A stretch of 64,000 nucleotides of DNA, taken from the NCBI GenBank assembly GCA_944324425.1, contig CALUWE010000002.1, positions 1-64,000 on the forward strand, read 5' to 3'. This document shows, in pieces, positions 1 through 64,000 of this stretch; positions within the stretch are counted from its first letter, which is position 1, and each line of letters begins with the position of its first letter. The notes under the pieces were generated by a model. The model ran no database searches and was not told the DNA's origin. It worked only from the letters and a program-made list of their open reading frames with translations. This DNA comes from Candidatus Gastranaerophilales bacterium. GTDB taxonomy: Bacteria > Cyanobacteriota > Vampirovibrionia > Gastranaerophilales > Gastranaerophilaceae. Made by a program: the position numbers and the translations under genes.

Positions 1-11
1 GAACAAATCTT

Positions 12-256
12 AGTAAAAATAAGAAGCGGTGCGACTTTGTCGCATAAGCTCTATTTTTACTGATTTGACAGGCGGAATGCGCAAGCCAGAGTGAAGGTTT
101 TGGCGGGTGATGAACCCGACACAAACCGAAACCGTTGATAGCCGCCGTTGCGGAGCCTTTTTAAAAAAGGCGTAGCGAAGCAATTTTAGTAGAAACAAAG
201 GCGGTTGAACTTTGTTCAATAAGCCTTGTTTATACTAATTGCACAGGCGGGAATGC
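12..256. repeat. Two diverged copies of a structured hairpin repeat
   Basis: Two related units lie at 12-80 and 188-256. Each begins with an outer stem (AGTAAAAATA with TATTTTTACT in copy 1; AGTAGAAACA with a matching TTTATACT arm in copy 2). Each has an inner stem around a TTT loop (GCGAC/GTCGC in copy 1, TTGAAC/GTTCAA in copy 2) and ends in a shared CACAGGCGG-AATGC-like tail. The inner-stem bases differ between copies but pairing is kept. The segment between them (81-187) also has short inverted repeats, for example GCCTTTTT/AAAAAAGGC near 155-171. A 69-residue minus-strand reading frame over this region looks accidental. Function unknown. Confidence 0.6.
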
Positions 257-275
257 AAATAAAAAAATAAAAAAT

Positions 276-348
276 TGCGCTTGGCGCGATTCGAACGCGC
301 GACCTATCCCTTAAAAGGGGAGTGCTCTACCTGCTGAGCTACAAGCGC
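276..348 (-). tRNA. tRNA-Lys (anticodon UUU)
   Basis: Read on the minus strand the segment folds as a cloverleaf: acceptor GCGCTTG/CAAGCGC, D arm GCTC/GAGC, anticodon loop CTTTTAA giving anticodon TTT, and T arm GCGCG-TTCGAAT-CGCGC. The length is 73 nt with discriminator A. The 3' CCA is not encoded, since AATTTT follows. The top of the anticodon stem (27-43) looks mispaired as C-U. The anticodon gives lysine (AAA/AAG). Confidence 0.93.
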
Positions 349-378
349 AAATAATTGTTATTTAATTTTCATTTTCTT

Positions 379-467
379 GCATCTCAGCTGGTATCACCCT
401 CCCCTTTGGGAGTGCCCATATTTTGTTGGTTCGGCTGACTGCCTCACCAAGGCTGAGCTACAAGCGC
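379..467 (-). pseudogene. tRNA-like remnant sharing the 5' end of tRNA-Lys
   Basis: The plus-strand 23-mer starting at GCTGAGCTACAAGCG (about 452-474) repeats exactly the 5' part and leader of the neighbouring tRNA-Lys (about 333-355). Beyond the D stem the sequence diverges, although a short GCACTCCC block reappears near 408-415. No complete cloverleaf with a T loop can be formed, so this looks like a partial, decayed tRNA duplication. It could instead be a recombination footprint from a mobile element using the tRNA gene, but no integrase is visible here. Confidence 0.5.
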
Positions 468-604
468 AAATAATATTAATTTTTCAAATTAAAATCGGCT
501 CTTTAACTGCCGACTAGATTAGATTACCAAGAACAAAATTCTACGTCAACAAATTTTTTTAAATAATTAAACAAATAGGACAATTTAAAAATTTTATTTA
601 AGAC

Positions 605-610
605 TATAAT
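605..610 (+). promoter_or_regulatory. -10 box TATAAT, leaderless arrangement
   Basis: TATAAT ends 6 nt before the ATG at 617 and no Shine-Dalgarno is present, so the transcript would start at or next to the start codon. No good -35 hexamer is seen at normal spacing. Confidence 0.55.
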
Positions 611-616
611 TATGGA

Positions 617-1027
617 ATGAAAAAAAATTTGATTAAAATTGTTTTGCTTTTAATATTCTTCATCTGCCCCAAAATGGCATTTGCGGGCGAAGTTGCTCAA
701 TATTTTAATTCATTTTATTACAGTTATCTTTCATTATTAGAGGTTCCAAACAGCGAAAGAAATTTATTAAATTTAATAAAACAAATTTCAGATAACAAAG
801 TTTATGCCCTTGAGGGCAATTTAAAAACTTCTAAAACAAAAGAAGAAATTGAAGCAGCTTTAATTTTAATTGATGAAGAATATTATGATTTAATTGAAAA
901 TATAAATTTTGAATTGGGATACGTAAACCATATTGAATTAGGCCAAGCAAACAACAAAAAACTTGAAAAGGCGCACAAAAGATTTATGCGCCAATTAAAA
1001 AGAAACAATTTAAAGCTTTTAAGATAA
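617..1027 (+). CDS. Small secreted protein of unknown function
   Basis: The 136-residue protein starts with a typical signal peptide (MKKNLIKIVLLLIFFICPKMAFA, predicted cleavage after the AFA near residue 23). The mature part of about 113 residues is charged, probably helical, and rich in Lys, Glu, Asn and Leu. No family motif was recognised. The ATG has no Shine-Dalgarno and follows a TATAAT box, which suggests leaderless expression. The 3' end overlaps the convergent valS gene by 9 bp, so there is no room for a separate terminator. It is probably periplasmic or surface located. Real as a gene because of the coherent signal peptide and the promoter position. Confidence 0.7.
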   Translation: MKKNLIKIVLLLIFFICPKMAFAGEVAQYFNSFYYSYLSLLEVPNSERNLLNLIKQISDNKVYALEGNLKTSKTKEEIEAALILIDEEYYDLIENINFELGYVNHIELGQANNKKLEKAHKRFMRQLKRNNLKLLR

Positions 1028-3625
1028 ATTTTTAATTAAATCTTCAATTGCACCTGCTTCAGCATCAATTTCAGCTATTCTGTCTTTTGTTTTTTGAACA
1101 ACATCAGCTGGAGCACTTTCAACAAATTTTTGATTGTTTATTCTGCCGACTAAAGAAGATTTTTCTTTATTTAATTTATCAAGCTTTTTATTTTGCCTGT
1201 TTATTTCTTCATTTATATCAATAAGCCCAGCTAGAGGAACGATGATTTTTGAATTTTGAACAACAGCGCTTGCCGCTTGTTTATCAACTTCATTTTCATT
1301 TTTGATATATTCGATGTTTTCAACCCTTGCTAAGCGTTTCAAGTAATTTTCAACCATTTTATATAAAGCTTCTTCGCCTTGAATTTTAACATTAACTTTA
1401 ATTGAAGGTGAAATATTAAATTTAGACCTTATATTTCTAATGCTTCTAATTGCATCATAAACGGTTTCCATTGCTTTTGTTTCATTATTGAAAACCAAAT
1501 CTTCCCTGTATGTTGGGTAATCAGATAGCATAATTGCTTTTTTATCTTTTTTAATCGGCATTAATTGCCAAATTTTTTCCGTTAAATGAGGCATAATTGG
1601 GTGTAAAAGCCTTAAAAATTCATCTAAAACATAAGTTAAAACAGCTTCATTTTTTTCAATTTTTGATAATTCGACATACCAATCGCAATAGCAATTCCAG
1701 AAGAAATCATATAAAACCGTTGTAACTTCGCCGATTCTAAAGTTTTCAAGATCATCTTTCACTTCTTTTATTGTTTCATTTAATTTGGTTAAAATCCATT
1801 TGTCTGCGATTGTGAATTTAGAGCTATCCAAAACCGGTTCTTTTTCTTCTAAATTCATTAAAACAAACCTTGAAGCATTCCAAACTTTGTTTGCAAAGTT
1901 TCTGCCGAATTCAAATTTTTCATCGGATAATTTAATGTCTTGCCCGCCATATGTGCAAAGGTTTGCTAATGTAAACCTTACAGCATCACAGCCGTATTTT
2001 TCAATTGATAAAACAGGGTCAATTGTGTTGCCTTTTGATTTTGACATTTTTTGCCCAAATTCATCTCTGATAAGACCATGGATGTAAACCGTTTTAAACG
2101 GGGGAACTTTTGTAAATTCAAGCCCCATGGTAATCATTCTTGCAACCCAGAAGAAAATAATATCAAACCCTGTAACTAAAGTTGATGTAGGGTAGAATTT
2201 TTTAAAGTCGTCTGAATCAATATCGGGCCAGCCCATTGTTTCAAAAGGCCATAAGCCGCTTGAAAACCAAGTGTCAAGAACATCTGTTTCTTGAGTATAG
2301 TTATTAGGGTCAGGGTTTTCAAGTGCAACCACTATTTCACCTGTTTTATTGTTGTGATATGCAGGAATTTGATGCCCCCACCAAAGTTGCCTTGAAATGC
2401 ACCAGTCGCGAATGTTTTCCATCCACATCAAATAGTTCTTTTCCCAGCGTTTCGGAATAAATTGAATTGAACCGTCTTTAACTTTTTCAATGGCAGCTTT
2501 TGCAAGCGGTTCCATTTTTACAAACCATTGTTCAGATAACAAAGGTTCAATTGTTGTGTTGCACCTTTGGCATTTGCCCACATTATGTTCGTGGTCATCA
2601 ATTTTAACAAGAACCTCATGCGCTTTTAGCATTCTTATGGTTCTTTCTCTTGCTTCATATCTGTCAAGGCCGTGGAGTTCAGGGTGAACTTCGCTTCTTG
2701 CAATCATTTTGCCTTGTTCGTCAATAACTTTTATGAAAGGCAAATTGTGGCGTTTGCCAACTTCAAAGTCATTTGGGTCATGGGCAGGTGTAATTTTTAG
2801 AGCACCTGTTCCAAAAGATTTATCAACGTATTCATCTGCAATAATTGGAATTTCACGCCCGGTTAGGGGAATTACACAAGTTTTTCCGATTAAATCTTTA
2901 TATTTGTAATCATTAGGGTTAACTGCAACTGCAACATCGCCAAACATTGTTTCAGGCCTTGTTGTTGCAATAACAATAGCGCCCATTTCATCTTTTATGG
3001 GGTATGAAATTTCCCACAAGTGCCCTTGTTCCGTTTCATATTCCGTTTCAATATCTGATATTGCGGATTGACACCTTGGACACCAGTTAACTATATATGA
3101 ACCTTTATAAATTAAACCTTTATTATAAAGGTCGACAAAAACTTTTTTAACTGCCTTAGAACAGCCTTCATCCAAAGTAAACCTTGCACGTGAAAGGTCA
3201 AATGAAGCACCCAATGTTTTAAATTGGCCTAAAATTCTTGATTTATGTTTGTTTGCCCAATCCCAAGTAATTTTAAGAAATTCTTCTCTTCCTATGTCAT
3301 GGCGGGTTTTATTTTCTTTTGCAAGTTCTTTTTCAACAACATTTTGTGTTGCAATACCCGCATGGTCGCACCCTGGCAGCCAAAGGGCTTCAAAACCGTT
3401 CATTCTTTTATATCTTGTTAAAATATCCTGCAATGTGCCATCTAGTGCATGGCCCATATGTAAAATGCCTGTAACGTTCGGCGGCGGAATAACTATTGAA
3501 TAAGGGGGTTTTTTGCTTTTATTGTCAGCTTTAAAAAATTCATTATCTTCCCAAAATTTATAAATCTCATTTTCAACTTCTCTTGCATTATAAGTGGTTG
3601 AAAGGTTTTCAATAGTTTCTGTCAT
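1019..3625 (-). CDS. valS: Valyl-tRNA synthetase
   Basis: Class I aminoacyl-tRNA synthetase that charges tRNA-Val in the cytoplasm. The protein (868 residues from the chosen start) has the HIGH-type signature in PPNVTGILHMGHAL (HMGH near residue 56), the KMSKS signature in GQKMSKSKGN, an editing domain between them, and an anticodon-binding domain. It ends in the coiled-coil tail typical of ValRS (EEINRQNKKLDKLNKEK). Length fits the family. An upstream in-frame ATG at 3664 would add 13 Lys-rich residues, but the ATG at 3625 follows a purine-rich AAGAAAGAAAAAGAAA stretch and matches the usual N-terminus. The gene is divergent from the TolC-like gene and overlaps the small secreted-protein gene tail to tail. 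Confidence 0.96.
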   Translation of the reverse strand: MTETIENLSTTYNAREVENEIYKFWEDNEFFKADNKSKKPPYSIVIPPPNVTGILHMGHALDGTLQDILTRYKRMNGFEALWLPGCDHAGIATQNVVEKELAKENKTRHDIGREEFLKITWDWANKHKSRILGQFKTLGASFDLSRARFTLDEGCSKAVKKVFVDLYNKGLIYKGSYIVNWCPRCQSAISDIETEYETEQGHLWEISYPIKDEMGAIVIATTRPETMFGDVAVAVNPNDYKYKDLIGKTCVIPLTGREIPIIADEYVDKSFGTGALKITPAHDPNDFEVGKRHNLPFIKVIDEQGKMIARSEVHPELHGLDRYEARERTIRMLKAHEVLVKIDDHEHNVGKCQRCNTTIEPLLSEQWFVKMEPLAKAAIEKVKDGSIQFIPKRWEKNYLMWMENIRDWCISRQLWWGHQIPAYHNNKTGEIVVALENPDPNNYTQETDVLDTWFSSGLWPFETMGWPDIDSDDFKKFYPTSTLVTGFDIIFFWVARMITMGLEFTKVPPFKTVYIHGLIRDEFGQKMSKSKGNTIDPVLSIEKYGCDAVRFTLANLCTYGGQDIKLSDEKFEFGRNFANKVWNASRFVLMNLEEKEPVLDSSKFTIADKWILTKLNETIKEVKDDLENFRIGEVTTVLYDFFWNCYCDWYVELSKIEKNEAVLTYVLDEFLRLLHPIMPHLTEKIWQLMPIKKDKKAIMLSDYPTYREDLVFNNETKAMETVYDAIRSIRNIRSKFNISPSIKVNVKIQGEEALYKMVENYLKRLARVENIEYIKNENEVDKQAASAVVQNSKIIVPLAGLIDINEEINRQNKKLDKLNKEKSSLVGRINNQKFVESAPADVVQKTKDRIAEIDAEAGAIEDLIKNLS

Positions 3626-3740
3626 TTTCTTTTTCTTTCTTAATTTAATGTTTTTGAAATTCAAAAAAATAATAACATAAAAGCATTAGCCCATAAAGTG
3701 TATTATTTTTTCTTTAAAATTTGAGTATTTTTTATAAGCT

Positions 3741-5177
3741 ATGAAAAATGGGATAATTATAACCTTATTTTTAATATTTTGTTTTATTTCCCCTTCAAAT
3801 GCGGGCATATATGATTTCACAGACACGGAATTTGAAAAAAGTTTTAGCGATTATTATAAAAATGTAAATAAAGAAGTTCAACTTGAATATGAAATTGCAA
3901 AATTTTTGGAACAAAAACAAACGCCAATAAGCCTTGATGAATGCTTAGATGTTGCAATGCAAAATAATTACGGCATTAAAACAAAATTTGAAACTTATAA
4001 AAGTTCTGAATATATTCATAAAAATGCCTTGTCAAAGTTTTTGCCGGAACTTTCTTATTCTTGGTATTCAATTTATTATAACGGGCAGGTTTTAGTAGGA
4101 TCAGCCTTAGTAGACAGATTCAACGAAACAGCATTATCATCCATTATGCTTGTAAGGCACAATTTAACAGAAGGCGGCAAACAAATTTTTGAAGCCAAGG
4201 TTGCAAAATATAATAAATATGAACAAAAAGAAAAACTCAATTTTACAAAAGAAGAAACCCTGAAATTTACTTCAATTTATTATTGGCAGCTTTTGCAAGC
4301 AAAAATTAACATTGAAATTCATATAAAAAATTTATATGAAAGAATTGCACAATTAAAATTAACGGAAAACTTGGAAACTGCAGGGCTTGGAACAAAGTTT
4401 GATGTTATAAGGCAAAAAAGCGAAGTTGCAAGCGCAAAAAGAAGCCTTGTTGAAGCTATGAACGAATTCAGGCTAAGACAGGCAAAATTAGCAAATATTA
4501 TGGGAATTGAAGTTGAAACAACATTATACCCCATAGAAAAAGATGTTGAACCTAATAAATTAATAGATGAAAATTTAACTGTTGATGAACTTTATAAAGT
4601 TGCAAGCGAGAACAGAAAAGATATAAAAGCAATTAAAAATAAAATTTTAGCAATGAAAAATGAAAGAAGGACAATTTACACGGAATTTTCGCCAAAACCA
4701 AGGCTTTTTTATCAATTTCAAAATCAAGGTACCGCAAGGGCAGGTTTGGGTGAAGCTAATGTTTTGGGGCTTTATGTAGATGTTTCTTTAGGGCAGAATT
4801 TAGGGGTTGGAACAATTACAAGGGCAAAAGCAAAAACCCATGAGATAAATTCTATTGAATATGACCTAACAAACAAATTAAGAAATATAAAAGAAGAGCT
4901 TTTAGACTCATACTACAATTCAAAACTTCTTTTAAAAAGAATTGAATTAACGGATGAGCAGGTTGATTATGCAACTCAATCCGTTACTCTGGCCGAAATG
5001 AGGCTGGATGCCGGAACTGGAATTTTAATTGATGTTATTCAAGCCCAAAGCCAAAAAACAGTTGCAAGAATTGAACACCTTCAAGCCGTTATAGATTACA
5101 ACATCAACCAAGTTGAACTCTTGTTTGATGAAGGGATTATTGATATGGATAAAATTCTTGCAAATTATAAACCTTAA
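3741..5177 (+). CDS. TolC-family outer membrane protein
   Basis: The 478-residue protein starts with a signal peptide (cleavage around SNA-GIY, residue 21). It then shows the duplicated alpha-helical and beta-strand pattern of outer membrane efflux proteins: a first repeat beginning near ISLDECLDVAMQNNYG and a second ending with TLAEMRLDAGTGILIDVIQAQSQ, a motif typical of the family. The family forms trimeric outer-membrane ducts for type I secretion or drug efflux. No inner-membrane pump or membrane-fusion partner is adjacent; the next gene is nagZ, 39 bp on and same strand. No clear Shine-Dalgarno precedes the ATG; a TAAAAT box lies at 3714-3719. Substrate cannot be inferred. Confidence 0.85.
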   Translation: MKNGIIITLFLIFCFISPSNAGIYDFTDTEFEKSFSDYYKNVNKEVQLEYEIAKFLEQKQTPISLDECLDVAMQNNYGIKTKFETYKSSEYIHKNALSKFLPELSYSWYSIYYNGQVLVGSALVDRFNETALSSIMLVRHNLTEGGKQIFEAKVAKYNKYEQKEKLNFTKEETLKFTSIYYWQLLQAKINIEIHIKNLYERIAQLKLTENLETAGLGTKFDVIRQKSEVASAKRSLVEAMNEFRLRQAKLANIMGIEVETTLYPIEKDVEPNKLIDENLTVDELYKVASENRKDIKAIKNKILAMKNERRTIYTEFSPKPRLFYQFQNQGTARAGLGEANVLGLYVDVSLGQNLGVGTITRAKAKTHEINSIEYDLTNKLRNIKEELLDSYYNSKLLLKRIELTDEQVDYATQSVTLAEMRLDAGTGILIDVIQAQSQKTVARIEHLQAVIDYNINQVELLFDEGIIDMDKILANYKP

Positions 5178-5216
5178 TTTTTATGCTAAAATGGTTTCAA
5201 CTTGGGAGTTTATTTT

Positions 5217-6290
5217 ATGAAAAAATTTTTAGCTATATTGTTTGGTCTGCTGCTTTTTGCTTTTAATAACGTCTCATTTGCCGCCGATGTGGATGAGATG
5301 GTAGGGCAGATGATAATATTGGGGTTTAATGGAAACACAGTTAAATCAAAAGGCTTTAAAACGGTATTGGAACAGGTTGAAAAAGGTGAAATAGGCGGGG
5401 TTATTTTCTTTGAAGATAACATTAAAAATAAAGAAGAATTTTTAAAAATGACAACCGCCCTTAAAAATTCAAAAGCAAAATATAAACCCTTTATTGCAAT
5501 TGATATGGAAGGCGGAAGTGTTTTAAGAATGAATGAAAATAACGGGTTTAAAAATTTTAAATCCGCAAAAGAAGTTTCAAAATTAACAACAAAAGAAGCA
5601 TACAAAGAATATTCGGATATGGCGGATGAATTAGCAAAAATGAATATAAACCTTAATTTTGCCCCTTGTGTTGATTTAGCAATTAACAAAGATTCAATAA
5701 TTGAAACAAAAGAAAGAAGCTATTCAAAAGACCCCAAAATTGTTGCAGACTATGCAAAAGAATTTATAAAAGCTTTTGATGATAAAAAAATTGCAACCTC
5801 AATTAAACATTTCCCGGGGCATGGTTCCCCAACGGGTGATACACATTTAGGGTTTGTTGATACAACAAATACATATAAAGATGAAGAATTAATTCCTTAT
5901 ATGGAACTTGCCAATTTGAAGCCCACTCAAACCGTTATGGTTTCACACCTATATAATAAAAATATAGATGCAAGATTCCCTGCAAGTCTTTCATATAACA
6001 CAATTGAAAAAATGTTAAAAATACAAACCGATTTTAAGGGCGTAATTGTAACAGATGACCTTGATATGGGTGCCATTAAGAAAAACTATGAACTGTATGA
6101 AATTGTAACCTTGGGAATAAATGCAGGTGAAAACATCCTTTTATTTTCAAATAGAGCAAACAATGACGATAAACTGGCCAAAAAAATTAATTTAATTGTC
6201 AAAAACGGACTTATTGAAGGCACAATTTTGCCATCCAATATTTTGGAATCATATAAAAAAATAATTAAATTAAAGAAAGAAATTATTTAA
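5217..6290 (+). CDS. nagZ: Glycoside hydrolase family 3 beta-N-acetylhexosaminidase (NagZ-like), exported
   Basis: GH3 enzyme expected to remove beta-linked N-acetylglucosamine from peptidoglycan fragments. The 357-residue protein has the family motif KHFPGHGSPTGDTH, which carries the catalytic Asp-His dyad loop, and VTDDLDMGAI, with the nucleophile Asp. Unlike the cytoplasmic NagZ of E. coli it begins with a signal peptide (about 22 residues, ending VSFAA), so it probably acts in the periplasm or at the surface. The ATG at 5217 is preceded by GGGAG at 8 nt, so a TTG at 5202 is rejected. A TGCTAAAAT extended -10 lies at 5184-5192. The 3' end overlaps the convergent gene by 8 bp. Confidence 0.88.
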   Translation: MKKFLAILFGLLLFAFNNVSFAADVDEMVGQMIILGFNGNTVKSKGFKTVLEQVEKGEIGGVIFFEDNIKNKEEFLKMTTALKNSKAKYKPFIAIDMEGGSVLRMNENNGFKNFKSAKEVSKLTTKEAYKEYSDMADELAKMNINLNFAPCVDLAINKDSIIETKERSYSKDPKIVADYAKEFIKAFDDKKIATSIKHFPGHGSPTGDTHLGFVDTTNTYKDEELIPYMELANLKPTQTVMVSHLYNKNIDARFPASLSYNTIEKMLKIQTDFKGVIVTDDLDMGAIKKNYELYEIVTLGINAGENILLFSNRANNDDKLAKKINLIVKNGLIEGTILPSNILESYKKIIKLKKEII

Positions 6291-7971
6291 ATAAAACGCT
6301 TTTATTAACAATTCCCATTTGAATTAAGGCTTGCACTATACCCAACATAGTAAAATCTTTTTCTCTTGGGGCTTTTTCGGTCATTAAATCATATGCTCTT
6401 TCAATACTTTTGTCTATTTTTTTAGCGGAAGCCAAGTCATCATTTGCAACGCAAATATTCATCATCATTGAATAAATATCCGTTAGTTCATCTATTCCTA
6501 TCGGGGTATGCTGCTGCCATTTTTTAGCGACGGTATCTTGCCAATGAACCGTCATTTCTGCAAATGCAGGGTATTTATCCATATTTTTTACTTTTTCTTC
6601 CGCAAGCTCTTTTATTGCTATTGCAAAACCAATGTCTAAAACATCCGCAAGGGTGTCTTGTTCTTTCGGGTTAGCTTCAAAATAGTCATCTATCAATTTG
6701 CCCGTTTTTTTCATTTCAATTGAACCCGCGGGAGTTCTTAAATTCGGATTATCCCTTAGTTCTCTTATATCGGGAATTACGCTTGTCGGTATATTTGCAA
6801 AATTGCCGTCATTCGGAGCAACAACTCTTCCGATTTTTTCCTGCATTTTTTTTGGAATTAAATTGGTAACATAAAATGGTTCATATATTAATCCCATTTC
6901 ATCAAGCTCTTTTTGTCTTTTCCAAGAAGATTTCATGCAGGTTGAAAATTTATCTTTTGCCCACTTGTTTTTATCCCAAAATGCTTTTAATTTCGCTTTT
7001 GTTTCTTTGTTTTGATTAAAAACATTGCTTAATTCTTCATCGCTTACGGACCTTTTCATAAATCTGGACAAAGCTTTTTTAACGGGCTTTGCATCTCTTT
7101 CGCCCCAAGCTCTATATAACACCTGCGAAAATTTTATTTTTTCTTCGGGGTGTTTTTCATAAAATTCTTTTTGTCTTTCAGACATTTCAAGAACTTTTTC
7201 AGGGTGTTCAGAATAATGTTTAATTAACCCTCTTGAAATATTTTCTCTGTGCTCAGGCGTCAAAGGGCCTCTTGGAATATAAACGCCTTCATTTCTTATA
7301 ACCCTTTCTCTGTGTTGTCCTTTTAATCTTTCGGACATTTCTGAGGTAAAACGTTCGTTATATTCTTTATCCGAAAGCTTTAAATAATGTCCGTATGTTT
7401 TATCAACTCTCGGTATATTTAATTTTGCCAAAACTTTGTTCACATTTCTTCCGACGAATTGGTTTTTAAGGTCATTTAATGAAAATCCGTCGCCCCAATA
7501 CATCTGCAACAATTGCACCGCAACATCTTGGTCTTTATCAAAATAGGGAATATTTCCCCTTTTAACATCATCTATAAAAGAGCCTGCTTTATATTCAATT
7601 TCGCTGTCAGATAAAACCCCTTCAAATTCAGGGTACATTTCTTTAATTTCATCCAAATTATCAAGATAATTGAGCCCGTCATATTTTTCTCTGTGAACAT
7701 CAATTAAAGTTTTATCATCGGGGTTTCCTTCTTTAATTATTTGTCCGGCTTCTTCTTTAATATCGGGGGGAAAGCTTCCGAATTGTTCAATTTGTTTTAC
7801 CGTTTGTTCCAAATTAAGGCTCTTGCCGCCCGTGAATGCAAGCATATAACTTGCATTAACCAGCGGTAATTTTTCAGAATTGCCGTTTTCAAAATTTTTA
7901 TTAATTTGACTGTTGTTTTTTGATATTTTATTAAAAGAATTATAACTGCAGCCTATCGGGGTTATTTTCAT
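6283..7971 (-). CDS. Lineage-specific protein with NUMOD3-like segment and SFxG-type N-terminus
   Basis: The 562-residue protein is not recognised as a whole. It begins with an Asn- and Ser-rich stretch ending in LAFTGGK (residues 44-50), which resembles the N-termini of five other proteins in this window. Roughly residues 230-290 contain PRGPLTPEHRENISRGL followed by repeated SE-(R/H)-x-K-type helices, reminiscent of the NUMOD3 DNA-binding motif found beside homing nucleases. No nuclease motif was found. The rest is helical and charged, with no signal peptide and no membrane segment. The start is the ATG at 7971, preceded by AAGGAG at about 10 nt; an upstream extension of 10 codons lacks a binding site. 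Its function is unknown. Confidence 0.75.
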   Translation of the reverse strand: MKITPIGCSYNSFNKISKNNSQINKNFENGNSEKLPLVNASYMLAFTGGKSLNLEQTVKQIEQFGSFPPDIKEEAGQIIKEGNPDDKTLIDVHREKYDGLNYLDNLDEIKEMYPEFEGVLSDSEIEYKAGSFIDDVKRGNIPYFDKDQDVAVQLLQMYWGDGFSLNDLKNQFVGRNVNKVLAKLNIPRVDKTYGHYLKLSDKEYNERFTSEMSERLKGQHRERVIRNEGVYIPRGPLTPEHRENISRGLIKHYSEHPEKVLEMSERQKEFYEKHPEEKIKFSQVLYRAWGERDAKPVKKALSRFMKRSVSDEELSNVFNQNKETKAKLKAFWDKNKWAKDKFSTCMKSSWKRQKELDEMGLIYEPFYVTNLIPKKMQEKIGRVVAPNDGNFANIPTSVIPDIRELRDNPNLRTPAGSIEMKKTGKLIDDYFEANPKEQDTLADVLDIGFAIAIKELAEEKVKNMDKYPAFAEMTVHWQDTVAKKWQQHTPIGIDELTDIYSMMMNICVANDDLASAKKIDKSIERAYDLMTEKAPREKDFTMLGIVQALIQMGIVNKSVLFK

Positions 7972-8023
7972 GGTTGTTTTTGCTCCTTGACAGAAATACA
8001 AAACAAATAAAAAAATAAAATTG

Positions 8024-8067
8024 CCAAAAAATAACCCCCTTTAACATTATTTTGTCTTAGGGGGTTT
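8024..8067 (-). terminator. Rho-independent terminator after the 189-residue gene
   Basis: On the minus strand AACCCCC (8066-8060) pairs with GGGGGTT (8039-8033), and a T-rich run follows (ATTTTTT). It closes the 8085-8654 transcript. Confidence 0.8.
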
Positions 8068-8084
8068 TTATTTATGACATTTTA

Positions 8085-8654
8085 TTATTTCTTTTTGGGA
8101 TCTCTTACATCAGAGTTATCAATAACGCCGTCTAATGACGCTATCATTCTTTTTCCTTCATCTGTTCTTTCATCATATGCGTATCTTGCAAGCGCTTTTG
8201 TTTCATCTTTTGTTAATAAGGGGTTATTCCAGTTTGTTGCAAGAACCGATTGAGCCGCACCTCTGATTGGATTTCTTGCAGATGAATGCATTTTATCTAA
8301 ATAAGACCTTGTTGTAAGCATTTGTTTAATAAATCTTGCATTTGAAAAACCGTTTTTGGTTGCGCCGCAATCAACAATCGTTTGTGCAACCTCATCAACG
8401 GCAGCTTGGTCTGCTTCTTTTTTGGCAGGTATCATTGATTCCATATATCTTGCAAAGGGTGCTTTTGAAAAAAATGATTTTTTATTAAAAAATGAAGCGT
8501 CTTGAAATTCGGTTGGGTCTGAAAACGGTGTATAAACATCTTCGTGAGATTTTGCATAGCGCATACCTTCATTTGTAAATTTTGCCATACCGAAGCTTAC
8601 ATTATTATTATTATTTACAGAGGCAAATTTAATTGGTGAAATTGATAAGCCCAT
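8085..8654 (-). CDS. Small lineage-specific protein with NNNNNVSFG N-terminus
   Basis: The 189-residue protein has no recognised family. Its N-terminus reads MGLSISPIKFASV, then five Asn, then VSFGMAK (19-25). This fits the Asn-rich [VL]-S-F-x-G pattern shared by several proteins here. The remainder is soluble, mixed alpha and charged, without a signal peptide or membrane segment. The chosen ATG at 8654 has AAAGGA about 7 nt upstream; an in-frame ATG at 8693 would add 13 Lys-rich residues without a binding site. It shares orientation with the following 562-residue gene but a terminator lies between them. Function not assignable. Confidence 0.7.
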   Translation of the reverse strand: MGLSISPIKFASVNNNNNVSFGMAKFTNEGMRYAKSHEDVYTPFSDPTEFQDASFFNKKSFFSKAPFARYMESMIPAKKEADQAAVDEVAQTIVDCGATKNGFSNARFIKQMLTTRSYLDKMHSSARNPIRGAAQSVLATNWNNPLLTKDETKALARYAYDERTDEGKRMIASLDGVIDNSDVRDPKKK

Positions 8655-8747
8655 TCTTTTTCCTTTCTCAGTTTTAAAATTGCATTTGTTCAAAAACCCG
8701 TAAAAAAAATTTTTGAACCTTTTTATTTTACCTTCAATATAAAAAAT

Positions 8748-8755
8748 GTTAAAAT
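8748..8755 (+). promoter_or_regulatory. -10 box TAAAAT ahead of the histidine kinase, leaderless arrangement
   Basis: TAAAAT (8750-8755), preceded by TG-T at 8747-8749 as an extended -10, ends 6 nt before the ATG at 8762. No Shine-Dalgarno is present. Confidence 0.5.
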
Positions 8756-8761
8756 CGGTTT

Positions 8762-9736
8762 ATGAAAATTTTTCTTTTATTATCATTGGTTTTAGTTTTT
8801 ATAATAATGCTCTCTGTCAGTTTTCTAATAGTAAAGCTGATTCAATTAACAAGAGAAAATTCTTTAATAAAAGAAAAAATAAAATTTGCAAAAAATAAAA
8901 TTAATTCTGCAAGATACGGCAACTTTCAAATTAAATTGGATGAAACAAACGATACATTGGGGCTTTATAAAAGCTTAAATAATTTATTTGAAAGCATTTA
9001 TGATAGAGACCTTGTGATTAATGAATACAGAGAAAAAGAAAAAGAAAACTACAACCTAAAAGAAGAATTTATTGCCGCACTAACGCATGATCTTAAAGTT
9101 CCCATAATTGCTCAAGATAAAACTTTTGACCTTTTTTTGCAGGATAAATTCGGCACACTTTCAGATACCCAAAAAGAAGTTATTTTAAAATTAAAAGAAT
9201 CCAATAACGACCTCTATGAAATGGTGAATTCAATTTTAGAAACGTATAAAATTGAAAACAAAGGAATTGAATTAAAAATTGAAAAAGAAATAAATGTTGA
9301 AGAATTTTTAATTAATTGCATTGAAGGCTTTGAAAATGTTATAAAGCCTATGAACAAAGAAATTATTTTTCATTCAAAAACCCCCATTATGGCAGATTTT
9401 GACCCGTTTTTAATTAAAAGGGTTATATGTAATTTGATTATGAATTCAATTAAACATTCAACAAAAACGGATAAAATTGATGTTCATTTAAATAAAACTG
9501 CTGATAATTTTTCAATAGATATAATTGATTACGGTGAAGGAATTGATGAAGAAAACATCAAAAAAATCTTCAACAAATATTATTCAATAACAAACAAAGG
9601 TGCAAGAGTTTCAACGGGCTTGGGGCTTTATCTGTCAAATAAAATCGTAAAAAAGCATAAAGGCTTAATTGAAGTTGAATCTAAAAAAAATGAAGGCTCA
9701 ATTTTTAGGGTTATTTTACCTGTTAAACAGAATTAA
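8762..9736 (+). CDS. Membrane-bound sensor histidine kinase, orphan
   Basis: The 324-residue protein has one N-terminal transmembrane segment (about 4-27), a coiled linker, a HisKA domain with the phosphorylated His in ALTHDLKVP (His109), and a HATPase_c domain. The ATPase domain shows the N box (VICNLIMNSIKHS), G1 box (DYGEGI) and G2 box (STGLGLYLSNKIV). There is no periplasmic sensor loop and no adjacent response regulator, so its signal and partner are unknown. The ATG directly follows a -10 box. The stop shares a TTAA with the stop of the convergent helicase gene, leaving no intergenic space. Confidence 0.92.
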   Translation: MKIFLLLSLVLVFIIMLSVSFLIVKLIQLTRENSLIKEKIKFAKNKINSARYGNFQIKLDETNDTLGLYKSLNNLFESIYDRDLVINEYREKEKENYNLKEEFIAALTHDLKVPIIAQDKTFDLFLQDKFGTLSDTQKEVILKLKESNNDLYEMVNSILETYKIENKGIELKIEKEINVEEFLINCIEGFENVIKPMNKEIIFHSKTPIMADFDPFLIKRVICNLIMNSIKHSTKTDKIDVHLNKTADNFSIDIIDYGEGIDEENIKKIFNKYYSITNKGARVSTGLGLYLSNKIVKKHKGLIEVESKKNEGSIFRVILPVKQN

Positions 9737-12051
9737 TCTATATTAACAGGTTCCCTGTTTATTGCCTTTATTGCGTCTTTTGCGGTTTGTGCAACTTCAA
9801 CATCAATATTTTCTATTATTGTAAATTGCCTTAATAAGTCTATTGTTCTTTTAAAAGCACGAACAACATCGCCTTCAGAGAATTCATTATCTTCAAAAAG
9901 CTCGTTCCAAGCTTTTGTTTGATCATTATCTTCAATTAAATTAGAGGCTACCCACTTTTCAATTAACCCTGAAAAATGCGAATGCAGGTTCATTTCATTT
10001 TCAAGTTTAAAATCTCTTTCAATCATAAAGATTTTTCTTTTTATATCCTTTATTTTGGATAAAACTTTTCTTACATTTGAACTTGGCGGGTTTGTTATGA
10101 TATTATCTTTATTTCTTATTTCTTCACTTGTTATGGCACAAACAACGCTTGCAAGCTCAATCGGGCCTAAGCCCGCTAAAACTCCGCTTTTTAAAATTTC
10201 AGATATATAAAGTTCATTTTCACACCTTAAACCCATTGTAATTTTGCCGATTTCTGTCGGGTAATCATCTTTAAGGTGCCCCATAACCTCTAAAACTTTT
10301 TTGTGTGCTAAAAACTTTTGCCAGTAAACGTCTTTTTGAAAATCAATGTCTTTTTTAAGTTGTCTTACCTTCTTTTCAAACCTTTGAATTAATTCAAGGT
10401 CTTTTCTGTGTTTTTTATAAACTCTGCAATCGTTGCAGCCAAAAGATTGAAATTTGTGCAAAATTTCTTTTGTTTTTGCTGCAAATTGGGCAATTTCTTT
10501 TTGGTTTTTGCCGTTTTTATTTTGTTTTTTTAGGGTTTTTAAAATGGTTCTATATTCAATGTATAAATTTTTATATTTAATAAATTCAATTAAATCATCT
10601 GAAGTTAAATTGTTATGACAATTGAATTTTTTCATCTCAGATATATTTTCTTCATACCTTTTAAGTTCGTTTATTAAAGGTAGTAGCCTATCAGATGATG
10701 AAAAATAGCCAAATGTTTTTAAAATTAATTCTTTTGCTTCATCTAAACTGAACCTTTGCAATAAATTTAAAACCATTGAATAGCAAGGTTCAAATTTACT
10801 TTCAAGCGGGTTAGATGAACTTGTTGCAAGTTCATAAACTTCATCAGGTGTTTGAAAGGGTGTTCCCACAATTACAACATAGCCGATTTCATCCATTCCT
10901 CTTCTGCCTGCTCTTCCTGACATTTGAAGAAATTCATTTGCGGTTAACAGCCTGTGTCCGTCATCCGTTCTTTTTGAAATTGAACTTATAATTGTGGTTC
11001 TTGCAGGCATGTTAATTCCCGCAGCTAAAGTTTCGGTTGCAAAAACAACCTTTATAAGCCCTTTTTGAAATAACCTTTCAATTAAATTTTTAAGCCCCGG
11101 TAATAACCCCGCATGGTGCGGCGCAACGCCTTTTTTAATAAGTTCTAATTGAGGAGAATTAAAAAGATACATATTATCTTTTAGGTATTCATCAATATAA
11201 TTTTCAATTTCAATTACTTCTTCTTTTGTTAAAAGCTCTAATTTTCTGCATAATTCCGCATTATCATCACATTTTCTTCTTGAAAACGTGAAATAAATAC
11301 AAGGCAGCATATCTTTTTGATGCAAAACTTCAATTATATCTGCCATCGGGTTTTTGGGCTGGGTTTTGGCGTTAAAATATTTATACCTTGATTCAGGTTT
11401 TATTTTGTTGTTTAGGGCGCCCGTCGGTGTCATTAAAGGTAAAATTGTATGGGGTTTTGATGAATCGTAATAATAAAACCTTAATGGAACCGGCCTAAAA
11501 TCCGTAAAAACGTGTTTTGTTTCGGAATGAACCGTGTTTATCCATTCCGTTAATTGGCCTGAATTTTGAACGGTAGCGGATAATGCTATTATTTGAATAT
11601 TTGTCGGGCAATAGATGATACTTTCTTCCCAAACAGTTCCTCTTGATTCATCGTTCATATAATGAACTTCATCCAAAACAACATATTTTACATTTTTTAA
11701 ATTGTCTTTAACGGAACCAAACGTTGTGCCATAGAGCATATTTCTAAAAACTTCCGTTGTCATTACAACAATTTTGGCATCTCTATTTATTGAAGTATCA
11801 CCCGTTAAAAGCCCCGTATTTTCAATTCCGTATTTTTTTGAAAAATCGTGGTATTTTTGGTTTGAAAGAGCTTTCAGGGGTGTTGTATAAAAAATTCTGT
11901 TGTTATTTTGAAGTGCAAGTTGAATGGCAGCTTCTGCAATACAGGTTTTTCCGGCGCCTGTCGGGGCGCAAACAACGACAGATTTGCCTTCTTCTATATA
12001 ATTAATGGCTTCTTTTTGAAAATCATCCAGTTCAAAATTAAAATTCAACAT
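9733..12051 (-). CDS. Ski2-like DExH-box RNA helicase with DSHCT-type C-terminus
   Basis: The 772-residue superfamily II helicase has Walker A APTGAGKT (29-36), DEVH (127-130), motif III SAT, and C-terminal RecA motifs AGINMPART and QMSGRAGRRG. The C-terminal third resembles the DSHCT domain of Ski2/Mtr4 helicases (MGHLKDD and the ending with WVASNL). Such proteins unwind RNA during processing or decay and are kept in cyanobacteria and plastids (ISE2-like), while being uncommon in many other bacteria. A central Cys pair (NDC/ CHN region) is present but not clearly a zinc site. A TAAAAT box ends 7 nt before the ATG, with no Shine-Dalgarno. Divergent from dxr. Confidence 0.9.
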   Translation of the reverse strand: MLNFNFELDDFQKEAINYIEEGKSVVVCAPTGAGKTCIAEAAIQLALQNNNRIFYTTPLKALSNQKYHDFSKKYGIENTGLLTGDTSINRDAKIVVMTTEVFRNMLYGTTFGSVKDNLKNVKYVVLDEVHYMNDESRGTVWEESIIYCPTNIQIIALSATVQNSGQLTEWINTVHSETKHVFTDFRPVPLRFYYYDSSKPHTILPLMTPTGALNNKIKPESRYKYFNAKTQPKNPMADIIEVLHQKDMLPCIYFTFSRRKCDDNAELCRKLELLTKEEVIEIENYIDEYLKDNMYLFNSPQLELIKKGVAPHHAGLLPGLKNLIERLFQKGLIKVVFATETLAAGINMPARTTIISSISKRTDDGHRLLTANEFLQMSGRAGRRGMDEIGYVVIVGTPFQTPDEVYELATSSSNPLESKFEPCYSMVLNLLQRFSLDEAKELILKTFGYFSSSDRLLPLINELKRYEENISEMKKFNCHNNLTSDDLIEFIKYKNLYIEYRTILKTLKKQNKNGKNQKEIAQFAAKTKEILHKFQSFGCNDCRVYKKHRKDLELIQRFEKKVRQLKKDIDFQKDVYWQKFLAHKKVLEVMGHLKDDYPTEIGKITMGLRCENELYISEILKSGVLAGLGPIELASVVCAITSEEIRNKDNIITNPPSSNVRKVLSKIKDIKRKIFMIERDFKLENEMNLHSHFSGLIEKWVASNLIEDNDQTKAWNELFEDNEFSEGDVVRAFKRTIDLLRQFTIIENIDVEVAQTAKDAIKAINREPVNID

Positions 12052-12058
12052 ATCATTT

Positions 12059-12089
12059 ATTTTATCATTAAATTTATTTATATTAAAAT
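12059..12089. promoter_or_regulatory. Divergent promoter pair between helicase gene and dxr
   Basis: A minus-strand TAAAAT (12064-12059) ends 7 nt before the helicase ATG at 12051. A plus-strand TAAAAT (12084-12089) ends 6 nt before the dxr ATG at 12096. Only 44 bp separate the two genes, so the two polymerase footprints must overlap and both transcripts would be leaderless. Both -35 regions are weak. Confidence 0.5.
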
Positions 12090-12095
12090 AGTTAT

Positions 12096-13238
12096 ATGCA
12101 AAAAAGAATTACGATTTTAGGGTCCACAGGTTCCATTGGCACCCAAACCTTAGAAGTTTTAGAAAATATTGAAAATAAAGAGGATTTTATTGTTGAAGGG
12201 TTATGTTGCAATTCTAACCTTGAAAAATTCATTCCTCAAATTAAAAAATTTAACCCTAAAAAAGTTCATATAAATGATTTTGAAGCTTATAAAAAATTAA
12301 AAAAAGAATTTCCAAAGCTCGAAATTTCAACAGGCGAAAGTGATTTAATTGAATTTGCGACAGATAATACAGACATTTTATTAACCGCAACAACAGGCAC
12401 AATTGCCCTAAAACCGACACTTGCCGCTATAAATAAAAACATTGATATTGCCCTTGCAAATAAAGAAACGCTTGTTATGGCAGGGGATATTGTTATGAAA
12501 AATGCAAATGAAAAAAAGATTAAAATTTTGCCTGTTGATTCTGAGCATTCTGCCATTTTGCAATCTTCAGGGGGCGATTTTCACCTTATAGAAAACATTT
12601 TAATAACAGCTTCAGGCGGCCCTTTTTTAAATAAAACAATAAATGAAATTGAACAGGCAAAAGCAATAGATGCACTAAAGCACCCCAATTGGAATATGGG
12701 CAAAAAAATTACGATAGATTCTTCCACCTTGATGAATAAAGGGTTAGAAGTTATTGAAGCGCACCACCTTTTTAATATCCCATACAATAAAATTAAAGTT
12801 GTAATTCACCCTGAATCTATCATTCATTCTGCAATAGAGATGGTGGATGGTTCCGTTATAGCGCAAATCGGAAACCCTTCAATGCACATCCCCATTCAAT
12901 ACGCTCTAACATACCCCGACAGAAAAAAAGGTGTTAAATCAAACAGTTTCAGTTTCTTTGATAAAAACTTAACCTTTAAAACCCCTGATTATGAAAAATT
13001 CCCTTGTTTAAAAATTGCATATGAAGCGGGCTTAAAAGGGGGAATTTACCCTGCTGCATTAAATGCGGCAAATGAAGTTGCCGTTTATAAATTTTTAAAA
13101 GGGGAAATTAACATAAAAGGAATTATAGATATTGTTGAAAAAGCGCTTAGTAAGGCAATTGAAATTAAAAACCCGACTTTGGATGACATTTTTGAAGCAG
13201 ACAAAATTGCAAGAGAATTTGCAAAAAATTATAATTAA
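12096..13238 (+). CDS. dxr: 1-deoxy-D-xylulose 5-phosphate reductoisomerase
   Basis: The enzyme converts DXP to MEP with NADPH, the committed step of the non-mevalonate isoprenoid pathway, in the cytoplasm. The 380-residue protein shows the NADPH-binding loop GSTGSIG (9-15), the metal/substrate segment PVDSEHSAI, ASGGPF, and the signature HPNWNMGKKITIDSSTLMNK followed by EVIEAHHLF. Length matches the family. It sits head to head with the helicase gene and its stop shares TTAA with the stop of convergent murI. No Shine-Dalgarno; expression is probably leaderless. Confidence 0.97.
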   Translation: MQKRITILGSTGSIGTQTLEVLENIENKEDFIVEGLCCNSNLEKFIPQIKKFNPKKVHINDFEAYKKLKKEFPKLEISTGESDLIEFATDNTDILLTATTGTIALKPTLAAINKNIDIALANKETLVMAGDIVMKNANEKKIKILPVDSEHSAILQSSGGDFHLIENILITASGGPFLNKTINEIEQAKAIDALKHPNWNMGKKITIDSSTLMNKGLEVIEAHHLFNIPYNKIKVVIHPESIIHSAIEMVDGSVIAQIGNPSMHIPIQYALTYPDRKKGVKSNSFSFFDKNLTFKTPDYEKFPCLKIAYEAGLKGGIYPAALNAANEVAVYKFLKGEINIKGIIDIVEKALSKAIEIKNPTLDDIFEADKIAREFAKNYN

Positions 13239-14014
13239 ACCTCACACATTTTATTTTCAACAAGTTCAACCCCTTCTTTAATTTCCATAAATAAAGAGGC
13301 ATTTTTTCTGAATTTTTCAGGAGATGATGAAACAAAAAATTCAACTTTAGAGGAACCATTGTAAAAATTGTTTTTAACAAGGTTTGTCATATATAATGCA
13401 GGGTTTATAAAAGTTTTTTCATCTGCCCATTTGGTTAAAATTGGCAATAAATAAGGATAATGGGTGCAGCCTAAAACAATTTTTTTACAGCCTTTATTAA
13501 GTAAAATATCAAGATGCTCTTTAATATAATTTATGCTTTCTTTTTCATTATATAAGCCGTTTTCAACAATTTTTACAAAATCGGGACATGATAACTCATA
13601 AACTTTAACATCAGGGTTAACTTTTTTAATTTCTTTTGTATAAGTCTGGCTTTTAACCGTTCCTTCCGTTGCCATAACGCCTATAACATCGCTTTCTTTT
13701 GCAATATAGGGGGCAACCGTTTGAATTAAAGGAAAAATTTTAACTTTATGCCCGAATTCAAGGTTTAAGGTGTCATAAGCAAGGGCAGAACTTGTGTTAC
13801 AAGCCATAATAACTTTTTTAGCACCTTTTTTAATGAAGAATTTTATTATATCTCTTGTAAAATTAATTATTTCATCTTTAGTTTTATTGCCGTAGGGAAG
13901 GTTTTTTGTGTCGCCAAAATAAAGGTAATGTCCGCCGTAGGGGATTAGTTCTTTTAAAATGCTCAAGCCCCCGACGCCTGAATCAAATACGCCTGTCAGT
14001 TCATCATTTTTCAT
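13235..14014 (-). CDS. murI: Glutamate racemase
   Basis: Supplies D-glutamate for peptidoglycan precursors. The 259-residue protein contains the N-terminal DSGVGG (11-16), the two catalytic cysteine motifs ACNTSSA (Cys72) and LGCTHYPYL (Cys183), and normal family length. The start overlaps the stop of the upstream amidase gene by 4 bp (ATGA), so the two are likely translationally coupled. This links cell-wall precursor synthesis with wall cleavage in one operon. Confidence 0.96.
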   Translation of the reverse strand: MKNDELTGVFDSGVGGLSILKELIPYGGHYLYFGDTKNLPYGNKTKDEIINFTRDIIKFFIKKGAKKVIMACNTSSALAYDTLNLEFGHKVKIFPLIQTVAPYIAKESDVIGVMATEGTVKSQTYTKEIKKVNPDVKVYELSCPDFVKIVENGLYNEKESINYIKEHLDILLNKGCKKIVLGCTHYPYLLPILTKWADEKTFINPALYMTNLVKNNFYNGSSKVEFFVSSSPEKFRKNASLFMEIKEGVELVENKMCEV

Positions 14015-15894
14015 TTTTTTGCTTTCAAGTAATTATATATACCGTTTGCGATGGCTTCCGCTATTTCTTCTTGGCGCTTAGTTTTTATTATTTCATCTCT
14101 TTCGTCTTTGTTTGAAATAAAACCTATTTCACAAAGAATTGCAGGAGCGTCTGTATGATTTATAACATAAAATTTAGAATTAAACAAACCTCTATCAACC
14201 GTATTCCACTTTTTAATTTTCTTTTGCATTTCCCTGTGGACAAATTCTGCATATTGTCTGCTATCTTCTTTATACCAATGGGTTTCAACCCCTATAATTT
14301 CTTCATTGGTACTTGAATTAACATGGATTGACACAAAAAGGTTTGGTTTCTTTTCGTTTGAAAAATCACACCTTTCAGCTAAAGAAACGGTTTTATCCCT
14401 GTCTCTTACCATATAAACTTTTACATTTTTATCTTTTAGGTTTTCTTCAACCATTTTTGAAATTTTTAGAGTTATATCTTTTTCATAAATATTATTTCTT
14501 GTAGCCCCGACATCGCTTCCCCCGTGGCCTGCATCAATTACAACCGTAAAGTAGTTTGAAATTTGGGTTGGTTTTTTAACCTGAACCGTTTTTGTGGGGA
14601 CTAAAACCGCTTTTGGAGTTGTTGTTTGAACGGGTTTTTGAACCGCATTTTTAACATAAATTCTTAAAGTTGTATTATCAGGGTCTGTTTTAACACTGAA
14701 TGATGACTTTGAAATGTTTGGGAAAATAAGCCTTAATTTATCGGATGCAATTCTTACCGTTTGAAAGTTTAAAAAACCTTTTTTTAAAGGTTCAAGTAAA
14801 CTGTCTTGATATAAATTAATATTATTTATATCAATATAAAGGTTTGAATTTTCCTCAAAAACATTAAAAGCAACGGAATCAGTGAAATTAATTGCAGCGG
14901 TTTTAATTCCGTTTGCTTCCGAAAAACTTGAATTAACAAGGTTTGCGTTTGTATCTGCCATTTTTGTTTCTATTATATTTTTTCTGTCTGTTAAATATAA
15001 ACTTTTTGAATCAGGCGAGATTATTCCTCTGTAATTTTTGGCATATGTGCCTTGAATAACAATTCTTGCAATACTTTGGCTGTTTTGCCCGAATTTTATT
15101 GTTTCCGCTTGATTTATAGGGTATGTTTTATTCCTTAATTCGGGGCTTACAACAGCATCATCAATATCAATAATAAGTCTATCAGGTTCCGTTAGTTCAA
15201 AAGGCGGAATAATGCTTAATTTTCCTAAACCGTTTATTAAAATTCCGTTATTTGTTTTTGTAATTGAATCTATATAAAATTTTGAATTTGTTTTTGGTTC
15301 TTGTTCTTTTTTTGTTATTTGCAAATCCGCTAAAATTTCATTTTGAGGGTTAGCGCTTATTAAAATTTCATTCGGTGTTAGAGTTGAGGCCAAAACCTCG
15401 TTAAATGTTGCCCCTTCAAAAAAAATTTTCCTATCTGATGCCTTTGAATTTGAATAAACCGTTTTTATGCTTGAATTATCAACAAGGGTTTTATTTGTTT
15501 TTATAAAGATAGAATCTTTTGTCTTTAAAACTTTTAAAGAATTAACATCAAGTTTTTTATTATATTCAAAAACAATTCGAACGGTTTTTGGTTCAACCGT
15601 GAATTGTGAAATTTTTATATTGTTAAAGCCTGAATATTTTGCGGTATATGTTTTTTTGGGTGTTGTTAAAATTGCATTATTAATATCAAGATAAATTCTG
15701 TCAGGCTCTTTTAAGGTTCCTTTTGAAAAAGTAACGGAATTATCTATTGTTCCTTTTGTATCTAAAAAAATTAAGTTGTCGGAGTTATCAAAAATAAGGC
15801 CGTTAACCTTTACAGGCTCAAGCGCAAAGCTGCTTAAGACTGTCAACATAAAAAATGTAATTAACAGTAAAAACTTATTTATGAAACTCTTCAT
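14011..15894 (-). CDS. AMIN-domain N-acetylmuramoyl-L-alanine amidase (AmiC-like)
   Basis: The 627-residue secreted zinc amidase cleaves the bond between muramic acid and the stem peptide during division or remodelling. It has a signal peptide (ending SSFA), a long N-terminal region of repeated beta-rich AMIN-like segments (about 30-400), and a C-terminal Amidase_3 domain. The amidase domain has zinc and catalytic residues in VIDAGHGGSDVG (His), EKDITL (Glu), VSIHVNSS (His) and CEIGFISN (Glu). Cyanobacterial AmiC proteins share this order. ATG at 15894 is preferred over TTG at 15912; a TAATAT box lies 8 nt upstream and no Shine-Dalgarno is visible. It is followed by coupled murI. Confidence 0.92.
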   Translation of the reverse strand: MKSFINKFLLLITFFMLTVLSSFALEPVKVNGLIFDNSDNLIFLDTKGTIDNSVTFSKGTLKEPDRIYLDINNAILTTPKKTYTAKYSGFNNIKISQFTVEPKTVRIVFEYNKKLDVNSLKVLKTKDSIFIKTNKTLVDNSSIKTVYSNSKASDRKIFFEGATFNEVLASTLTPNEILISANPQNEILADLQITKKEQEPKTNSKFYIDSITKTNNGILINGLGKLSIIPPFELTEPDRLIIDIDDAVVSPELRNKTYPINQAETIKFGQNSQSIARIVIQGTYAKNYRGIISPDSKSLYLTDRKNIIETKMADTNANLVNSSFSEANGIKTAAINFTDSVAFNVFEENSNLYIDINNINLYQDSLLEPLKKGFLNFQTVRIASDKLRLIFPNISKSSFSVKTDPDNTTLRIYVKNAVQKPVQTTTPKAVLVPTKTVQVKKPTQISNYFTVVIDAGHGGSDVGATRNNIYEKDITLKISKMVEENLKDKNVKVYMVRDRDKTVSLAERCDFSNEKKPNLFVSIHVNSSTNEEIIGVETHWYKEDSRQYAEFVHREMQKKIKKWNTVDRGLFNSKFYVINHTDAPAILCEIGFISNKDERDEIIKTKRQEEIAEAIANGIYNYLKAKK

Positions 15895-16086
15895 ATAATT
15901 AAATATTAACAAGTGAAAAAGCTTAATACATCCTATTTTCAGTCTATTAATAATTGAATGTAAAAAAAATTCATTAAGTTTTTTAAAAACGAATTTATCT
16001 AATAAATTAAAAGGGCATGGTCATATGTAAAAAATTTTTAATAGTTCTTTACTTGAAGATGAATACAAATTGATGTTTATTAGTAT

Positions 16087-16194
16087 ATGAAAATTGAAAG
16101 GAGTGATGGCAATTATTTATCCTGTAAAAGTGCAGTTATTGCCGAATTTAAGAGGATAGAAAAGTTAGAGAAAGAGAAAAAACAAGATTATTAA
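16087..16194 (+). CDS. Possible small ORF of 35 residues in a 473-bp intergenic region
   Basis: The stretch 15895-16367 has no large gene. It contains an ATG-started frame of 35 codons (MKIERSDGNYLSCKSAV..., rich in Lys and Glu towards the end), followed 60 bp later by a terminator. A strong AAAGGAG at 16098-16104 lies inside this frame, but the ATG just after it is too close for normal initiation. The transcript could therefore be a small RNA, a leader or a small protein. Weakly supported. Confidence 0.25.
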   Translation: MKIERSDGNYLSCKSAVIAEFKRIEKLEKEKKQDY

Positions 16195-16256
16195 CAACAA
16201 AAAAAGTTTTTAAATTTATGGCTATTAAGGCTTAATGGGAAAAGAGGAAAAAATTT

Positions 16257-16303
16257 AACACTGTCAAAAAAGGGTATACCCAATCAGACAGTGTTTTATT
16301 TTT
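16257..16303 (+). terminator. Rho-independent terminator upstream of secD
   Basis: AACACTGTC (16257-16265) pairs with GACAGTGTT (16287-16295) and is followed by TTATTTTTT. It ends a plus-strand transcript arising in the preceding intergenic region, where no clear gene exists. Confidence 0.75.
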
Positions 16304-16327
16304 TAACCCCATTTTTATTTTTTTTGA

Positions 16328-16363
16328 TAGAATAAGAAAAAGACTTTTTGGAGGATTTTTACT
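16328..16363 (+). promoter_or_regulatory. -10 box and strong ribosome binding site for secD
   Basis: TAGAAT at 16328-16333 is a plausible -10 box. GGAGG near 16350-16354 is a strong Shine-Dalgarno before the ATG at 16368, giving a short leader. This contrasts with the leaderless pattern of many other genes here. Confidence 0.5.
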
Positions 16364-16367
16364 CATT

Positions 16368-17678
16368 ATGAAAAATAAGATTATATTATTTTGGATTATT
16401 GTTGCAATTACAATAGCATCAATTGCTGTTATCCACTTTAAACCGGCGTCTTTAGGGCTGGATTTAGTCGGCGGTTCAAGGCTTGTTTTAGAAGCAGTGC
16501 CGTCATCCGACGTTAAAAAAATTACCCCTGAAGTTATGGACAGTTTGCAATATGCTATTGAAAACAGAATTAATGCACTTGGTGTCGGTGAAACAAATGT
16601 TCAAAAAGTCGGCGATAAAAGATTAATGGTTGAAATTCCGAATATAACGGACACCAAAAAAGCAAAAGAATTTTTGGGTGAAACCGCACAATTGGAATTT
16701 AAAGAACCGGGGCAAACAATAGATGGTTATCAAGAATGGCTGCCGACAGGTTTAACCGGTAAAGACTTAAAAAAAGCAGCAGCAAGCACATCTGCAACAG
16801 GTGAATGGATTGTTTCTCTCGAATTTAACGCAGAAGGCGCCAAAAAATTTGCGGATTTAACAAGAAAATTGGTCGGAAAACCGATGGCAATATTCTTTAA
16901 CGGCAAACTCCAATCTGCCCCGAGGATAAATGAAGAAATCGTTGGCGGCAGAGCACAAATTTCAGGCGGCGCTGACGGCGGCTTTGAATACAGCGAAGTT
17001 AAAAATATGGTAGACCTGCTAAACGCAGGCGCTTTGCCTGTGGGTGCAAATATCATTGAAGAAAACTCGGTTGGCCCCTCTCTTGGCGCTGACAGTATTA
17101 AAAAATCAGAATTTGCAGGCTTAATCGGCATTTCACTTGTAATGTTATTTATGATTTTCTATTATAGAGTCCCCGGGGTTATTGCAAGCGTTGCATTATG
17201 TGTATATTCAGTTATTGTTTTTGCAATATTTAAAATAATTCCCGTTACATTAACCTTAGCAGGCATTGCAGGTTTCATTTTAAGTATAGGTATGGCGGTT
17301 GACGCTAATATATTAATTTTTGAACGTACAAAAGAAGAACTAAAAACGGGAAGAAGCCTGTTCACCGCAATTAATTCAGGCTTTGACAGAGCTTTCACAA
17401 GTATTTTCGATTCAAACATGTCAACAATTATTACCTGCATAATTCTTTACTTATTAGGCACGGGAACGGTTAAAGGGTTCGCTTTAACTCTTGCAATAGG
17501 TGTTTTAGTCAGTATGTTTTCTGCTATCACCGTTACAAAGAACTTGATGCACCTTGTATTTGGCACGGGCGAATTAAAACATCCCGCTTTATTTGGGCTT
17601 AAGGCGTCAGATATTAATAAATCTTATACGGCGGTTGAAACAAGAAAAGAAAAAGCAAAATTCGGCGTTTTGAATTAA
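16368..17678 (+). CDS. secD: Protein translocase subunit SecD
   Basis: SecD works with SecF to pull secreted proteins out of the SecYEG channel using the proton gradient. The 436-residue protein has an N-terminal membrane segment, the conserved GLDLVGGSRLVLEA motif, a periplasmic P1 domain, and C-terminal membrane segments with the RND motif GMAVDANILIFERTKEE. The length is on the short side for SecD but all conserved blocks are present. GGAGG precedes the ATG. secF starts 40 bp downstream with its own binding site, so they form an operon. Confidence 0.96.
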   Translation: MKNKIILFWIIVAITIASIAVIHFKPASLGLDLVGGSRLVLEAVPSSDVKKITPEVMDSLQYAIENRINALGVGETNVQKVGDKRLMVEIPNITDTKKAKEFLGETAQLEFKEPGQTIDGYQEWLPTGLTGKDLKKAAASTSATGEWIVSLEFNAEGAKKFADLTRKLVGKPMAIFFNGKLQSAPRINEEIVGGRAQISGGADGGFEYSEVKNMVDLLNAGALPVGANIIEENSVGPSLGADSIKKSEFAGLIGISLVMLFMIFYYRVPGVIASVALCVYSVIVFAIFKIIPVTLTLAGIAGFILSIGMAVDANILIFERTKEELKTGRSLFTAINSGFDRAFTSIFDSNMSTIITCIILYLLGTGTVKGFALTLAIGVLVSMFSAITVTKNLMHLVFGTGELKHPALFGLKASDINKSYTAVETRKEKAKFGVLN

Positions 17679-17718
17679 TTGCTTATCTATAAAATGAATT
17701 TAATAGGAGTAAAATAAA

Positions 17719-18699
17719 ATGGCAAATCCCGATTTAATGAAACATAAAAATATAATAGATGTTGTAAAATACAGGCCCTTATGGCTTTTTATAAGTGCTG
17801 TTATTTTAATACCTTGTATTATTGCAATCGGCTATTTAATGATGACACAACCAAACCATGCACCCGTTAAATTGGGAATCGATTATACAGGCGGCACAAT
17901 TTTACAATATTCAACACCGGATGAAGTTTCAATTGATGATATTGAAAATATAAGAAAAAACCTTGTTAAAGAAGGCTTTCAAACACCAATTGCTCAATTA
18001 ATTCAAAATAATTCAATTCAAGCGGATGAATCAAAAGATGCTCCTAAAAACATAATTTCAGTTAAGACCTCATTTTTAGGCGACACTAAAGGAACTGAAA
18101 TTGAAAAAGTTACAAACATTGTAGGCGATATTGTTAAAGACTCAACCTTAATTCAAACAAACTCAATCGGGCCTTCTCTTGGTTTTGAACTGTTAAAAAA
18201 TTCACTTGTGGCGCTTTGCCTTGCGTTTTTGGGCATTGTTGTTTATATTTCATTCAGATTCCAATCGGATTATGCTTTTATTACCCTTTTAACTTTAGCT
18301 CACGATGCACTTTTTGTTATAGGCTTTTTTGCCATAATGGGCATTTTCTTCGATTGGTATATTGATAGCTTATTTATAACGGCTGTTTTAACCGTTATCG
18401 GGTTTTCGGTTCATGACACAATTGTTGTGTTTGACAGAATCAGAGAAAACAATAGGTTCTTAGCTAAAAAATATACATCGGATGAAATTATAAACGCTTC
18501 TGTTAACCAAACCTTAGCAAGAAGCATAAATACATCCTTAACAACTTTAATCACCTTATTGGCGCTTTATTTCTTCGGCGGCGCAACAACAAAAGAATTC
18601 GTTCTTGCAATGATTTTAGGTATTATTGTAGGCACCTATTCAAGTGTCTTCTTTGCAAGCGTTCTTTTGGCTTGGGATAAAGAACACGCTAAGGCTTAA
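17719..18699 (+). CDS. secF: Protein translocase subunit SecF
   Basis: Partner of SecD. The 326-residue protein has the N-terminal membrane segment, the GIDYTGGTILQY motif, and a C-terminal six-segment bundle with GFSVHDTIVVFDRIREN and LARSINTSLTTL. AATAGGAG sits upstream of the ATG. The XRE-type gene begins 3 nt after the stop. Confidence 0.96.
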   Translation: MANPDLMKHKNIIDVVKYRPLWLFISAVILIPCIIAIGYLMMTQPNHAPVKLGIDYTGGTILQYSTPDEVSIDDIENIRKNLVKEGFQTPIAQLIQNNSIQADESKDAPKNIISVKTSFLGDTKGTEIEKVTNIVGDIVKDSTLIQTNSIGPSLGFELLKNSLVALCLAFLGIVVYISFRFQSDYAFITLLTLAHDALFVIGFFAIMGIFFDWYIDSLFITAVLTVIGFSVHDTIVVFDRIRENNRFLAKKYTSDEIINASVNQTLARSINTSLTTLITLLALYFFGGATTKEFVLAMILGIIVGTYSSVFFASVLLAWDKEHAKA

Positions 18700-18702
18700 T
18701 TT

Positions 18703-19155
18703 ATGGTTTATGAACATTTGAAAAAAAACGGCAGAAAATATGATAACCTTGCCCAGTTTGTTTTTAACGAAAGAGAAAAACTGGGGTTATCTGTTAGCGG
18801 TTTATCCAAAAAATGCAACTTATCCGAAGATGTTATTTCAAACATTGAACAGGGCTTAGAAACCTTTTTGCCGACAACAATAAGGCAAAAATTAGCTAAA
18901 GGCTTAAAAGTTTCATTGGATGAAATTAAGCTTTATGAAAAAAATGAAAGTTTTGAAACAACATCGAAAGAAATGGTTGAACAATTAAAAGAAGATATTT
19001 TAAATAATCAGAATAATTATAACTACGTGGCAATCTGCCCTGTATGCGGCTCAAAATTAATCACAAGAATTGCAAAATTATATGACTTAGAAGACAATTT
19101 AATTCTTCACCCGAAAGCCCGCTGCACAAAATGCCCGTTTCAACTGCATTCATAA
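18703..19155 (+). CDS. XRE-type helix-turn-helix protein with C-terminal four-Cys zinc ribbon
   Basis: The 150-residue protein has an N-terminal HTH (about 22-70; FVFNEREKLGLSVSGLSKKC and SEDVISNIEQG are the typical helices) and a C-terminal zinc ribbon with CPVC (Cys112, Cys115) and CTKC (Cys141, Cys144). The combination suggests a DNA-binding regulator whose ribbon stabilises the fold or senses metal or redox state. It starts 3 nt after secF, so it is co-transcribed with secDF; whether it regulates that operon cannot be told. A bidirectional terminator follows. Confidence 0.8.
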   Translation: MVYEHLKKNGRKYDNLAQFVFNEREKLGLSVSGLSKKCNLSEDVISNIEQGLETFLPTTIRQKLAKGLKVSLDEIKLYEKNESFETTSKEMVEQLKEDILNNQNNYNYVAICPVCGSKLITRIAKLYDLEDNLILHPKARCTKCPFQLHS

Positions 19156-19160
19156 TAAAA

Positions 19161-19189
19161 AGCCGGCATTTTATCTGCCGGCTTTTTTA
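19161..19189. terminator. Bidirectional rho-independent terminator
   Basis: AGCCGGCA (19161-19168) pairs with TGCCGGCT (19176-19183). AAAA precedes and TTTTTT follows. It serves the secDF-XRE operon on the plus strand and the convergent SIMPL gene on the minus strand. Confidence 0.85.
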
Positions 19190-19204
19190 AGTTTAAATTT
19201 TAAA

Positions 19205-19951
19205 TTATTTAACCGTAAATGTTGCGTTCACAACCGCAATAACATTCTTTTCAGGGGATGTTGTGTCATTTATGCCATAATCCGATACTTCGGTTGAATT
19301 AATCGGAACTATTTGAAAAACTCCCATTTTAGCCGAATTAAGTGAGCCTATTTTATCACCCGTAGCACTCACCATGGATTCTGCCCTTTGTTTTGCGTTT
19401 TGAGTTGCCATACCAACCATTTCAATTTTAATGGCATCAAGGTTTGAAACCAAATATTGAACATCATTATATCCTGTTTCAATTCCCATATTTACAAGTT
19501 CACCCGTTTTATTTGAAATACTTGTTATTAAATCTACATTTTTGGAAGTTGCCTTTACATAAGAATTAAATTTATAAAAATCAACTTCATTTGTTGTATA
19601 GTTGCCGATTCTTTTATTTACCTCATAGTTTGAAATTTGCCCCAAAGTTATATCTTTTTCATCTATTCCTTGTTTAATAAGAAAATCTTTGATTTTTTGA
19701 GCATTTAAAGACATTTTGTTGTAACCGTCTTTTATAGTCGGGGAACTCAGCTTATAGCTAATTGTTATTGTTGCAAAATCGGCCTTAACAGATTTACTTG
19801 CCGAACCCGTTGTTGAAATTGTTTGGTTTTGCAGTTTTTGATATTTTATAACGGCTTGTGTAAAAAGTACGGTCGAAAAAATTGCTCCAAGAGCAATAAT
19901 TACACCGAATAAAATAATCTGATAATCTTTAACAGCTTTAATTTCGCCCAT
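19205..19951 (-). CDS. SIMPL-domain (DUF541) membrane-anchored protein
   Basis: The 248-residue protein has one N-terminal membrane segment (about 10-32) and an extracytoplasmic SIMPL domain, recognised from ISTTGSASKSVKADFATITISY, the segment KDFLIKQGIDEKDI, AKQRAESMVSATGDKIG and the final VNATFTVK. The role of bacterial SIMPL proteins is poorly known; some affect envelope or oxidative stress. AAAGGAG lies ahead of the ATG. It stands alone, bounded by a terminator downstream. Confidence 0.85.
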   Translation of the reverse strand: MGEIKAVKDYQIILFGVIIALGAIFSTVLFTQAVIKYQKLQNQTISTTGSASKSVKADFATITISYKLSSPTIKDGYNKMSLNAQKIKDFLIKQGIDEKDITLGQISNYEVNKRIGNYTTNEVDFYKFNSYVKATSKNVDLITSISNKTGELVNMGIETGYNDVQYLVSNLDAIKIEMVGMATQNAKQRAESMVSATGDKIGSLNSAKMGVFQIVPINSTEVSDYGINDTTSPEKNVIAVVNATFTVK

Positions 19952-20027
19952 ATAAAAACTCCTTTTTGATATTCAACTATTATACAACTTTTAAACTTAA
20001 AAAACAGCCTTATTTTTTAATTTAATC

Positions 20028-20033
20028 TATAAT
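20028..20033 (+). promoter_or_regulatory. -10 box TATAAT
   Basis: TATAAT lies 17 nt before the ATG at 20051, and a weak GGGG site lies between them, so a leader of about 10 nt is expected. Confidence 0.4.
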
Positions 20034-20050
20034 AACCTTGTGGGGTTTAT

Positions 20051-22423
20051 ATGAAAAAAATTAACTTTTTTGATATATTTTTATCTTCAATAATTTCTTT
20101 GTTTTTTACAAACCAAATTTATTCGTTTTTGTACGGGAAATTTGATTGTTCATATTTGACGGATTTCTATATAAGCCCTGCAATTATCGAAAATCATAAT
20201 AAATATCTGGATTTTCTTATCTATTTTATTTATTTGGTTTTAGTTTTTCTGATTATTCCCGTAGTTTTTAAATTAAGAGAAAAAATTAAATTGAAAAATT
20301 TTAAAATGCCAAAGTATAAAATTTTTAATACGGTAAGCATAAAAAAAATTTTCATAAAATATCAATATTTGGGAGTTTTGGGCTATATTCCGCTTCATCC
20401 GTTTGACGGCAGTTTTTATTGGCCGGTTTGTCTTTTTGTGTTGGCACTAATGATATTTGGCATTTTTGATGCAAGAAAAAGACAGCTTTCAAATATTCCT
20501 TCGGTTTCGCCTTTTTGTGTGGCGCCTTTAGTTTTTATTTTGTTTTTTGCACCCTACAACAACATTTTTGCCTCTGCTGATTTACACCATTTCGGGGAAA
20601 AATATGCAACATATTTTATGATTCAAAAATATAATTTGGACATCTATAAAGATATAATGCTTGTTCATGGGTTTATGGACATTATTCCCTCTTATTTGGG
20701 GCAAAACTTATTCGGTCTTTTTAATTTATACGGATTTGATTTGGGAAATAACTTTACAAACAACATTTCAATTCTTTCATTTTTGATTGTTTTTCTTTAT
20801 ATTTTTCAAAAAACGCCGTATTTAATGCTTTTTCTTTTCATTTTTCCTTACAATCAAACCTGTTTTTATTTTGCCTTATACATACTGCTTTTGAAAAAAG
20901 AAATTATAAAAAAACCGTATCTGTGGCTTTTTATATATTCCTCTTGCGCAATTTTACTTTCCGCTTATTGTACGACAATCGGGACATTCTGGGTTATATC
21001 CTCTCTGCCTTTGGCAATTTTTGTAATAATAAAAGCAATAAAACAAAAAATTAAACACAAGGCGCTGTACACTGGGCTTATTGCAACATTTCTTCTTATT
21101 GTCGGATATTTTTCATTTAACATTTTCTCTGATTATCTGCTAATGGCAAAAGAATATATTAAAGGCAATTTGTTTGCCTTTGGGAACGGTTATGGATTTT
21201 ATGTAAATATTTTTTATTATATTGAAAGGTGTTTTGCACTTTTCATAGTTCCGTTTGTTATTTTTGAATTATGCAGAATAAAAAAATCCGAAAGCAAAGA
21301 TATAAGCTATATTTTCTTTTTAATTTTTGCGCTAATCTTCCCCTTTGTTTCCATGGGATATTCATTAGGAAGAATAGACTATGAATCCTTATTGAGGATA
21401 AAAGATATATCATATGCCTATTGGATAGTTTTTGTACCGTACTTAATTTACAGGAAATATAAAATTCAAAATAACGAATCATTCAAAAATATCTGCATAT
21501 TGCTTTTCATTCTCCTTATGGCAAATACATTCGTAAGGCACAGTTATAACAATTTGACAAACATTGTAAGGCCCGCCGTTGAAGAAAATAAAACATTTGA
21601 ATATATAGGCAAAATGAAATTAGAACCAAAAACTGAAAGCGGCCTTATTGAAAGAAAAAAATTAACAGAAAAATATTCCGATAAAAAAGATTCTTTTTTG
21701 GACCTTACAAATTCGGGAATGAATTATTTATATTTTGATAAAAAAATTCCCATTCCGTTTGTTTCATACTATAACTTAATTACAACTAACCAAGCAAAAG
21801 AAAGCGTATCAAAGCTTGAAAAAAATGCTCCCAAGGTTATTTTAATCAAAGGCGGCGGAAAAATTTTTGAAGATGTGCTTCCTTCTGTAAGAATTAACCG
21901 GCTGTACAGGTGGCTTTTATTAAACAAAATGTACTCACTCAAAGAAGAAAACGGCAATGCGATTTTAATAAGAAACAATAAGCCGAAAAATCTTAGCGAA
22001 TATGAACTTTATAGGCTTGATAAAATATTGTCCACAAAAAATCTTGGGCACCTGCCAGAAGCATGGGCGTCTTCAATCAACAAATTACCGGTAAAAGAAG
22101 AAGATTTTGATTTTGAATATAGGGTAACACCAAAAAGTGTTGATATAAAATTTAAAAAGCCAATGAAAGGCAAAGACATAGATTTAATTTACCTTGAGCC
22201 CGTTTTTTCAAAACAAATTTATAATAAAAAATTCAAAACGAAAATCAACGGTTCAAAAAGCATTCTTTATTGCGATTCCAAAAAAGGAAATATTTTAATT
22301 CCTTTTGATAATTTCCCGTCTTGGCTTATGAATGAAAATATCAAAGAAATTAAAATAAACGTCAAAAACAAAGGCAACTTTTTTGAAAGCGCCAAAGTTA
22401 AGTTTTATAAAAAAACCAATTGA
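20051..22423 (+). CDS. Large polytopic membrane protein, possibly GT-C-like
   Basis: The 790-residue protein has about ten or more hydrophobic segments in the first 500 residues, then a soluble C-terminal region of about 290 residues with mixed alpha/beta character. A conserved-looking loop between segments reads ADLHHFGEKYATYFM. Membrane segments followed by an extracytoplasmic domain fit a GT-C-type glycosyltransferase or a polysaccharide/lipid modification enzyme, but no diagnostic DxD or DE motif was found, so this is only a suggestion. It is a single-gene unit between the SIMPL gene and the rpmI leader. Confidence 0.7.
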   Translation: MKKINFFDIFLSSIISLFFTNQIYSFLYGKFDCSYLTDFYISPAIIENHNKYLDFLIYFIYLVLVFLIIPVVFKLREKIKLKNFKMPKYKIFNTVSIKKIFIKYQYLGVLGYIPLHPFDGSFYWPVCLFVLALMIFGIFDARKRQLSNIPSVSPFCVAPLVFILFFAPYNNIFASADLHHFGEKYATYFMIQKYNLDIYKDIMLVHGFMDIIPSYLGQNLFGLFNLYGFDLGNNFTNNISILSFLIVFLYIFQKTPYLMLFLFIFPYNQTCFYFALYILLLKKEIIKKPYLWLFIYSSCAILLSAYCTTIGTFWVISSLPLAIFVIIKAIKQKIKHKALYTGLIATFLLIVGYFSFNIFSDYLLMAKEYIKGNLFAFGNGYGFYVNIFYYIERCFALFIVPFVIFELCRIKKSESKDISYIFFLIFALIFPFVSMGYSLGRIDYESLLRIKDISYAYWIVFVPYLIYRKYKIQNNESFKNICILLFILLMANTFVRHSYNNLTNIVRPAVEENKTFEYIGKMKLEPKTESGLIERKKLTEKYSDKKDSFLDLTNSGMNYLYFDKKIPIPFVSYYNLITTNQAKESVSKLEKNAPKVILIKGGGKIFEDVLPSVRINRLYRWLLLNKMYSLKEENGNAILIRNNKPKNLSEYELYRLDKILSTKNLGHLPEAWASSINKLPVKEEDFDFEYRVTPKSVDIKFKKPMKGKDIDLIYLEPVFSKQIYNKKFKTKINGSKSILYCDSKKGNILIPFDNFPSWLMNENIKEIKINVKNKGNFFESAKVKFYKKTN

Positions 22424-22460
22424 TTTTTAGCTTATCTTGTGCAAAAATAAACTTCGAAGA

Positions 22461-22537
22461 GCTTCAATTGACTTGAAGCGGCTTTGGGTATGCCGCAAGA
22501 GCAACGGCTCAATTACAAAATAAAAGGAGAAAACAAA
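22461..22537 (+). promoter_or_regulatory. Structured leader of the rpmI-rplT operon
   Basis: Stem GCTTCAA/TTGAAGC (22461-22467 with 22473-22479) overlaps a second stem GCGGC/GCCGC (22478-22482 with 22492-22496), so the two cannot both form fully. Next come a GAGC/GGCTC pair and the AAAGGAG binding site. In many bacteria L20 represses its own operon by binding such a leader; here that role is inferred from position and structure only. Confidence 0.45.
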
Positions 22538-22747
22538 ATGCCTAAAATGAAAACTCACAGATCAGCAGCGAAACGCTACAAAGTAACTGCTTCAGGCAAA
22601 ATTTTAAGACGCCAAGCAGGTAAAGGTCACCTTCTTGCTCACAAATCCCCTGCAAGAAAAAACAGAATCACGGGGATGGTTGAAGTTTCAGAAAGAAACC
22701 TCGACTTAATTACAAAAGAATTACCCTATATGAAGTATTCAAGATAA
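22538..22747 (+). CDS. rpmI: 50S ribosomal protein L35
   Basis: The 69-residue basic protein reads MPKMKTHRSAAKRYKVTASG at its start, the L35 signature, and has the HLLAHKSPARKNR segment. The ATG at 22538 follows AAAAGGAG; an in-frame upstream ATG at 22484 lies in the leader hairpins and is rejected. rplT follows 12 bp later. infC, often upstream, is not here. Confidence 0.96.
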   Translation: MPKMKTHRSAAKRYKVTASGKILRRQAGKGHLLAHKSPARKNRITGMVEVSERNLDLITKELPYMKYSR

Positions 22748-22759
22748 GGAAGGTGAAAT

Positions 22760-23104
22760 ATGAGAGTTAAACGTGGAAACGTATCAAGAAAAAGACATAA
22801 AAAAATCTTAAAATTAGCAAAAGGCTTTATTGGCGCTCGTTCCAGAATTTTTAAAGTTGCTAACCAAGCTGTTATGAAAGCATTGAAATATGCTTACAGA
22901 GATAGACGTGTTGTTAAAAGACAAATGAGAAGTCTCTGGATTGTTAGAATTAACGCAGCTGTTAGAGAATATGGCCTTACATATTCAAAATTCATGAACT
23001 TGCTTAAAAAAGCTGATATTCAAGTTAACAGAAAAATGCTTGCAGAACTCGCAGCAAACGATATGGAAGCATTCAAAGTTATTGTTGATAAAGTTCTTGG
23101 CTAA
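22760..23104 (+). CDS. rplT: 50S ribosomal protein L20
   Basis: The 114-residue protein is a standard L20: [20 protein letters not shown] at the start, then [29 protein letters not shown] and an [14 protein letters not shown] block. It binds 23S rRNA early in assembly and often autoregulates its operon through the mRNA leader. GGAAGGTG precedes the ATG, and a terminator follows at 23127. Confidence 0.97.
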
Positions 23105-23126
23105 TTAATTATGTCAAACAGAATTT

Positions 23127-23155
23127 GCCGCCTTAAATTAAGGCGGCTTTTTTAA
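23127..23155. terminator. Bidirectional terminator after rplT
   Basis: GCCGCCTTA (23127-23135) pairs with TAAGGCGGC (23139-23147), followed by TTTTTT. It can also serve the convergent gene ending at 23159. Confidence 0.85.
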
Positions 23156-23158
23156 TTC

Positions 23159-23656
23159 TTATTTTTCCGCTTCTTTTAAAAACCTTTGAACTGTTGTCTC
23201 CATTGATTCTTTTGCAATTTTTAAACCGTCAGGCGTCTTTACTACATCAAACTCAGCCTTTAAACCGTTTTTATCTCTGAAGGGAATTCTTGTAGTTAGT
23301 ATTTTATATTTATTGTCCCCTGTTTTTAGATATTTTTTATTAATGTAAGTATTTTTATAGCCTATTAATTTTGCGGTTTTCCTGCCCAGTTTTAATTCTT
23401 TTACATACCTTTGCATGGGTATATCAACCGCTTGTTTTGTGCCGTCCGGTTTTATTACAACTCTTTCAATTTCTGCATTTTGAGTATATTTATCAATTAA
23501 ATCGTCTTTATAGTTATTTGCTGAATAGATATATGTATTAAAAAATTGTTCCACTTCTTTAATTTCTTTCTTTGAAATGGGGGCGGAATCGGAAAATGCT
23601 GTTAATGGGGTTAAAAATGCTAAAAAGCATAAACCCAAAATAATTTTTTTAATCAT
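23159..23656 (-). CDS. Secreted protein of unknown function
   Basis: The 165-residue protein has a signal peptide (cleavage near TAFSDSA, about residue 22). The mature part has an N-terminal helix (KKEIKEVEQFFNTYIYSANNY) followed by predicted beta strands, a layout resembling NTF2/SnoaL-like alpha+beta folds. No catalytic motif is visible, so this resemblance is weak. AAGGA lies 9 nt before the ATG. It is downstream of rpoC2 in the opposite sense of a functional link: same strand, but about 88 bp past the rpoC2 stop and with no evident shared role. Confidence 0.7.
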   Translation of the reverse strand: MIKKIILGLCFLAFLTPLTAFSDSAPISKKEIKEVEQFFNTYIYSANNYKDDLIDKYTQNAEIERVVIKPDGTKQAVDIPMQRYVKELKLGRKTAKLIGYKNTYINKKYLKTGDNKYKILTTRIPFRDKNGLKAEFDVVKTPDGLKIAKESMETTVQRFLKEAEK

Positions 23657-23743
23657 TTTAAAATCCTTATTTGGTATTTATGCTTTTTAGTTTATTTTAT
23701 TCGTTGTTCTTTTTAACTAGCCTAAAAGGCAGAAACAACAAGG

Positions 23744-26700
23744 TTATTCGTCAATTGTAAAATCGGGTGTACCAAACATTCCTTCAATTTCTTCCAAAAT
23801 TGCGGAAGGTTTTCTTGCCTGATTTTTCTGTTGAGCTCTTCTCAGCGCTTCTTTTTCTTTTTCTTCGCTTGCGTTAATCAAGTGGTGATAACCGGTACCT
23901 GCCGGAATTAATCTACCGATGATAACGTTTTCTTTCAAGCCTCTTAACATATCTTTCTTGCCTTCAACGGCAGCTTCCGTTAAGATTCTTGTTGTTTCTT
24001 GGAATGAAGCGGCTGAAATGAAGCTTTCTGTGTTCAATGAAGCTTTTGTAATACCCAAAAGTAATGCTTCATAAGTTGCTTTAATGCCGCCTTCAGCTTC
24101 ATTGATTTTAGCATTTTCAGCTTCAACCACCTTAAGCTCAACAAGCTCACCCGGAAGAAGTTTTGTCGTACCTGAATCAAGAACTTTTACTTTCTTGATC
24201 ATTTGACGAACAATAACTTCAACGTGTTTATCGGCAATTTCAACGCCTTGTGAACGGTAAACCCTTTGAACTTCATCAACAAGGTATTGTTGAGCAGCGT
24301 TAGCGCCTCTTAATCTGATAACGTCATGCGGGTTCAACGGGCCTGATGTTAAAGCTTGACCTTTTACGATTTTTTGTTTATCGGAAACAATAACGCTTGA
24401 TTCAATCGGATATTTGATTTCCGTTCTGCCGTTTTCATTTACGATATATAATCTTGCAACGTCATCTTCAATTTCAATTTCAGCTACACCGTCTTCTTCT
24501 GCAACAATAGCTGAATCTTTCGGTTTTCTTGCTTCCAAAAGTTCTTCAACCCTTGGCAAACCTTGAACGATGTCGCCTGTTTTTTGTCTTTCAAATACGA
24601 GCGTTGCAAGCAAATCGCCTCTTAGTATAAGAGCGTTGTTTTCAACCTGAAGGAGTGTACCGGGGCTGATTAAGTGCGGACGACCGATTCTGACCACAAC
24701 TGAATCTTTATTTACTTCAACTACTCTGCCTGAACATTTTGTTGTTTCGCCGCTTGCCGCAACAACAGCATCAAGTTTAACAAAATCGCCGACTTTAACC
24801 GTTGCTTTGCCTTTAATAGGTACAATTTGTTCATTCTTAGCAGATACCAAAAGCAATCTTCTTACATCTTTATCTGCCGATTGTTTGATGCTTGCGGTTG
24901 AATCATCAATTGAAAGAACCTGTGTTTTTGTAACAGGGGTTCTCGGCTCAATTATTTGACCGTTTTCAACCAACAATTCTGTTTGCATTGAAGATAAGGT
25001 TCTTGAAGCATCGTCTTGTTCACGTCTTACAATTAAAGTTTCAAGTACAACGATTTTTAAGCCGCCGTCTTTGTCTAATTCAACAAGACCTTTTAAGTGG
25101 CTTAAGTATCCGCTCATAGATAAAACAAGTGATGTTCTTGTAAGAACTGCACCATCCAAGCTTCTTACTCTTGCACCGTCTTTGAATTGCAATTGTGTTA
25201 AAGGAACAATTTCAATTGCCTCATCGGTTGTTTCAAATTCAATTGAAACATCTCTCGGTTCAATAGTAAAGCTTTGAACAGGTCTTATCAAAATTTGAAC
25301 TTGTTGTTTATCCAAAGAATCTTCTTCAACGATATCTTCAGCTATATCTTCATCCAAATCATCAAGTTCTAACATATCATTGTCGTTTTCAACAATAGTT
25401 ACAATTGAATCAACTTTGGCTTTAATTTTGCCTGCAACAACCGTGCCTGCTCTTACAACTTCATTTTCATCAACTTTTAAGTCGTTAATTGAATCCAAAG
25501 TATAAAGTTCACCCGGGCGAACAACAACTTCGTGGATAATATCGTTGAATTCTTTAATTTCAACGATACCGTCAATGTGGGTGTATAAGTCTTTAACAAC
25601 TTCAGTACCCGCTTCAACGTATGTTCCCGATTCAACTAATTTTAGAGAAGAATCTTTTGAAATTTGGTGAATTTCTTCAGGAATGAAGATAACTTCGCCG
25701 CCTTTTGTAACAACTTGGTTTTCACCGACTTCAATACCGTTGTATCTGATTTCGCCTGAGCTCATTACCTTGTGTTCATCATCAATAAGTTCGGCTATTA
25801 TCATGCCGTTTTCAACTGTTGTGTCAATCGGGCATTTAACAATGTATTTTTCATCCGTTGTCGGAACATGCCAAATTTGTTCTTTTTTGGTTTGTTCAAA
25901 GACAGCGTTTGAAGGTTGAATTGAAGCGATAACGATTGTTAATTCTTTACCTGCAACAATTTTCTTAATTTTCTTACCTTCAAATTTAACTTCTTCAATT
26001 TTAAGAGAATTATTAACTCTGACTTCACCGCCATGTTCTGATACAATTAATGTTTCAGCTAATTTTTCGCCTTTTTTAACTTGCTGGCCGTCTGAAACGA
26101 GAATTTTTGAACCTGTCGGAAGTGTGTAAACATCGCCGCCAAGTACCCAAACAATACCTGATTTGTTTGATGTTCTTGAAATGTTGCCTTGTCTGTCCTT
26201 CTTTTCATCGGCAACGAAATCTTCAAATACAACTTCGCCTGCAATGTCTGATGTAATATCTTTTGTTGCTTTTTCCGTTAAACGGCTGCCGTCGCCCTTT
26301 GAAACAGGTTCAAATTCAGCAATTTCATCGCCTTTTTTAAGTTGAACGCCTGCTTTATAAACAACCTTAGCACCCATCGGAATGTGCAATTTTTCTTGTT
26401 TTTTGCCGTCTTTAATAATAACATCGGCTTCTTTAATCGCAATTTGAACGATATCCCCGTGGCGGGTTCTCATTTCACGAGTTCTGATTTCATCTTCAAT
26501 AACACCGTCAAACGGAGCAGTAACGTGTTTCATAGCACCTGCGCCTTTGAATACACCGCCTGTGTGGAATGTTCTCATTGTTAATTGTGTACCGGGTTCA
26601 CCGATTGATTGAGCCGCAATAATACCGATTGCTTCACCGATATCAACAAGTTTTTGGGTTGTCATTGCCCAGCCGTAGCATTTTTGGCAAATACCGTATT

Positions 26701-27595
26701 CGAGTTCGCAAGTTAAGGTTGACCTTACATCAACTTCTTGAAGATTTAAGGCTTTAATTTTTGCTAAATCATCTCTGTTTACGGTTGTATTTTTAGCAAC
26801 GATTAAATTACCTTCTTTGTCGCAAATATCTTGAGCAACGGTTCTGCCTAATAACCTGTCTGCCAAAGGAACAATGATGTTTTCACCGTCTTGAATAGCG
26901 GTTAATTTAATTGATTTTTCAGTGTGGCAGTCTGCTTCTCTAATGATTACATCTTGAGCAACGTCAACAAGACGTCTTGTCAAATAACCTGAGTCAGCAG
27001 TTTTAAGAGCCGTGTCTACCAAACCTTTTCTTGCGCCATAACTTGAAATAACGTATTCTGTGCAAGATAAGCCTTCTTTAAAGTTTGATTTAATAGGCAA
27101 GTCGATAATCTGACCTTGCGCATCAGCCATCAAACCACGCATACCAACCAACTGTGATACCTGTGATAAGTTACCTCTTGCGCCGGAGAATGCCATCATA
27201 TATACAGGGTTTAATTTATCAAAGTTCTTAACAACTTCATCTGTTAATTTAGCCGTTGTTTCAGACCAAGTGTCGATAACTTTTGTATATCTTTCAACCT
27301 CTGTAATTTCGCCTTTTAAGTAACGGTATGTTGATTGTTCGATTTGTTCTTGCGCTTGCTTTAAAAGCTCGCCTTTAACTGATGGAACCGACAAATCGTG
27401 GATTGAAATTGTAGTGCCTGCTTTTGTTGCATATTTATAACCTAAGTTTTTAAGGTTGTTTGCAAGTTCAGCTGTTTTTGCACCGCCCCATTCAAGATAA
27501 ATTTGAGAAAGGAGCTTATTTAACCCTTTTTTATCAACAATATTATTTATATAATCAATTGTTTTTTTCTTTTTTTCAGGAGTTAATGTTGTCAT
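23744..27595 (-). CDS. rpoC2: RNA polymerase beta' C-terminal part (cyanobacterial-type RpoC2)
   Basis: The C-terminal piece of the split beta' subunit. It has the zinc-binding Cys set (ADCHTEKS, TCELEYGICQKCYGW), the bridge-helix/trigger-loop start IGEPGTQLTMRTFHTGGVF, and the end of the trigger loop far downstream in SLNTESFISAASFQETTRILTEAAV. Roughly 600 or more residues of repeated barrel-like beta segments lie between, matching the large SI3 insertion of cyanobacterial RpoC2. The 1283-residue length fits that family. GAGGG precedes the ATG by about 11 nt, and it starts 30 bp after rpoC1. Confidence 0.96.
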   Translation of the reverse strand: MTTLTPEKKKKTIDYINNIVDKKGLNKLLSQIYLEWGGAKTAELANNLKNLGYKYATKAGTTISIHDLSVPSVKGELLKQAQEQIEQSTYRYLKGEITEVERYTKVIDTWSETTAKLTDEVVKNFDKLNPVYMMAFSGARGNLSQVSQLVGMRGLMADAQGQIIDLPIKSNFKEGLSCTEYVISSYGARKGLVDTALKTADSGYLTRRLVDVAQDVIIREADCHTEKSIKLTAIQDGENIIVPLADRLLGRTVAQDICDKEGNLIVAKNTTVNRDDLAKIKALNLQEVDVRSTLTCELEYGICQKCYGWAMTTQKLVDIGEAIGIIAAQSIGEPGTQLTMRTFHTGGVFKGAGAMKHVTAPFDGVIEDEIRTREMRTRHGDIVQIAIKEADVIIKDGKKQEKLHIPMGAKVVYKAGVQLKKGDEIAEFEPVSKGDGSRLTEKATKDITSDIAGEVVFEDFVADEKKDRQGNISRTSNKSGIVWVLGGDVYTLPTGSKILVSDGQQVKKGEKLAETLIVSEHGGEVRVNNSLKIEEVKFEGKKIKKIVAGKELTIVIASIQPSNAVFEQTKKEQIWHVPTTDEKYIVKCPIDTTVENGMIIAELIDDEHKVMSSGEIRYNGIEVGENQVVTKGGEVIFIPEEIHQISKDSSLKLVESGTYVEAGTEVVKDLYTHIDGIVEIKEFNDIIHEVVVRPGELYTLDSINDLKVDENEVVRAGTVVAGKIKAKVDSIVTIVENDNDMLELDDLDEDIAEDIVEEDSLDKQQVQILIRPVQSFTIEPRDVSIEFETTDEAIEIVPLTQLQFKDGARVRSLDGAVLTRTSLVLSMSGYLSHLKGLVELDKDGGLKIVVLETLIVRREQDDASRTLSSMQTELLVENGQIIEPRTPVTKTQVLSIDDSTASIKQSADKDVRRLLLVSAKNEQIVPIKGKATVKVGDFVKLDAVVAASGETTKCSGRVVEVNKDSVVVRIGRPHLISPGTLLQVENNALILRGDLLATLVFERQKTGDIVQGLPRVEELLEARKPKDSAIVAEEDGVAEIEIEDDVARLYIVNENGRTEIKYPIESSVIVSDKQKIVKGQALTSGPLNPHDVIRLRGANAAQQYLVDEVQRVYRSQGVEIADKHVEVIVRQMIKKVKVLDSGTTKLLPGELVELKVVEAENAKINEAEGGIKATYEALLLGITKASLNTESFISAASFQETTRILTEAAVEGKKDMLRGLKENVIIGRLIPAGTGYHHLINASEEKEKEALRRAQQKNQARKPSAILEEIEGMFGTPDFTIDE

Positions 27596-27625
27596 TTTTT
27601 ATATTTCCCTCTTATTTTTAACTTA

Positions 27626-29338
<1,713 letters not shown>

Positions 29339-29380
29339 CTTCTTTCTCCTTAATCTTTTGTCTTAGTAATTCTTGTTTAA

Positions 29381-29430
29381 AAACACCGCCAGAAGCTTTA
29401 AGGATTAATCCTTAAAGCTTGTTGGTGTTT
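29381..29430 (-). promoter_or_regulatory. Long hairpin centred on the rpoB stop codon
   Basis: A perfect 28-nt palindrome (29393-29420; arms AAGCTTTAAGGAT and ATCCTTAAAGCTT) has the rpoB TAA in its centre. It is flanked by a second 7-bp stem, AAACACC/GGTGTTT (29424-29430 with 29381-29387), followed on the minus strand by a short T run. It could act as a partial terminator, RNase III site or translational pause between rpoB and rpoC1. The structure is seen; its role is inferred. Confidence 0.7.
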
Positions 29431-32400
29431 CAAAGAAGTTTATATTTAAAAGTTCACTGTCCATATCGGATAAAACACGTTTTGGAGCAGATCTTCTTAA
29501 ATCATCGGTATCTGACATAAGGTCAACTTCTTCGCCGCCTTTTTTAGCAACGGTAATATCAAGCCCGATACTTTGCAATTCACGAACCAATACCTTGAAT
29601 GATTCGGGAATACCCGGACGAGGGATGTTATCACCTTTAACAATTGCTTCATAAGCGCGGCTTCTGCCGTTAACATCGTCTGATTTAATTGTGAGCATTT
29701 CTTGAAGCGTATAAGCAGCGCCGTAAGCTTCCAATGCCCAAACTTCCATTTCACCGAACCTCTGACCGCCGAATTGTGCTTTACCGCCCAAAGGTTGTTG
29801 TGTAACAAGTGAATATGGGCCTGTTGACCTTGCGTGGATTTTATCGTCTACAAGGTGAACAAGTTTCAAGATGTATGAAAGGCCGACTGCAACAGGTTCA
29901 TCAAAAGGTTCGCCTGTTCTGCCGTCGTATAATGTAACTTTACCGTCTTCTCTAACCCAATCGCAGCCTGATTCTTTAATACCTTTAAGAAGTTCGGCTT
30001 TTGTTGCGATTTCAGATTGGTTAGCGCCGTACATTTCATCAAACGGAGGTGCTTCGTAGTGGTTGCCTGTTAAGTATGCTGCTAAACCAAGCAAACATTC
30101 GTAAGTTTGACCAACGTTCATACGGGAAGGAACGCCAAGAGGGTTAAGAACGATATCAACAGGTGTACCGTCAGGTAAGAACGGCATATCTTCTTTCGGA
30201 AGAATTCTCGAAACAATACCTTTGTTACCATGACGACCTGAAAGTTTATCACCCACTGAGATTTTACGTTTTTGAGCAATATAAACTCTGATAACGGTGT
30301 TTGCACCGGGTGGGAGTTCATCGCCTTTTTCTCTGTCAAACACTTTAACGTCAACTACTCTGCCGCCTTCACCGTGAGGAACTTTAAGAGAATTGTCTTT
30401 AACATCTCTTGCTTTTTCGGCAAAGATAGCTCTTAAAAGTTTTTCTTCGGGCGGATGTTCAGATTCGCCTTTCGGTGTAATTTTACCAACCAAAATATCA
30501 TCGGCATAAACTCTTGCACCGATTCTTACGATACCTCTTTCATCCAAGTGTCTGACTGCATCTTCAGAAACGTTCGGAACTTCTCTTGTAATTTCTTCAG
30601 GCCCTAATTTTGTTTGGCGAGCGTCAATTTCAAGTTTTTCAATGTGAACCGATGTAAATACATCGTCATGAACGCATCTTTCTGATAAAAGAATAGCATC
30701 TTCGTAGTTATAGCCTTCCCAAGGCATATAAGCAACAAGAACGTTTTTACCCAATGAAAGTTCACCCATATTGGTTGAAGCGCCGTCTGCGATAACATCG
30801 CCTTTTTTAACTTCCATGCCTTCTCTTACGATTGGCTTTTGGTTAATACAAGTATCTTGGTTAGATCTTACATATTTTAATAATTGGTGTTGGTGAATTT
30901 TACCGTCTTTATCTTTAATATGGATTTCTTCACCCACAACTCTTACAACCGTACCGTCGCATTCTGAAACAGACACCATGCCTGAATCTTTTGCGGCTCT
31001 TTTTTCTAAACCGGTACCGACAACAGGTCTTTGTGTAATTAACAAAGGAACTGCCTGACGTTGCATGTTAGAACCCATAAGAGCACGGTTAGCATCGTCG
31101 TGTTCGATAAATGGAATTAAAGAAGTTGCAACAGAGATAATCTGAATTGGTGAAACACCAAAGTAGTCAACCTTTTTGGAATCGCCCATTGTAAATTCGG
31201 AACGATACCTTACAGGAATGAATGCGTCTTTAATTCTTCTGTCTTTATCTAATTGAACGTCAGCAGGTGCCACACGATAGTTTTCATCTTCATCAGCTGT
31301 TAAATAGTGAACTTCTTCAGTTACAACACCATCTTTAACAACAAAGAAAGGTGATTCAATAAAGCCGTAATCGTTCACTCTGGCGTGAGTTGCAAGCGAA
31401 CCGATAAGACCTGCGTTCGGGCCTTCAGGAGTTTCAACAGGGCAAATACGGCCATATTGTGAAGGGTGAATGTCACGAACGGCAAACCCTGCACGTTCTC
31501 TCATCAAACCGCCGGGGCCTAATGCTGATATTCTTCTTTTATGTGTTAATTCTGCAAGCGGGTTTGTTTGGTCCATAAATTGTGATAACTGTGATGAACC
31601 AAAGAATTCTTTAATTGCAGCATTTAATGGTTTAACGTTTAACAAATTCAAAGGTGTTAGGGTTTCAGAATCTTGAAGTGTCATTCTTTCTTTAACAATT
31701 CTTTCAATTCTTGATAAACCTACTCTGAATTGGTTTTGTAAAAGTTCGCCAACAGATCTTATTCTTCTGTTTCCTAAGTGGTCAATATCATCCAAAACGC
31801 CTTCGTCGTATGTTAAATTGATTAAATATTCAATTGCGGCAACGATATCTTGAATTGTAATTGTTCTTTGAGTTTCAGGAAGGTTAAGACCTAATTTTTT
31901 GTTTAATTTATAACGGCCAACTTTACCTATGTCATATTTCTTTTCATCAAAGAATCTTGCTTCTAATATTGACCTTCCGCCTGCAGCTGAAGCAGGGTCG
32001 CCGGGTCTTAATTTTTTATAAACTTCAATTAAAGCTTCATCGGTTGATTTTGTTGTGTCTTTTTCTAATGTTTTCTTTAAGAATTCAAAGTGGGTAAAAA
32101 TTGTTTCCATTTCAGGAGGTGTGATACCCAAAGCTTTTAATAAAGTTGTAGCTAAGATTTTTCTGTTTTTGTCAATTTTAACGTAAACCAAATCGTTAGA
32201 ATCGGTTTCAATTTTTAACCATGCGCCGCGGTTTGGAATTAATGTTGCGTTATAAAGACGTTTACCTGTGGGGGAAACTTCTTTTTTATAATAAATACCG
32301 GGGCTTCTAACAATTTGAGATACGATAACACGTTCCGCACCGTTAACGATAAATGTACCTTTATCAGTCATTGTGGGAATATCGCCAATGTAAACTTCCT

Positions 32401-32719
32401 GTTCTTTAATTTCGCCGGAATCTCTGTTTACAAGCCTCATCATAACTTTTAATTGTTTTGAATAGGTTGAATCATGGATTCTTGCTTCTTCAATCGTATA
32501 TTTGGGGTTATCGAATGTGTAGTTTGGAAGAAAATGTAATTCTAATCTTCCTGTATAGTCTTTAACAGGCGAAAAAGAAAGTAATTCTTCTTTTAAGCCT
32601 TCTTTTAAAAACCATTCAAAGGATTTTTTCTGTATTTCAATCAAATCCGGAAGTTCACTCAAACGGGTAGGTGGAATGCCCATCGGAGTAACACGGTTAG
32701 CATATTGTGTTTTTGACAT
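29405..32719 (-). CDS. rpoB: RNA polymerase beta subunit
   Basis: The 1104-residue protein has the RpoB blocks in order, including the rifampicin region ([33 protein letters not shown]), [20 protein letters not shown], the [18 protein letters not shown] segment, [12 protein letters not shown], and the C-terminal [27 protein letters not shown]. It is first in the rpoB-rpoC1-rpoC2 operon. AGAGG precedes the ATG and a TATATT box is just upstream. rplJ-rplL are not directly upstream. The stop codon sits inside a hairpin. Confidence 0.98.
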
Positions 32720-32997
32720 CTAAATACCTCTAATATATGTAATTACAATTGTTAAATTCAGCTGAAAACTTGTTGTCTGCTTAGATTAGCCCGATTGTCA
32801 ATCTTTGAAAAAAGCGAAAATTTTCCATAATCATGACAATTTTAGCTTACTTAATCGTACTCCCTGAAAGTCTTTAGTCAAGTTGAAAACTTTACATAAT
32901 GTTACATAGAGAAATCCTATTTCGTCAAAAATCATACGTATAATACTTTTTAAAATGTCAAATGTAATTTTTTCAGATAAAAATGTATAATATTTTT
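32720..32997. other. Divergent intergenic region between rpoB and a secreted-protein gene
   Basis: The 278-bp AT-rich spacer must carry the rpoB promoter. On the minus strand AGAGG and a TATATT box lie next to the rpoB ATG. Further out is a TTGACA (minus strand, about 32798) without a well-spaced -10. On the plus strand a TATAAT lies at 32986-32991. No tRNA, ORF or terminator was seen. Confidence 0.5.
32986..32991 (+). promoter_or_regulatory. -10 box TGTATAAT, leaderless arrangement
   Basis: TATAAT ends 6 nt before the ATG at 32998, with TG directly in front. No Shine-Dalgarno is present. Confidence 0.55.
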
Positions 32998-33657
32998 ATG
33001 AAAAAAGTTTTAATATTTCTTATTATTTTATTTTTTAGCTTTATGCCTGCATTTGCAGACTACCTTCCGTCTCATATTAATAAAAGTTTTCACTACGGTA
33101 TCGGAATGGTATCAGTTAAAAATGAAATTCCGATTTATGAAATGAGCGATTTGAAAAGCCCCCTTGCAGCCTTAATTAAAATTGAAAACGATAAGGTTAT
33201 AATCAGGGAAAGAGGGGTTAAAAACCCCGAAATAACATCCACCTTTGTTGCGTATTCAAAAGAAAACAATCTTGCGCTTTTATCTGTTGAAACAGATACG
33301 GATGATTGGTTTTATATTTGCTACGACCAAAAAAGAAAGCTGTTTGGCTGGATTAAAAAAGACGAAAATGTTGATTTTATGTCTTGGGAAGACTTTTTAA
33401 ACCTTTATGGAAGAAAATTCGGCGTATATGTTTTTAACAATATGCCGGAATACTACAAAAAATTATACTCTCAGGAAAATGAAGAAAGCACGGTTGTAGA
33501 TACCTTTAATTTTCCAAAGCATATTACATTATGGCTGATTAAAGGCAATTGGATGCTTGTCAAAATTTCAACTTATGACGGGCATTTAAAAACAGGCTGG
33601 ATGAGATGGAGAACAGAAAACGGCACTATAATGGCATTTCCTGATTTCAGAAATTAA
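32998..33657 (+). CDS. Secreted protein of unknown function, possibly SH3-like
   Basis: The 219-residue protein has a signal peptide (MKKVLIFLIILFF..., cleavage near AFA-DYL, residue 20). The mature domain is beta-rich with many aromatic residues. Two segments, DWFYICYDQKRKLFGWIKKDE and GNWMLVKISTYDGHLKTGWMRW, look like repeats of an SH3-type fold (xxGWI/W endings), as in bacterial SH3 domains that bind cell wall; this is an inference. ATG at 32998 is chosen because the earlier in-frame ATG (32983) lies upstream of the -10 box. A terminator follows. Confidence 0.75.
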   Translation: MKKVLIFLIILFFSFMPAFADYLPSHINKSFHYGIGMVSVKNEIPIYEMSDLKSPLAALIKIENDKVIIRERGVKNPEITSTFVAYSKENNLALLSVETDTDDWFYICYDQKRKLFGWIKKDENVDFMSWEDFLNLYGRKFGVYVFNNMPEYYKKLYSQENEESTVVDTFNFPKHITLWLIKGNWMLVKISTYDGHLKTGWMRWRTENGTIMAFPDFRN

Positions 33658-33683
33658 AAAGCCTCTTAAATAAGAGGCTTTTT
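33656..33683. terminator. Bidirectional terminator
   Basis: AAAAAGCCTCTTA (33656-33668) and TAAGAGGCTTTTT (33671-33683) form a perfect stem. It overlaps the stop of the secreted-protein gene and also closes the convergent GH13 operon. Confidence 0.9.
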
Positions 33684-33686
33684 CAA

Positions 33687-36600
33687 TTAGTTAATCGGTT
33701 TTATATATGAACTATACAAAGGCTTTTGCAAACAGAAATATGTTGCCGTTGAATCAAGCGTTGCTTCTTCGCCTTTATCGCTTATCAATTTACCTTCTTT
33801 TGTTAAAACAAAAGTTCCGTTATCAACATATTCATTGTATCTTTCATTAAATGTTTTTCTTAAAAATACACTGCCCGGTTTTGCAATTAAATTGCCGTTT
33901 GAATCTTTCAGGGTAACGCTTGAAATCTTGGGTGCGCTGACTTTTCCTTTTTCTTTAAGGGTAATTGCGCCGTAACCGTCTTTTGGCATATAAGCGTTTG
34001 TAATCATGGTGATTGTCATATCGCCTTTGTCGTTATATTTAACAATTGCGCCCGTTTCATCACCTGAAGGCTGAATATTCTTTTTAACCCAATCCACAAG
34101 GCCGGGGTCTTCTTTGCTTAATGTATCCGCAAGTTTTGTTTTAATTTCTTCTTCAGACATTGTTCTGAGTTCATTAACCGCATCTTGAACGGTTGCATTG
34201 CCTCTTTTTATGCATTCCAAGAATTTGCAAGACTTGTTAATATCATCTTTTTTGTTATTTCCGACTTTTTCAAGGCCCGCAATAAGGTCATCCTTGCTTG
34301 CAATACCGATAACATCTACGGGAACAACAATCGGGGTGCCGCCTGAAAGCGGTGCAAAACCTGGTTTTTTATGAAGCATGCCGATTTGTTTAATCCTTGC
34401 ATTGAATGCGGCAACATCATCTTTTTTATTGCCTTTAATCCAATCATGCCTGATTGCGTTTCTGCAGCCCAATAACCAGTTTTTGGATTTTGTTTCACAG
34501 CCTGTTTGTGCAAATTCCGCACCCGCAAACAATGTCGGAATGCCTGTTGTGCCGTTCATGATTTCATAAATAGCCGTCATCTTGCTTATGTAAGGCGCAA
34601 CCATACTTGCTCTGACTTTATCATACAGTGCTTTTTTGTCTTTTTCTTTAAAGTTAAGCCCCATAACTTCCGCTTGGTCTATAACGTCTGCGATTGTATA
34701 TTCATAAGGCATGGCACCGAATGCATCAGCTTTTTTATAGTTTGGTTTTGAATTTTCGTTTGTACTTTTATATTTTCTGCCGTTTGCAACGTGAGCTATT
34801 GCTTTTTTCATAATTGCAACGGATTCATCATCATAACCGAATTCTTTCAAATATTTTTCAAAATATTCATCATATTTTTCGGCAACGGCAACCGCCTTAG
34901 AGCTCATATCATCAGAATATTCTCTTTGAAGAACCTTTTGTGCACGCTGCATAAATTCTTCGTTTGTGCCTTTGTTAAAATCACTCCAGAAGAGTTTCGC
35001 ATCCACCGCCATAAGGTGTGCCGCTCTTGGCTTATCGTGGTTATCAAGGAATATATGGCTTCCTTCAATAAATTCGGAAGTTATATTGCCTTTTTTGCCT
35101 GCAGGATTGATAAAGGCTTGAGTTTCCAAAAGAAAATTGTTGATTGAACGATAAGTTCCCTTTTTCAACTCGCCGTTTTCAATGTTTTGACCGAATAATT
35201 TCGGATACAGGCCAAAATATGTCGAATAGTTGCTGCCCGTTGTAGCTCCGGTTTCTTCGTAGAAGATACTTTCCGCCCTATCGGCGCAGTCATAATGACC
35301 CCAATCATAATTATTAAAATCATGCAATGAAGTAACTTCCGCAACAACATAAGATGAAGGGTTATATTTTCTGACCTCTCTCATAAAGGGTTTCCAAATA
35401 TCTATAACATCATCCCAAACTTGTTCTGCAGTTATTTGTTTTTCTTTGGCTTCATCCCAATCGCCAACGTCTTTCGCCGCGTCAAAACGCCAGTTCAAAC
35501 CGGCACCCGTTTGGTCAATAACAGCTTCTGCTATTTTATAATCTTCAGGGTCCAGCTTATAGTATTTTTCAGTCAAATAATCTTTAAATTTTTGATATTC
35601 TACCGATTTGGTATCTTGGAGTTTTCTTAAACCTTTTAAAAGTTTTTTTGCAACAGCTTCAGATACATCTTTTTCGTTTGTAATCGGTATTCCCAATTTT
35701 TTCAAAGTAAGATGCTTGCCGCTTCCTTTGGTTCCGTTTTTCTCGTCATAATAGGCATAATCCAATTTGCCGTTTCTATAAACCGGATATGTATCTTCAT
35801 CAAAAAGGCTTTCGGTTATAAAGAACTGCATCATATCGTCTATTGCCATTTCAAGGAAATATTTACCAAACGGCGTATAGTGATCAACATTGTTGCCGTT
35901 CAAGACTATAAGATTTTTTCTGTTCTTGCCCAAATCGCCTTTTAAGTCTGTTTGTTCCTGTTGAATTGAAAACAGAGTTTGATTAATTAAAGAAGGAAGA
36001 GCTTCAGTATAAATTTCTTTAACGGTATCCGTCATTTTTGTGTTCGGGTTATTAGCCGCATCTTCAAAAATTTCTTTCTTAGAAGCGCCCGGATCACAAT
36101 TGGCTGAAGGTCTCGGAGTAATATAGGGAGTTGATAAAACCCCTAAAAGCTCGGGTGAAAATTCCAAAGATTCAAGAGGGAAATTAAGAACCTGTTCTCT
36201 CAAGAAATCTCTTGCATTTTTTGTATCATCCGCAATTTGATAGTTGTAGCTTTTTGGTGTTACCTTGCTTTCAAACTGCCAAGCGTCTTTTTCATCCAAT
36301 ACTCTTTTATAAATGCCCGACAGTGTACCTTTTTCAAGGCCGTATTTACCTTCAATTTCGGATAAATATTTTGTTGCAAGCTCGGATTGAACATTTTGGT
36401 TGTGAGCATCCGTATTTCTTTTGTTGTAAATTTCATTTGCAACATTAAATATAAGGGCATTTCTTGTTTCTTCCGTCCAATATCTTGCAACGTTATAAAG
36501 ATGGTTCCTTGCTTGATTTGCACCTTCTTTATAGTTAATATCGTTAACATGGTTTGCAAGGTTCATTTTAATAAGGTCAACGTTTCCGTCCCAACCCGTA

Positions 36601-37943
36601 AAGCCGCCGACTTCACCCTTTTTAACAAGACTGTATGCCAAATTTGAAGGAGCCAGCACATCTTTCAAGTCGCCTTCTTCTTCCCATTTGTCTAACGGTG
36701 CATAAGTTTTTCCTCTGAACACTTTTGAAGAAGGATCAATTTCAAATTTATTCGGTAAAACCGAATCATTATGAGTTGTTATTTCATAAGGATCAACCGG
36801 CATTTTATTGTCATATTGTTCAATTAAAGCCGAATAATCTTCAAGCTGTTCTTTAGAAGCCAATCTTGTATCATAAAATTGAAGATATGTCGGCTGTTCG
36901 GGATTATATTCATAACCTTCAACATCTTTAGGGTTAACAATTCTGATACCTGTATATTTTGTGTCAAAATCAGGCAATACACCCAATTGAAAGCCGTCTT
37001 CGGAAGGATTCTTAAACCAATATTTGAATTTTGAATCCTTAAACATTAAAGCTTGGTTTAATTGTACACCTTCCAACCCTTGAGATGTAAAAGCGCCATC
37101 CAAAACATAACCTTTACCATGGTTAAAGCAAGCAACCTGAAGGTCAAGAAAGTCATCTTTTGTGCCTGTACCTTCGGATGTTTTAAAGTGGTTTGCAGGG
37201 TGATACATGTGAGATGCAACCTTGCCGCCGCCTATCAAAGGTGTGGACATAATAAGTTCATACGGTTCAAAATCGGTGTCAAGACGTTCGGTTATATCTT
37301 TTATAGTGCCGCCCAACCTGTTAAAGTGGTTTCTTCTTAATTGAGCAGACATTTCATCATAGTCTTCGGGCATCATTTTTGTGCCGTCTTGTTTTTTTAA
37401 TTTATCAATAACCCCCAAAGAATCCGTGAAAATGTGTGCCATGGGGCCTTTAATTTGGGGCGTGCCTTGCCTTGTGGAAGCAACCGTAAAAACATTGTCT
37501 TTATCAAGTGCAACTTTTGAGCCCGCAGAATCGGTATACGCTCTTAAAACCTGTTTATCTTTAAGGTCTCCGTTGTCTTTTTTGTATACAACAAAGCGAT
37601 AGCCGAATTCACCCGCATTTTTTAATCTTTGTTTTTTTAAATCTATATCAAAATAAGTCTTGTTACCGCTTTTAAAATCATCATCGGTTTGAATTCTTAT
37701 GGGGGCAGGAGAAGTTATTTTCCAATTAAAATCGGTTCTTTTTTTGTTCTTGCTCTGGGCGTTTGTCATTGTAACATATTCAATGCCAAGCTCTTCAGTT
37801 TCCGGATTAATTTGTATGGAAGCCGGAGGGTAAACTCTCATCAAACGGTTTCCCATATCATCCTTTACGGTTTTTCTGCCTGAAAAAGACACATTATTGT
37901 TTTCTAAATTATGGTTGGATTTGTTAATTCTTGATAAGTCCAC
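33687..37943 (-). CDS. Giant GH13-family (alpha-amylase superfamily) protein without signal peptide
   Basis: At 1418 residues it is far larger than typical alpha-amylases. GH13 regions are recognisable: II, NWRFDAAKD with nucleophile Asp821; III, VVAEVTS with acid/base Glu869; IV, FLDNHDKPRA with Asp970. An N-terminal beta-rich part (about 30-160) may be a carbohydrate-binding or N-domain. The extreme N-terminus is MDLSRINKSNHNLENNN then VSFSGRK (18-24), matching the shared Asn-rich motif, with no signal peptide. The start is GTG at 37943 with AAGGAG 8 nt upstream. It probably acts on alpha-glucans such as glycogen or starch; exact specificity (amylase, pullulanase, debranching) is not readable. 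Confidence 0.88.
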   Translation of the reverse strand: MDLSRINKSNHNLENNNVSFSGRKTVKDDMGNRLMRVYPPASIQINPETEELGIEYVTMTNAQSKNKKRTDFNWKITSPAPIRIQTDDDFKSGNKTYFDIDLKKQRLKNAGEFGYRFVVYKKDNGDLKDKQVLRAYTDSAGSKVALDKDNVFTVASTRQGTPQIKGPMAHIFTDSLGVIDKLKKQDGTKMMPEDYDEMSAQLRRNHFNRLGGTIKDITERLDTDFEPYELIMSTPLIGGGKVASHMYHPANHFKTSEGTGTKDDFLDLQVACFNHGKGYVLDGAFTSQGLEGVQLNQALMFKDSKFKYWFKNPSEDGFQLGVLPDFDTKYTGIRIVNPKDVEGYEYNPEQPTYLQFYDTRLASKEQLEDYSALIEQYDNKMPVDPYEITTHNDSVLPNKFEIDPSSKVFRGKTYAPLDKWEEEGDLKDVLAPSNLAYSLVKKGEVGGFTGWDGNVDLIKMNLANHVNDINYKEGANQARNHLYNVARYWTEETRNALIFNVANEIYNKRNTDAHNQNVQSELATKYLSEIEGKYGLEKGTLSGIYKRVLDEKDAWQFESKVTPKSYNYQIADDTKNARDFLREQVLNFPLESLEFSPELLGVLSTPYITPRPSANCDPGASKKEIFEDAANNPNTKMTDTVKEIYTEALPSLINQTLFSIQQEQTDLKGDLGKNRKNLIVLNGNNVDHYTPFGKYFLEMAIDDMMQFFITESLFDEDTYPVYRNGKLDYAYYDEKNGTKGSGKHLTLKKLGIPITNEKDVSEAVAKKLLKGLRKLQDTKSVEYQKFKDYLTEKYYKLDPEDYKIAEAVIDQTGAGLNWRFDAAKDVGDWDEAKEKQITAEQVWDDVIDIWKPFMREVRKYNPSSYVVAEVTSLHDFNNYDWGHYDCADRAESIFYEETGATTGSNYSTYFGLYPKLFGQNIENGELKKGTYRSINNFLLETQAFINPAGKKGNITSEFIEGSHIFLDNHDKPRAAHLMAVDAKLFWSDFNKGTNEEFMQRAQKVLQREYSDDMSSKAVAVAEKYDEYFEKYLKEFGYDDESVAIMKKAIAHVANGRKYKSTNENSKPNYKKADAFGAMPYEYTIADVIDQAEVMGLNFKEKDKKALYDKVRASMVAPYISKMTAIYEIMNGTTGIPTLFAGAEFAQTGCETKSKNWLLGCRNAIRHDWIKGNKKDDVAAFNARIKQIGMLHKKPGFAPLSGGTPIVVPVDVIGIASKDDLIAGLEKVGNNKKDDINKSCKFLECIKRGNATVQDAVNELRTMSEEEIKTKLADTLSKEDPGLVDWVKKNIQPSGDETGAIVKYNDKGDMTITMITNAYMPKDGYGAITLKEKGKVSAPKISSVTLKDSNGNLIAKPGSVFLRKTFNERYNEYVDNGTFVLTKEGKLISDKGEEATLDSTATYFCLQKPLYSSYIKPIN

Positions 37944-38020
37944 TGGAATTGCTCCTTAGTTCCTGTTCCCTTTTAACCTTACAAATACTATTACGTATTT
38001 TTTAGCTAAAACTTTAGATT

Positions 38021-39940
38021 TTATTTAACTTTTGTATACACCCCATTTACAAACTTTGATACATCAAATGCATCGTTTTCGATATTTGGGGCATTAATTT
38101 CAAATACATGGATTCTTGACGGCGCCAAATCTATGTTCAATTCGCCGTCTTCCGCTTGAACATAAGATTTTTCACCGTACGGCAGCGTTAAATCTTTAAG
38201 CTGCATATCTTTTGTTACGTCTTGCAATTCAATTTTTGCGCTGTTTCTTCTGTTAACGTTTCTGTTACCTACGACAAGAAGAGTTTTATTGCCGTATTGT
38301 CTTGCAAAACATATAATTTCATCGTTATCGGGTTTCGGTTTAATCCAACAAGTTGAGCCTTTTGTAATAACGTCATTATATTCGCCGTTTCTCAAATTCA
38401 ACATATTAGAAATTTGCTTGCCGATTTCAGGGTTGTTGCCGCCCGGTTTTCTTGAGGGGTTGAAAATATCTATTCTTCCTTTGTGAACAACCAATTCGTG
38501 CGTATCTGTTTGGGTTTCTGGCGCATAGGCATGTTCATAAGGATATAGGTAATAATCACCTGATTGAACCCCGTCTACAAAATACGGGTTGCACAAAGGC
38601 AGCATGGATTGCAAAATGCTTGTAAATTGAACCCAAGGCGAACCGCCGTAGAACATCGGGCTTTGGTCATCGTGAGTTGAGAACGAGCCGATTAGTGTTC
38701 TTGGCTGTTTGTCGTTGAATTCTTTTTGCATATCAATTTGTTCGTTCACATAATTTCTTAATTGAGATGCCTTTGTCCATTGGTCAAAAATGTGATATTG
38801 GCCGTAATATACATCAAAGCCTGCTTTTAAAAGTTCAATCGGCCTGTCATGAGGCATGTTCAATTGGGGCGAAGCGTCTTCATAAGTATAAGTTTCTGCC
38901 AACCAGCCAAAATCGGGGTCTTTTGTTCTTGAATAAGGAATGATTATATCCCAAAATTCTGCCGGTTTTGCCCTGCCGACATCGGCCCTGATGCCGTCAA
39001 AGCCTAACTCTTGAGTAAAATCTACATATTTTTTATGCAATTCCAAAAGATGAGGATTTAATTCTCTTGTTGCTTCGTTATCAAAAACTCTGAACATTCT
39101 GATATCTTGCCAGCCGCCGGGGGTTTTGTCGGAGCCGTCTTTTTCAAATGCCATAAGCTCGGGGTGTTTTTTTGCAAAGTCAACACTTACGCAGCTCGGA
39201 AGGTCAAGCATAACGGATATGCCCCTTTTGTGGCATTCATTAATAAAATATTTACATTGGTCTTCTGCACTTCCGGGGAAGTTAGGATCTTTCAAATTAG
39301 GGTCAACTCTTAAAAGGTCAGCCGGTGCATATAGTGAACCTGCCGTACCCATTGCCTTTTCTTTTCCCGTGGGGTGAATGGGAAGCACATGGAGAGTATT
39401 TATACCCAACGCTTTTAATTCATCAAGTCTTCCGACGGCATTAACAAAGTTGCCTCTGATTTCACCGTCTTGAATAAGAGCATTGCCGTCAGTATCCTGA
39501 GCATTCATAGTTCTTGGAATAACTGCCATTATATTTGCTTTTGAATTTCTCAGATTTTCTCTTAAATTGTTTTTCCAGTTAACTTCACCGTTGTTTAAAG
39601 CATTTATTGCACTGACCGATGAAACATTTTGCAACTGTTTGCCGTTTGCAACAAGATAGCTTTTTAAAAGGCTGCTTGCCAAAGGAATATTTTGAGAAGT
39701 TGTTGCCTGCTGTTGTATAGCCTGCTGTTGCACAGCCTGTTGCTGCACCGGTTGTTGAGAAACGGTTTGAGCCTGCACATTGTTATTTGCGGGAGTATAA
39801 ATCGGAAGCGACGGAAGGTTATAAATAACCGGTTGTGCTTGAACGTAAGGCGCAACAAATTGAACCGGAGTATATTGAACCGGATAAATCGGAACAAATC
39901 CTGTAACTTGTGAATTAAACCCTACATTATTTATTGACAT
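38021..39940 (-). CDS. GH13-family alpha-glucan-active protein with Gln-rich linker
   Basis: The 639-residue protein has the GH13 triad: Asp320 in FDGIRADVGR, Glu349 in WLAETYT and Asp424 in FSTHDDQ. Region I (VMLDLPSCVSVDF) lacks the usual Asn-His, a departure from standard amylases. A Pro/Gln-rich low-complexity segment (about 20-75, repeated QQQA) links an N-terminal MSINNVGFNSQVTGF leader to the catalytic barrel. No signal peptide. ATG at 39940 follows AGGA; it overlaps the end of the preceding membrane-protein gene by 14 bp, so translation is likely coupled. The large GH13 gene follows after 77 bp. Confidence 0.87.
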   Translation of the reverse strand: MSINNVGFNSQVTGFVPIYPVQYTPVQFVAPYVQAQPVIYNLPSLPIYTPANNNVQAQTVSQQPVQQQAVQQQAIQQQATTSQNIPLASSLLKSYLVANGKQLQNVSSVSAINALNNGEVNWKNNLRENLRNSKANIMAVIPRTMNAQDTDGNALIQDGEIRGNFVNAVGRLDELKALGINTLHVLPIHPTGKEKAMGTAGSLYAPADLLRVDPNLKDPNFPGSAEDQCKYFINECHKRGISVMLDLPSCVSVDFAKKHPELMAFEKDGSDKTPGGWQDIRMFRVFDNEATRELNPHLLELHKKYVDFTQELGFDGIRADVGRAKPAEFWDIIIPYSRTKDPDFGWLAETYTYEDASPQLNMPHDRPIELLKAGFDVYYGQYHIFDQWTKASQLRNYVNEQIDMQKEFNDKQPRTLIGSFSTHDDQSPMFYGGSPWVQFTSILQSMLPLCNPYFVDGVQSGDYYLYPYEHAYAPETQTDTHELVVHKGRIDIFNPSRKPGGNNPEIGKQISNMLNLRNGEYNDVITKGSTCWIKPKPDNDEIICFARQYGNKTLLVVGNRNVNRRNSAKIELQDVTKDMQLKDLTLPYGEKSYVQAEDGELNIDLAPSRIHVFEINAPNIENDAFDVSKFVNGVYTKVK

Positions 39941-42476
39941 TTCTATTCCTGCTTTCAAATGTGTCGTTGTCTTGTTTTCTTTCGTATAAGTGCTCGTCTT
40001 TAACTTTTCCGAAAAACAGCTGTGAAATGAAAGTTACGCCGAGAAGTGCAACTGTTATGCCGCCGAATACTTTCATCCAGCTTCTGTCATTGTGCATTTG
40101 ATTGATTTGTTTTTTGAATGTATTCAGAACGGATTCGCCGTAATCTGCAAACCTTATGCCGTGAGATCTGAACACTTCATCTGAAACGCCTGCTTGTTTT
40201 GCAGCTTCTCTTTCAAGTTCTCTTATTTGAGTTTTGGTCAGGTGAGAAATAATGCTCGGGTCTTCGCCGTATTTTGCTTTTCTCAATTGGTTAAAGAGAT
40301 CTTGAGCTTTTGTTTCTTGAAGTGAAGGGTACGGAATGCAGCCTTCGCCGTCTATCATGCTCTTCATTCTTAACTGCCAATCTTTAATTTCACCGTCTGC
40401 CATTGTTCCGTTAAAGATTGTATCGCTTAATGTTCTGAAGAATCCGCCGTTACCGTCTGAGTAGAATTTGTTTACGGCATCCCCGTACGTGCTTTGCCAA
40501 GCAACTCTTCTGCACATATTATAGAAGTTTTCAATTTCTTCTTTTGTCATGGCTTGAATGTTGCCTTTATATTTATGTTCTTCGGCAAATTTTGCCCAAT
40601 CTTTAATTAAAGTGCCGTCGCCAATCTTGCGTTCAAGTTCAATTGCGCTTCTTAATTTTGTAATCATAGCGTCAACCGAGGTTATATTTGTTCTTGCCGC
40701 AAGTCTTTCTTGTTCTGTCAGCCCTTGTTCAAGTGTTTGTTTTAAAGAAGAACCGTTCAGAACATCGCTTGATTCGTCGACAACTTTAATTCCCAATGCC
40801 CTTAAGCCCGAACCGACTTTATCGGCCAATGTATCAAACACGCCTTTGATTGAAGCTTTTGAGCCGTTCTTTGTGCTTACGGTTTCAATTGAATCGGAAA
40901 CTTCTTGAAGTTTTTTGGTAACTTCTCTGTATTTTGCATCATCTGCAGCAATTTCAGCAATTTTATCGGTTATAAGTTTCGATAAAGTTTCGCCTGTTGC
41001 GGTTGATGTATTTCTTAAAACGGTTAATTCTTTATCGCTAAAGCCCAGTGCTCTAACCATTCTTGCAGCCGTTTTATTATATTTTTCACCTGAAATTCCG
41101 TCTAAAATTTTCAATTTATCGGCAAACACCTTCATTGTGGCTTGTGCAGGTTTAACGCTGTCTTGATAAATTCTTTCAATTGCATCTGCACCTTTTGAAA
41201 GTGTTTCATCGGTGTATCCGGCTTTTGTTTTTGCAGCAGCCTTCAAAGCTTCGGGGAAATCATCAATATCATCAAATATTCTGTCAACCCATCCGCCTGT
41301 ATATTTTTCAGGATTGCTTTGAACTATACCTTGAGCAAACCCAAGAACAGATTCAATTGAATCATCCGCTTTTGCATTTTTTGCACTTTTAAATGCCGCT
41401 TCAAGAAGTTCTTTTGCGCTTTTTACTGCATCATCACCTTCAGTCCCTGCCAATGCTTTTGCAAAATCATCATATGAACCGGATGATACAAACAATCTTG
41501 AAATTAAGTCTTGAGCATCTTTTAAGCCGTTTGCTTCCATTCTGATTGCACCGCCGTTTGAATAACGGGAAATATCAAATGCTTCACCCAAAGTTTCTGC
41601 AATATTTTCAGGCATTACACCTTTTCTTAAAGATGCAATAACTGAAGCCACTTTGTCATCTTGAGCTTTGAATAAATCAACATTACCGAGGGTTTTGCTT
41701 ACGGCACCCGATAAATCCTGAGCTTCGGTTGAAAGTTTTCTTAAATTATGATTTGCAACGGGAACCCTTATTGCTTCTTCAATTCTGTTACAAGCAAGCG
41801 AAGTTAAAAGGGGTGTTGCAAGCCCTGCGGTTAACATCCACAAAGTGTTGCCTTGAAGAGCAATTGTGCGCATTTTTTCTTTTGTAAATTCTTCTCTGTC
41901 TTTAAGGTCTTTTGGCACGTTCATTTTATCCGCAACTTTGTTGATTTCTTCTTTTGACCATACATCCCAAGGGAGATATTGGTTGTCTTGGAAGAATTGT
42001 TTTTTTCTGCCTTGAGAATCAACATATTTTTGATGCGGGTTAAAACCATGCATTAATTTGGTCGGTAAATCTATTGCAACTTTGGGCCAAAGTGCCATAA
42101 CCGAGAAAAATGTACCGAAACCGAAGATTTCCATTAATTTTTTGCTTGAAGTTGCTTTGGAGCCGATAAGTGCGGCAGCAATTAAGCCTCCGCCTAATTT
42201 CATGCCCAAGTCATTCATTCTTCCTAATTCATGGTCGTTTGACTTGCCTGTTGTAAGAGCATTGCCTAAATTTTTTGCATCTTTTGCGATATCAACAAAC
42301 ATCGAGCCGAACATTTGAGCAGGGTTTTCTTTTACAAGATAACCTCTCGGCTTATCGCAAGTTACACGGTTCGTTTTATTTAAAAATTGCTCAAATACCC
42401 GTCTGTCTTGCAATTTTTGCTGCATTTCAAGACTTGTTAAGGTTAAATTTGTTTGATTGTTGGTTGTATTAAGCAT
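39927..42476 (-). CDS. Large membrane protein of unknown function in the GH13 operon
   Basis: The 849-residue protein has predicted membrane segments near residues 92-107, 117-135 and 208-228 and a C-terminal one (about 817-837, GGITVALLGVTFISQLFFG), separated by a long helical, charged region of about 580 residues. No known domain was recognised. Its start codon shares one base with the stop of the upstream membrane gene (TAATG), a coupled arrangement. It resembles, in general layout only, the 54767-56635 protein. Given its neighbours it may anchor or position the GH13 enzymes, but this is inference. Confidence 0.75.
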   Translation of the reverse strand: MLNTTNNQTNLTLTSLEMQQKLQDRRVFEQFLNKTNRVTCDKPRGYLVKENPAQMFGSMFVDIAKDAKNLGNALTTGKSNDHELGRMNDLGMKLGGGLIAAALIGSKATSSKKLMEIFGFGTFFSVMALWPKVAIDLPTKLMHGFNPHQKYVDSQGRKKQFFQDNQYLPWDVWSKEEINKVADKMNVPKDLKDREEFTKEKMRTIALQGNTLWMLTAGLATPLLTSLACNRIEEAIRVPVANHNLRKLSTEAQDLSGAVSKTLGNVDLFKAQDDKVASVIASLRKGVMPENIAETLGEAFDISRYSNGGAIRMEANGLKDAQDLISRLFVSSGSYDDFAKALAGTEGDDAVKSAKELLEAAFKSAKNAKADDSIESVLGFAQGIVQSNPEKYTGGWVDRIFDDIDDFPEALKAAAKTKAGYTDETLSKGADAIERIYQDSVKPAQATMKVFADKLKILDGISGEKYNKTAARMVRALGFSDKELTVLRNTSTATGETLSKLITDKIAEIAADDAKYREVTKKLQEVSDSIETVSTKNGSKASIKGVFDTLADKVGSGLRALGIKVVDESSDVLNGSSLKQTLEQGLTEQERLAARTNITSVDAMITKLRSAIELERKIGDGTLIKDWAKFAEEHKYKGNIQAMTKEEIENFYNMCRRVAWQSTYGDAVNKFYSDGNGGFFRTLSDTIFNGTMADGEIKDWQLRMKSMIDGEGCIPYPSLQETKAQDLFNQLRKAKYGEDPSIISHLTKTQIRELEREAAKQAGVSDEVFRSHGIRFADYGESVLNTFKKQINQMHNDRSWMKVFGGITVALLGVTFISQLFFGKVKDEHLYERKQDNDTFESRNRNVNK

Positions 42477-43468
42477 TAAAACTCCATGTATTGCTTATTG
42501 TAGTCTACTGTTGATTGCTTGTTTTCTTTAGGTGCTTTGAAATTTTTTGATGCATTCCAAATGCCCAAAATACTTGTTGCCGCTGCGCCTATCATCAAGC
42601 CTTTGCCCATTTTTGTTTTAGCCAAAGATTTTACGCTGTCTCTCATTGTAACGGCAATTTGTCTGGGAAGTTCTTTTACGGCTTGCGTAAATGTAGGTTT
42701 GTGCTTAAAGTTCATAAATTCTTCAAACGGTTTTTGAGCGGCTATTGCAACACCCAATGCAGCCCAAACAAAAGAACTGATTGATTTTGCCGCTGTCGAT
42801 TTTACGAGAACTTCTTTGATTTTTGGCTGAACTACTTGATCGGAAGCATTTAATTCTTCGCTATATCCCATCTTTTTCGCCATTTTATCGTAATATTCGT
42901 ATCTGTTGTTGTTGTGTTCGCCTTGTTTGTTGATTAAATCCCACCTTGGGAAATCCACACTCTCAAAAACCCTGTGAAATTCTACGCTTGTTGTGTCAGT
43001 GTCGCCTTTATAATCAGGTAATTCGTGAACAATTTTTTTGTAAGGCATTTCCATATCAACGCCTGTGGTTGCCTTGACGCCCGAATTTATAATCTTATTG
43101 CCAATCCACTTGCCTGCTGCGTATAAAACAACGCCTGCAGCCATTTTTCTGCCGTTCATATTGGCAAACATGCTGTCTCTGCCGCCGAATTTGTTGTTAA
43201 GTGCGTTCGATAATAAAATTAAAGTAGCGGAACCAACTAAATTTGGGATAAGCCCCAAGGACAAAAACTCATAAAAATTACTGTTTTTAGAACCCGTCAT
43301 GCCCTTTGGTGCGTATGAAAAGACATCGTTTACAAATTTATCCGCAACAATCCTCGCTCCCGTTGTCGGACGTTTTTTAATTATATGATCCTCATTATCA
43401 AGGTCTTTATGCACGACCAAGTATGAATTTTTAGGAATATTCTCTAACTTTGCTGTATCAACCTGCAT
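42476..43468 (-). CDS. Membrane protein of unknown function, first gene of the GH13 operon
   Basis: The 330-residue protein has hydrophobic segments near 70-90, 107-125, 228-245 and 292-308, so several membrane passes are likely. GTGGAG lies 7 nt before the ATG. It is the first of four same-strand genes that end in two GH13 enzymes, and it is translationally coupled to the next gene. No domain was recognised and there is no N-terminal motif like that of the GH13 proteins. Confidence 0.75.
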   Translation of the reverse strand: MQVDTAKLENIPKNSYLVVHKDLDNEDHIIKKRPTTGARIVADKFVNDVFSYAPKGMTGSKNSNFYEFLSLGLIPNLVGSATLILLSNALNNKFGGRDSMFANMNGRKMAAGVVLYAAGKWIGNKIINSGVKATTGVDMEMPYKKIVHELPDYKGDTDTTSVEFHRVFESVDFPRWDLINKQGEHNNNRYEYYDKMAKKMGYSEELNASDQVVQPKIKEVLVKSTAAKSISSFVWAALGVAIAAQKPFEEFMNFKHKPTFTQAVKELPRQIAVTMRDSVKSLAKTKMGKGLMIGAAATSILGIWNASKNFKAPKENKQSTVDYNKQYMEF

Positions 43469-43561
43469 TAAAATGCTCCACGACTAACACACATATTAAA
43501 AAACACATGAAAATATAATTTGTTGCCACCTAAAACAAACTAGACTTTACATAAGTTAATA

Positions 43562-43582
43562 ATTAACAACTTAGTTGTTAAT
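43562..43582. promoter_or_regulatory. Palindromic operator-like site in the divergent region
   Basis: ATTAACAAC (43562-43570) and GTTGTTAAT (43574-43582) form a perfect 9-bp inverted repeat around a 3-bp spacer. It lies between the GH13 operon and the ATPase/TPR gene, just upstream of the expected -35 of the latter. A dimeric regulator could bind here; an RNA hairpin is the alternative. Confidence 0.5.
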
Positions 43583-43607
43583 AGTGGATTAATACCATAA
43601 AATCGGT

Positions 43608-43613
43608 TAAAAT
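43608..43613 (+). promoter_or_regulatory. -10 box TAAAAT, leaderless arrangement
   Basis: TAAAAT ends 7 nt before the ATG at 43621. No Shine-Dalgarno is present. Confidence 0.45.
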
Positions 43614-43620
43614 AAAATAG

Positions 43621-45915
43621 ATGAATGAGCTATTTACAAAATTTTACAGTGTGCACATAAAAGAAATCCATGACTTTTTGGATTCCGACAGAGACGTTTT
43701 ATACATAAACGGCTACTCAGGTTCCGGAAAATCATCCGTGCTTAAAGCTGCAATTAATTCATACGCTGAAGATATTTTAAAATTTCATCACCTTTGTTTT
43801 AAAGGAACCGTAACGGACGATTTTCTTTTATCTTTTTATGATACTTTCAGAAATTACGCAATAAGAGAAAAAATTGCCTTAAAAAAGAACCCCGAAGAAG
43901 GGTTTATGGACAAAGTGAGCTTTTATTTTAAAAACCTTGAGAAAAAAGCCGTTGTAATTATTGATAACTTTGAAGCCATTACAAACGAAGAAGAAATAAC
44001 GGATTTTCTAATTCATATTGCAGGATTCAACAATGTTAAAGTTATTGTAATTTCAAAAAACCCGACTTGTTATTTGGTTGAAAACCCGACAATTGCCCTT
44101 GAAAAAATTTATTTTGAAAAAATAAACCTTTTTGAATTTCAGGAAGTTTTATCGGATTATTTTAAAGACGAAGACCCGTCTTTAATTGAACAATTGTATG
44201 AAGCAACGGATGGCTACGAACTTTATTTAAAAATGGTTCTGACATATTTGGAATCAACCTTTACGCCGCTTCAAACCCTTATGGGGGAATTTAAAGAAAA
44301 AGAAATACCGTTCGGCGACTTTATGATAAACAAACAAATTTCCCTAATTCCGAACAATTATTATCCGTTGTTGGAAAATCTTTCCTGTATTTACCACAAT
44401 GTGCCTTCGGATTTCATTGAAGCTTATTCTTTAGGCGACATTAAACAATTTTCTTACCTTGTTTCAAAATTTGCAGTCAGCGAGTTTTGGGGGACATATT
44501 ATATTAAATCGTATTTAAGAAAATATTTTTCAGAAAATATTACTCTTCAAAATAAGATTGAAATTTTTAATAAACTGATTTCAATTTATGAAAACGAACT
44601 TAAAAAAAGCCCGAAAGACAGAATTTTAAGACTATCAAGAGAATCAATCAGAAAGCAGATTGTATTTTTAAAAGAATCTGCCCCGAAAGTTGCAAAAATA
44701 AATTCAACTCCGACTTTTAATTATGTGGCGCAAGCCATTATAAACAACCCTAACTGGTTTGTAACCGATGCCAACAAACCGATGAAGGGCATGAGCAATT
44801 TAAAAAGAAAAAGAGAAATCAAAAAAGAAAAAATTCAAGAAATTGAGCCTGCAGAAATTCTTAAAAATTCTTTATTTGAAGAAATGATATCAGAGGCGGA
44901 AAAATTAATTGAAGAATATCAGTTTAAAGAAGCCGAAGACAAGCTGACGGATGCAAAGCCTTTAGCAAAAACATTTTTGGAAAAAATCAATGTATATTCA
45001 AAAATCGCATTTTGCGCAACTAAGCTAAACGATAACAACCTTGCACTTTCTGCTTTAAGAGAGCTTTGCGAAATTTGTTTAAATGAAGGCGACAGTGATT
45101 ATTGGGCAAAATACAGAATAGAAATAGGCAAAATTTATAAAAAATTATACGCATTCTCCCGCGCAAAAACCTGTTTTGAAGAAATCATAAAAAAAGAAGA
45201 ATATATTTCAAAAAAAACCATGGCAACCGCAAGGCTTTCTTTGGGAGAAATTTTTGAACTTGAAAATAATTTTGAAGAAGCGCTTCAAGAATACAAGCAA
45301 GCTCAGGATTTAATATTGGACTCTGTCGGCACACAAGATGCACTTTTGCCCGAGATTTCATTTAAAACGGGCTCTTTATATGACGAAAACGGCTATTATG
45401 AAGAAGCCGTTGTTGAATATCAAAAAACAATTGAATATTCAAACAACTCAAATAACGAATATTACCTTTTAAAAGCCTACACCAATTTGGGTGTTATTTT
45501 GGCGGATATGGGAGAAAGCGAAGAAGCCGCAGGCTACTTAAGAGAGGCGCTTGAACTTTCAAACAAAACCGACAACTACATTGATACATATTACATTGCA
45601 AGAAATGTAGCAGAAATTTATAAAACCCTTGATGTCGAAAAAGCTTATGATTATTTGAATTTAGCGCTTGAATATGCAAGATTATCGGAAAATTCTTTTG
45701 AAATTGCAATTTCTTTAATTGAGCTCGGCGATTACTATTACGACTTGAAACAAAATGAACAAGCCCTAATTTGCTATTTTCAAGCAAAAACAACTCTCGG
45801 CTCATCCGCTTCAAAAGAAAATATGGAAAAAGTTACAACAAGAATTAACGATATGAGAATAAAGCTCGGTGATTATGTTTTTAGAGGCATGAAAGAACTT
45901 TATGACCCTGAATAA
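43621..45915 (+). CDS. STAND-like ATPase with C-terminal TPR repeats
   Basis: The 764-residue protein has an N-terminal P-loop NTPase (Walker A INGYSGSGKSS near 29-39, Walker B AVVIIDNFE near 119-127) followed by an ARM/WH-like region and, from about residue 420, repeated tetratricopeptide helices. Pairs such as AKTCFEEII, ALQEYKQAQDLI and YEEAVVEYQKTIEYS recur. The order ATPase then TPR resembles MalT-type or NB-ARC signal ATPases, but no LuxR helix-turn-helix is found at the C-terminus. It is divergent from the GH13 operon. The ATG directly follows a -10 box, and rsmG overlaps its 3' end by 14 bp. Confidence 0.8.
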   Translation: MNELFTKFYSVHIKEIHDFLDSDRDVLYINGYSGSGKSSVLKAAINSYAEDILKFHHLCFKGTVTDDFLLSFYDTFRNYAIREKIALKKNPEEGFMDKVSFYFKNLEKKAVVIIDNFEAITNEEEITDFLIHIAGFNNVKVIVISKNPTCYLVENPTIALEKIYFEKINLFEFQEVLSDYFKDEDPSLIEQLYEATDGYELYLKMVLTYLESTFTPLQTLMGEFKEKEIPFGDFMINKQISLIPNNYYPLLENLSCIYHNVPSDFIEAYSLGDIKQFSYLVSKFAVSEFWGTYYIKSYLRKYFSENITLQNKIEIFNKLISIYENELKKSPKDRILRLSRESIRKQIVFLKESAPKVAKINSTPTFNYVAQAIINNPNWFVTDANKPMKGMSNLKRKREIKKEKIQEIEPAEILKNSLFEEMISEAEKLIEEYQFKEAEDKLTDAKPLAKTFLEKINVYSKIAFCATKLNDNNLALSALRELCEICLNEGDSDYWAKYRIEIGKIYKKLYAFSRAKTCFEEIIKKEEYISKKTMATARLSLGEIFELENNFEEALQEYKQAQDLILDSVGTQDALLPEISFKTGSLYDENGYYEEAVVEYQKTIEYSNNSNNEYYLLKAYTNLGVILADMGESEEAAGYLREALELSNKTDNYIDTYYIARNVAEIYKTLDVEKAYDYLNLALEYARLSENSFEIAISLIELGDYYYDLKQNEQALICYFQAKTTLGSSASKENMEKVTTRINDMRIKLGDYVFRGMKELYDPE

Positions 45916-46540
45916 AAAAGAAATTATTGAAAAATTATACGGCTTTTACCCAAGTGAAAACATTCTTTTAAAATTAAGCGAATGGGAAAAAATTTTTGTT
46001 GAATATAATTCCCACACAAATTTAATGAGCAAAAACGACATAGCGGTTTTATTTGAAAAACATGTTTTGGATTCTCTTGCAATTAAATTATATGAAGGGT
46101 TTAATAACGGCTTAAAAATTTTGGATATAGGCGCAGGCGGCGGCTTCCCTTCTTTAATTCTTTCAATTTTTTTTCCTGATAACAAAATTATAGCGGTTGA
46201 TTCAATTCGAAAAAAAACAGATTTTTTAAATTTGGCAAAAGAAAAACTTGAATTAAACAATTTGGATGTTATCAACGAAAGAATCGAAAATATAAAACCT
46301 CTTTATGCGGACATTTTAACAAACAGAGCCGTAGGCAAAATTGAAGATGTATGGAAATTTTCAAAAAAACACCTTAAATGCGAGGGGGTTTTTATATCAT
46401 ATAAGGCAATAACTGCGGAAGATGAAGTTGAAAACGCACTTAAAAAATACAGGGAACTTAAGCTTTTAAATATAATTTCATATGATTTACCCTTGGCTGA
46501 AAACCACACAAGAAAGCTTGTTATTCTAAAAAACCGTTAG
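45902..46540 (+). CDS. rsmG: 16S rRNA (guanine-527-N7) methyltransferase
   Basis: Methylates G527 in 16S rRNA using SAM. The 212-residue protein has the SAM-binding KILDIGAGGGFPSLIL motif, HVLDSLAI just before it, and the NRAVGKI segment typical of RsmG. Length is normal. It overlaps the upstream ATPase gene by 14 bp and has no promoter of its own visible, so it is likely co-transcribed. Confidence 0.95.
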   Translation: MTLNKKEIIEKLYGFYPSENILLKLSEWEKIFVEYNSHTNLMSKNDIAVLFEKHVLDSLAIKLYEGFNNGLKILDIGAGGGFPSLILSIFFPDNKIIAVDSIRKKTDFLNLAKEKLELNNLDVINERIENIKPLYADILTNRAVGKIEDVWKFSKKHLKCEGVFISYKAITAEDEVENALKKYRELKLLNIISYDLPLAENHTRKLVILKNR

Positions 46541-46545
46541 GCATT

Positions 46546-46574
46546 TTGACAGAAAAAAAGGTTTGATTTAATAT
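46546..46574 (+). promoter_or_regulatory. Consensus promoter of the NrtR-like gene, leaderless
   Basis: TTGACA (46546-46551), 17-bp spacer, TAATAT (46569-46574), then 6 nt to the ATG at 46581. This is the best -35 in the leaderless set and argues that the arrangement is a real promoter. Confidence 0.7.
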
Positions 46575-46580
46575 TGGTTT

Positions 46581-47276
46581 ATGAGCACAAACAGAACATT
46601 TACAGAAACAAAAACACATGAAGTTACGGTCGACGTGGTTATTTTAACCATTATCAAAAATAAACTGAAAGTGCTTTTGTTAAAAAGAACAAATGAACCA
46701 TTCAGGGGCAGATGGTCTATCCCCGGCGGTTTTATCAGATTATCCGAAAACTTGGATGATGCCGCCTTAAGAGTTTTAAAAGAAAAAACAAACGTTCAAA
46801 ACATTTACCTTGAACAGTTATACACTTTTGGCGACCCCTTAAGATATCCGAATACAAGGGTTATCACTTGTGCTTATTATGCGCTTATAAGGGCAGAAGA
46901 TATTGATGTTAAAATAACAGATGAATCAGGCGCTTCGCAAATTGAATGGCACAGCGTTGAAAAACTTCCGCCTTTAGCATTTGACCACAAAGAAATTATT
47001 GAATATTCACTAAAAAGAACGCGTGAACGTTTGGAACTTTGCCCAATAGCATTTCAGTTGCTTCCAAAAAAATTCACATTAACGGAATTACAAAAATCTT
47101 ACGAATTGATTTTGAAAAAAGAACTTGATAAAAGAAACTTTAGAAAGAAAATGCTTGCTTCTAACATTTTGATAGAATTAAACGAATTTTCAAAAGCAGG
47201 CTCAAAACGCCCTGCCGCACTATATTCTTTTGATTCTATTACATTGGATTCTAAAAGAGGGCATTTCTTCTCATAA
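46581..47276 (+). CDS. NrtR-like protein: Nudix domain plus winged-helix C-terminus
   Basis: The 231-residue protein has an N-terminal Nudix fold (about 15-145; RGRWSIPGGFIRLSENL) and a C-terminal region (about 158-231) with TLTELQKSYELIL and RNFRKKMLAS, as in NrtR transcription factors that sense ADP-ribose-type ligands and control NAD metabolism. The Nudix box is degenerate: G-x5-E is kept, but REUxEE reads RVLKEK, losing key metal-binding Glu residues. A catalytically dead ligand sensor is therefore likely. Leaderless from a strong promoter; a terminator follows. No NAD gene is adjacent. Confidence 0.85.
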   Translation: MSTNRTFTETKTHEVTVDVVILTIIKNKLKVLLLKRTNEPFRGRWSIPGGFIRLSENLDDAALRVLKEKTNVQNIYLEQLYTFGDPLRYPNTRVITCAYYALIRAEDIDVKITDESGASQIEWHSVEKLPPLAFDHKEIIEYSLKRTRERLELCPIAFQLLPKKFTLTELQKSYELILKKELDKRNFRKKMLASNILIELNEFSKAGSKRPAALYSFDSITLDSKRGHFFS

Positions 47277-47310
47277 ATTTCGCATAAATAAAAAGTTCTT
47301 AGGTGTTAAA

Positions 47311-47338
47311 AAAGCGCACTTATAAAGTGCGCTTTTAA
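47311..47338. terminator. Bidirectional terminator
   Basis: AAAGCGCACT (47311-47320) pairs with AGTGCGCTTT (47326-47335), with A and T runs on the two sides. It ends the NrtR-like gene and the convergent 86-residue gene. Confidence 0.85.
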
Positions 47339-47365
47339 AATCAAACCATGGTTTTTGCCAAAAAC

Positions 47366-47626
47366 TTATGCAAAATAATCTACTTTGTTGCCATACAGTG
47401 AATATTCACGGCAGCCTGTAAATTTAATGTCCAGTTTTTCGCCTTGTTGTGCGCTGTCTGTTGATAAGCTCGGTTCATTTACGGGAGCTTCAACAGGAAC
47501 AGTAACGGGAGCTTGAGGTTTAATATCGTCATTGGGTTCACTTTCCCTCATTTTCCCGACAAACACAGGTGAAGTTAACATTGTTTTGTTTGCAATTGCC
47601 TGATTTGCAGTAATAGGTTGTATCAT
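47366..47626 (-). CDS. Small lineage-specific protein with SPVFVGK N-terminus
   Basis: The 86-residue protein starts MIQPITANQAIANK, with SPVFVGK (19-25) resembling the F-x-G end of the shared N-terminal pattern. The middle is Pro/Val/Glu-rich and disordered (PVTVPVEAPV), and the C-terminus reads LDIKFTGCREYSLYGNK, a second F-T-G. No domain was recognised. GGAGGA lies 6 nt before the ATG; a longer upstream frame (Cys-Gly-Gly-Arg) is rejected. Confidence 0.6.
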   Translation of the reverse strand: MIQPITANQAIANKTMLTSPVFVGKMRESEPNDDIKPQAPVTVPVEAPVNEPSLSTDSAQQGEKLDIKFTGCREYSLYGNKVDYFA

Positions 47627-47712
47627 CTGTCTTCCTCCACACACAAGAATGCTAAATCAAACTGTTACACATGTCAAGATTAGATGGGCTAACTTAATAA
47701 AATCTTTATATA

Positions 47713-48120
47713 TCAGCCAACTGTTTCTTTTGCTTCTTTTAGGATTTCTTTTAATATTTTAGAAGAAGATTCAACCATATTAACGCAATGATTTTTTCTT
47801 TCGGGTGAATTAAAATTATCTTTAAAGTTTGCGGTTAAAACCTTGCAGCAAGTTGCTTTATGGATATTTTTAAATTCTTCAACAAATTTTTTTGCATAAG
47901 CCCTTGCCATATTTGTTTTATTCTTACCGTGCAAATATCCGATAACAATTTGTGCGCCTGCAACTGCGCCGCAAAGGCAACCAATGCCCATGCCGCCTGA
48001 AAAAGAGGTTGCAACGTCTAAAATTTCTTTCGGAACAAGCCCTTCTTCAACTGCCCCCATAACAACGGATTCAGAGCATGAATACCCTTTATTTAAAAAA
48101 TAATCACAAGCTTTTTCCAT
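47713..48120 (-). CDS. C_GCAxxG_C_C family protein
   Basis: The 135-residue protein matches the small Cys-rich redox-type family: GYSCSESV near the start, SGGMGIGCLCGAVAGAQ in the middle and CCKVL later. The family is usually found in anaerobes and may bind metal or take part in redox chemistry, but its role is not settled. The start overlaps the glycosyltransferase gene by 17 bp, so the two are coupled. Confidence 0.85.
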   Translation of the reverse strand: MEKACDYFLNKGYSCSESVVMGAVEEGLVPKEILDVATSFSGGMGIGCLCGAVAGAQIVIGYLHGKNKTNMARAYAKKFVEEFKNIHKATCCKVLTANFKDNFNSPERKNHCVNMVESSSKILKEILKEAKETVG

Positions 48121-49045
48121 TTTTTTGAACCTTTATTTGAATGTCTTCTAAGAGTTTTCTGTTGATTGCAAGTAAATCCGCAATAACCGCAAAAAACAAA
48201 GATTGCACAGCCATCAAAATTAAAATTGCACACAAAATTAAACTTTGAATATGGCCCTGCCCGCTTTCAGTTATATAAAAATATACAAACCTAAAACCTA
48301 AAATAAGCCCTAAAAATAAAAGAATTAGGCTTAATTTCATAAAAAACCTGAAGGGTTTGTATATTATGACAAATCTCATCATTGTAAAAACGGAGCGTTT
48401 TATATAATCAAAATTATTTTTAACAAGCCTTGAAGGGCGAAGTTCTTCATTCACTTCAATCGGAACCGATTTAATGGTAAGCCCCTTATTTTGCGCCTGA
48501 ATAATTGTTTCCATTGTATATGTGTAATTATCAAATATGTTTATTTTTTGGGCAGCTTCTTTTGTAAAAGCTCTAAAGCCGCTTGGGGCATCTAAAATAT
48601 CTGCGCCTGAAATTTTTCTCATAACGTATGAGCCTAATTTTTGAAGCATTTTTTTCAAAGGTGAAAACGATTTAATTTTTTCAATCGGCCTTGCACCGAT
48701 TACAATATCCGCCTTTTTTTCTAAAATCGGCTGAATTAATTTTGGAATATCTGAAGCCTTGTATTGGTTATCCGCATCCAAATTAACAATAATATCGGCA
48801 TTTAATTCAACCGCCTTTTTAATTCCCGCTGCAAAAGCTTTAGCTAAGCCCAAATTTTTAGGGTGGGAAACAATATGGTCTATTCCGCATTTCTTTGCGA
48901 CTTCAACCGTTTTATCAATTGACCCGTCATCTATAATCAAAATTTCAACATCATCAATTCCGTCAATTTTTTTCGGGATTTCATTTAATGTGGTTGAAAT
49001 AGTTTCTTCTTCGTTATAGCAAGGTATTTGAACAATTAATTTCAT
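48104..49045 (-). CDS. GT2 glycosyltransferase, dolichol-phosphate-mannose-synthase-like
   Basis: The 313-residue protein has a GT-A fold: IPCYNEEETI at the start, DDGSIDKTVE, and the DxD-type VNLDADNQY. Two C-terminal membrane segments (about 233-253 and 266-290) place it among DPM1/GtrB-like enzymes, which transfer sugar from a nucleotide donor to a polyprenyl phosphate on the inner membrane. The ATG at 49045 directly follows a TATATT box; an in-frame upstream start (49099) lies before the promoter. Target glycan unknown. Confidence 0.88.
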   Translation of the reverse strand: MKLIVQIPCYNEEETISTTLNEIPKKIDGIDDVEILIIDDGSIDKTVEVAKKCGIDHIVSHPKNLGLAKAFAAGIKKAVELNADIIVNLDADNQYKASDIPKLIQPILEKKADIVIGARPIEKIKSFSPLKKMLQKLGSYVMRKISGADILDAPSGFRAFTKEAAQKINIFDNYTYTMETIIQAQNKGLTIKSVPIEVNEELRPSRLVKNNFDYIKRSVFTMMRFVIIYKPFRFFMKLSLILLFLGLILGFRFVYFYITESGQGHIQSLILCAILILMAVQSLFFAVIADLLAINRKLLEDIQIKVQKNGKSL

Positions 49046-49051
49046 AAAAAC

Positions 49052-49081
49052 AATATACACTAAAAGGGTGAAATTTACCAA
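49052..49081 (-). promoter_or_regulatory. Promoter of the GT2 gene, leaderless
   Basis: On the minus strand: TTGGTA (49081-49076), 18-bp spacer, TATATT (49057-49052), 6 nt to the ATG at 49045. No Shine-Dalgarno. Confidence 0.6.
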
Positions 49082-49185
49082 AAAATAACAAAAATTCACA
49101 TTTTATGAGAAACTTAGTTTATAGATTTAATACATATTTTATTGTCATCCTTGTTAGTGCCAAACATTAGTTTGGCCTTTATTTT

Positions 49186-49704
49186 GCGAAATTCCGCAGG
49201 GTGAAGCGAACGTAAGTGAGCGAAACCCGCCAAGGCGAACGATTGACGGAGCGGCTGAAGCCTTTTAGGTTTCAAAAGCGAAGTTCAAAATTAGTGAGCC
49301 GCTAGGAATTTCAAGAAAGCGGATTTTGTGGAGTGCGGAGCGTAAGCGAAGCACGCGGGAGCGAAGGGCATTAGCGAATAAAAGCGCAAGCGATATGAGC
49401 GGCTTGCCCGAGTGAAACAAAATCCAAGAAGCGAAATTCCGTAGGGTGAAGCGAAGCGAAACCCGCCAAGGCGAACGATTTACGGAGCGGCTGAAACCCT
49501 TTAGGTTTCAAAAGCGAAGTTCAAAATTAGTGAGCCGCTAGGAATTTCAAGAAAGCGGATTTTGTGGGGTGCGAAGCCTTGGCGAAGCACGCGGGAGCGA
49601 GGGCATTAGCGAATAAAAGCGCAAGCGATATGAGCGGCTTGCCCAAGTGAAACAAAATCCAAGAAGCGAAATTCCGTAGGGTGAAGCGAAGCGAAACCCG
49701 CCAA
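49186..49704. repeat. GC-rich tandem repeat of about 240 bp, two full copies plus a partial
   Basis: Units start at 49186 (245 bp), 49431 (235 bp) and 49666 (39 bp, partial), each with GCGAAATTCCG. Each unit holds two inverted-repeat domains: GAAATTCC/GGAATTTC enclosing AGCGGCT/AGCCGCT, then GGATTTTGT/ACAAAATCC. Short GCGAA/AGCGAA motifs recur. Copies differ by a 9-bp and a 1-bp indel and a few substitutions. GC is higher than in the flanking genes. No ORF longer than a few dozen codons was seen. The end lies 6 bp from the mlaF-like stop. The rest of 49046-49185 is AT-rich spacer. Confidence 0.8.
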
Positions 49705-49709
49705 ATTCA

Positions 49710-50438
49710 TTATATTGCGGATTTAATTTCCATAGGCCCGTCTAAAGAAGCATTTATAAATTGGTTTGTATAGGGATTGTCCCCTTTTAAAAATTCTTCG
49801 GTTTTGCCTTTAAAAACAATTTTTCCTTCATACAATAAAATTACATTGTCGCAAGCTCTTTTAATCGTTGACATTTGGTGAGTTACAACAATACAGGCGG
49901 CGTTTAGTTCGTTTTTTAATCTTACAATATAATCTTCAATTAAAGTGGAACTTACAGGGTCCAAGCCCGCTGTTGGTTCATCGTATAAAATGGTTTTCGG
50001 GTTTGTTACAATGGCACGGGCAAAACCAACCCTTTTTTGCATACCGCCGGATAATTCCGAAGGGAATTTTTCTTCAATACCCTCTAAGCCCACAAGCGCA
50101 AGTTTTTCTTTTACAATTTGCTTAATTTCATCTTTAGTATATCTTCCCTTAAATTCTTTTCTCTCTAAAAGCGGAAATGCAATATTGTGGTAAACATCCA
50201 AAAAATCAAACAATGCAGAATATTGAAATGTCATTGCAACATCAGAACCCTTTGCAGTCTCAATTGTCCCTTCATCTGCGTATAAAAGTTTTGAAATTAT
50301 TTTTAGAAGAGTCGATTTTCCTGACCCTGAAAACCCGACAACACCAAGTGTTTCGCCATCATCAACACTAAATGTCAAATTATCAAGAACTATTTTATCA
50401 TCAAAACTTTTAACTAAATTTTTAACTTGAATGCCCAT
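49710..50438 (-). CDS. ABC transporter ATP-binding protein, MlaF/Ttg2A-like
   Basis: The 242-residue ATPase has Walker A GFSGSGKST (35-43), signature LSGGMQKR and Walker B ILYDEPTAGLDP, and the family feature of MlaF-like proteins that pair with MlaE permeases to move lipids between membranes. It starts 10 bp after the permease gene (AAAGGA before the ATG). The usual third partner, an MCE-domain protein, is not next to it; a repeat array lies there instead. Confidence 0.88.
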   Translation of the reverse strand: MGIQVKNLVKSFDDKIVLDNLTFSVDDGETLGVVGFSGSGKSTLLKIISKLLYADEGTIETAKGSDVAMTFQYSALFDFLDVYHNIAFPLLERKEFKGRYTKDEIKQIVKEKLALVGLEGIEEKFPSELSGGMQKRVGFARAIVTNPKTILYDEPTAGLDPVSSTLIEDYIVRLKNELNAACIVVTHQMSTIKRACDNVILLYEGKIVFKGKTEEFLKGDNPYTNQFINASLDGPMEIKSAI

Positions 50439-50447
50439 ATTTTTCCT

Positions 50448-51245
50448 TTACAGATAAAAAATTGCCGCAAAAATGTAATCCCAAATTGCAATTGCAAGAA
50501 AGCTCCAAACAACCGCTCTTGTTGTTGACATGCCTACTTCTTTTGCGCCCCCTCTTGTTGAATAGCCGCAAGAACAGCTGATAAGGGCTATTGTGCCTCC
50601 AAAAAAGGATGCTTTTAGCATTGCAATTAAAATATCTCTGACATATAACCCCTGCCAAAGCGAGTTAACATAATTTAAAAGGCTTAAATTAGCCGTTACA
50701 TTTGAAATATACCCTGCGCAAACAAGCCCTGCAAAAGATGCCAAAATAAAAACAAACGGCATCATAATAACACCGGCTAAAAACCTTGGCACAACAAGAT
50801 ATTCAATAGGATCAACCTTAAGCGCTTTCATTGCGCTTATCTGCTCTCCGACTGCCATTGAAGCAAGCTCTGATGCAAAAGATGAACCTATCATGGAAAT
50901 TATTGCAAAGCCTGCCATAATGCAGGCAAGTTCTCTTACCATAACAAGAGCGGATAACATTCCGATGTAGCCCTCCGCCCCCTGCTTTGCAAGCTCGGGC
51001 GCTATTTGCATGGCAATAATAATACTTGTCATGCTTACAATGGTTAATGTGATGGGTAAACTATCCACCGCAAACCTTGAAGCTTGTTCCATTGTTGCTC
51101 TTAAGTTAATTCTTAATCTTAAAATGTAATAAAAAACTCTGCTGAAATCTTTTCCTACATTTCCCAAGGTAATTAAAAAATCTTTTAAGCCATGCCCAAA
51201 GATTGCTAAAGCCTTATAAGTTAATGTGGATTTAACGTTTATCAT
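50448..51245 (-). CDS. MlaE-family ABC permease
   Basis: The 265-residue integral membrane protein shows the MlaE pattern: several membrane helices, the segment EQASRFAVDSLPITLTIVS, ELACIMAGFAIISMIGSSFASELASM and VGEQISAMKALKVDPIEYLVVPR, the last being the conserved loop that couples to the ATPase. It works with the adjacent ATPase to transport phospholipids to or from the outer membrane; related plastid proteins are TGD1/TGD3. The operon follows nusA and the formyltransferase gene. Confidence 0.9.
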   Translation of the reverse strand: MINVKSTLTYKALAIFGHGLKDFLITLGNVGKDFSRVFYYILRLRINLRATMEQASRFAVDSLPITLTIVSMTSIIIAMQIAPELAKQGAEGYIGMLSALVMVRELACIMAGFAIISMIGSSFASELASMAVGEQISAMKALKVDPIEYLVVPRFLAGVIMMPFVFILASFAGLVCAGYISNVTANLSLLNYVNSLWQGLYVRDILIAMLKASFFGGTIALISCSCGYSTRGGAKEVGMSTTRAVVWSFLAIAIWDYIFAAIFYL

Positions 51246-51265
51246 AGCGCTATATTAACAAAAAT

Positions 51266-52126
51266 CTAAATTAGGGTCAATTTAAGGGTGCAATTTTCAT
51301 ATTTTATAATAAGGAATTTTCCCTGTTTTATTATTTCAAATTTTGGGTTTTTTTCTAAAATTAATTCTGAATGCCCGATTTTATAATTTCTGTTGTTATA
51401 GTTAATAATAGGGTATGCAAAAGGCCTTAAACCCCTTATTTTATTATGTATCACAAGGGGCGGTTCTTTTTTTATGTCAACATATCTTAAATCTTCTTCC
51501 CACTTGTCATAAACCGCTTTTGATTCATCTTGTTTAACGGGAATTATATTATCTTCTTCCAAATCATTTAATAATTGCCCTACCATAACCTCAGCCACTT
51601 TACAGGTTTTTGTTTTCAGGCTTCCCCCCGTCATATTAAGGGTTATATCAAAAGAGCCCTGCATTAAAATTTCGCCTGCATCCAATTTTTCGTTCATAAA
51701 ATGGAAAGTAACGCCCGCTTTACTGTCGCCTGAATAAATTTGCCAAAAATAAGGGTTTGCGCCCCTGTGGTTCGGCAAAAGTGAAGGGTGGCAATTAATA
51801 ACGCCATATTTTGGGGTTTCAATTGTTTCTATTGAAAATTTTTCGCTCCAGCTGCCGACCAAAATTAAATCGGCACCTGATTTTTTAATAAAATCTCTGA
51901 ATTTTTTACTGTTTACGCTTGTTGTTTTAATTTCTTTTAAATTTTTGCTTTTTATATAGCTGAAATCTTTTGACGGGACAAAAATATCTTTTAAAAACAG
52001 GGTAAGGGGATTATACCTTACCCTGTCAATTCTCATCACCCCCACAACTTCGTGTCCGTTATCTTGGGCACCGTTAATAAGGGCAGCCAGCATTTTATCA
52101 TAGCCTGCTATGATAACTTTCAGCAT
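51266..52126 (-). CDS. fmt: Formyltransferase, methionyl-tRNA formyltransferase-like
   Basis: The 286-residue protein has the formyl-transferase active-site motif NCHPSLLPNHRGANPYFW with catalytic Asn and His, and the Asp in NEKLDAGEIL. The C-terminal segment IHNKIRGLRPFAYP resembles the tRNA-binding domain of Fmt. Fmt formylates Met-tRNAi for initiation. The N-terminal region is unlike standard Fmt and length is slightly short, so a paralogue acting on another amine is possible. The ATG at 52126 starts one base after the nusA stop (TAATATG); an upstream frame inside nusA is a shadow. Confidence 0.75.
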   Translation of the reverse strand: MLKVIIAGYDKMLAALINGAQDNGHEVVGVMRIDRVRYNPLTLFLKDIFVPSKDFSYIKSKNLKEIKTTSVNSKKFRDFIKKSGADLILVGSWSEKFSIETIETPKYGVINCHPSLLPNHRGANPYFWQIYSGDSKAGVTFHFMNEKLDAGEILMQGSFDITLNMTGGSLKTKTCKVAEVMVGQLLNDLEEDNIIPVKQDESKAVYDKWEEDLRYVDIKKEPPLVIHNKIRGLRPFAYPIINYNNRNYKIGHSELILEKNPKFEIIKQGKFLIIKYENCTLKLTLI

Positions 52127-52127
52127 A

Positions 52128-53276
52128 TTATTCTTCTGCCTCAACCGTTTCTTCTTCAGCTTGAGCTTCTGCTTCGGCTTCAGCCTCTGCCGCTTTTGCT
52201 TCTTGTCTTGCTTCCATTTGCGCAGCTTGAGATTCTGATTTAATATCAATCTTCCAGCCGGTTAGTCTGTGAGCAAGCCTTACATTTTGCCCTTCTCTGC
52301 CGATTGCAAGCGACAGTTGATCATCAGGAACAATAACAAAAGCTTCTTTTTTGTTTTCTTCATCCGCCAAAATATCAACGGAAATTATTCTTGCAGGTGA
52401 AAGTGCATTTACAATGTATTCAACAGGGTCATTTGAATATCTTACAATGTCGATTTTTTCATTTTTTAATTCGCCCACAATTGTTTGAATTCTTGAACCT
52501 CTCGGCCCGATGCAAGCGCCGACCGAATCAACGGAAGGATCATTTGACCAAACCGCAAGTTTTGTTCTGTATCCTGCTTCTCTTGCAATTGATTTAATTT
52601 CAACAATACCGTCTTCAATTTCAGGAACTTCAAGTTCAAAAAGTTCTCTTACAATTTCACTGTGTGCTTGAGAAACAATAACTTGAGGAAGTCTTGTTGT
52701 TTCTTTAACGTTCAAAACAAAAACTCTGATTCTGTTTCCGGGTTTATAATATTCACCGGGCAACTGTTCTTTAACAGGCATAACAGCGTCGGTTTTACCG
52801 ATGTTAACGATAACGTTTCTATCGTCTCTTCTTTGAATGATACCTGTAATCAACGTGCCTTTTTTGCTCATAAATTCATCTAAAACAAGTTTTCTTTCAG
52901 CTTCTCTTATTCTTTGAGTGATAACCTGTTTAGCCGATTGTGCGGCAATTCTGCCGAAGTCTTCAGGGGTAACTTCAATTTTAACTTCATCTTCAAGTTC
53001 AACTTCATCATCTATTTCTTTTGCATCTTCAAGAGAAATTTGAGTGTCGGGGTTTTCAACATTTTCCACAACCAGTTTTGTTCTGAAAACACCAATTTCG
53101 CCTGATTCTTCGTCCATAATTGCTTCAACGTTTTCTGCGTCTTTATCTTTAATGTGTTTTTTATAACCTGCAACTAAAGCGTCGCAAAGAGAAGAAACAA
53201 GGACATCTTTTGAAATTCCTTTTTCTCTTTCTAATTGTTCTGCTGCTTCAAAAAGCGCCGTTCCAATTTTAATCAT
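52128..53276 (-). CDS. nusA: Transcription termination/antitermination factor NusA
   Basis: The 382-residue protein has the N-terminal polymerase-binding domain (TALFEAAEQLEREKGISKDVL), an S1 domain, and two KH domains (VGACIGPRGSRIQTIVGELKNEKIDIV and LAIGREGQNVRLAHRLTGWKID). The C-terminal acidic repeats of larger NusA are absent; instead there is a short Ala/Glu-rich tail. It binds RNA polymerase and modulates pausing and termination. It follows rimP, as is usual; infB is missing from this operon. Confidence 0.95.
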   Translation of the reverse strand: MIKIGTALFEAAEQLEREKGISKDVLVSSLCDALVAGYKKHIKDKDAENVEAIMDEESGEIGVFRTKLVVENVENPDTQISLEDAKEIDDEVELEDEVKIEVTPEDFGRIAAQSAKQVITQRIREAERKLVLDEFMSKKGTLITGIIQRRDDRNVIVNIGKTDAVMPVKEQLPGEYYKPGNRIRVFVLNVKETTRLPQVIVSQAHSEIVRELFELEVPEIEDGIVEIKSIAREAGYRTKLAVWSNDPSVDSVGACIGPRGSRIQTIVGELKNEKIDIVRYSNDPVEYIVNALSPARIISVDILADEENKKEAFVIVPDDQLSLAIGREGQNVRLAHRLTGWKIDIKSESQAAQMEARQEAKAAEAEAEAEAQAEEETVEAEE

Positions 53277-53287
53277 CTTTATCTCTC

Positions 53288-53779
53288 CTATATTTCTTCA
53301 ATATCATTTAATCTGACCGTGAAAATATTGTCTAAACTTATTTCAAATTCTTTTTCAAGGTCATAAACAAAAACTTTTAAGCCGAACGAATCGTTGTAAT
53401 CCACAAGTTTGGCTGTAAAAGTTTTATTCAAATTTTCTTCTATCGGGGTTTTAACCTTAATTATAACGTTGTGCCCCTTAAAAATTTCATATTCTCTTTT
53501 GGATTTTAATTTTTTATCTAACCCCGGAGACGAAACCTCAAGATAATATTTAAAAGGAATAATTTCATCCAGCATATCCCCAATGCTTCTTGTAATGTTT
53601 TCGCAATCTTTGTGGTTAACGGGGTGATCGTTTGAATAAATAAATATTCTTAAAAACCAATGGCCGTTTTCTTTTTCAAAAGAAATTTCAATTGGTATAA
53701 GGTTGTATCTCATCGCCGTGTTTTCTATAACGGGAGTGATTTTTTCCAATATTTCTTTTTTATTAAAGTGTTCTTTCAT
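53288..53779 (-). CDS. rimP: Ribosome maturation factor RimP
   Basis: The 163-residue protein has the RimP pattern: ENTAMRYNLIPIEISFEKENGHWFLRIFI, the CENITRSIGDMLDE block, and the signature YYLEVSSPGLDKKLK. It assists 30S maturation. It is the first gene of the rimP-nusA operon. An intrinsic terminator-like hairpin ends immediately upstream of its AGAAG binding site. Confidence 0.94.
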   Translation of the reverse strand: MKEHFNKKEILEKITPVIENTAMRYNLIPIEISFEKENGHWFLRIFIYSNDHPVNHKDCENITRSIGDMLDEIIPFKYYLEVSSPGLDKKLKSKREYEIFKGHNVIIKVKTPIEENLNKTFTAKLVDYNDSFGLKVFVYDLEKEFEISLDNIFTVRLNDIEEI

Positions 53780-53790
53780 ATTTTTCTTCT

Positions 53791-53827
53791 AAAAAAAAGA
53801 ACGGTTTTATTGAATTACCGCTCTTTT
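53791..53827 (-). terminator. Intrinsic terminator in the rimP-nusA leader (candidate attenuator)
   Basis: On the minus strand AAAAGAGCGGT (53827-53817) pairs with ACCGTTCTTTT (53805-53795) with one G-U pair, and T8 follows (53798-53791). It lies between the promoter at 53877-53906 and the rimP ATG at 53779, so it sits in the leader of that transcript. It could also terminate marR read-through. Confidence 0.75.
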
Positions 53828-53876
53828 GTATTTTTGCGATTCGATTTGTACACTCTTAAAACCAAGAGTACAAAAA

Positions 53877-53906
53877 ATTATACCATGGGTATTAAATATA
53901 CTGCAA
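53877..53906 (-). promoter_or_regulatory. Promoter of rimP-nusA
   Basis: On the minus strand: TTGCAG (53906-53901), 18-bp spacer, TATAAT (53882-53877), with TG-G ahead as an extended -10. It begins downstream of the marR stop (53936) and gives a leader of about 90 nt containing two hairpins (53848-53873 and the terminator). Confidence 0.7.
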
Positions 53907-53935
53907 GAAATATATAAAGTTTAGTAAAGTTACGG

Positions 53936-54439
53936 TTAAATATCTATTTCAACAATTTCTTTTAAATATTCTCTTAACTTTTGCATGCCTGCAATTAAAA
54001 CTTTAACTTCATCTTCCTTAAATTTGCAATAAGCCTTTTGCGCAGTGTTTCTCAATGTTATAAGCGTTTTTGTATAAACCTCTTCGCCTTCTTTTGTCAT
54101 TGAAATTAATTTTACGGGCCTGTTGCATTTAACATCTACAATTCTTTTCAGATACCCTTTGTTTTCAAGCTCATTTAAAATTTTTCCCATATTGGCTCTG
54201 TTTATAAACATCTTAAGCGCCAAATCTCTTTGGCACATATTGCCGTTATGGTAAATAAAATCAAGGGTCGAAAATTCTTCGCCCGTCAATTCCAAATTCA
54301 AATTTTTAAAATGCTGGGCAGATAATTTTTTAATATATTTACCTGTCAAATAAACTTCATAAAACAGCGATTCCGTATATTTTTTCTCTTGTCTTATTTC
54401 TTCCATTTTCATCCCGATTCTATGTTGTTTTAAAAACAT
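53936..54439 (-). CDS. MarR-family transcriptional regulator
   Basis: The 167-residue protein has the MarR winged helix: ELTGEEFSTLDFIYHNGNMCQRDLALKMFINRANMGKILNELENKGYLKRI with the following beta wing, and dimer helices on either side. Targets are unknown; a palindrome lies over its own start region and may be its operator. Start is ambiguous: ATG at 54439 lies inside that palindrome, while in-frame ATGs at 54412 and 54406 would give a protein starting MKMEEIRQEKKYTES, close to usual MarR length. Confidence 0.85.
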   Translation of the reverse strand: MFLKQHRIGMKMEEIRQEKKYTESLFYEVYLTGKYIKKLSAQHFKNLNLELTGEEFSTLDFIYHNGNMCQRDLALKMFINRANMGKILNELENKGYLKRIVDVKCNRPVKLISMTKEGEEVYTKTLITLRNTAQKAYCKFKEDEVKVLIAGMQKLREYLKEIVEIDI

Positions 54440-54455
54440 GTTGCATTTGCAACAT
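54438..54455. promoter_or_regulatory. Palindromic operator-like site at the marR start
   Basis: ATGTTGCATTTGCAACAT is an 18-bp near-perfect palindrome (only the centre is unpaired) that covers the first possible marR ATG. MarR proteins typically bind such 16-20 bp palindromes near their own promoters, so autoregulation is likely but inferred. Confidence 0.6.
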
Positions 54456-54569
54456 ATTTATGCTAACATATTGATTAATAAAATACAATTTAAAAAATTA
54501 TACTATGTAATTGATAAAAACGTAAAGAAAAAAATACACTTACTTACTACCTTTCAATTCTGCTTAAAT

Positions 54570-54596
54570 GGGGCAATATGGTGCCCCTTATTTTTT
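54570..54596 (+). terminator. Rho-independent terminator with no upstream plus-strand gene
   Basis: GGGGCA (54570-54575) pairs with TGCCCC (54582-54587), followed by TTATTTTTT. It faces the plus strand, but between marR and here (54440-54569) no plus-strand gene is visible. It may end a small RNA. Confidence 0.65.
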
Positions 54597-54657
54597 GGTT
54601 AAATTTTTTTAAGTAAAAAATAATCAAGGTTTGCAAATAAAAATTCTTTGTTCTATA

Positions 54658-54675
54658 TTGTTACAGGTGTAACAA
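54658..54675. promoter_or_regulatory. Palindrome upstream of the 622-residue membrane gene
   Basis: TTGTTAC (54658-54664) and GTAACAA (54669-54675) are exact inverted repeats around AGGT. It overlaps a TATATT (54654-54659), so a regulator bound here could block transcription of the downstream gene. Apart from this, the terminator and the marR palindrome, nothing was seen in 54440-54766. Confidence 0.4.
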
Positions 54676-54766
54676 AAAGATAAATACCGACAAATTTATT
54701 TTTTTTGAAGTTTTATACCGCATGAGCATGAAATTTTGCCGCATCATTTAAGGAATTACTTTTTAT

Positions 54767-56635
54767 ATGCAAATAAATAGTGTCCAAAACATAAATTACC
54801 AGCAAGGACATAACAACAGAACAAATAAAGAACTTTCTTTTGGTGGAATTGGCGGAGCCGTTATGAACGGAGTCGGCAAATTTTTCCAAGTTTGCGATGA
54901 TGTTCCGATGATTGGCGTTGCGTTTACGGATACTGCCGCAACAGATGTCCCCAGAACCTTGGTTGACTTAAAACAAACCGGAGTTCCCGCAGCGGCAGAA
55001 ACCGCAAGGCGTGAATTTTCCGGCTTGATTGTCAACTGTTTAATTCCGGGTGCTTTTGTATACGGTGCCGCAAAACTCGTAAATGACGGCTATATGAAAG
55101 ATTTTATAACCCCAAAGGGTAAACCTCTGAATTTATCAAGGTCTTGGGCAAACGGGGAAGCTTTTTCAAATTTAGTCGGCGTTTGGAAAGATTACATAGG
55201 AATAGGAAAAGATTTTTCATTAATCACAGACCCCGATGAACTTTATGAAGCAAGAAAAATTTTAAGAAATAAGCCATTCGGAGATACGGGCTTTGTAAAA
55301 AGCGCGCTTAAAAGAATTGAAGGGCTGAACGGCGTAGATTCATGGGATAAATTATCCGACCACAAAAACCTTATTGATGAAGCGGCCAAACTTTTAGAAC
55401 CTGCCATGACAGGCGGCGGACGCCCAAAAAACCTGATTCAAAGATTCAAATATACAAGAGAAAGAAACAGGGCTCTAAAAAATGCCTATGATGTTTTGGT
55501 TAAAGGGCAATACAGCTATAAAGACCAATTCGGCAAAAAAATCGTTAAAGTAATTGATGAAAACGGCGGTTTCAGAGCAACCCAAGCTCTTAAATTTAAC
55601 GGCAAAAACATAGGTTCAGACCTCAGAAACTTTTTAAGAGATACGGCAGACGTAGGCGCTGCACTTTCAATTTCAAAAGAAGCAAGATTAAATCCTGATA
55701 AATTTGTAAAACAAGCAACAAAATTGGTTAACGCAAAGAGCCTTATGGGGCTTGCCGTTGTAATTCCTTTGGCTATGAGCGTTCAAACCATAAACAGGGC
55801 CATGACGCGCCATAAATATAAAAAAGCGGGTGCACCCATTTATAAGGATTTTGAAAACGAAAACCGTGAATTAACAGAAGATGAAAAGAAACAATTAAAA
55901 GTAACAAAACCGCTTGCGGTTGGTTCAATTGTCGGTTTAGCAGCACTTTCAATGGGAAAAACTTTCCCGAAAAGTTTATCCGGTGCCGTTGAAATGCTTC
56001 AATTTAACACAAAATTCCCGACTCTTAATCAGTGCCGTGTAATTGCAACGTCTACTTTTGCATCAAGAATGGTTGCGGCGGAAGATCCTAACGAATTAAG
56101 AGAAAGCACAGTTAGGGATTTAGCATCATTTGCAGGGTTATATTTCCTTGGAGATTACGCAGAAAAACTTGCGGCAACTGCTATTCAAAAATTCTCCAAA
56201 AAAGGAAAAACGGGCGAACTTCAAATGTTCAATAAAACCAAAAAGCCTGAAGAATATAAAAACCTTTGGCAAAAATTTACAGGCTGGATAAAAGATACCA
56301 ATATTAAAACTTTTGATGAAATAGCACCCGAACATAAAAACTATCGTTCACTTGCAAAATTGGGCGGGTTGGGATTCTCTTTGGTATTTTTGGGTGTACT
56401 TTTACCGATGTACAACAAACATGTTACAAACAAAAAAGAAGCCAAAAGAAAGGCGATTTTGGAACAGCAGAAAAAACAAAGCAATATCTATAACCCAAAA
56501 ACAGTTTTTCCGCCAAGCATTCAAAAAGAAGAACCGATTGACCCTATTGAAGAAAGCAAAAAACACTTTCAGCAGATGAAAAACTATTCATCCGATTCCG
56601 CTTTTTCAAAAATTTCTTCAAAATTTATCGGTTAA
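54767..56635 (+). CDS. Large membrane protein with LSFGG N-terminus, unknown function
   Basis: The 622-residue protein begins with an Asn-rich leader ([17 protein letters not shown]) and LSFGG (23-27), matching the shared N-terminal motif, followed by a Gly-rich stretch. Hydrophobic segments occur near 88-105, 330-345, 383-400, 448-470 and 530-550, so it is polytopic. No domain was recognised. Layout (several membrane segments separated by long charged regions, last one near the C-terminus followed by a Lys-rich tail) is similar to the 849-residue protein of the GH13 operon. Its stop shares TTAA with the convergent glgC stop. Confidence 0.75.
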
Positions 56636-57873
56636 TTGTTAACAATGGCATCTTTCGGAACAACCGTAATACCGCCTTTTGAAACATAGAAGCCTCTTTT
56701 TAAGTCGTCTTCTTTATTTATACCAATTTCGGTATGGGGCGGAATTTCAACGTTTTTGTCAATTATGGCTTTGTTTATTTTTGAATATCTGCCTATTGTT
56801 ACATTTTCCAATAAAATTGAGTTTGAAATATGACTGTAACTGTTTATTCTGACCTTTGGCGATAAAACACAATTTGAAAGCGAACCGCCTGAAATTATGC
56901 AGCCTTCAGACACAAGTGAATTTTTAGCTACACCAACCCTTTTATCTTCATCCCATATAAATTTTGCAGGGGGGAAGTTATAGTTATAAGTTCTTAAAGG
57001 CCATTCGTTTGAATACAAATTTAATTCCGGATTATATTCCAATAAATCCATATTGGCTTGAAAATAGCTGTCTATATTTCCGACATCTCTCCAATAGCCG
57101 CGTTCTGAATCTGTCATGCCGGGGAATGTGTTTGATGAAAAGTCATAAATATAAACTCTTTTACCCTTTTGAAGCATATTTGGAATAATGTTTTTCCCGA
57201 AATCATGGTCAGAATTCATATCAAGCGCATCAAGCTTTAATTCTTCAACAAGTGAATTTGCTTTAAAAATGTAATTTCCCATTGAAACTAAGCACTTATC
57301 GGGGTTATTCGGCATAGATTTCGGTCTTGATTTTGGTTTTTCAATAAAGCCTGTTAGCCGCCAATCATCATCCACTTCAATAACGCCGTATTCACTTGCA
57401 AGTTCAATATCAACTGGAATAGCGGATATTGTAATATCGGCATCTTTTTTGTGGTGGTAATCAAGCATTTGGCGAACGTCCATTTTATAAACATGGTCGC
57501 CCCCAAAAACACAAACCGTTTGATATTTTTCATCCATAATCTGATTTATGTTTTGATAAATGGCATCTGCGGTTCCTTTATACCAGTTGCCATCCGTTCT
57601 CATTTGCGCGGGAACCAAATCCACATATTGATCAATTGAAGATGATAAATCCCATCCTCTTGAAATATGCTTATTTAAAGAATCTGATTTGTACTGTGTT
57701 AAAACTTTGATTCTGTAAAGGCCTGAATTTACAAAGTTATTTAAAACAAAGTCTATAATTCTGTATCTGCCGCCAAAAGGAACTGCGGGCTTTGCCCTGT
57801 CTCTTGTTAAAGGAAAAAGCCTTTTTCCTTGACCGCCTGCAAGAATCATTGTTAACACTTTTTCAAAATACAT
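56632..57873 (-). CDS. glgC: Glucose-1-phosphate adenylyltransferase (ADP-glucose pyrophosphorylase)
   Basis: Makes ADP-glucose for glycogen synthesis. The protein has [29 protein letters not shown] at the start, GGDHVYKMD, the substrate motif FIEKPKSRP and a C-terminal left-handed beta-helix. A 431-residue frame starts at TTG (57927), but the ATG at 57873 (413 residues) has AGGAG about 11 nt upstream and gives the standard N-terminus. glgC is last after the AsmA-like, lipoprotein and lgt genes, although its role differs. The presence of glgC shows that the cell makes glycogen. Confidence 0.93.
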
Positions 57874-57941
57874 AGATTTTTCTGCTCCTAACATTCTCAT
57901 TAAAGCAAATTTTGCACTATTTATCAATATTTTAAAGAAAA

Positions 57942-58745
57942 TTAAAAAATACTTTCTTTTCCTTTTTTAATTCTGATGGTAATACCAGAAATTCCTATAA
58001 TAACGCCCAATATTGAAATAAGCACGGGGAAGGGCAGACCGAAAACGTAAAAAACCGTGTCCGATCTGAACGGTTCAATTATCATTCTTACAATGGAATA
58101 TAAAAGAATGTATGAAAAGAAAATAACACCGTCATAATCTTTTGAAGTTTTTTTCAACAAAAATAAAAGAAAAACAAAAATCAAAATGTTTAAAATGCTT
58201 TCATACAAAAAACAAGGATGAAAATATTCATATTGAATATATTTATCAGGTCTGAAATTTTCTTTTACATACAACATTACAGGGGCATTCACCGCAGGCA
58301 AGCCGAAAGCTTCCTGATTAAAAAAGTTTCCGAATCTTCCTATTGCCTGCCCCAAAGGCAGTGTAGCACAAATTATATCCGCATAGGGAAAGAAATTCAT
58401 CTTGTTTTTTTGAGCATACAAAATGCCGAAAATTATACCGCCGATTATTGCCCCATGGATGGACAAACCCCCCTGCCACACCATAAAAATTGCCGCAGGA
58501 TTTAAAATAAAATATTCGATTGATAAAAGCACATAATAAATTCTCGCACCTATAATGGAAAAAATTATAAGCAAAGGGACAATATCTGACAGAACATTTT
58601 TATCTACCGATGTCATTACTTTTGATGACAAAAAGAGAGATGATAAATAACAAACAATAATCGCAAAAAATATACAAAGGGAATAATAGTGAATATTCAC
58701 CCCGAAAAAATCAAAATAGCTAAATTCAGGCGGATACAGTATCAT
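57942..58745 (-). CDS. lgt: Prolipoprotein diacylglyceryl transferase
   Basis: First enzyme of lipoprotein maturation; it adds diacylglycerol from phosphatidylglycerol to the lipobox Cys on the periplasmic side of the inner membrane. The 267-residue protein has about seven membrane helices, GGLSIHG (92-98), and the Lgt signature [13 protein letters not shown] (136-148) with the essential Arg. The start overlaps the stop of the upstream lipoprotein gene (TAATG), implying coupled translation. Confidence 0.95.
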
Positions 58746-59281
58746 TATTCTTTCCCGTTTTGATTTTCCTCGATGGTTTTATTCAATTCTTCTATATGCA
58801 ATTTAACGGTTTCCGTATCCTTGGCATCCGGCGCCAGCTCAATGTATTTTTCATACATTTTAACCGCCTCTTTAACGTTTTCTAAAAGTTCTTTTATTTC
58901 ATCTTCCGTATATTCTTTTTTGTTTTCTTCATCCAATAAGTTTTCTTCAAATTGAAGCCCGTATGCTTCTAAGGCAACAGCTAAAGAATAATAGGCGTCG
59001 GGGGAATTCGGGTTAATTTCAATTGAATGTTTTAATTGTTCAATTGCATTTTTATAATCTTCTTTTTTAATGTATGCAACACCCAAGTTATACCTTGATT
59101 CAAAAACATTTTCGTCTAAATCAACACTGGATTGAAACCTTGCAATGGCGTTATTGTAATCACCTTTATCCAAATAATTTTTTCCCATTTGGTTTAATTC
59201 CTGAATGGCCAAATTATTTATGCAAGCGGTACAAAGAAGGCTTGCCGTTAATATACATACTAAAACTAAAAATTTCTTCAT
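58745..59281 (-). CDS. TPR-repeat lipoprotein
   Basis: The 178-residue protein has a lipoprotein signal (LLCTAC, modified Cys20; the -3 residue is Cys rather than Leu, slightly atypical) and at least two TPR units (GKNYLDKGDYNNAIARFQSS and LGVAYIKKEDYKNAIEQLKHS), followed by a partial third (AVKMYEKYIELAP). It likely scaffolds envelope protein complexes. GGAG precedes the ATG. It is directly coupled to lgt, the enzyme that would modify it. Confidence 0.88.
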   Translation of the reverse strand: MKKFLVLVCILTASLLCTACINNLAIQELNQMGKNYLDKGDYNNAIARFQSSVDLDENVFESRYNLGVAYIKKEDYKNAIEQLKHSIEINPNSPDAYYSLAVALEAYGLQFEENLLDEENKKEYTEDEIKELLENVKEAVKMYEKYIELAPDAKDTETVKLHIEELNKTIEENQNGKE

Positions 59282-59302
59282 TTTATAAACTCCGATTTTT
59301 TT

Positions 59303-59330
59303 ATTTTACTCAAAGAGTAATTTATAGCAA
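59303..59330 (-). promoter_or_regulatory. Promoter of the TPR-lipoprotein/lgt genes
   Basis: On the minus strand: TTGCTA (59330-59325), 16-bp spacer, TAAAAT (59308-59303), then a short leader with GGAG before the ATG at 59281. It lies in the 60-bp gap after the AsmA-like gene. Confidence 0.5.
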
Positions 59331-59341
59331 ACAATTTAACA

Positions 59342-62300
59342 TTAATTGAGCCAAGTGAATGATTTTACGATATTATCCGCAGTTGCCGCACCTTCAATTT
59401 TTGCGTTAAACAGCCTGTAATCGTCATTATTCAAATCCATTAAAGGAATTTTATTAACATTTTTAAGCATTTCCGTTTTTACAAGTTCATCCATTTTATT
59501 TCTTGTTACCATGTTTAAAATTGAAACAACGGATGTATTACCGACAGGCCCCAATATATTTGAAATTTTCTTTGAAAGCTTTCCTAAAATTTCAATATCG
59601 CCGACACCGTTTAAAATGTCATAAGAGCCAAAGGTATATGTGCTTAAATTATCACCTTGAGAGTATATTTTTAAATCTTGAATTTTAGCGTCGCTAACCT
59701 TAAGGTCGCCTTTTATTTTATTAAAATCGCCATGTTTATAAGGAGTTAAAAGTTCTATTACATTGTTTATGGTTAAGCCGAATATACCGCTTTTAATAAA
59801 GTTTGAAGCTCTTAAAAGATATTCGATTGACCCTAATTTCGGCATTCTGCCGTTTAAAATCGCAAATTCGGCTGTGGCGTTTATTTTTCTTACATAATCA
59901 TCCAAGGTAAAATCCTTCATAGAAATTGTAAATGTGCCGTTTGCATTGCCGTACAATTGACCGGACAAATTAAAGAAAGCCTTTGTTAATTCATCAGCTT
60001 CACAGTTCATAAAGTCGGATTTTACAAATATATCTTTTGAATTGAAATTATAGCTGCCTATACCTTTTATTAAACCTCCCGCAATAGAAAGATAAGCATC
60101 ATCAATTTTTAAGGAGGCCTCCTTATTGTGAGAAAAATTCATTTTCAAATTGTTTGCGATAATTCCGTTGAAATCAATTTCATCCGCAATTAAGCTGCCT
60201 TTTTTAACCAAAACATCTTCAGGCTTTATCGAAAGATTATTTGAATTTGAAGAAATAATGTCGCCCTCCATTGGAGTTGCGGAATTGGCAAAAGCAGCAA
60301 AAGATTTTAAAAGATTATTTATTGAAACCGATTCAAAATGTAGTACAACATTATTGATAACAATAGGATATGTAACTTTATTCACAAAATCTATTTCTAT
60401 ATCACCCGTTGTATTAAAAGCTGAAAGCTTAAATTTCATATGGCCGAGTTTATCATTTAAAACAATTTCAATATTATCAATAAACGATTCATAAATCGGA
60501 ACAAAAACTTTTGAGAAATTTAACTTTCCTTTAGCGGAAAGATTTGTAATATCGCCGTTTAAAACAAGGTCTGACGTGAAAAGACCTTCTTTTATAAGTG
60601 ATTTTTTAAATAACAAATTCAAAAACCTTACAGGTGCAGGGTTTGGTGTGAAAAATTTAAGATTGTTAAACGTAATATTGCCCTTGCTTAATTTCACTCC
60701 GCCAGAAACGTTAATCAGCTCATAAATTGTCTGTTTGTTGCTTTGAGACAAAATATATTTAAAATATTTGATATAGTTTATATTTGCATAGCTGCCGTTA
60801 AACTTAATTTTTGAGGAAATTTCCCTTTTTGTTTTTGTATCGCCCAATTTCAAGCCCATAAAAGACATATCCGAACCTTCATTCAAAAGAATTGAAAAAT
60901 AGCTCGTATATGAATCCAAATTTCCTAAAAGCCTTGCTTTTATTGAAGCTTCTCCGTCCAATTGAACGGGGTATTTTAAATAAGGATTAATTAAAGAATC
61001 ACATTCACCTTCCGTTAAATTTGTTGAAACAAAAATGTTAAATTCAGGGTTAACTCTGCCGTCGGTTTGCATAAAACCGTCTATATAGAGGGGCAATGTA
61101 CCGTATAAAATATTAAAAGCACTCAAAAGGGTTTTTTCGTTTTTAAATTTAATTTTACCGCTTTGAATTGAAACTTCTCTTTTATTTATGGCATCATATA
61201 GTGAAACTTTATCCGGTAAAAATTCACCGTCTATTTTGTCGCCGTTCAATTTCATTCTGCCTGAAACATTCCCTTTGGGGTTTTGAACGGTTTTTAGGAA
61301 TTTGGCCGTTTTTTCGGGAAGTATTTTTATAAAAAGTTTAAGATAATTTTCAAACGGAGAATTATAAAATATCAGCTTTAAACTGTTGTTCGGTTTATTT
61401 GATGCAAAGTTTCGAATTGTACCGTCCATTGAAAAATGAATTCCGGCAGCATTTAAATTTAAATTGTTAAATTTCGCGTTTTTGCCTTTCAGCTCAATGT
61501 TTCCTTCTTTGAAATAAAAATCCGAGCCTTTTTTGTTAACGCCATATACATTTCCGTCAAAATCAAAACCCGATAAATCCAACTCTGTTGCATTTGAATA
61601 AATTAAACCGCTTGTTTTAACATCACCTTTTAGCAAAAATTTGTTTGTTGTAAAAATCTTGCCCAAGTTTGTTGCAAAAAGCCTGTTTTGAGGAGCAAAA
61701 AGTTCAATGTTTTCTAAAATGAACCTTCCTACCGTATCCGATGAAACATTATCCGAAATAAATTGAATATCAAGAGTGGACGGAACCCCTTTTTGAATTT
61801 TATTTTTAGAGCCTTTTTGATAAACTTTACCGTTTATTTTAAAAGGCGAATCAAAAATATCTGCCGTAAGGTCAAATTTTGCATCATTTTCAAAGGTTAA
61901 AGTTCCTTTTAAATTTGTACCTTTAATTTTTGGTACAACGTTTAGGTTTATTCCTTTAAAAACAAGTTTACCTTTAGCTAAAATTGAATCTGATTGTTCA
62001 CCAAAAACTGCATCAGGCGGAACATTTCCGGATAAATTAAGGTAAAAATCAAGCTTGCCTGAATTTGGTTGAAAGCTTTTTAAAAATTCGCCGCCATCAA
62101 GCGCCGCTGTTACAATTTCAGAGGTTTCCGCTATTTTAATTGCTTTTGTTGCTTCAATATTTTCAACAAAAACATCGACCAATAAATTTCCGGATGTATC
62201 ACAATTGCCGTCAATTTTTGTTTTAGCGCCTTCAATTAAACCTTGTGCATTGTTAAATAAAATTTTATCTTTATCAAAAACAACTTTTACTTTGCCGTTT

Positions 62301-63889
62301 GTTAAAACCGTATTAAGACCGTTCATTGTAACCGTGGCATCGTTTGTTTCAAAAAAGCCTTCTAAATTTGCCTTTTCTTTTGTGCCTTTTGTGTGAAGTT
62401 CTATTGTGCCGTTACCTTTTAATGTCATAAATGGAAGCGGCCCCAGTTTTAAATTAAGAATTTTTTGAACGGGCATTAAAATTTTATGCGCAAATGCTAA
62501 ATCAAGCTTACCTGTTGATTTAACGCTAAACTCAGCATACGGCATTTTTTGCATTCTTGTTTTGCCGACAACCGTTAAAATTGAGCCCCTTGGAGCATTG
62601 GCATAAACCGTTATAATAACATCTCTTCCTAAAAATTCGCACTCGCCAAAGGATGTTTTTGCATCTTTTGGGCGCTCAACCACATAAACATCATCAAAAT
62701 TTAATTTTCCGTTAACGGAAAAATTATCTATATCTTTAAATTTGAATTTTGCACTGCCGTTTATAATTGCATTTGCATTATATTTTTTAATGCTTTGAAC
62801 ATAAGGCTCCTGAAAAGGAATAACCGTATCGGGAATTAAAGTAATAAAATCCTGAAGGTTTGTATCCGTTATTTTGATATCAAGATTAGGTTCAATTTCA
62901 TTCAAAGAAAATAAATTTTTTATTGTTCCGCTATATTGAACATTTACGCCTTTTGTATTTAAAGAACCGTTTTGAATTGTTAAAACCTTGTCTTTAAAGT
63001 TATAAACATTTTCAAAAATTACGGGGCCCTTTGTTTGAATTTTATTTTTTTCGCCTTTATAATCAAAAGCCAAATTAACTTTATCTGCAAAAACTGTTAA
63101 TTTATAATCTTTTTCTCCGGCAGCGGAAGAATAAATATCAACAACGGAATCCGAGCTTGTTACATTTTGGTTGTACAGATATTTTTTTAAAAAAGAAGTG
63201 TCAAATGCCGAAATTAAAACCTCATGGCGATTTAATTTCATTGAATTTTTATTTTTAACATAGTCAATATCAACCAAATAATTTGAAATTTTATCATTTA
63301 CTTTTATATTGCCCGTCGTATAAAGGTTAAATTTACCGTTTTTATCCAGCCCCAAACTTTTTAGGTCAAACCCTGAAAGTTCAAAATTTGTTTTTGTAAA
63401 AAGGTCGCTGAATTTTAACCCGTATGCGCCTATTTCTGCTTTTGAATCCGCCAAATCCAATTTAAAGAACGGCTTTTTTTGAATTTTTATATACTTCGAA
63501 AAATCAAAAACTCCCTTTTCGTCTCTTTTTAAATTAATTCCTATATAAGAAGCTTCAATATCGCTTATTGAAAGTTTTTTTATTAACAGCGGCAAAACCT
63601 TGATTTCAACTCTAAAATCATTAATATCAACAAAAGGGTCCGAATTTTGTTCCGCTTTAATTAAAATATCGGGTGATTCAACATTAAAATTCAAGCCTCT
63701 AAAGCCGCCTTTAATTTCACTGCATTCTAAAACAAGATTATATTTTTCGTAAAGAAAGCTTTTAATAAAGTTAATATCCTCAACCTTTTTAATAACAAAA
63801 AGGCACCCCGAGATTATTACTGCCAATAAAACAATAAAAATAAAAAACGGTATTAAAAATTTTTTATTAAATAAAAACTTAATTGACAT
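59342..63889 (-). CDS. Giant AsmA/YhdP-like membrane-anchored protein
   Basis: The 1515-residue protein has an N-terminal membrane anchor (about 11-34) followed by a very long beta-strand-rich region with AsmA-like openings (FDVNIEG-type repeats) and a C-terminal AsmA-type segment with ATAEFAILNGRMPKLGSIEYLLRASNF and the final TVV-type domain. Such proteins form a hydrophobic groove that carries phospholipids between inner and outer membrane (AsmA, TamB, YhdP, BLTP family). A signal-anchor and periplasmic body are expected. The family assignment is by overall pattern. Leaderless: TATAAT ends 7 nt before ATG. Confidence 0.82.
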   Translation of the reverse strand: MSIKFLFNKKFLIPFFIFIVLLAVIISGCLFVIKKVEDINFIKSFLYEKYNLVLECSEIKGGFRGLNFNVESPDILIKAEQNSDPFVDINDFRVEIKVLPLLIKKLSISDIEASYIGINLKRDEKGVFDFSKYIKIQKKPFFKLDLADSKAEIGAYGLKFSDLFTKTNFELSGFDLKSLGLDKNGKFNLYTTGNIKVNDKISNYLVDIDYVKNKNSMKLNRHEVLISAFDTSFLKKYLYNQNVTSSDSVVDIYSSAAGEKDYKLTVFADKVNLAFDYKGEKNKIQTKGPVIFENVYNFKDKVLTIQNGSLNTKGVNVQYSGTIKNLFSLNEIEPNLDIKITDTNLQDFITLIPDTVIPFQEPYVQSIKKYNANAIINGSAKFKFKDIDNFSVNGKLNFDDVYVVERPKDAKTSFGECEFLGRDVIITVYANAPRGSILTVVGKTRMQKMPYAEFSVKSTGKLDLAFAHKILMPVQKILNLKLGPLPFMTLKGNGTIELHTKGTKEKANLEGFFETNDATVTMNGLNTVLTNGKVKVVFDKDKILFNNAQGLIEGAKTKIDGNCDTSGNLLVDVFVENIEATKAIKIAETSEIVTAALDGGEFLKSFQPNSGKLDFYLNLSGNVPPDAVFGEQSDSILAKGKLVFKGINLNVVPKIKGTNLKGTLTFENDAKFDLTADIFDSPFKINGKVYQKGSKNKIQKGVPSTLDIQFISDNVSSDTVGRFILENIELFAPQNRLFATNLGKIFTTNKFLLKGDVKTSGLIYSNATELDLSGFDFDGNVYGVNKKGSDFYFKEGNIELKGKNAKFNNLNLNAAGIHFSMDGTIRNFASNKPNNSLKLIFYNSPFENYLKLFIKILPEKTAKFLKTVQNPKGNVSGRMKLNGDKIDGEFLPDKVSLYDAINKREVSIQSGKIKFKNEKTLLSAFNILYGTLPLYIDGFMQTDGRVNPEFNIFVSTNLTEGECDSLINPYLKYPVQLDGEASIKARLLGNLDSYTSYFSILLNEGSDMSFMGLKLGDTKTKREISSKIKFNGSYANINYIKYFKYILSQSNKQTIYELINVSGGVKLSKGNITFNNLKFFTPNPAPVRFLNLLFKKSLIKEGLFTSDLVLNGDITNLSAKGKLNFSKVFVPIYESFIDNIEIVLNDKLGHMKFKLSAFNTTGDIEIDFVNKVTYPIVINNVVLHFESVSINNLLKSFAAFANSATPMEGDIISSNSNNLSIKPEDVLVKKGSLIADEIDFNGIIANNLKMNFSHNKEASLKIDDAYLSIAGGLIKGIGSYNFNSKDIFVKSDFMNCEADELTKAFFNLSGQLYGNANGTFTISMKDFTLDDYVRKINATAEFAILNGRMPKLGSIEYLLRASNFIKSGIFGLTINNVIELLTPYKHGDFNKIKGDLKVSDAKIQDLKIYSQGDNLSTYTFGSYDILNGVGDIEILGKLSKKISNILGPVGNTSVVSILNMVTRNKMDELVKTEMLKNVNKIPLMDLNNDDYRLFNAKIEGAATADNIVKSFTWLN

Positions 63890-63896
63890 AACAAAA

Positions 63897-63949
63897 ATTA
63901 TACAAAAAATACTCCTCTTTTTGCAAAATTTGAAAAAATAATTTAAAAT
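63897..63949. promoter_or_regulatory. Divergent promoters sharing one palindromic -35 hexamer
   Basis: TTGCAA at 63921-63926 reads the same on both strands. Minus: TTGCAA, 18 bp, TATAAT (63902-63897), 7 nt, ATG at 63889. Plus: TTGCAA, 17 bp, TAAAAT (63944-63949), 7 nt, ATG at 63957. Both would give leaderless transcripts and compete for one polymerase contact. Confidence 0.7.
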
Positions 63950-63956
63950 TTTAAGT

Positions 63957-64000
63957 ATGAAAAAATTGCTTATATATATTCTATTTATAACGTTTTCTGT
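63957..64000 (+). CDS. N-terminal part of a secreted or membrane protein, cut by the window edge
   Basis: Only the first 14 codons are seen (MKKLLIYILFITFS), a typical signal-peptide start with a Lys-Lys and a hydrophobic run. It is preceded by a well-placed promoter with no Shine-Dalgarno. The product cannot be named. Confidence 0.6.
   Translation, partial: MKKLLIYILFITFS

Follow-up and report, generated by a model that had tools for sequence, protein, structure and literature searches.

Two new families of predicted membrane proteins encoded with atypical GH13 enzymes in Candidatus Gastranaerophilales: a possible membrane-tethered α-glucan processing unit

The genome of Candidatus Gastranaerophilales considered here (1.84 Mb) carries four tightly spaced genes, P4, P3, P2 and P1 in that order, on the minus strand of the 64,000-nucleotide stretch analysed (hereafter the window; GC ~35%). 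P4 (42476..43468), the first gene of the unit, encodes a 330-aa predicted membrane protein with four hydrophobic segments, while P3 (39927..42476) encodes an 849-aa predicted membrane protein comprising a conserved N-terminal module, a variable helical middle and a C-terminal hydrophobic helix. The remaining two encode members of the glycoside hydrolase family GH13: P2 (38021..39958) is 645 aa long from a TTG codon or 639 aa from the ATG at 39940, which is probably the true start, and P1 (33687..37943) is a GH13_20-like enzyme of 1418 aa, with a GTG start and large insertions between regions I and II. P4 and P3 overlap by one base (TAATG), P3 overlaps P2 by 14 bp when the latter is counted from its ATG, and a 77-bp spacer (37944..38020, minus strand) separates P2 from P1, with the Shine-Dalgarno sequence AAGGAG ahead of the GTG. 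The reading frames, their coordinates and all three junctions are as a first-pass annotation of this DNA had given them. A strong terminator-like hairpin (AAAAAGCCUCUUA..UAAGAGGCUUUUU; -15.2 kcal/mol, z -4.7), not assigned to either strand, lies just past P1 at 33656..33683; the single terminator proposed for the unit is to that extent present, with the qualification that the hairpin also serves the convergent gene at 32983-33657. It was not picked up by a consensus terminator scan, and Rfam models matched one tRNA in the window and nothing else. Elsewhere, the window contains a GlgC gene (56632-57927) and, judged by eye, RpoB, an N-terminal part of RpoC (570 aa) and its long remainder (1283 aa) at 23744-32719, which suggests that rpoC is split as in cyanobacteria.

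Conservation of gene order, proposed at the outset as a check on the unit, distinguishes a fixed core from a variably placed partner. Across 38 near relatives from seven families, P4-P3-P2 occur together and in this order in every complete locus, and the three genes are contiguous and co-directional in 76 of 76 named loci (n = 80, the four cut by contig ends being left out). P1 adjoins this core in the window's own genus and in other genera and families (G010, G026, G028, G033 and G036), stands head-to-head with P4 in one further genome of the same order (G037), and is found elsewhere in the genome in others; of the 80 named loci, 18 have it immediately behind P4-P3-P2. Because P1 lies elsewhere in many relatives, the four-gene operon originally described is lineage-specific, and it is the three-gene core that is conserved. 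Yet P1 tracks the core in genome content. Among 146 genomes of the class, 63 have all four genes and 81 have none, leaving two exceptions; P3 and P4 are present in 65, all within families f1, f9 and f15, with P2 in 65/65 of these and full-length P1 in 63/65, compared with 0/81 of the others. This co-occurrence (Fisher p < 1e-38) is uncorrected for kinship, follows deep clades and represents few effective independent events. Judged from gene content, P1 is co-inherited with the core even where the two are unlinked.

The closest tie within the unit is a gene fusion. In three genera of family f9, from a different order of the class, a single open reading frame encodes both P3 and P2 (L236, 1030 aa; L238, 986 aa; L241, 1082 aa), and P1 in this family stands head-to-head with P4. 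The C-terminal hydrophobic helix of P3 (aa 803-821; 40014..40070, minus strand), the final segment before P2 in the window, precedes the GH13 domain in these fused relatives. Of all the observations, this fusion points most strongly to P2 acting together with P3 at the membrane. There is good support for grouping P2 with P3, and the association of P1 with both is supported by co-inheritance and repeated adjacency. One f9 genome (G061) carries two copies of the unit (L238 and L245), one with P3 and P2 fused and the other unfused.

P2 carries the catalytic Asp/Glu/Asp of GH13 enzymes. The residues D320, E349 and D424 (ATG numbering; D326, E355 and D430 from TTG), correctly identified from the start, do not vary among 25 orthologues, and neither do R324, H429 and D431. 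Region I, also rightly flagged as non-standard, reads DLPSC.S and has no DxxxNH, and region I of P1 is non-standard too. Pfam yielded only α-amylase matches below threshold, and the curated GlgB model PRK05402 scored 14.1 bits against a cut-off of 741. The P2 family profile matches the α-amylase 4gkl (1.3e-26) and the maltosyltransferase 1gju (1.9e-23), as well as the α-amylase 3dhu and GlgE, and P2 lies nearest to the Thermotoga maltosyltransferase, GlgE and 4gkl/3dhu. These give the best alignments to its barrel, which include the start PRT...GTF of the Thermotoga maritima enzyme (1gju); a region I without NH is common to 1gju, GlgE (3zss, 4u33) and P2, and regions II and III align across all of these and also 4gkl and 3dhu. 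However, GlgE has extra N-terminal domains that P2 does not, and 3zss aligned only at ~249-446 and 598-635 rather than over its full length. P2 further differs from 1gju, GlgE, 4gkl and 3dhu in possessing an invariant HDD in region IV and in being encoded with a membrane protein, to which it is fused in some genera. The supposed Gln-rich linker is a Gln/Pro-rich N-terminal segment that varies between orthologues and is unconserved among the 25 compared. A second, unlinked GH13 protein (G000:C13:13531-15018), 37% identical to P2, has relatives through most of the family.

P1 likewise retains the GH13 machinery, with the catalytic Asp/Glu/Asp reported as intact (D821, E869, D970), the region II Arg (R819) and the region IV His (H969) all invariant in 35 orthologues. 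Although the window copy has no Pfam match, PF00128 is detected in 19 of the 35 orthologues (best 3.8e-25), and the family profile finds the GH13_20 neopullulanase 1sma as its best match (1.2e-35), placing a GH13 catalytic domain in P1 by both routes. The neopullulanases, cyclomaltodextrinases and maltogenic amylases of GH13_20 (1sma, 1j0h, 2wc7) are intracellular-type α-glucan hydrolases with the same catalytic residues. P1 departs from them in length (1418 aa; 1250-1660 aa across its family, compared with ~580 aa), in two long insertions at ~aa 300-805, in a long N-terminal part bearing an invariant FxG motif, and in its altered region I, where DGAF is followed by residues other than NH and the DxxxNH of the subfamily is absent. 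Region I (D282) and region II (D821) are 539 residues apart, and two stretches between them fail to align with the reference structures. No hydrophobic N-terminal signal was found in P1 or P2, as the first-pass annotation had noted, and both enzymes are on this ground taken to be cytoplasmic. The possibility that either is the missing glycogen branching enzyme was considered and rejected: the window's own family has GlgA and no GH13-type GlgB, but 51 of its 52 genomes encode a GH57-type branching enzyme domain, so that branching requires neither P1 nor P2.

P3 and P4 have no relative by sequence in Pfam, NCBIfam or the PDB, and 49 members of each gave no credible Pfam match, in keeping with the initial view that they belong to no recognized family. 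Neither of the two outcomes that the first-pass annotation had named as refuting its proposal, a gene order that differs among relatives or membrane proteins from known unrelated families, was thus observed. The closest named relatives of P3, at 85-86% identity, are from a Gastranaerophilales MAG and Candidatus Galligastranaerophilus intestinigallinarum. AlphaFold models are of medium confidence (mean pLDDT 76.9 for P4 and 77.6 for P3). The core module of P4 (aa 73-243; 42740..43252, minus strand) is predicted to consist of a helix, a long helix, a beta hairpin, two short helices and a further long helix. The paralogous module of P3 (aa 81-253; 41718..42236, minus strand) is conserved, with the motifs GRxND..GG, MEF.G..FF..M.LWPK, QKYxDSxGRKKxFFQD.QY.PWDL and NTLWMLTAG. 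The two proteins are paralogues with one common hydrophobic-helix module, since their profiles align to each other (hhalign E 2.9e-5) and cross-match each other's family in distant genomes, and since their predicted elements follow the same order, ending in a C-terminal hydrophobic helix. On sequence comparison, P3 and P4 appear to be new families, and P1 and P2 new, deep branches of the known GH13 family.

Taken together, these features are consistent with a membrane-tethered, cytoplasm-facing complex that processes α-1,4-glucan (maltodextrin or glycogen). This is the reading that we favour, at roughly even probability; its topology, complex formation, substrate and reaction direction are what we infer. 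P4 and P3 would form the base in the inner membrane, probably as a heteromer, P2, with its relationship to maltosyltransferases and maltogenic amylases, would dock on P3, and P1, the very large neopullulanase-like enzyme, would cooperate with all three. Such a complex would most likely trim or rearrange, near the membrane, either maltodextrins arriving via a sugar symporter or glycogen made by GlgC and GlgA. P1 has an MFS symporter as a neighbour in f9 genomes and two f6 genomes; the model that fits this symporter best, that of the sucrose/proton GPH subfamily, scores below its cut-off. A GlgA-like glycosyltransferase lies beside P2 in two f9 genomes, and GlgA above cut-off is nearly confined to the unit-bearing families f1, f9 and f15; exceptions include two genomes that have the unit without GlgA over the cut-off (G039 and G050) and one with GlgA and no unit (G100). 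The first-pass proposal of membrane-tethered α-glucan degradation or glycogen handling is thereby upheld in part: the P3-P2 fusions favour tethering of P2, and the GH13 families, the sucrose/GPH-type symporter and the GlgA-bearing families favour a role in glucan metabolism, which may be degradation or synthesis and may concern glycogen or imported maltodextrin. A bolder version, which we consider rather unlikely, is that P3 and P4 represent a new type of machine linking glucan chemistry to the membrane: they might translocate α-glucan or long maltodextrins, or provide a site at which α-glucan is assembled or trimmed while attached to a membrane carrier, and the fused GH13 domain would supply the catalysis.

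Other neighbours of the core point to the cell envelope rather than to storage glucan. The genes queD, kdsC, usually kdsD, and uppP, which are of envelope and housekeeping type, lie ahead of P4 on its own strand in about 49 of 78 named loci (L118-L123, L125 and most of L158-L223); uppP is directly upstream, with a typical gap of ~80 bp. P4-P3-P2 might accordingly act on a lipid-linked or envelope α-glucan, with the GH13 enzyme as a membrane glucan transferase and UppP recycling the carrier, and the resemblance of P2 to transferring GH13 enzymes (1gju, GlgE) suits this role. However, only part of the window's own family has this uppP context, which is lacking from the window's genus, where the genome analysed has its queD-uppP pair at a separate locus (L260), and none was found in f2-f7, f9 or f15 loci; P1, moreover, adjoins a sugar symporter rather than envelope genes in f9 and f6. 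An envelope function is for these reasons an unlikely, if still serious, reading.

A second alternative assigns transport to P3 and P4 themselves, as a transporter or channel for maltodextrin or α-glucan whose cargo is trimmed at its cytoplasmic mouth by P2 (and P1). It would account for two paralogues that are always paired, with ~4 hydrophobic segments each (moderate scores, ~1.1-1.9) and a fusion to an enzyme, and for GH13 partners located in the cytoplasm. Yet neither protein resembles any transporter in sequence or, at the medium confidence of the models, in fold, and a separate MFS symporter already adjoins P1 in two lineages, which makes this reading improbable. The loops of P3 and P4 are all rich in Lys/Arg, and positive-inside analysis gives no clear inside/outside pattern. 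Foldseek searches of the PDB with these medium-confidence models returned nothing below 1e-3, and VIA-align with the P4 model alone, also of medium confidence, gave Z scores up to 6.8 to generic helical bundles. Assignment of the pair to a known transporter or dynamin-like family was rejected, as the best Foldseek E-values were at least 0.05 with meaningless superpositions and the VIA-align matches were generic. That the genes are co-inherited yet functionally separate housekeeping genes, with P4-P3 in another membrane process and P2 merely co-transcribed, is very doubtful, for while genes with nothing in common can share a tight operon, as the uppP/kds/queD neighbours illustrate, P3 and P2 are fused in three genera, the trio is retained across orders and the unlinked P1 is absent together with it.

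The favoured arrangement, a cytoplasm-facing glucan complex held at the membrane, has partial parallels in known systems. The SLC3 proteins (4F2hc/rBAT), subunits of amino acid transporters, also pair a GH13 fold with membrane proteins. They are single-pass, extracellular and catalytically dead, whereas in the present unit the GH13 domain is separate or C-terminal, has no signal peptide and retains its catalytic residues. The Sus-type starch utilization system resembles the unit in attaching a GH13 enzyme of gut bacteria (SusG) to a membrane. SusG, however, is an outer-membrane lipoprotein that faces outside; both P1 and P2 lack the signal peptide expected of a Sus-like enzyme, and no SusC/D relatives were seen here. 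Prokaryotic intracellular α-glucan enzymes are generally regarded as soluble. A set that is co-inherited across the class and includes P3-P2 fusions would clearly exemplify such enzymes being fixed to the membrane, and the unit offers a testable role for two new families of membrane proteins. The searchable part of a large 2024 review, examined for membrane-anchored forms, yielded no more than an open question on glucan export (PMC11046441), and no description of a cytoplasmic GH13 enzyme fused to a multi-helix membrane protein was found in searchable papers. Literature searches for this system in Melainabacteria/Vampirovibrionia returned nothing more specific than general remarks about starch and glycogen fermentation, and what is known of carbon storage and sugar use in these abundant, uncultured gut relatives of cyanobacteria has mostly been deduced from genomes (PMC3787301; PMC4040986).

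A short motif near the N-terminus of P1 extends beyond the unit. An SFxG-type N-terminus, attributed by the first-pass annotation to both GH13 enzymes, is present in P1 as VSFSG (37878..37892, minus strand), whereas P2 of the window reads VGFNS and only some P2 orthologues have the motif. In 35 P1 orthologues drawn from two orders, F20 and G22 vary no more than the catalytic residues do, and the motif may be nothing other than the opening strand of an N-terminal sandwich domain. In a 464-kb sample of the same genome, 13 SFxG-type motifs fall within the first 60 residues and 17 elsewhere, a 3.6-fold enrichment (p 9e-4). The other family loci sampled, which repeat one neighbourhood, showed no enrichment; the idea that the motif tags proteins for targeting throughout the genome was set aside, though it stands as a lead. 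A hydrophobic-S/T/R-F-x-G pattern near the N-terminus recurs in unrelated order-specific proteins, encoded in the window (54767-56635) and at L253, L257, L267 and L268. One of these, of 1116 aa (L253:14808-18158), carries VTFTG, then a hydrophobic stretch and LSGC, resembling a lipobox after an unusual N-terminal extension. The window example is a 622-aa protein of no known family whose gene is convergent with glgC and overlaps its end, and it has an apparent paralogue (L260:4079-5188) with a shared TDVPRT/TNFPRT segment.
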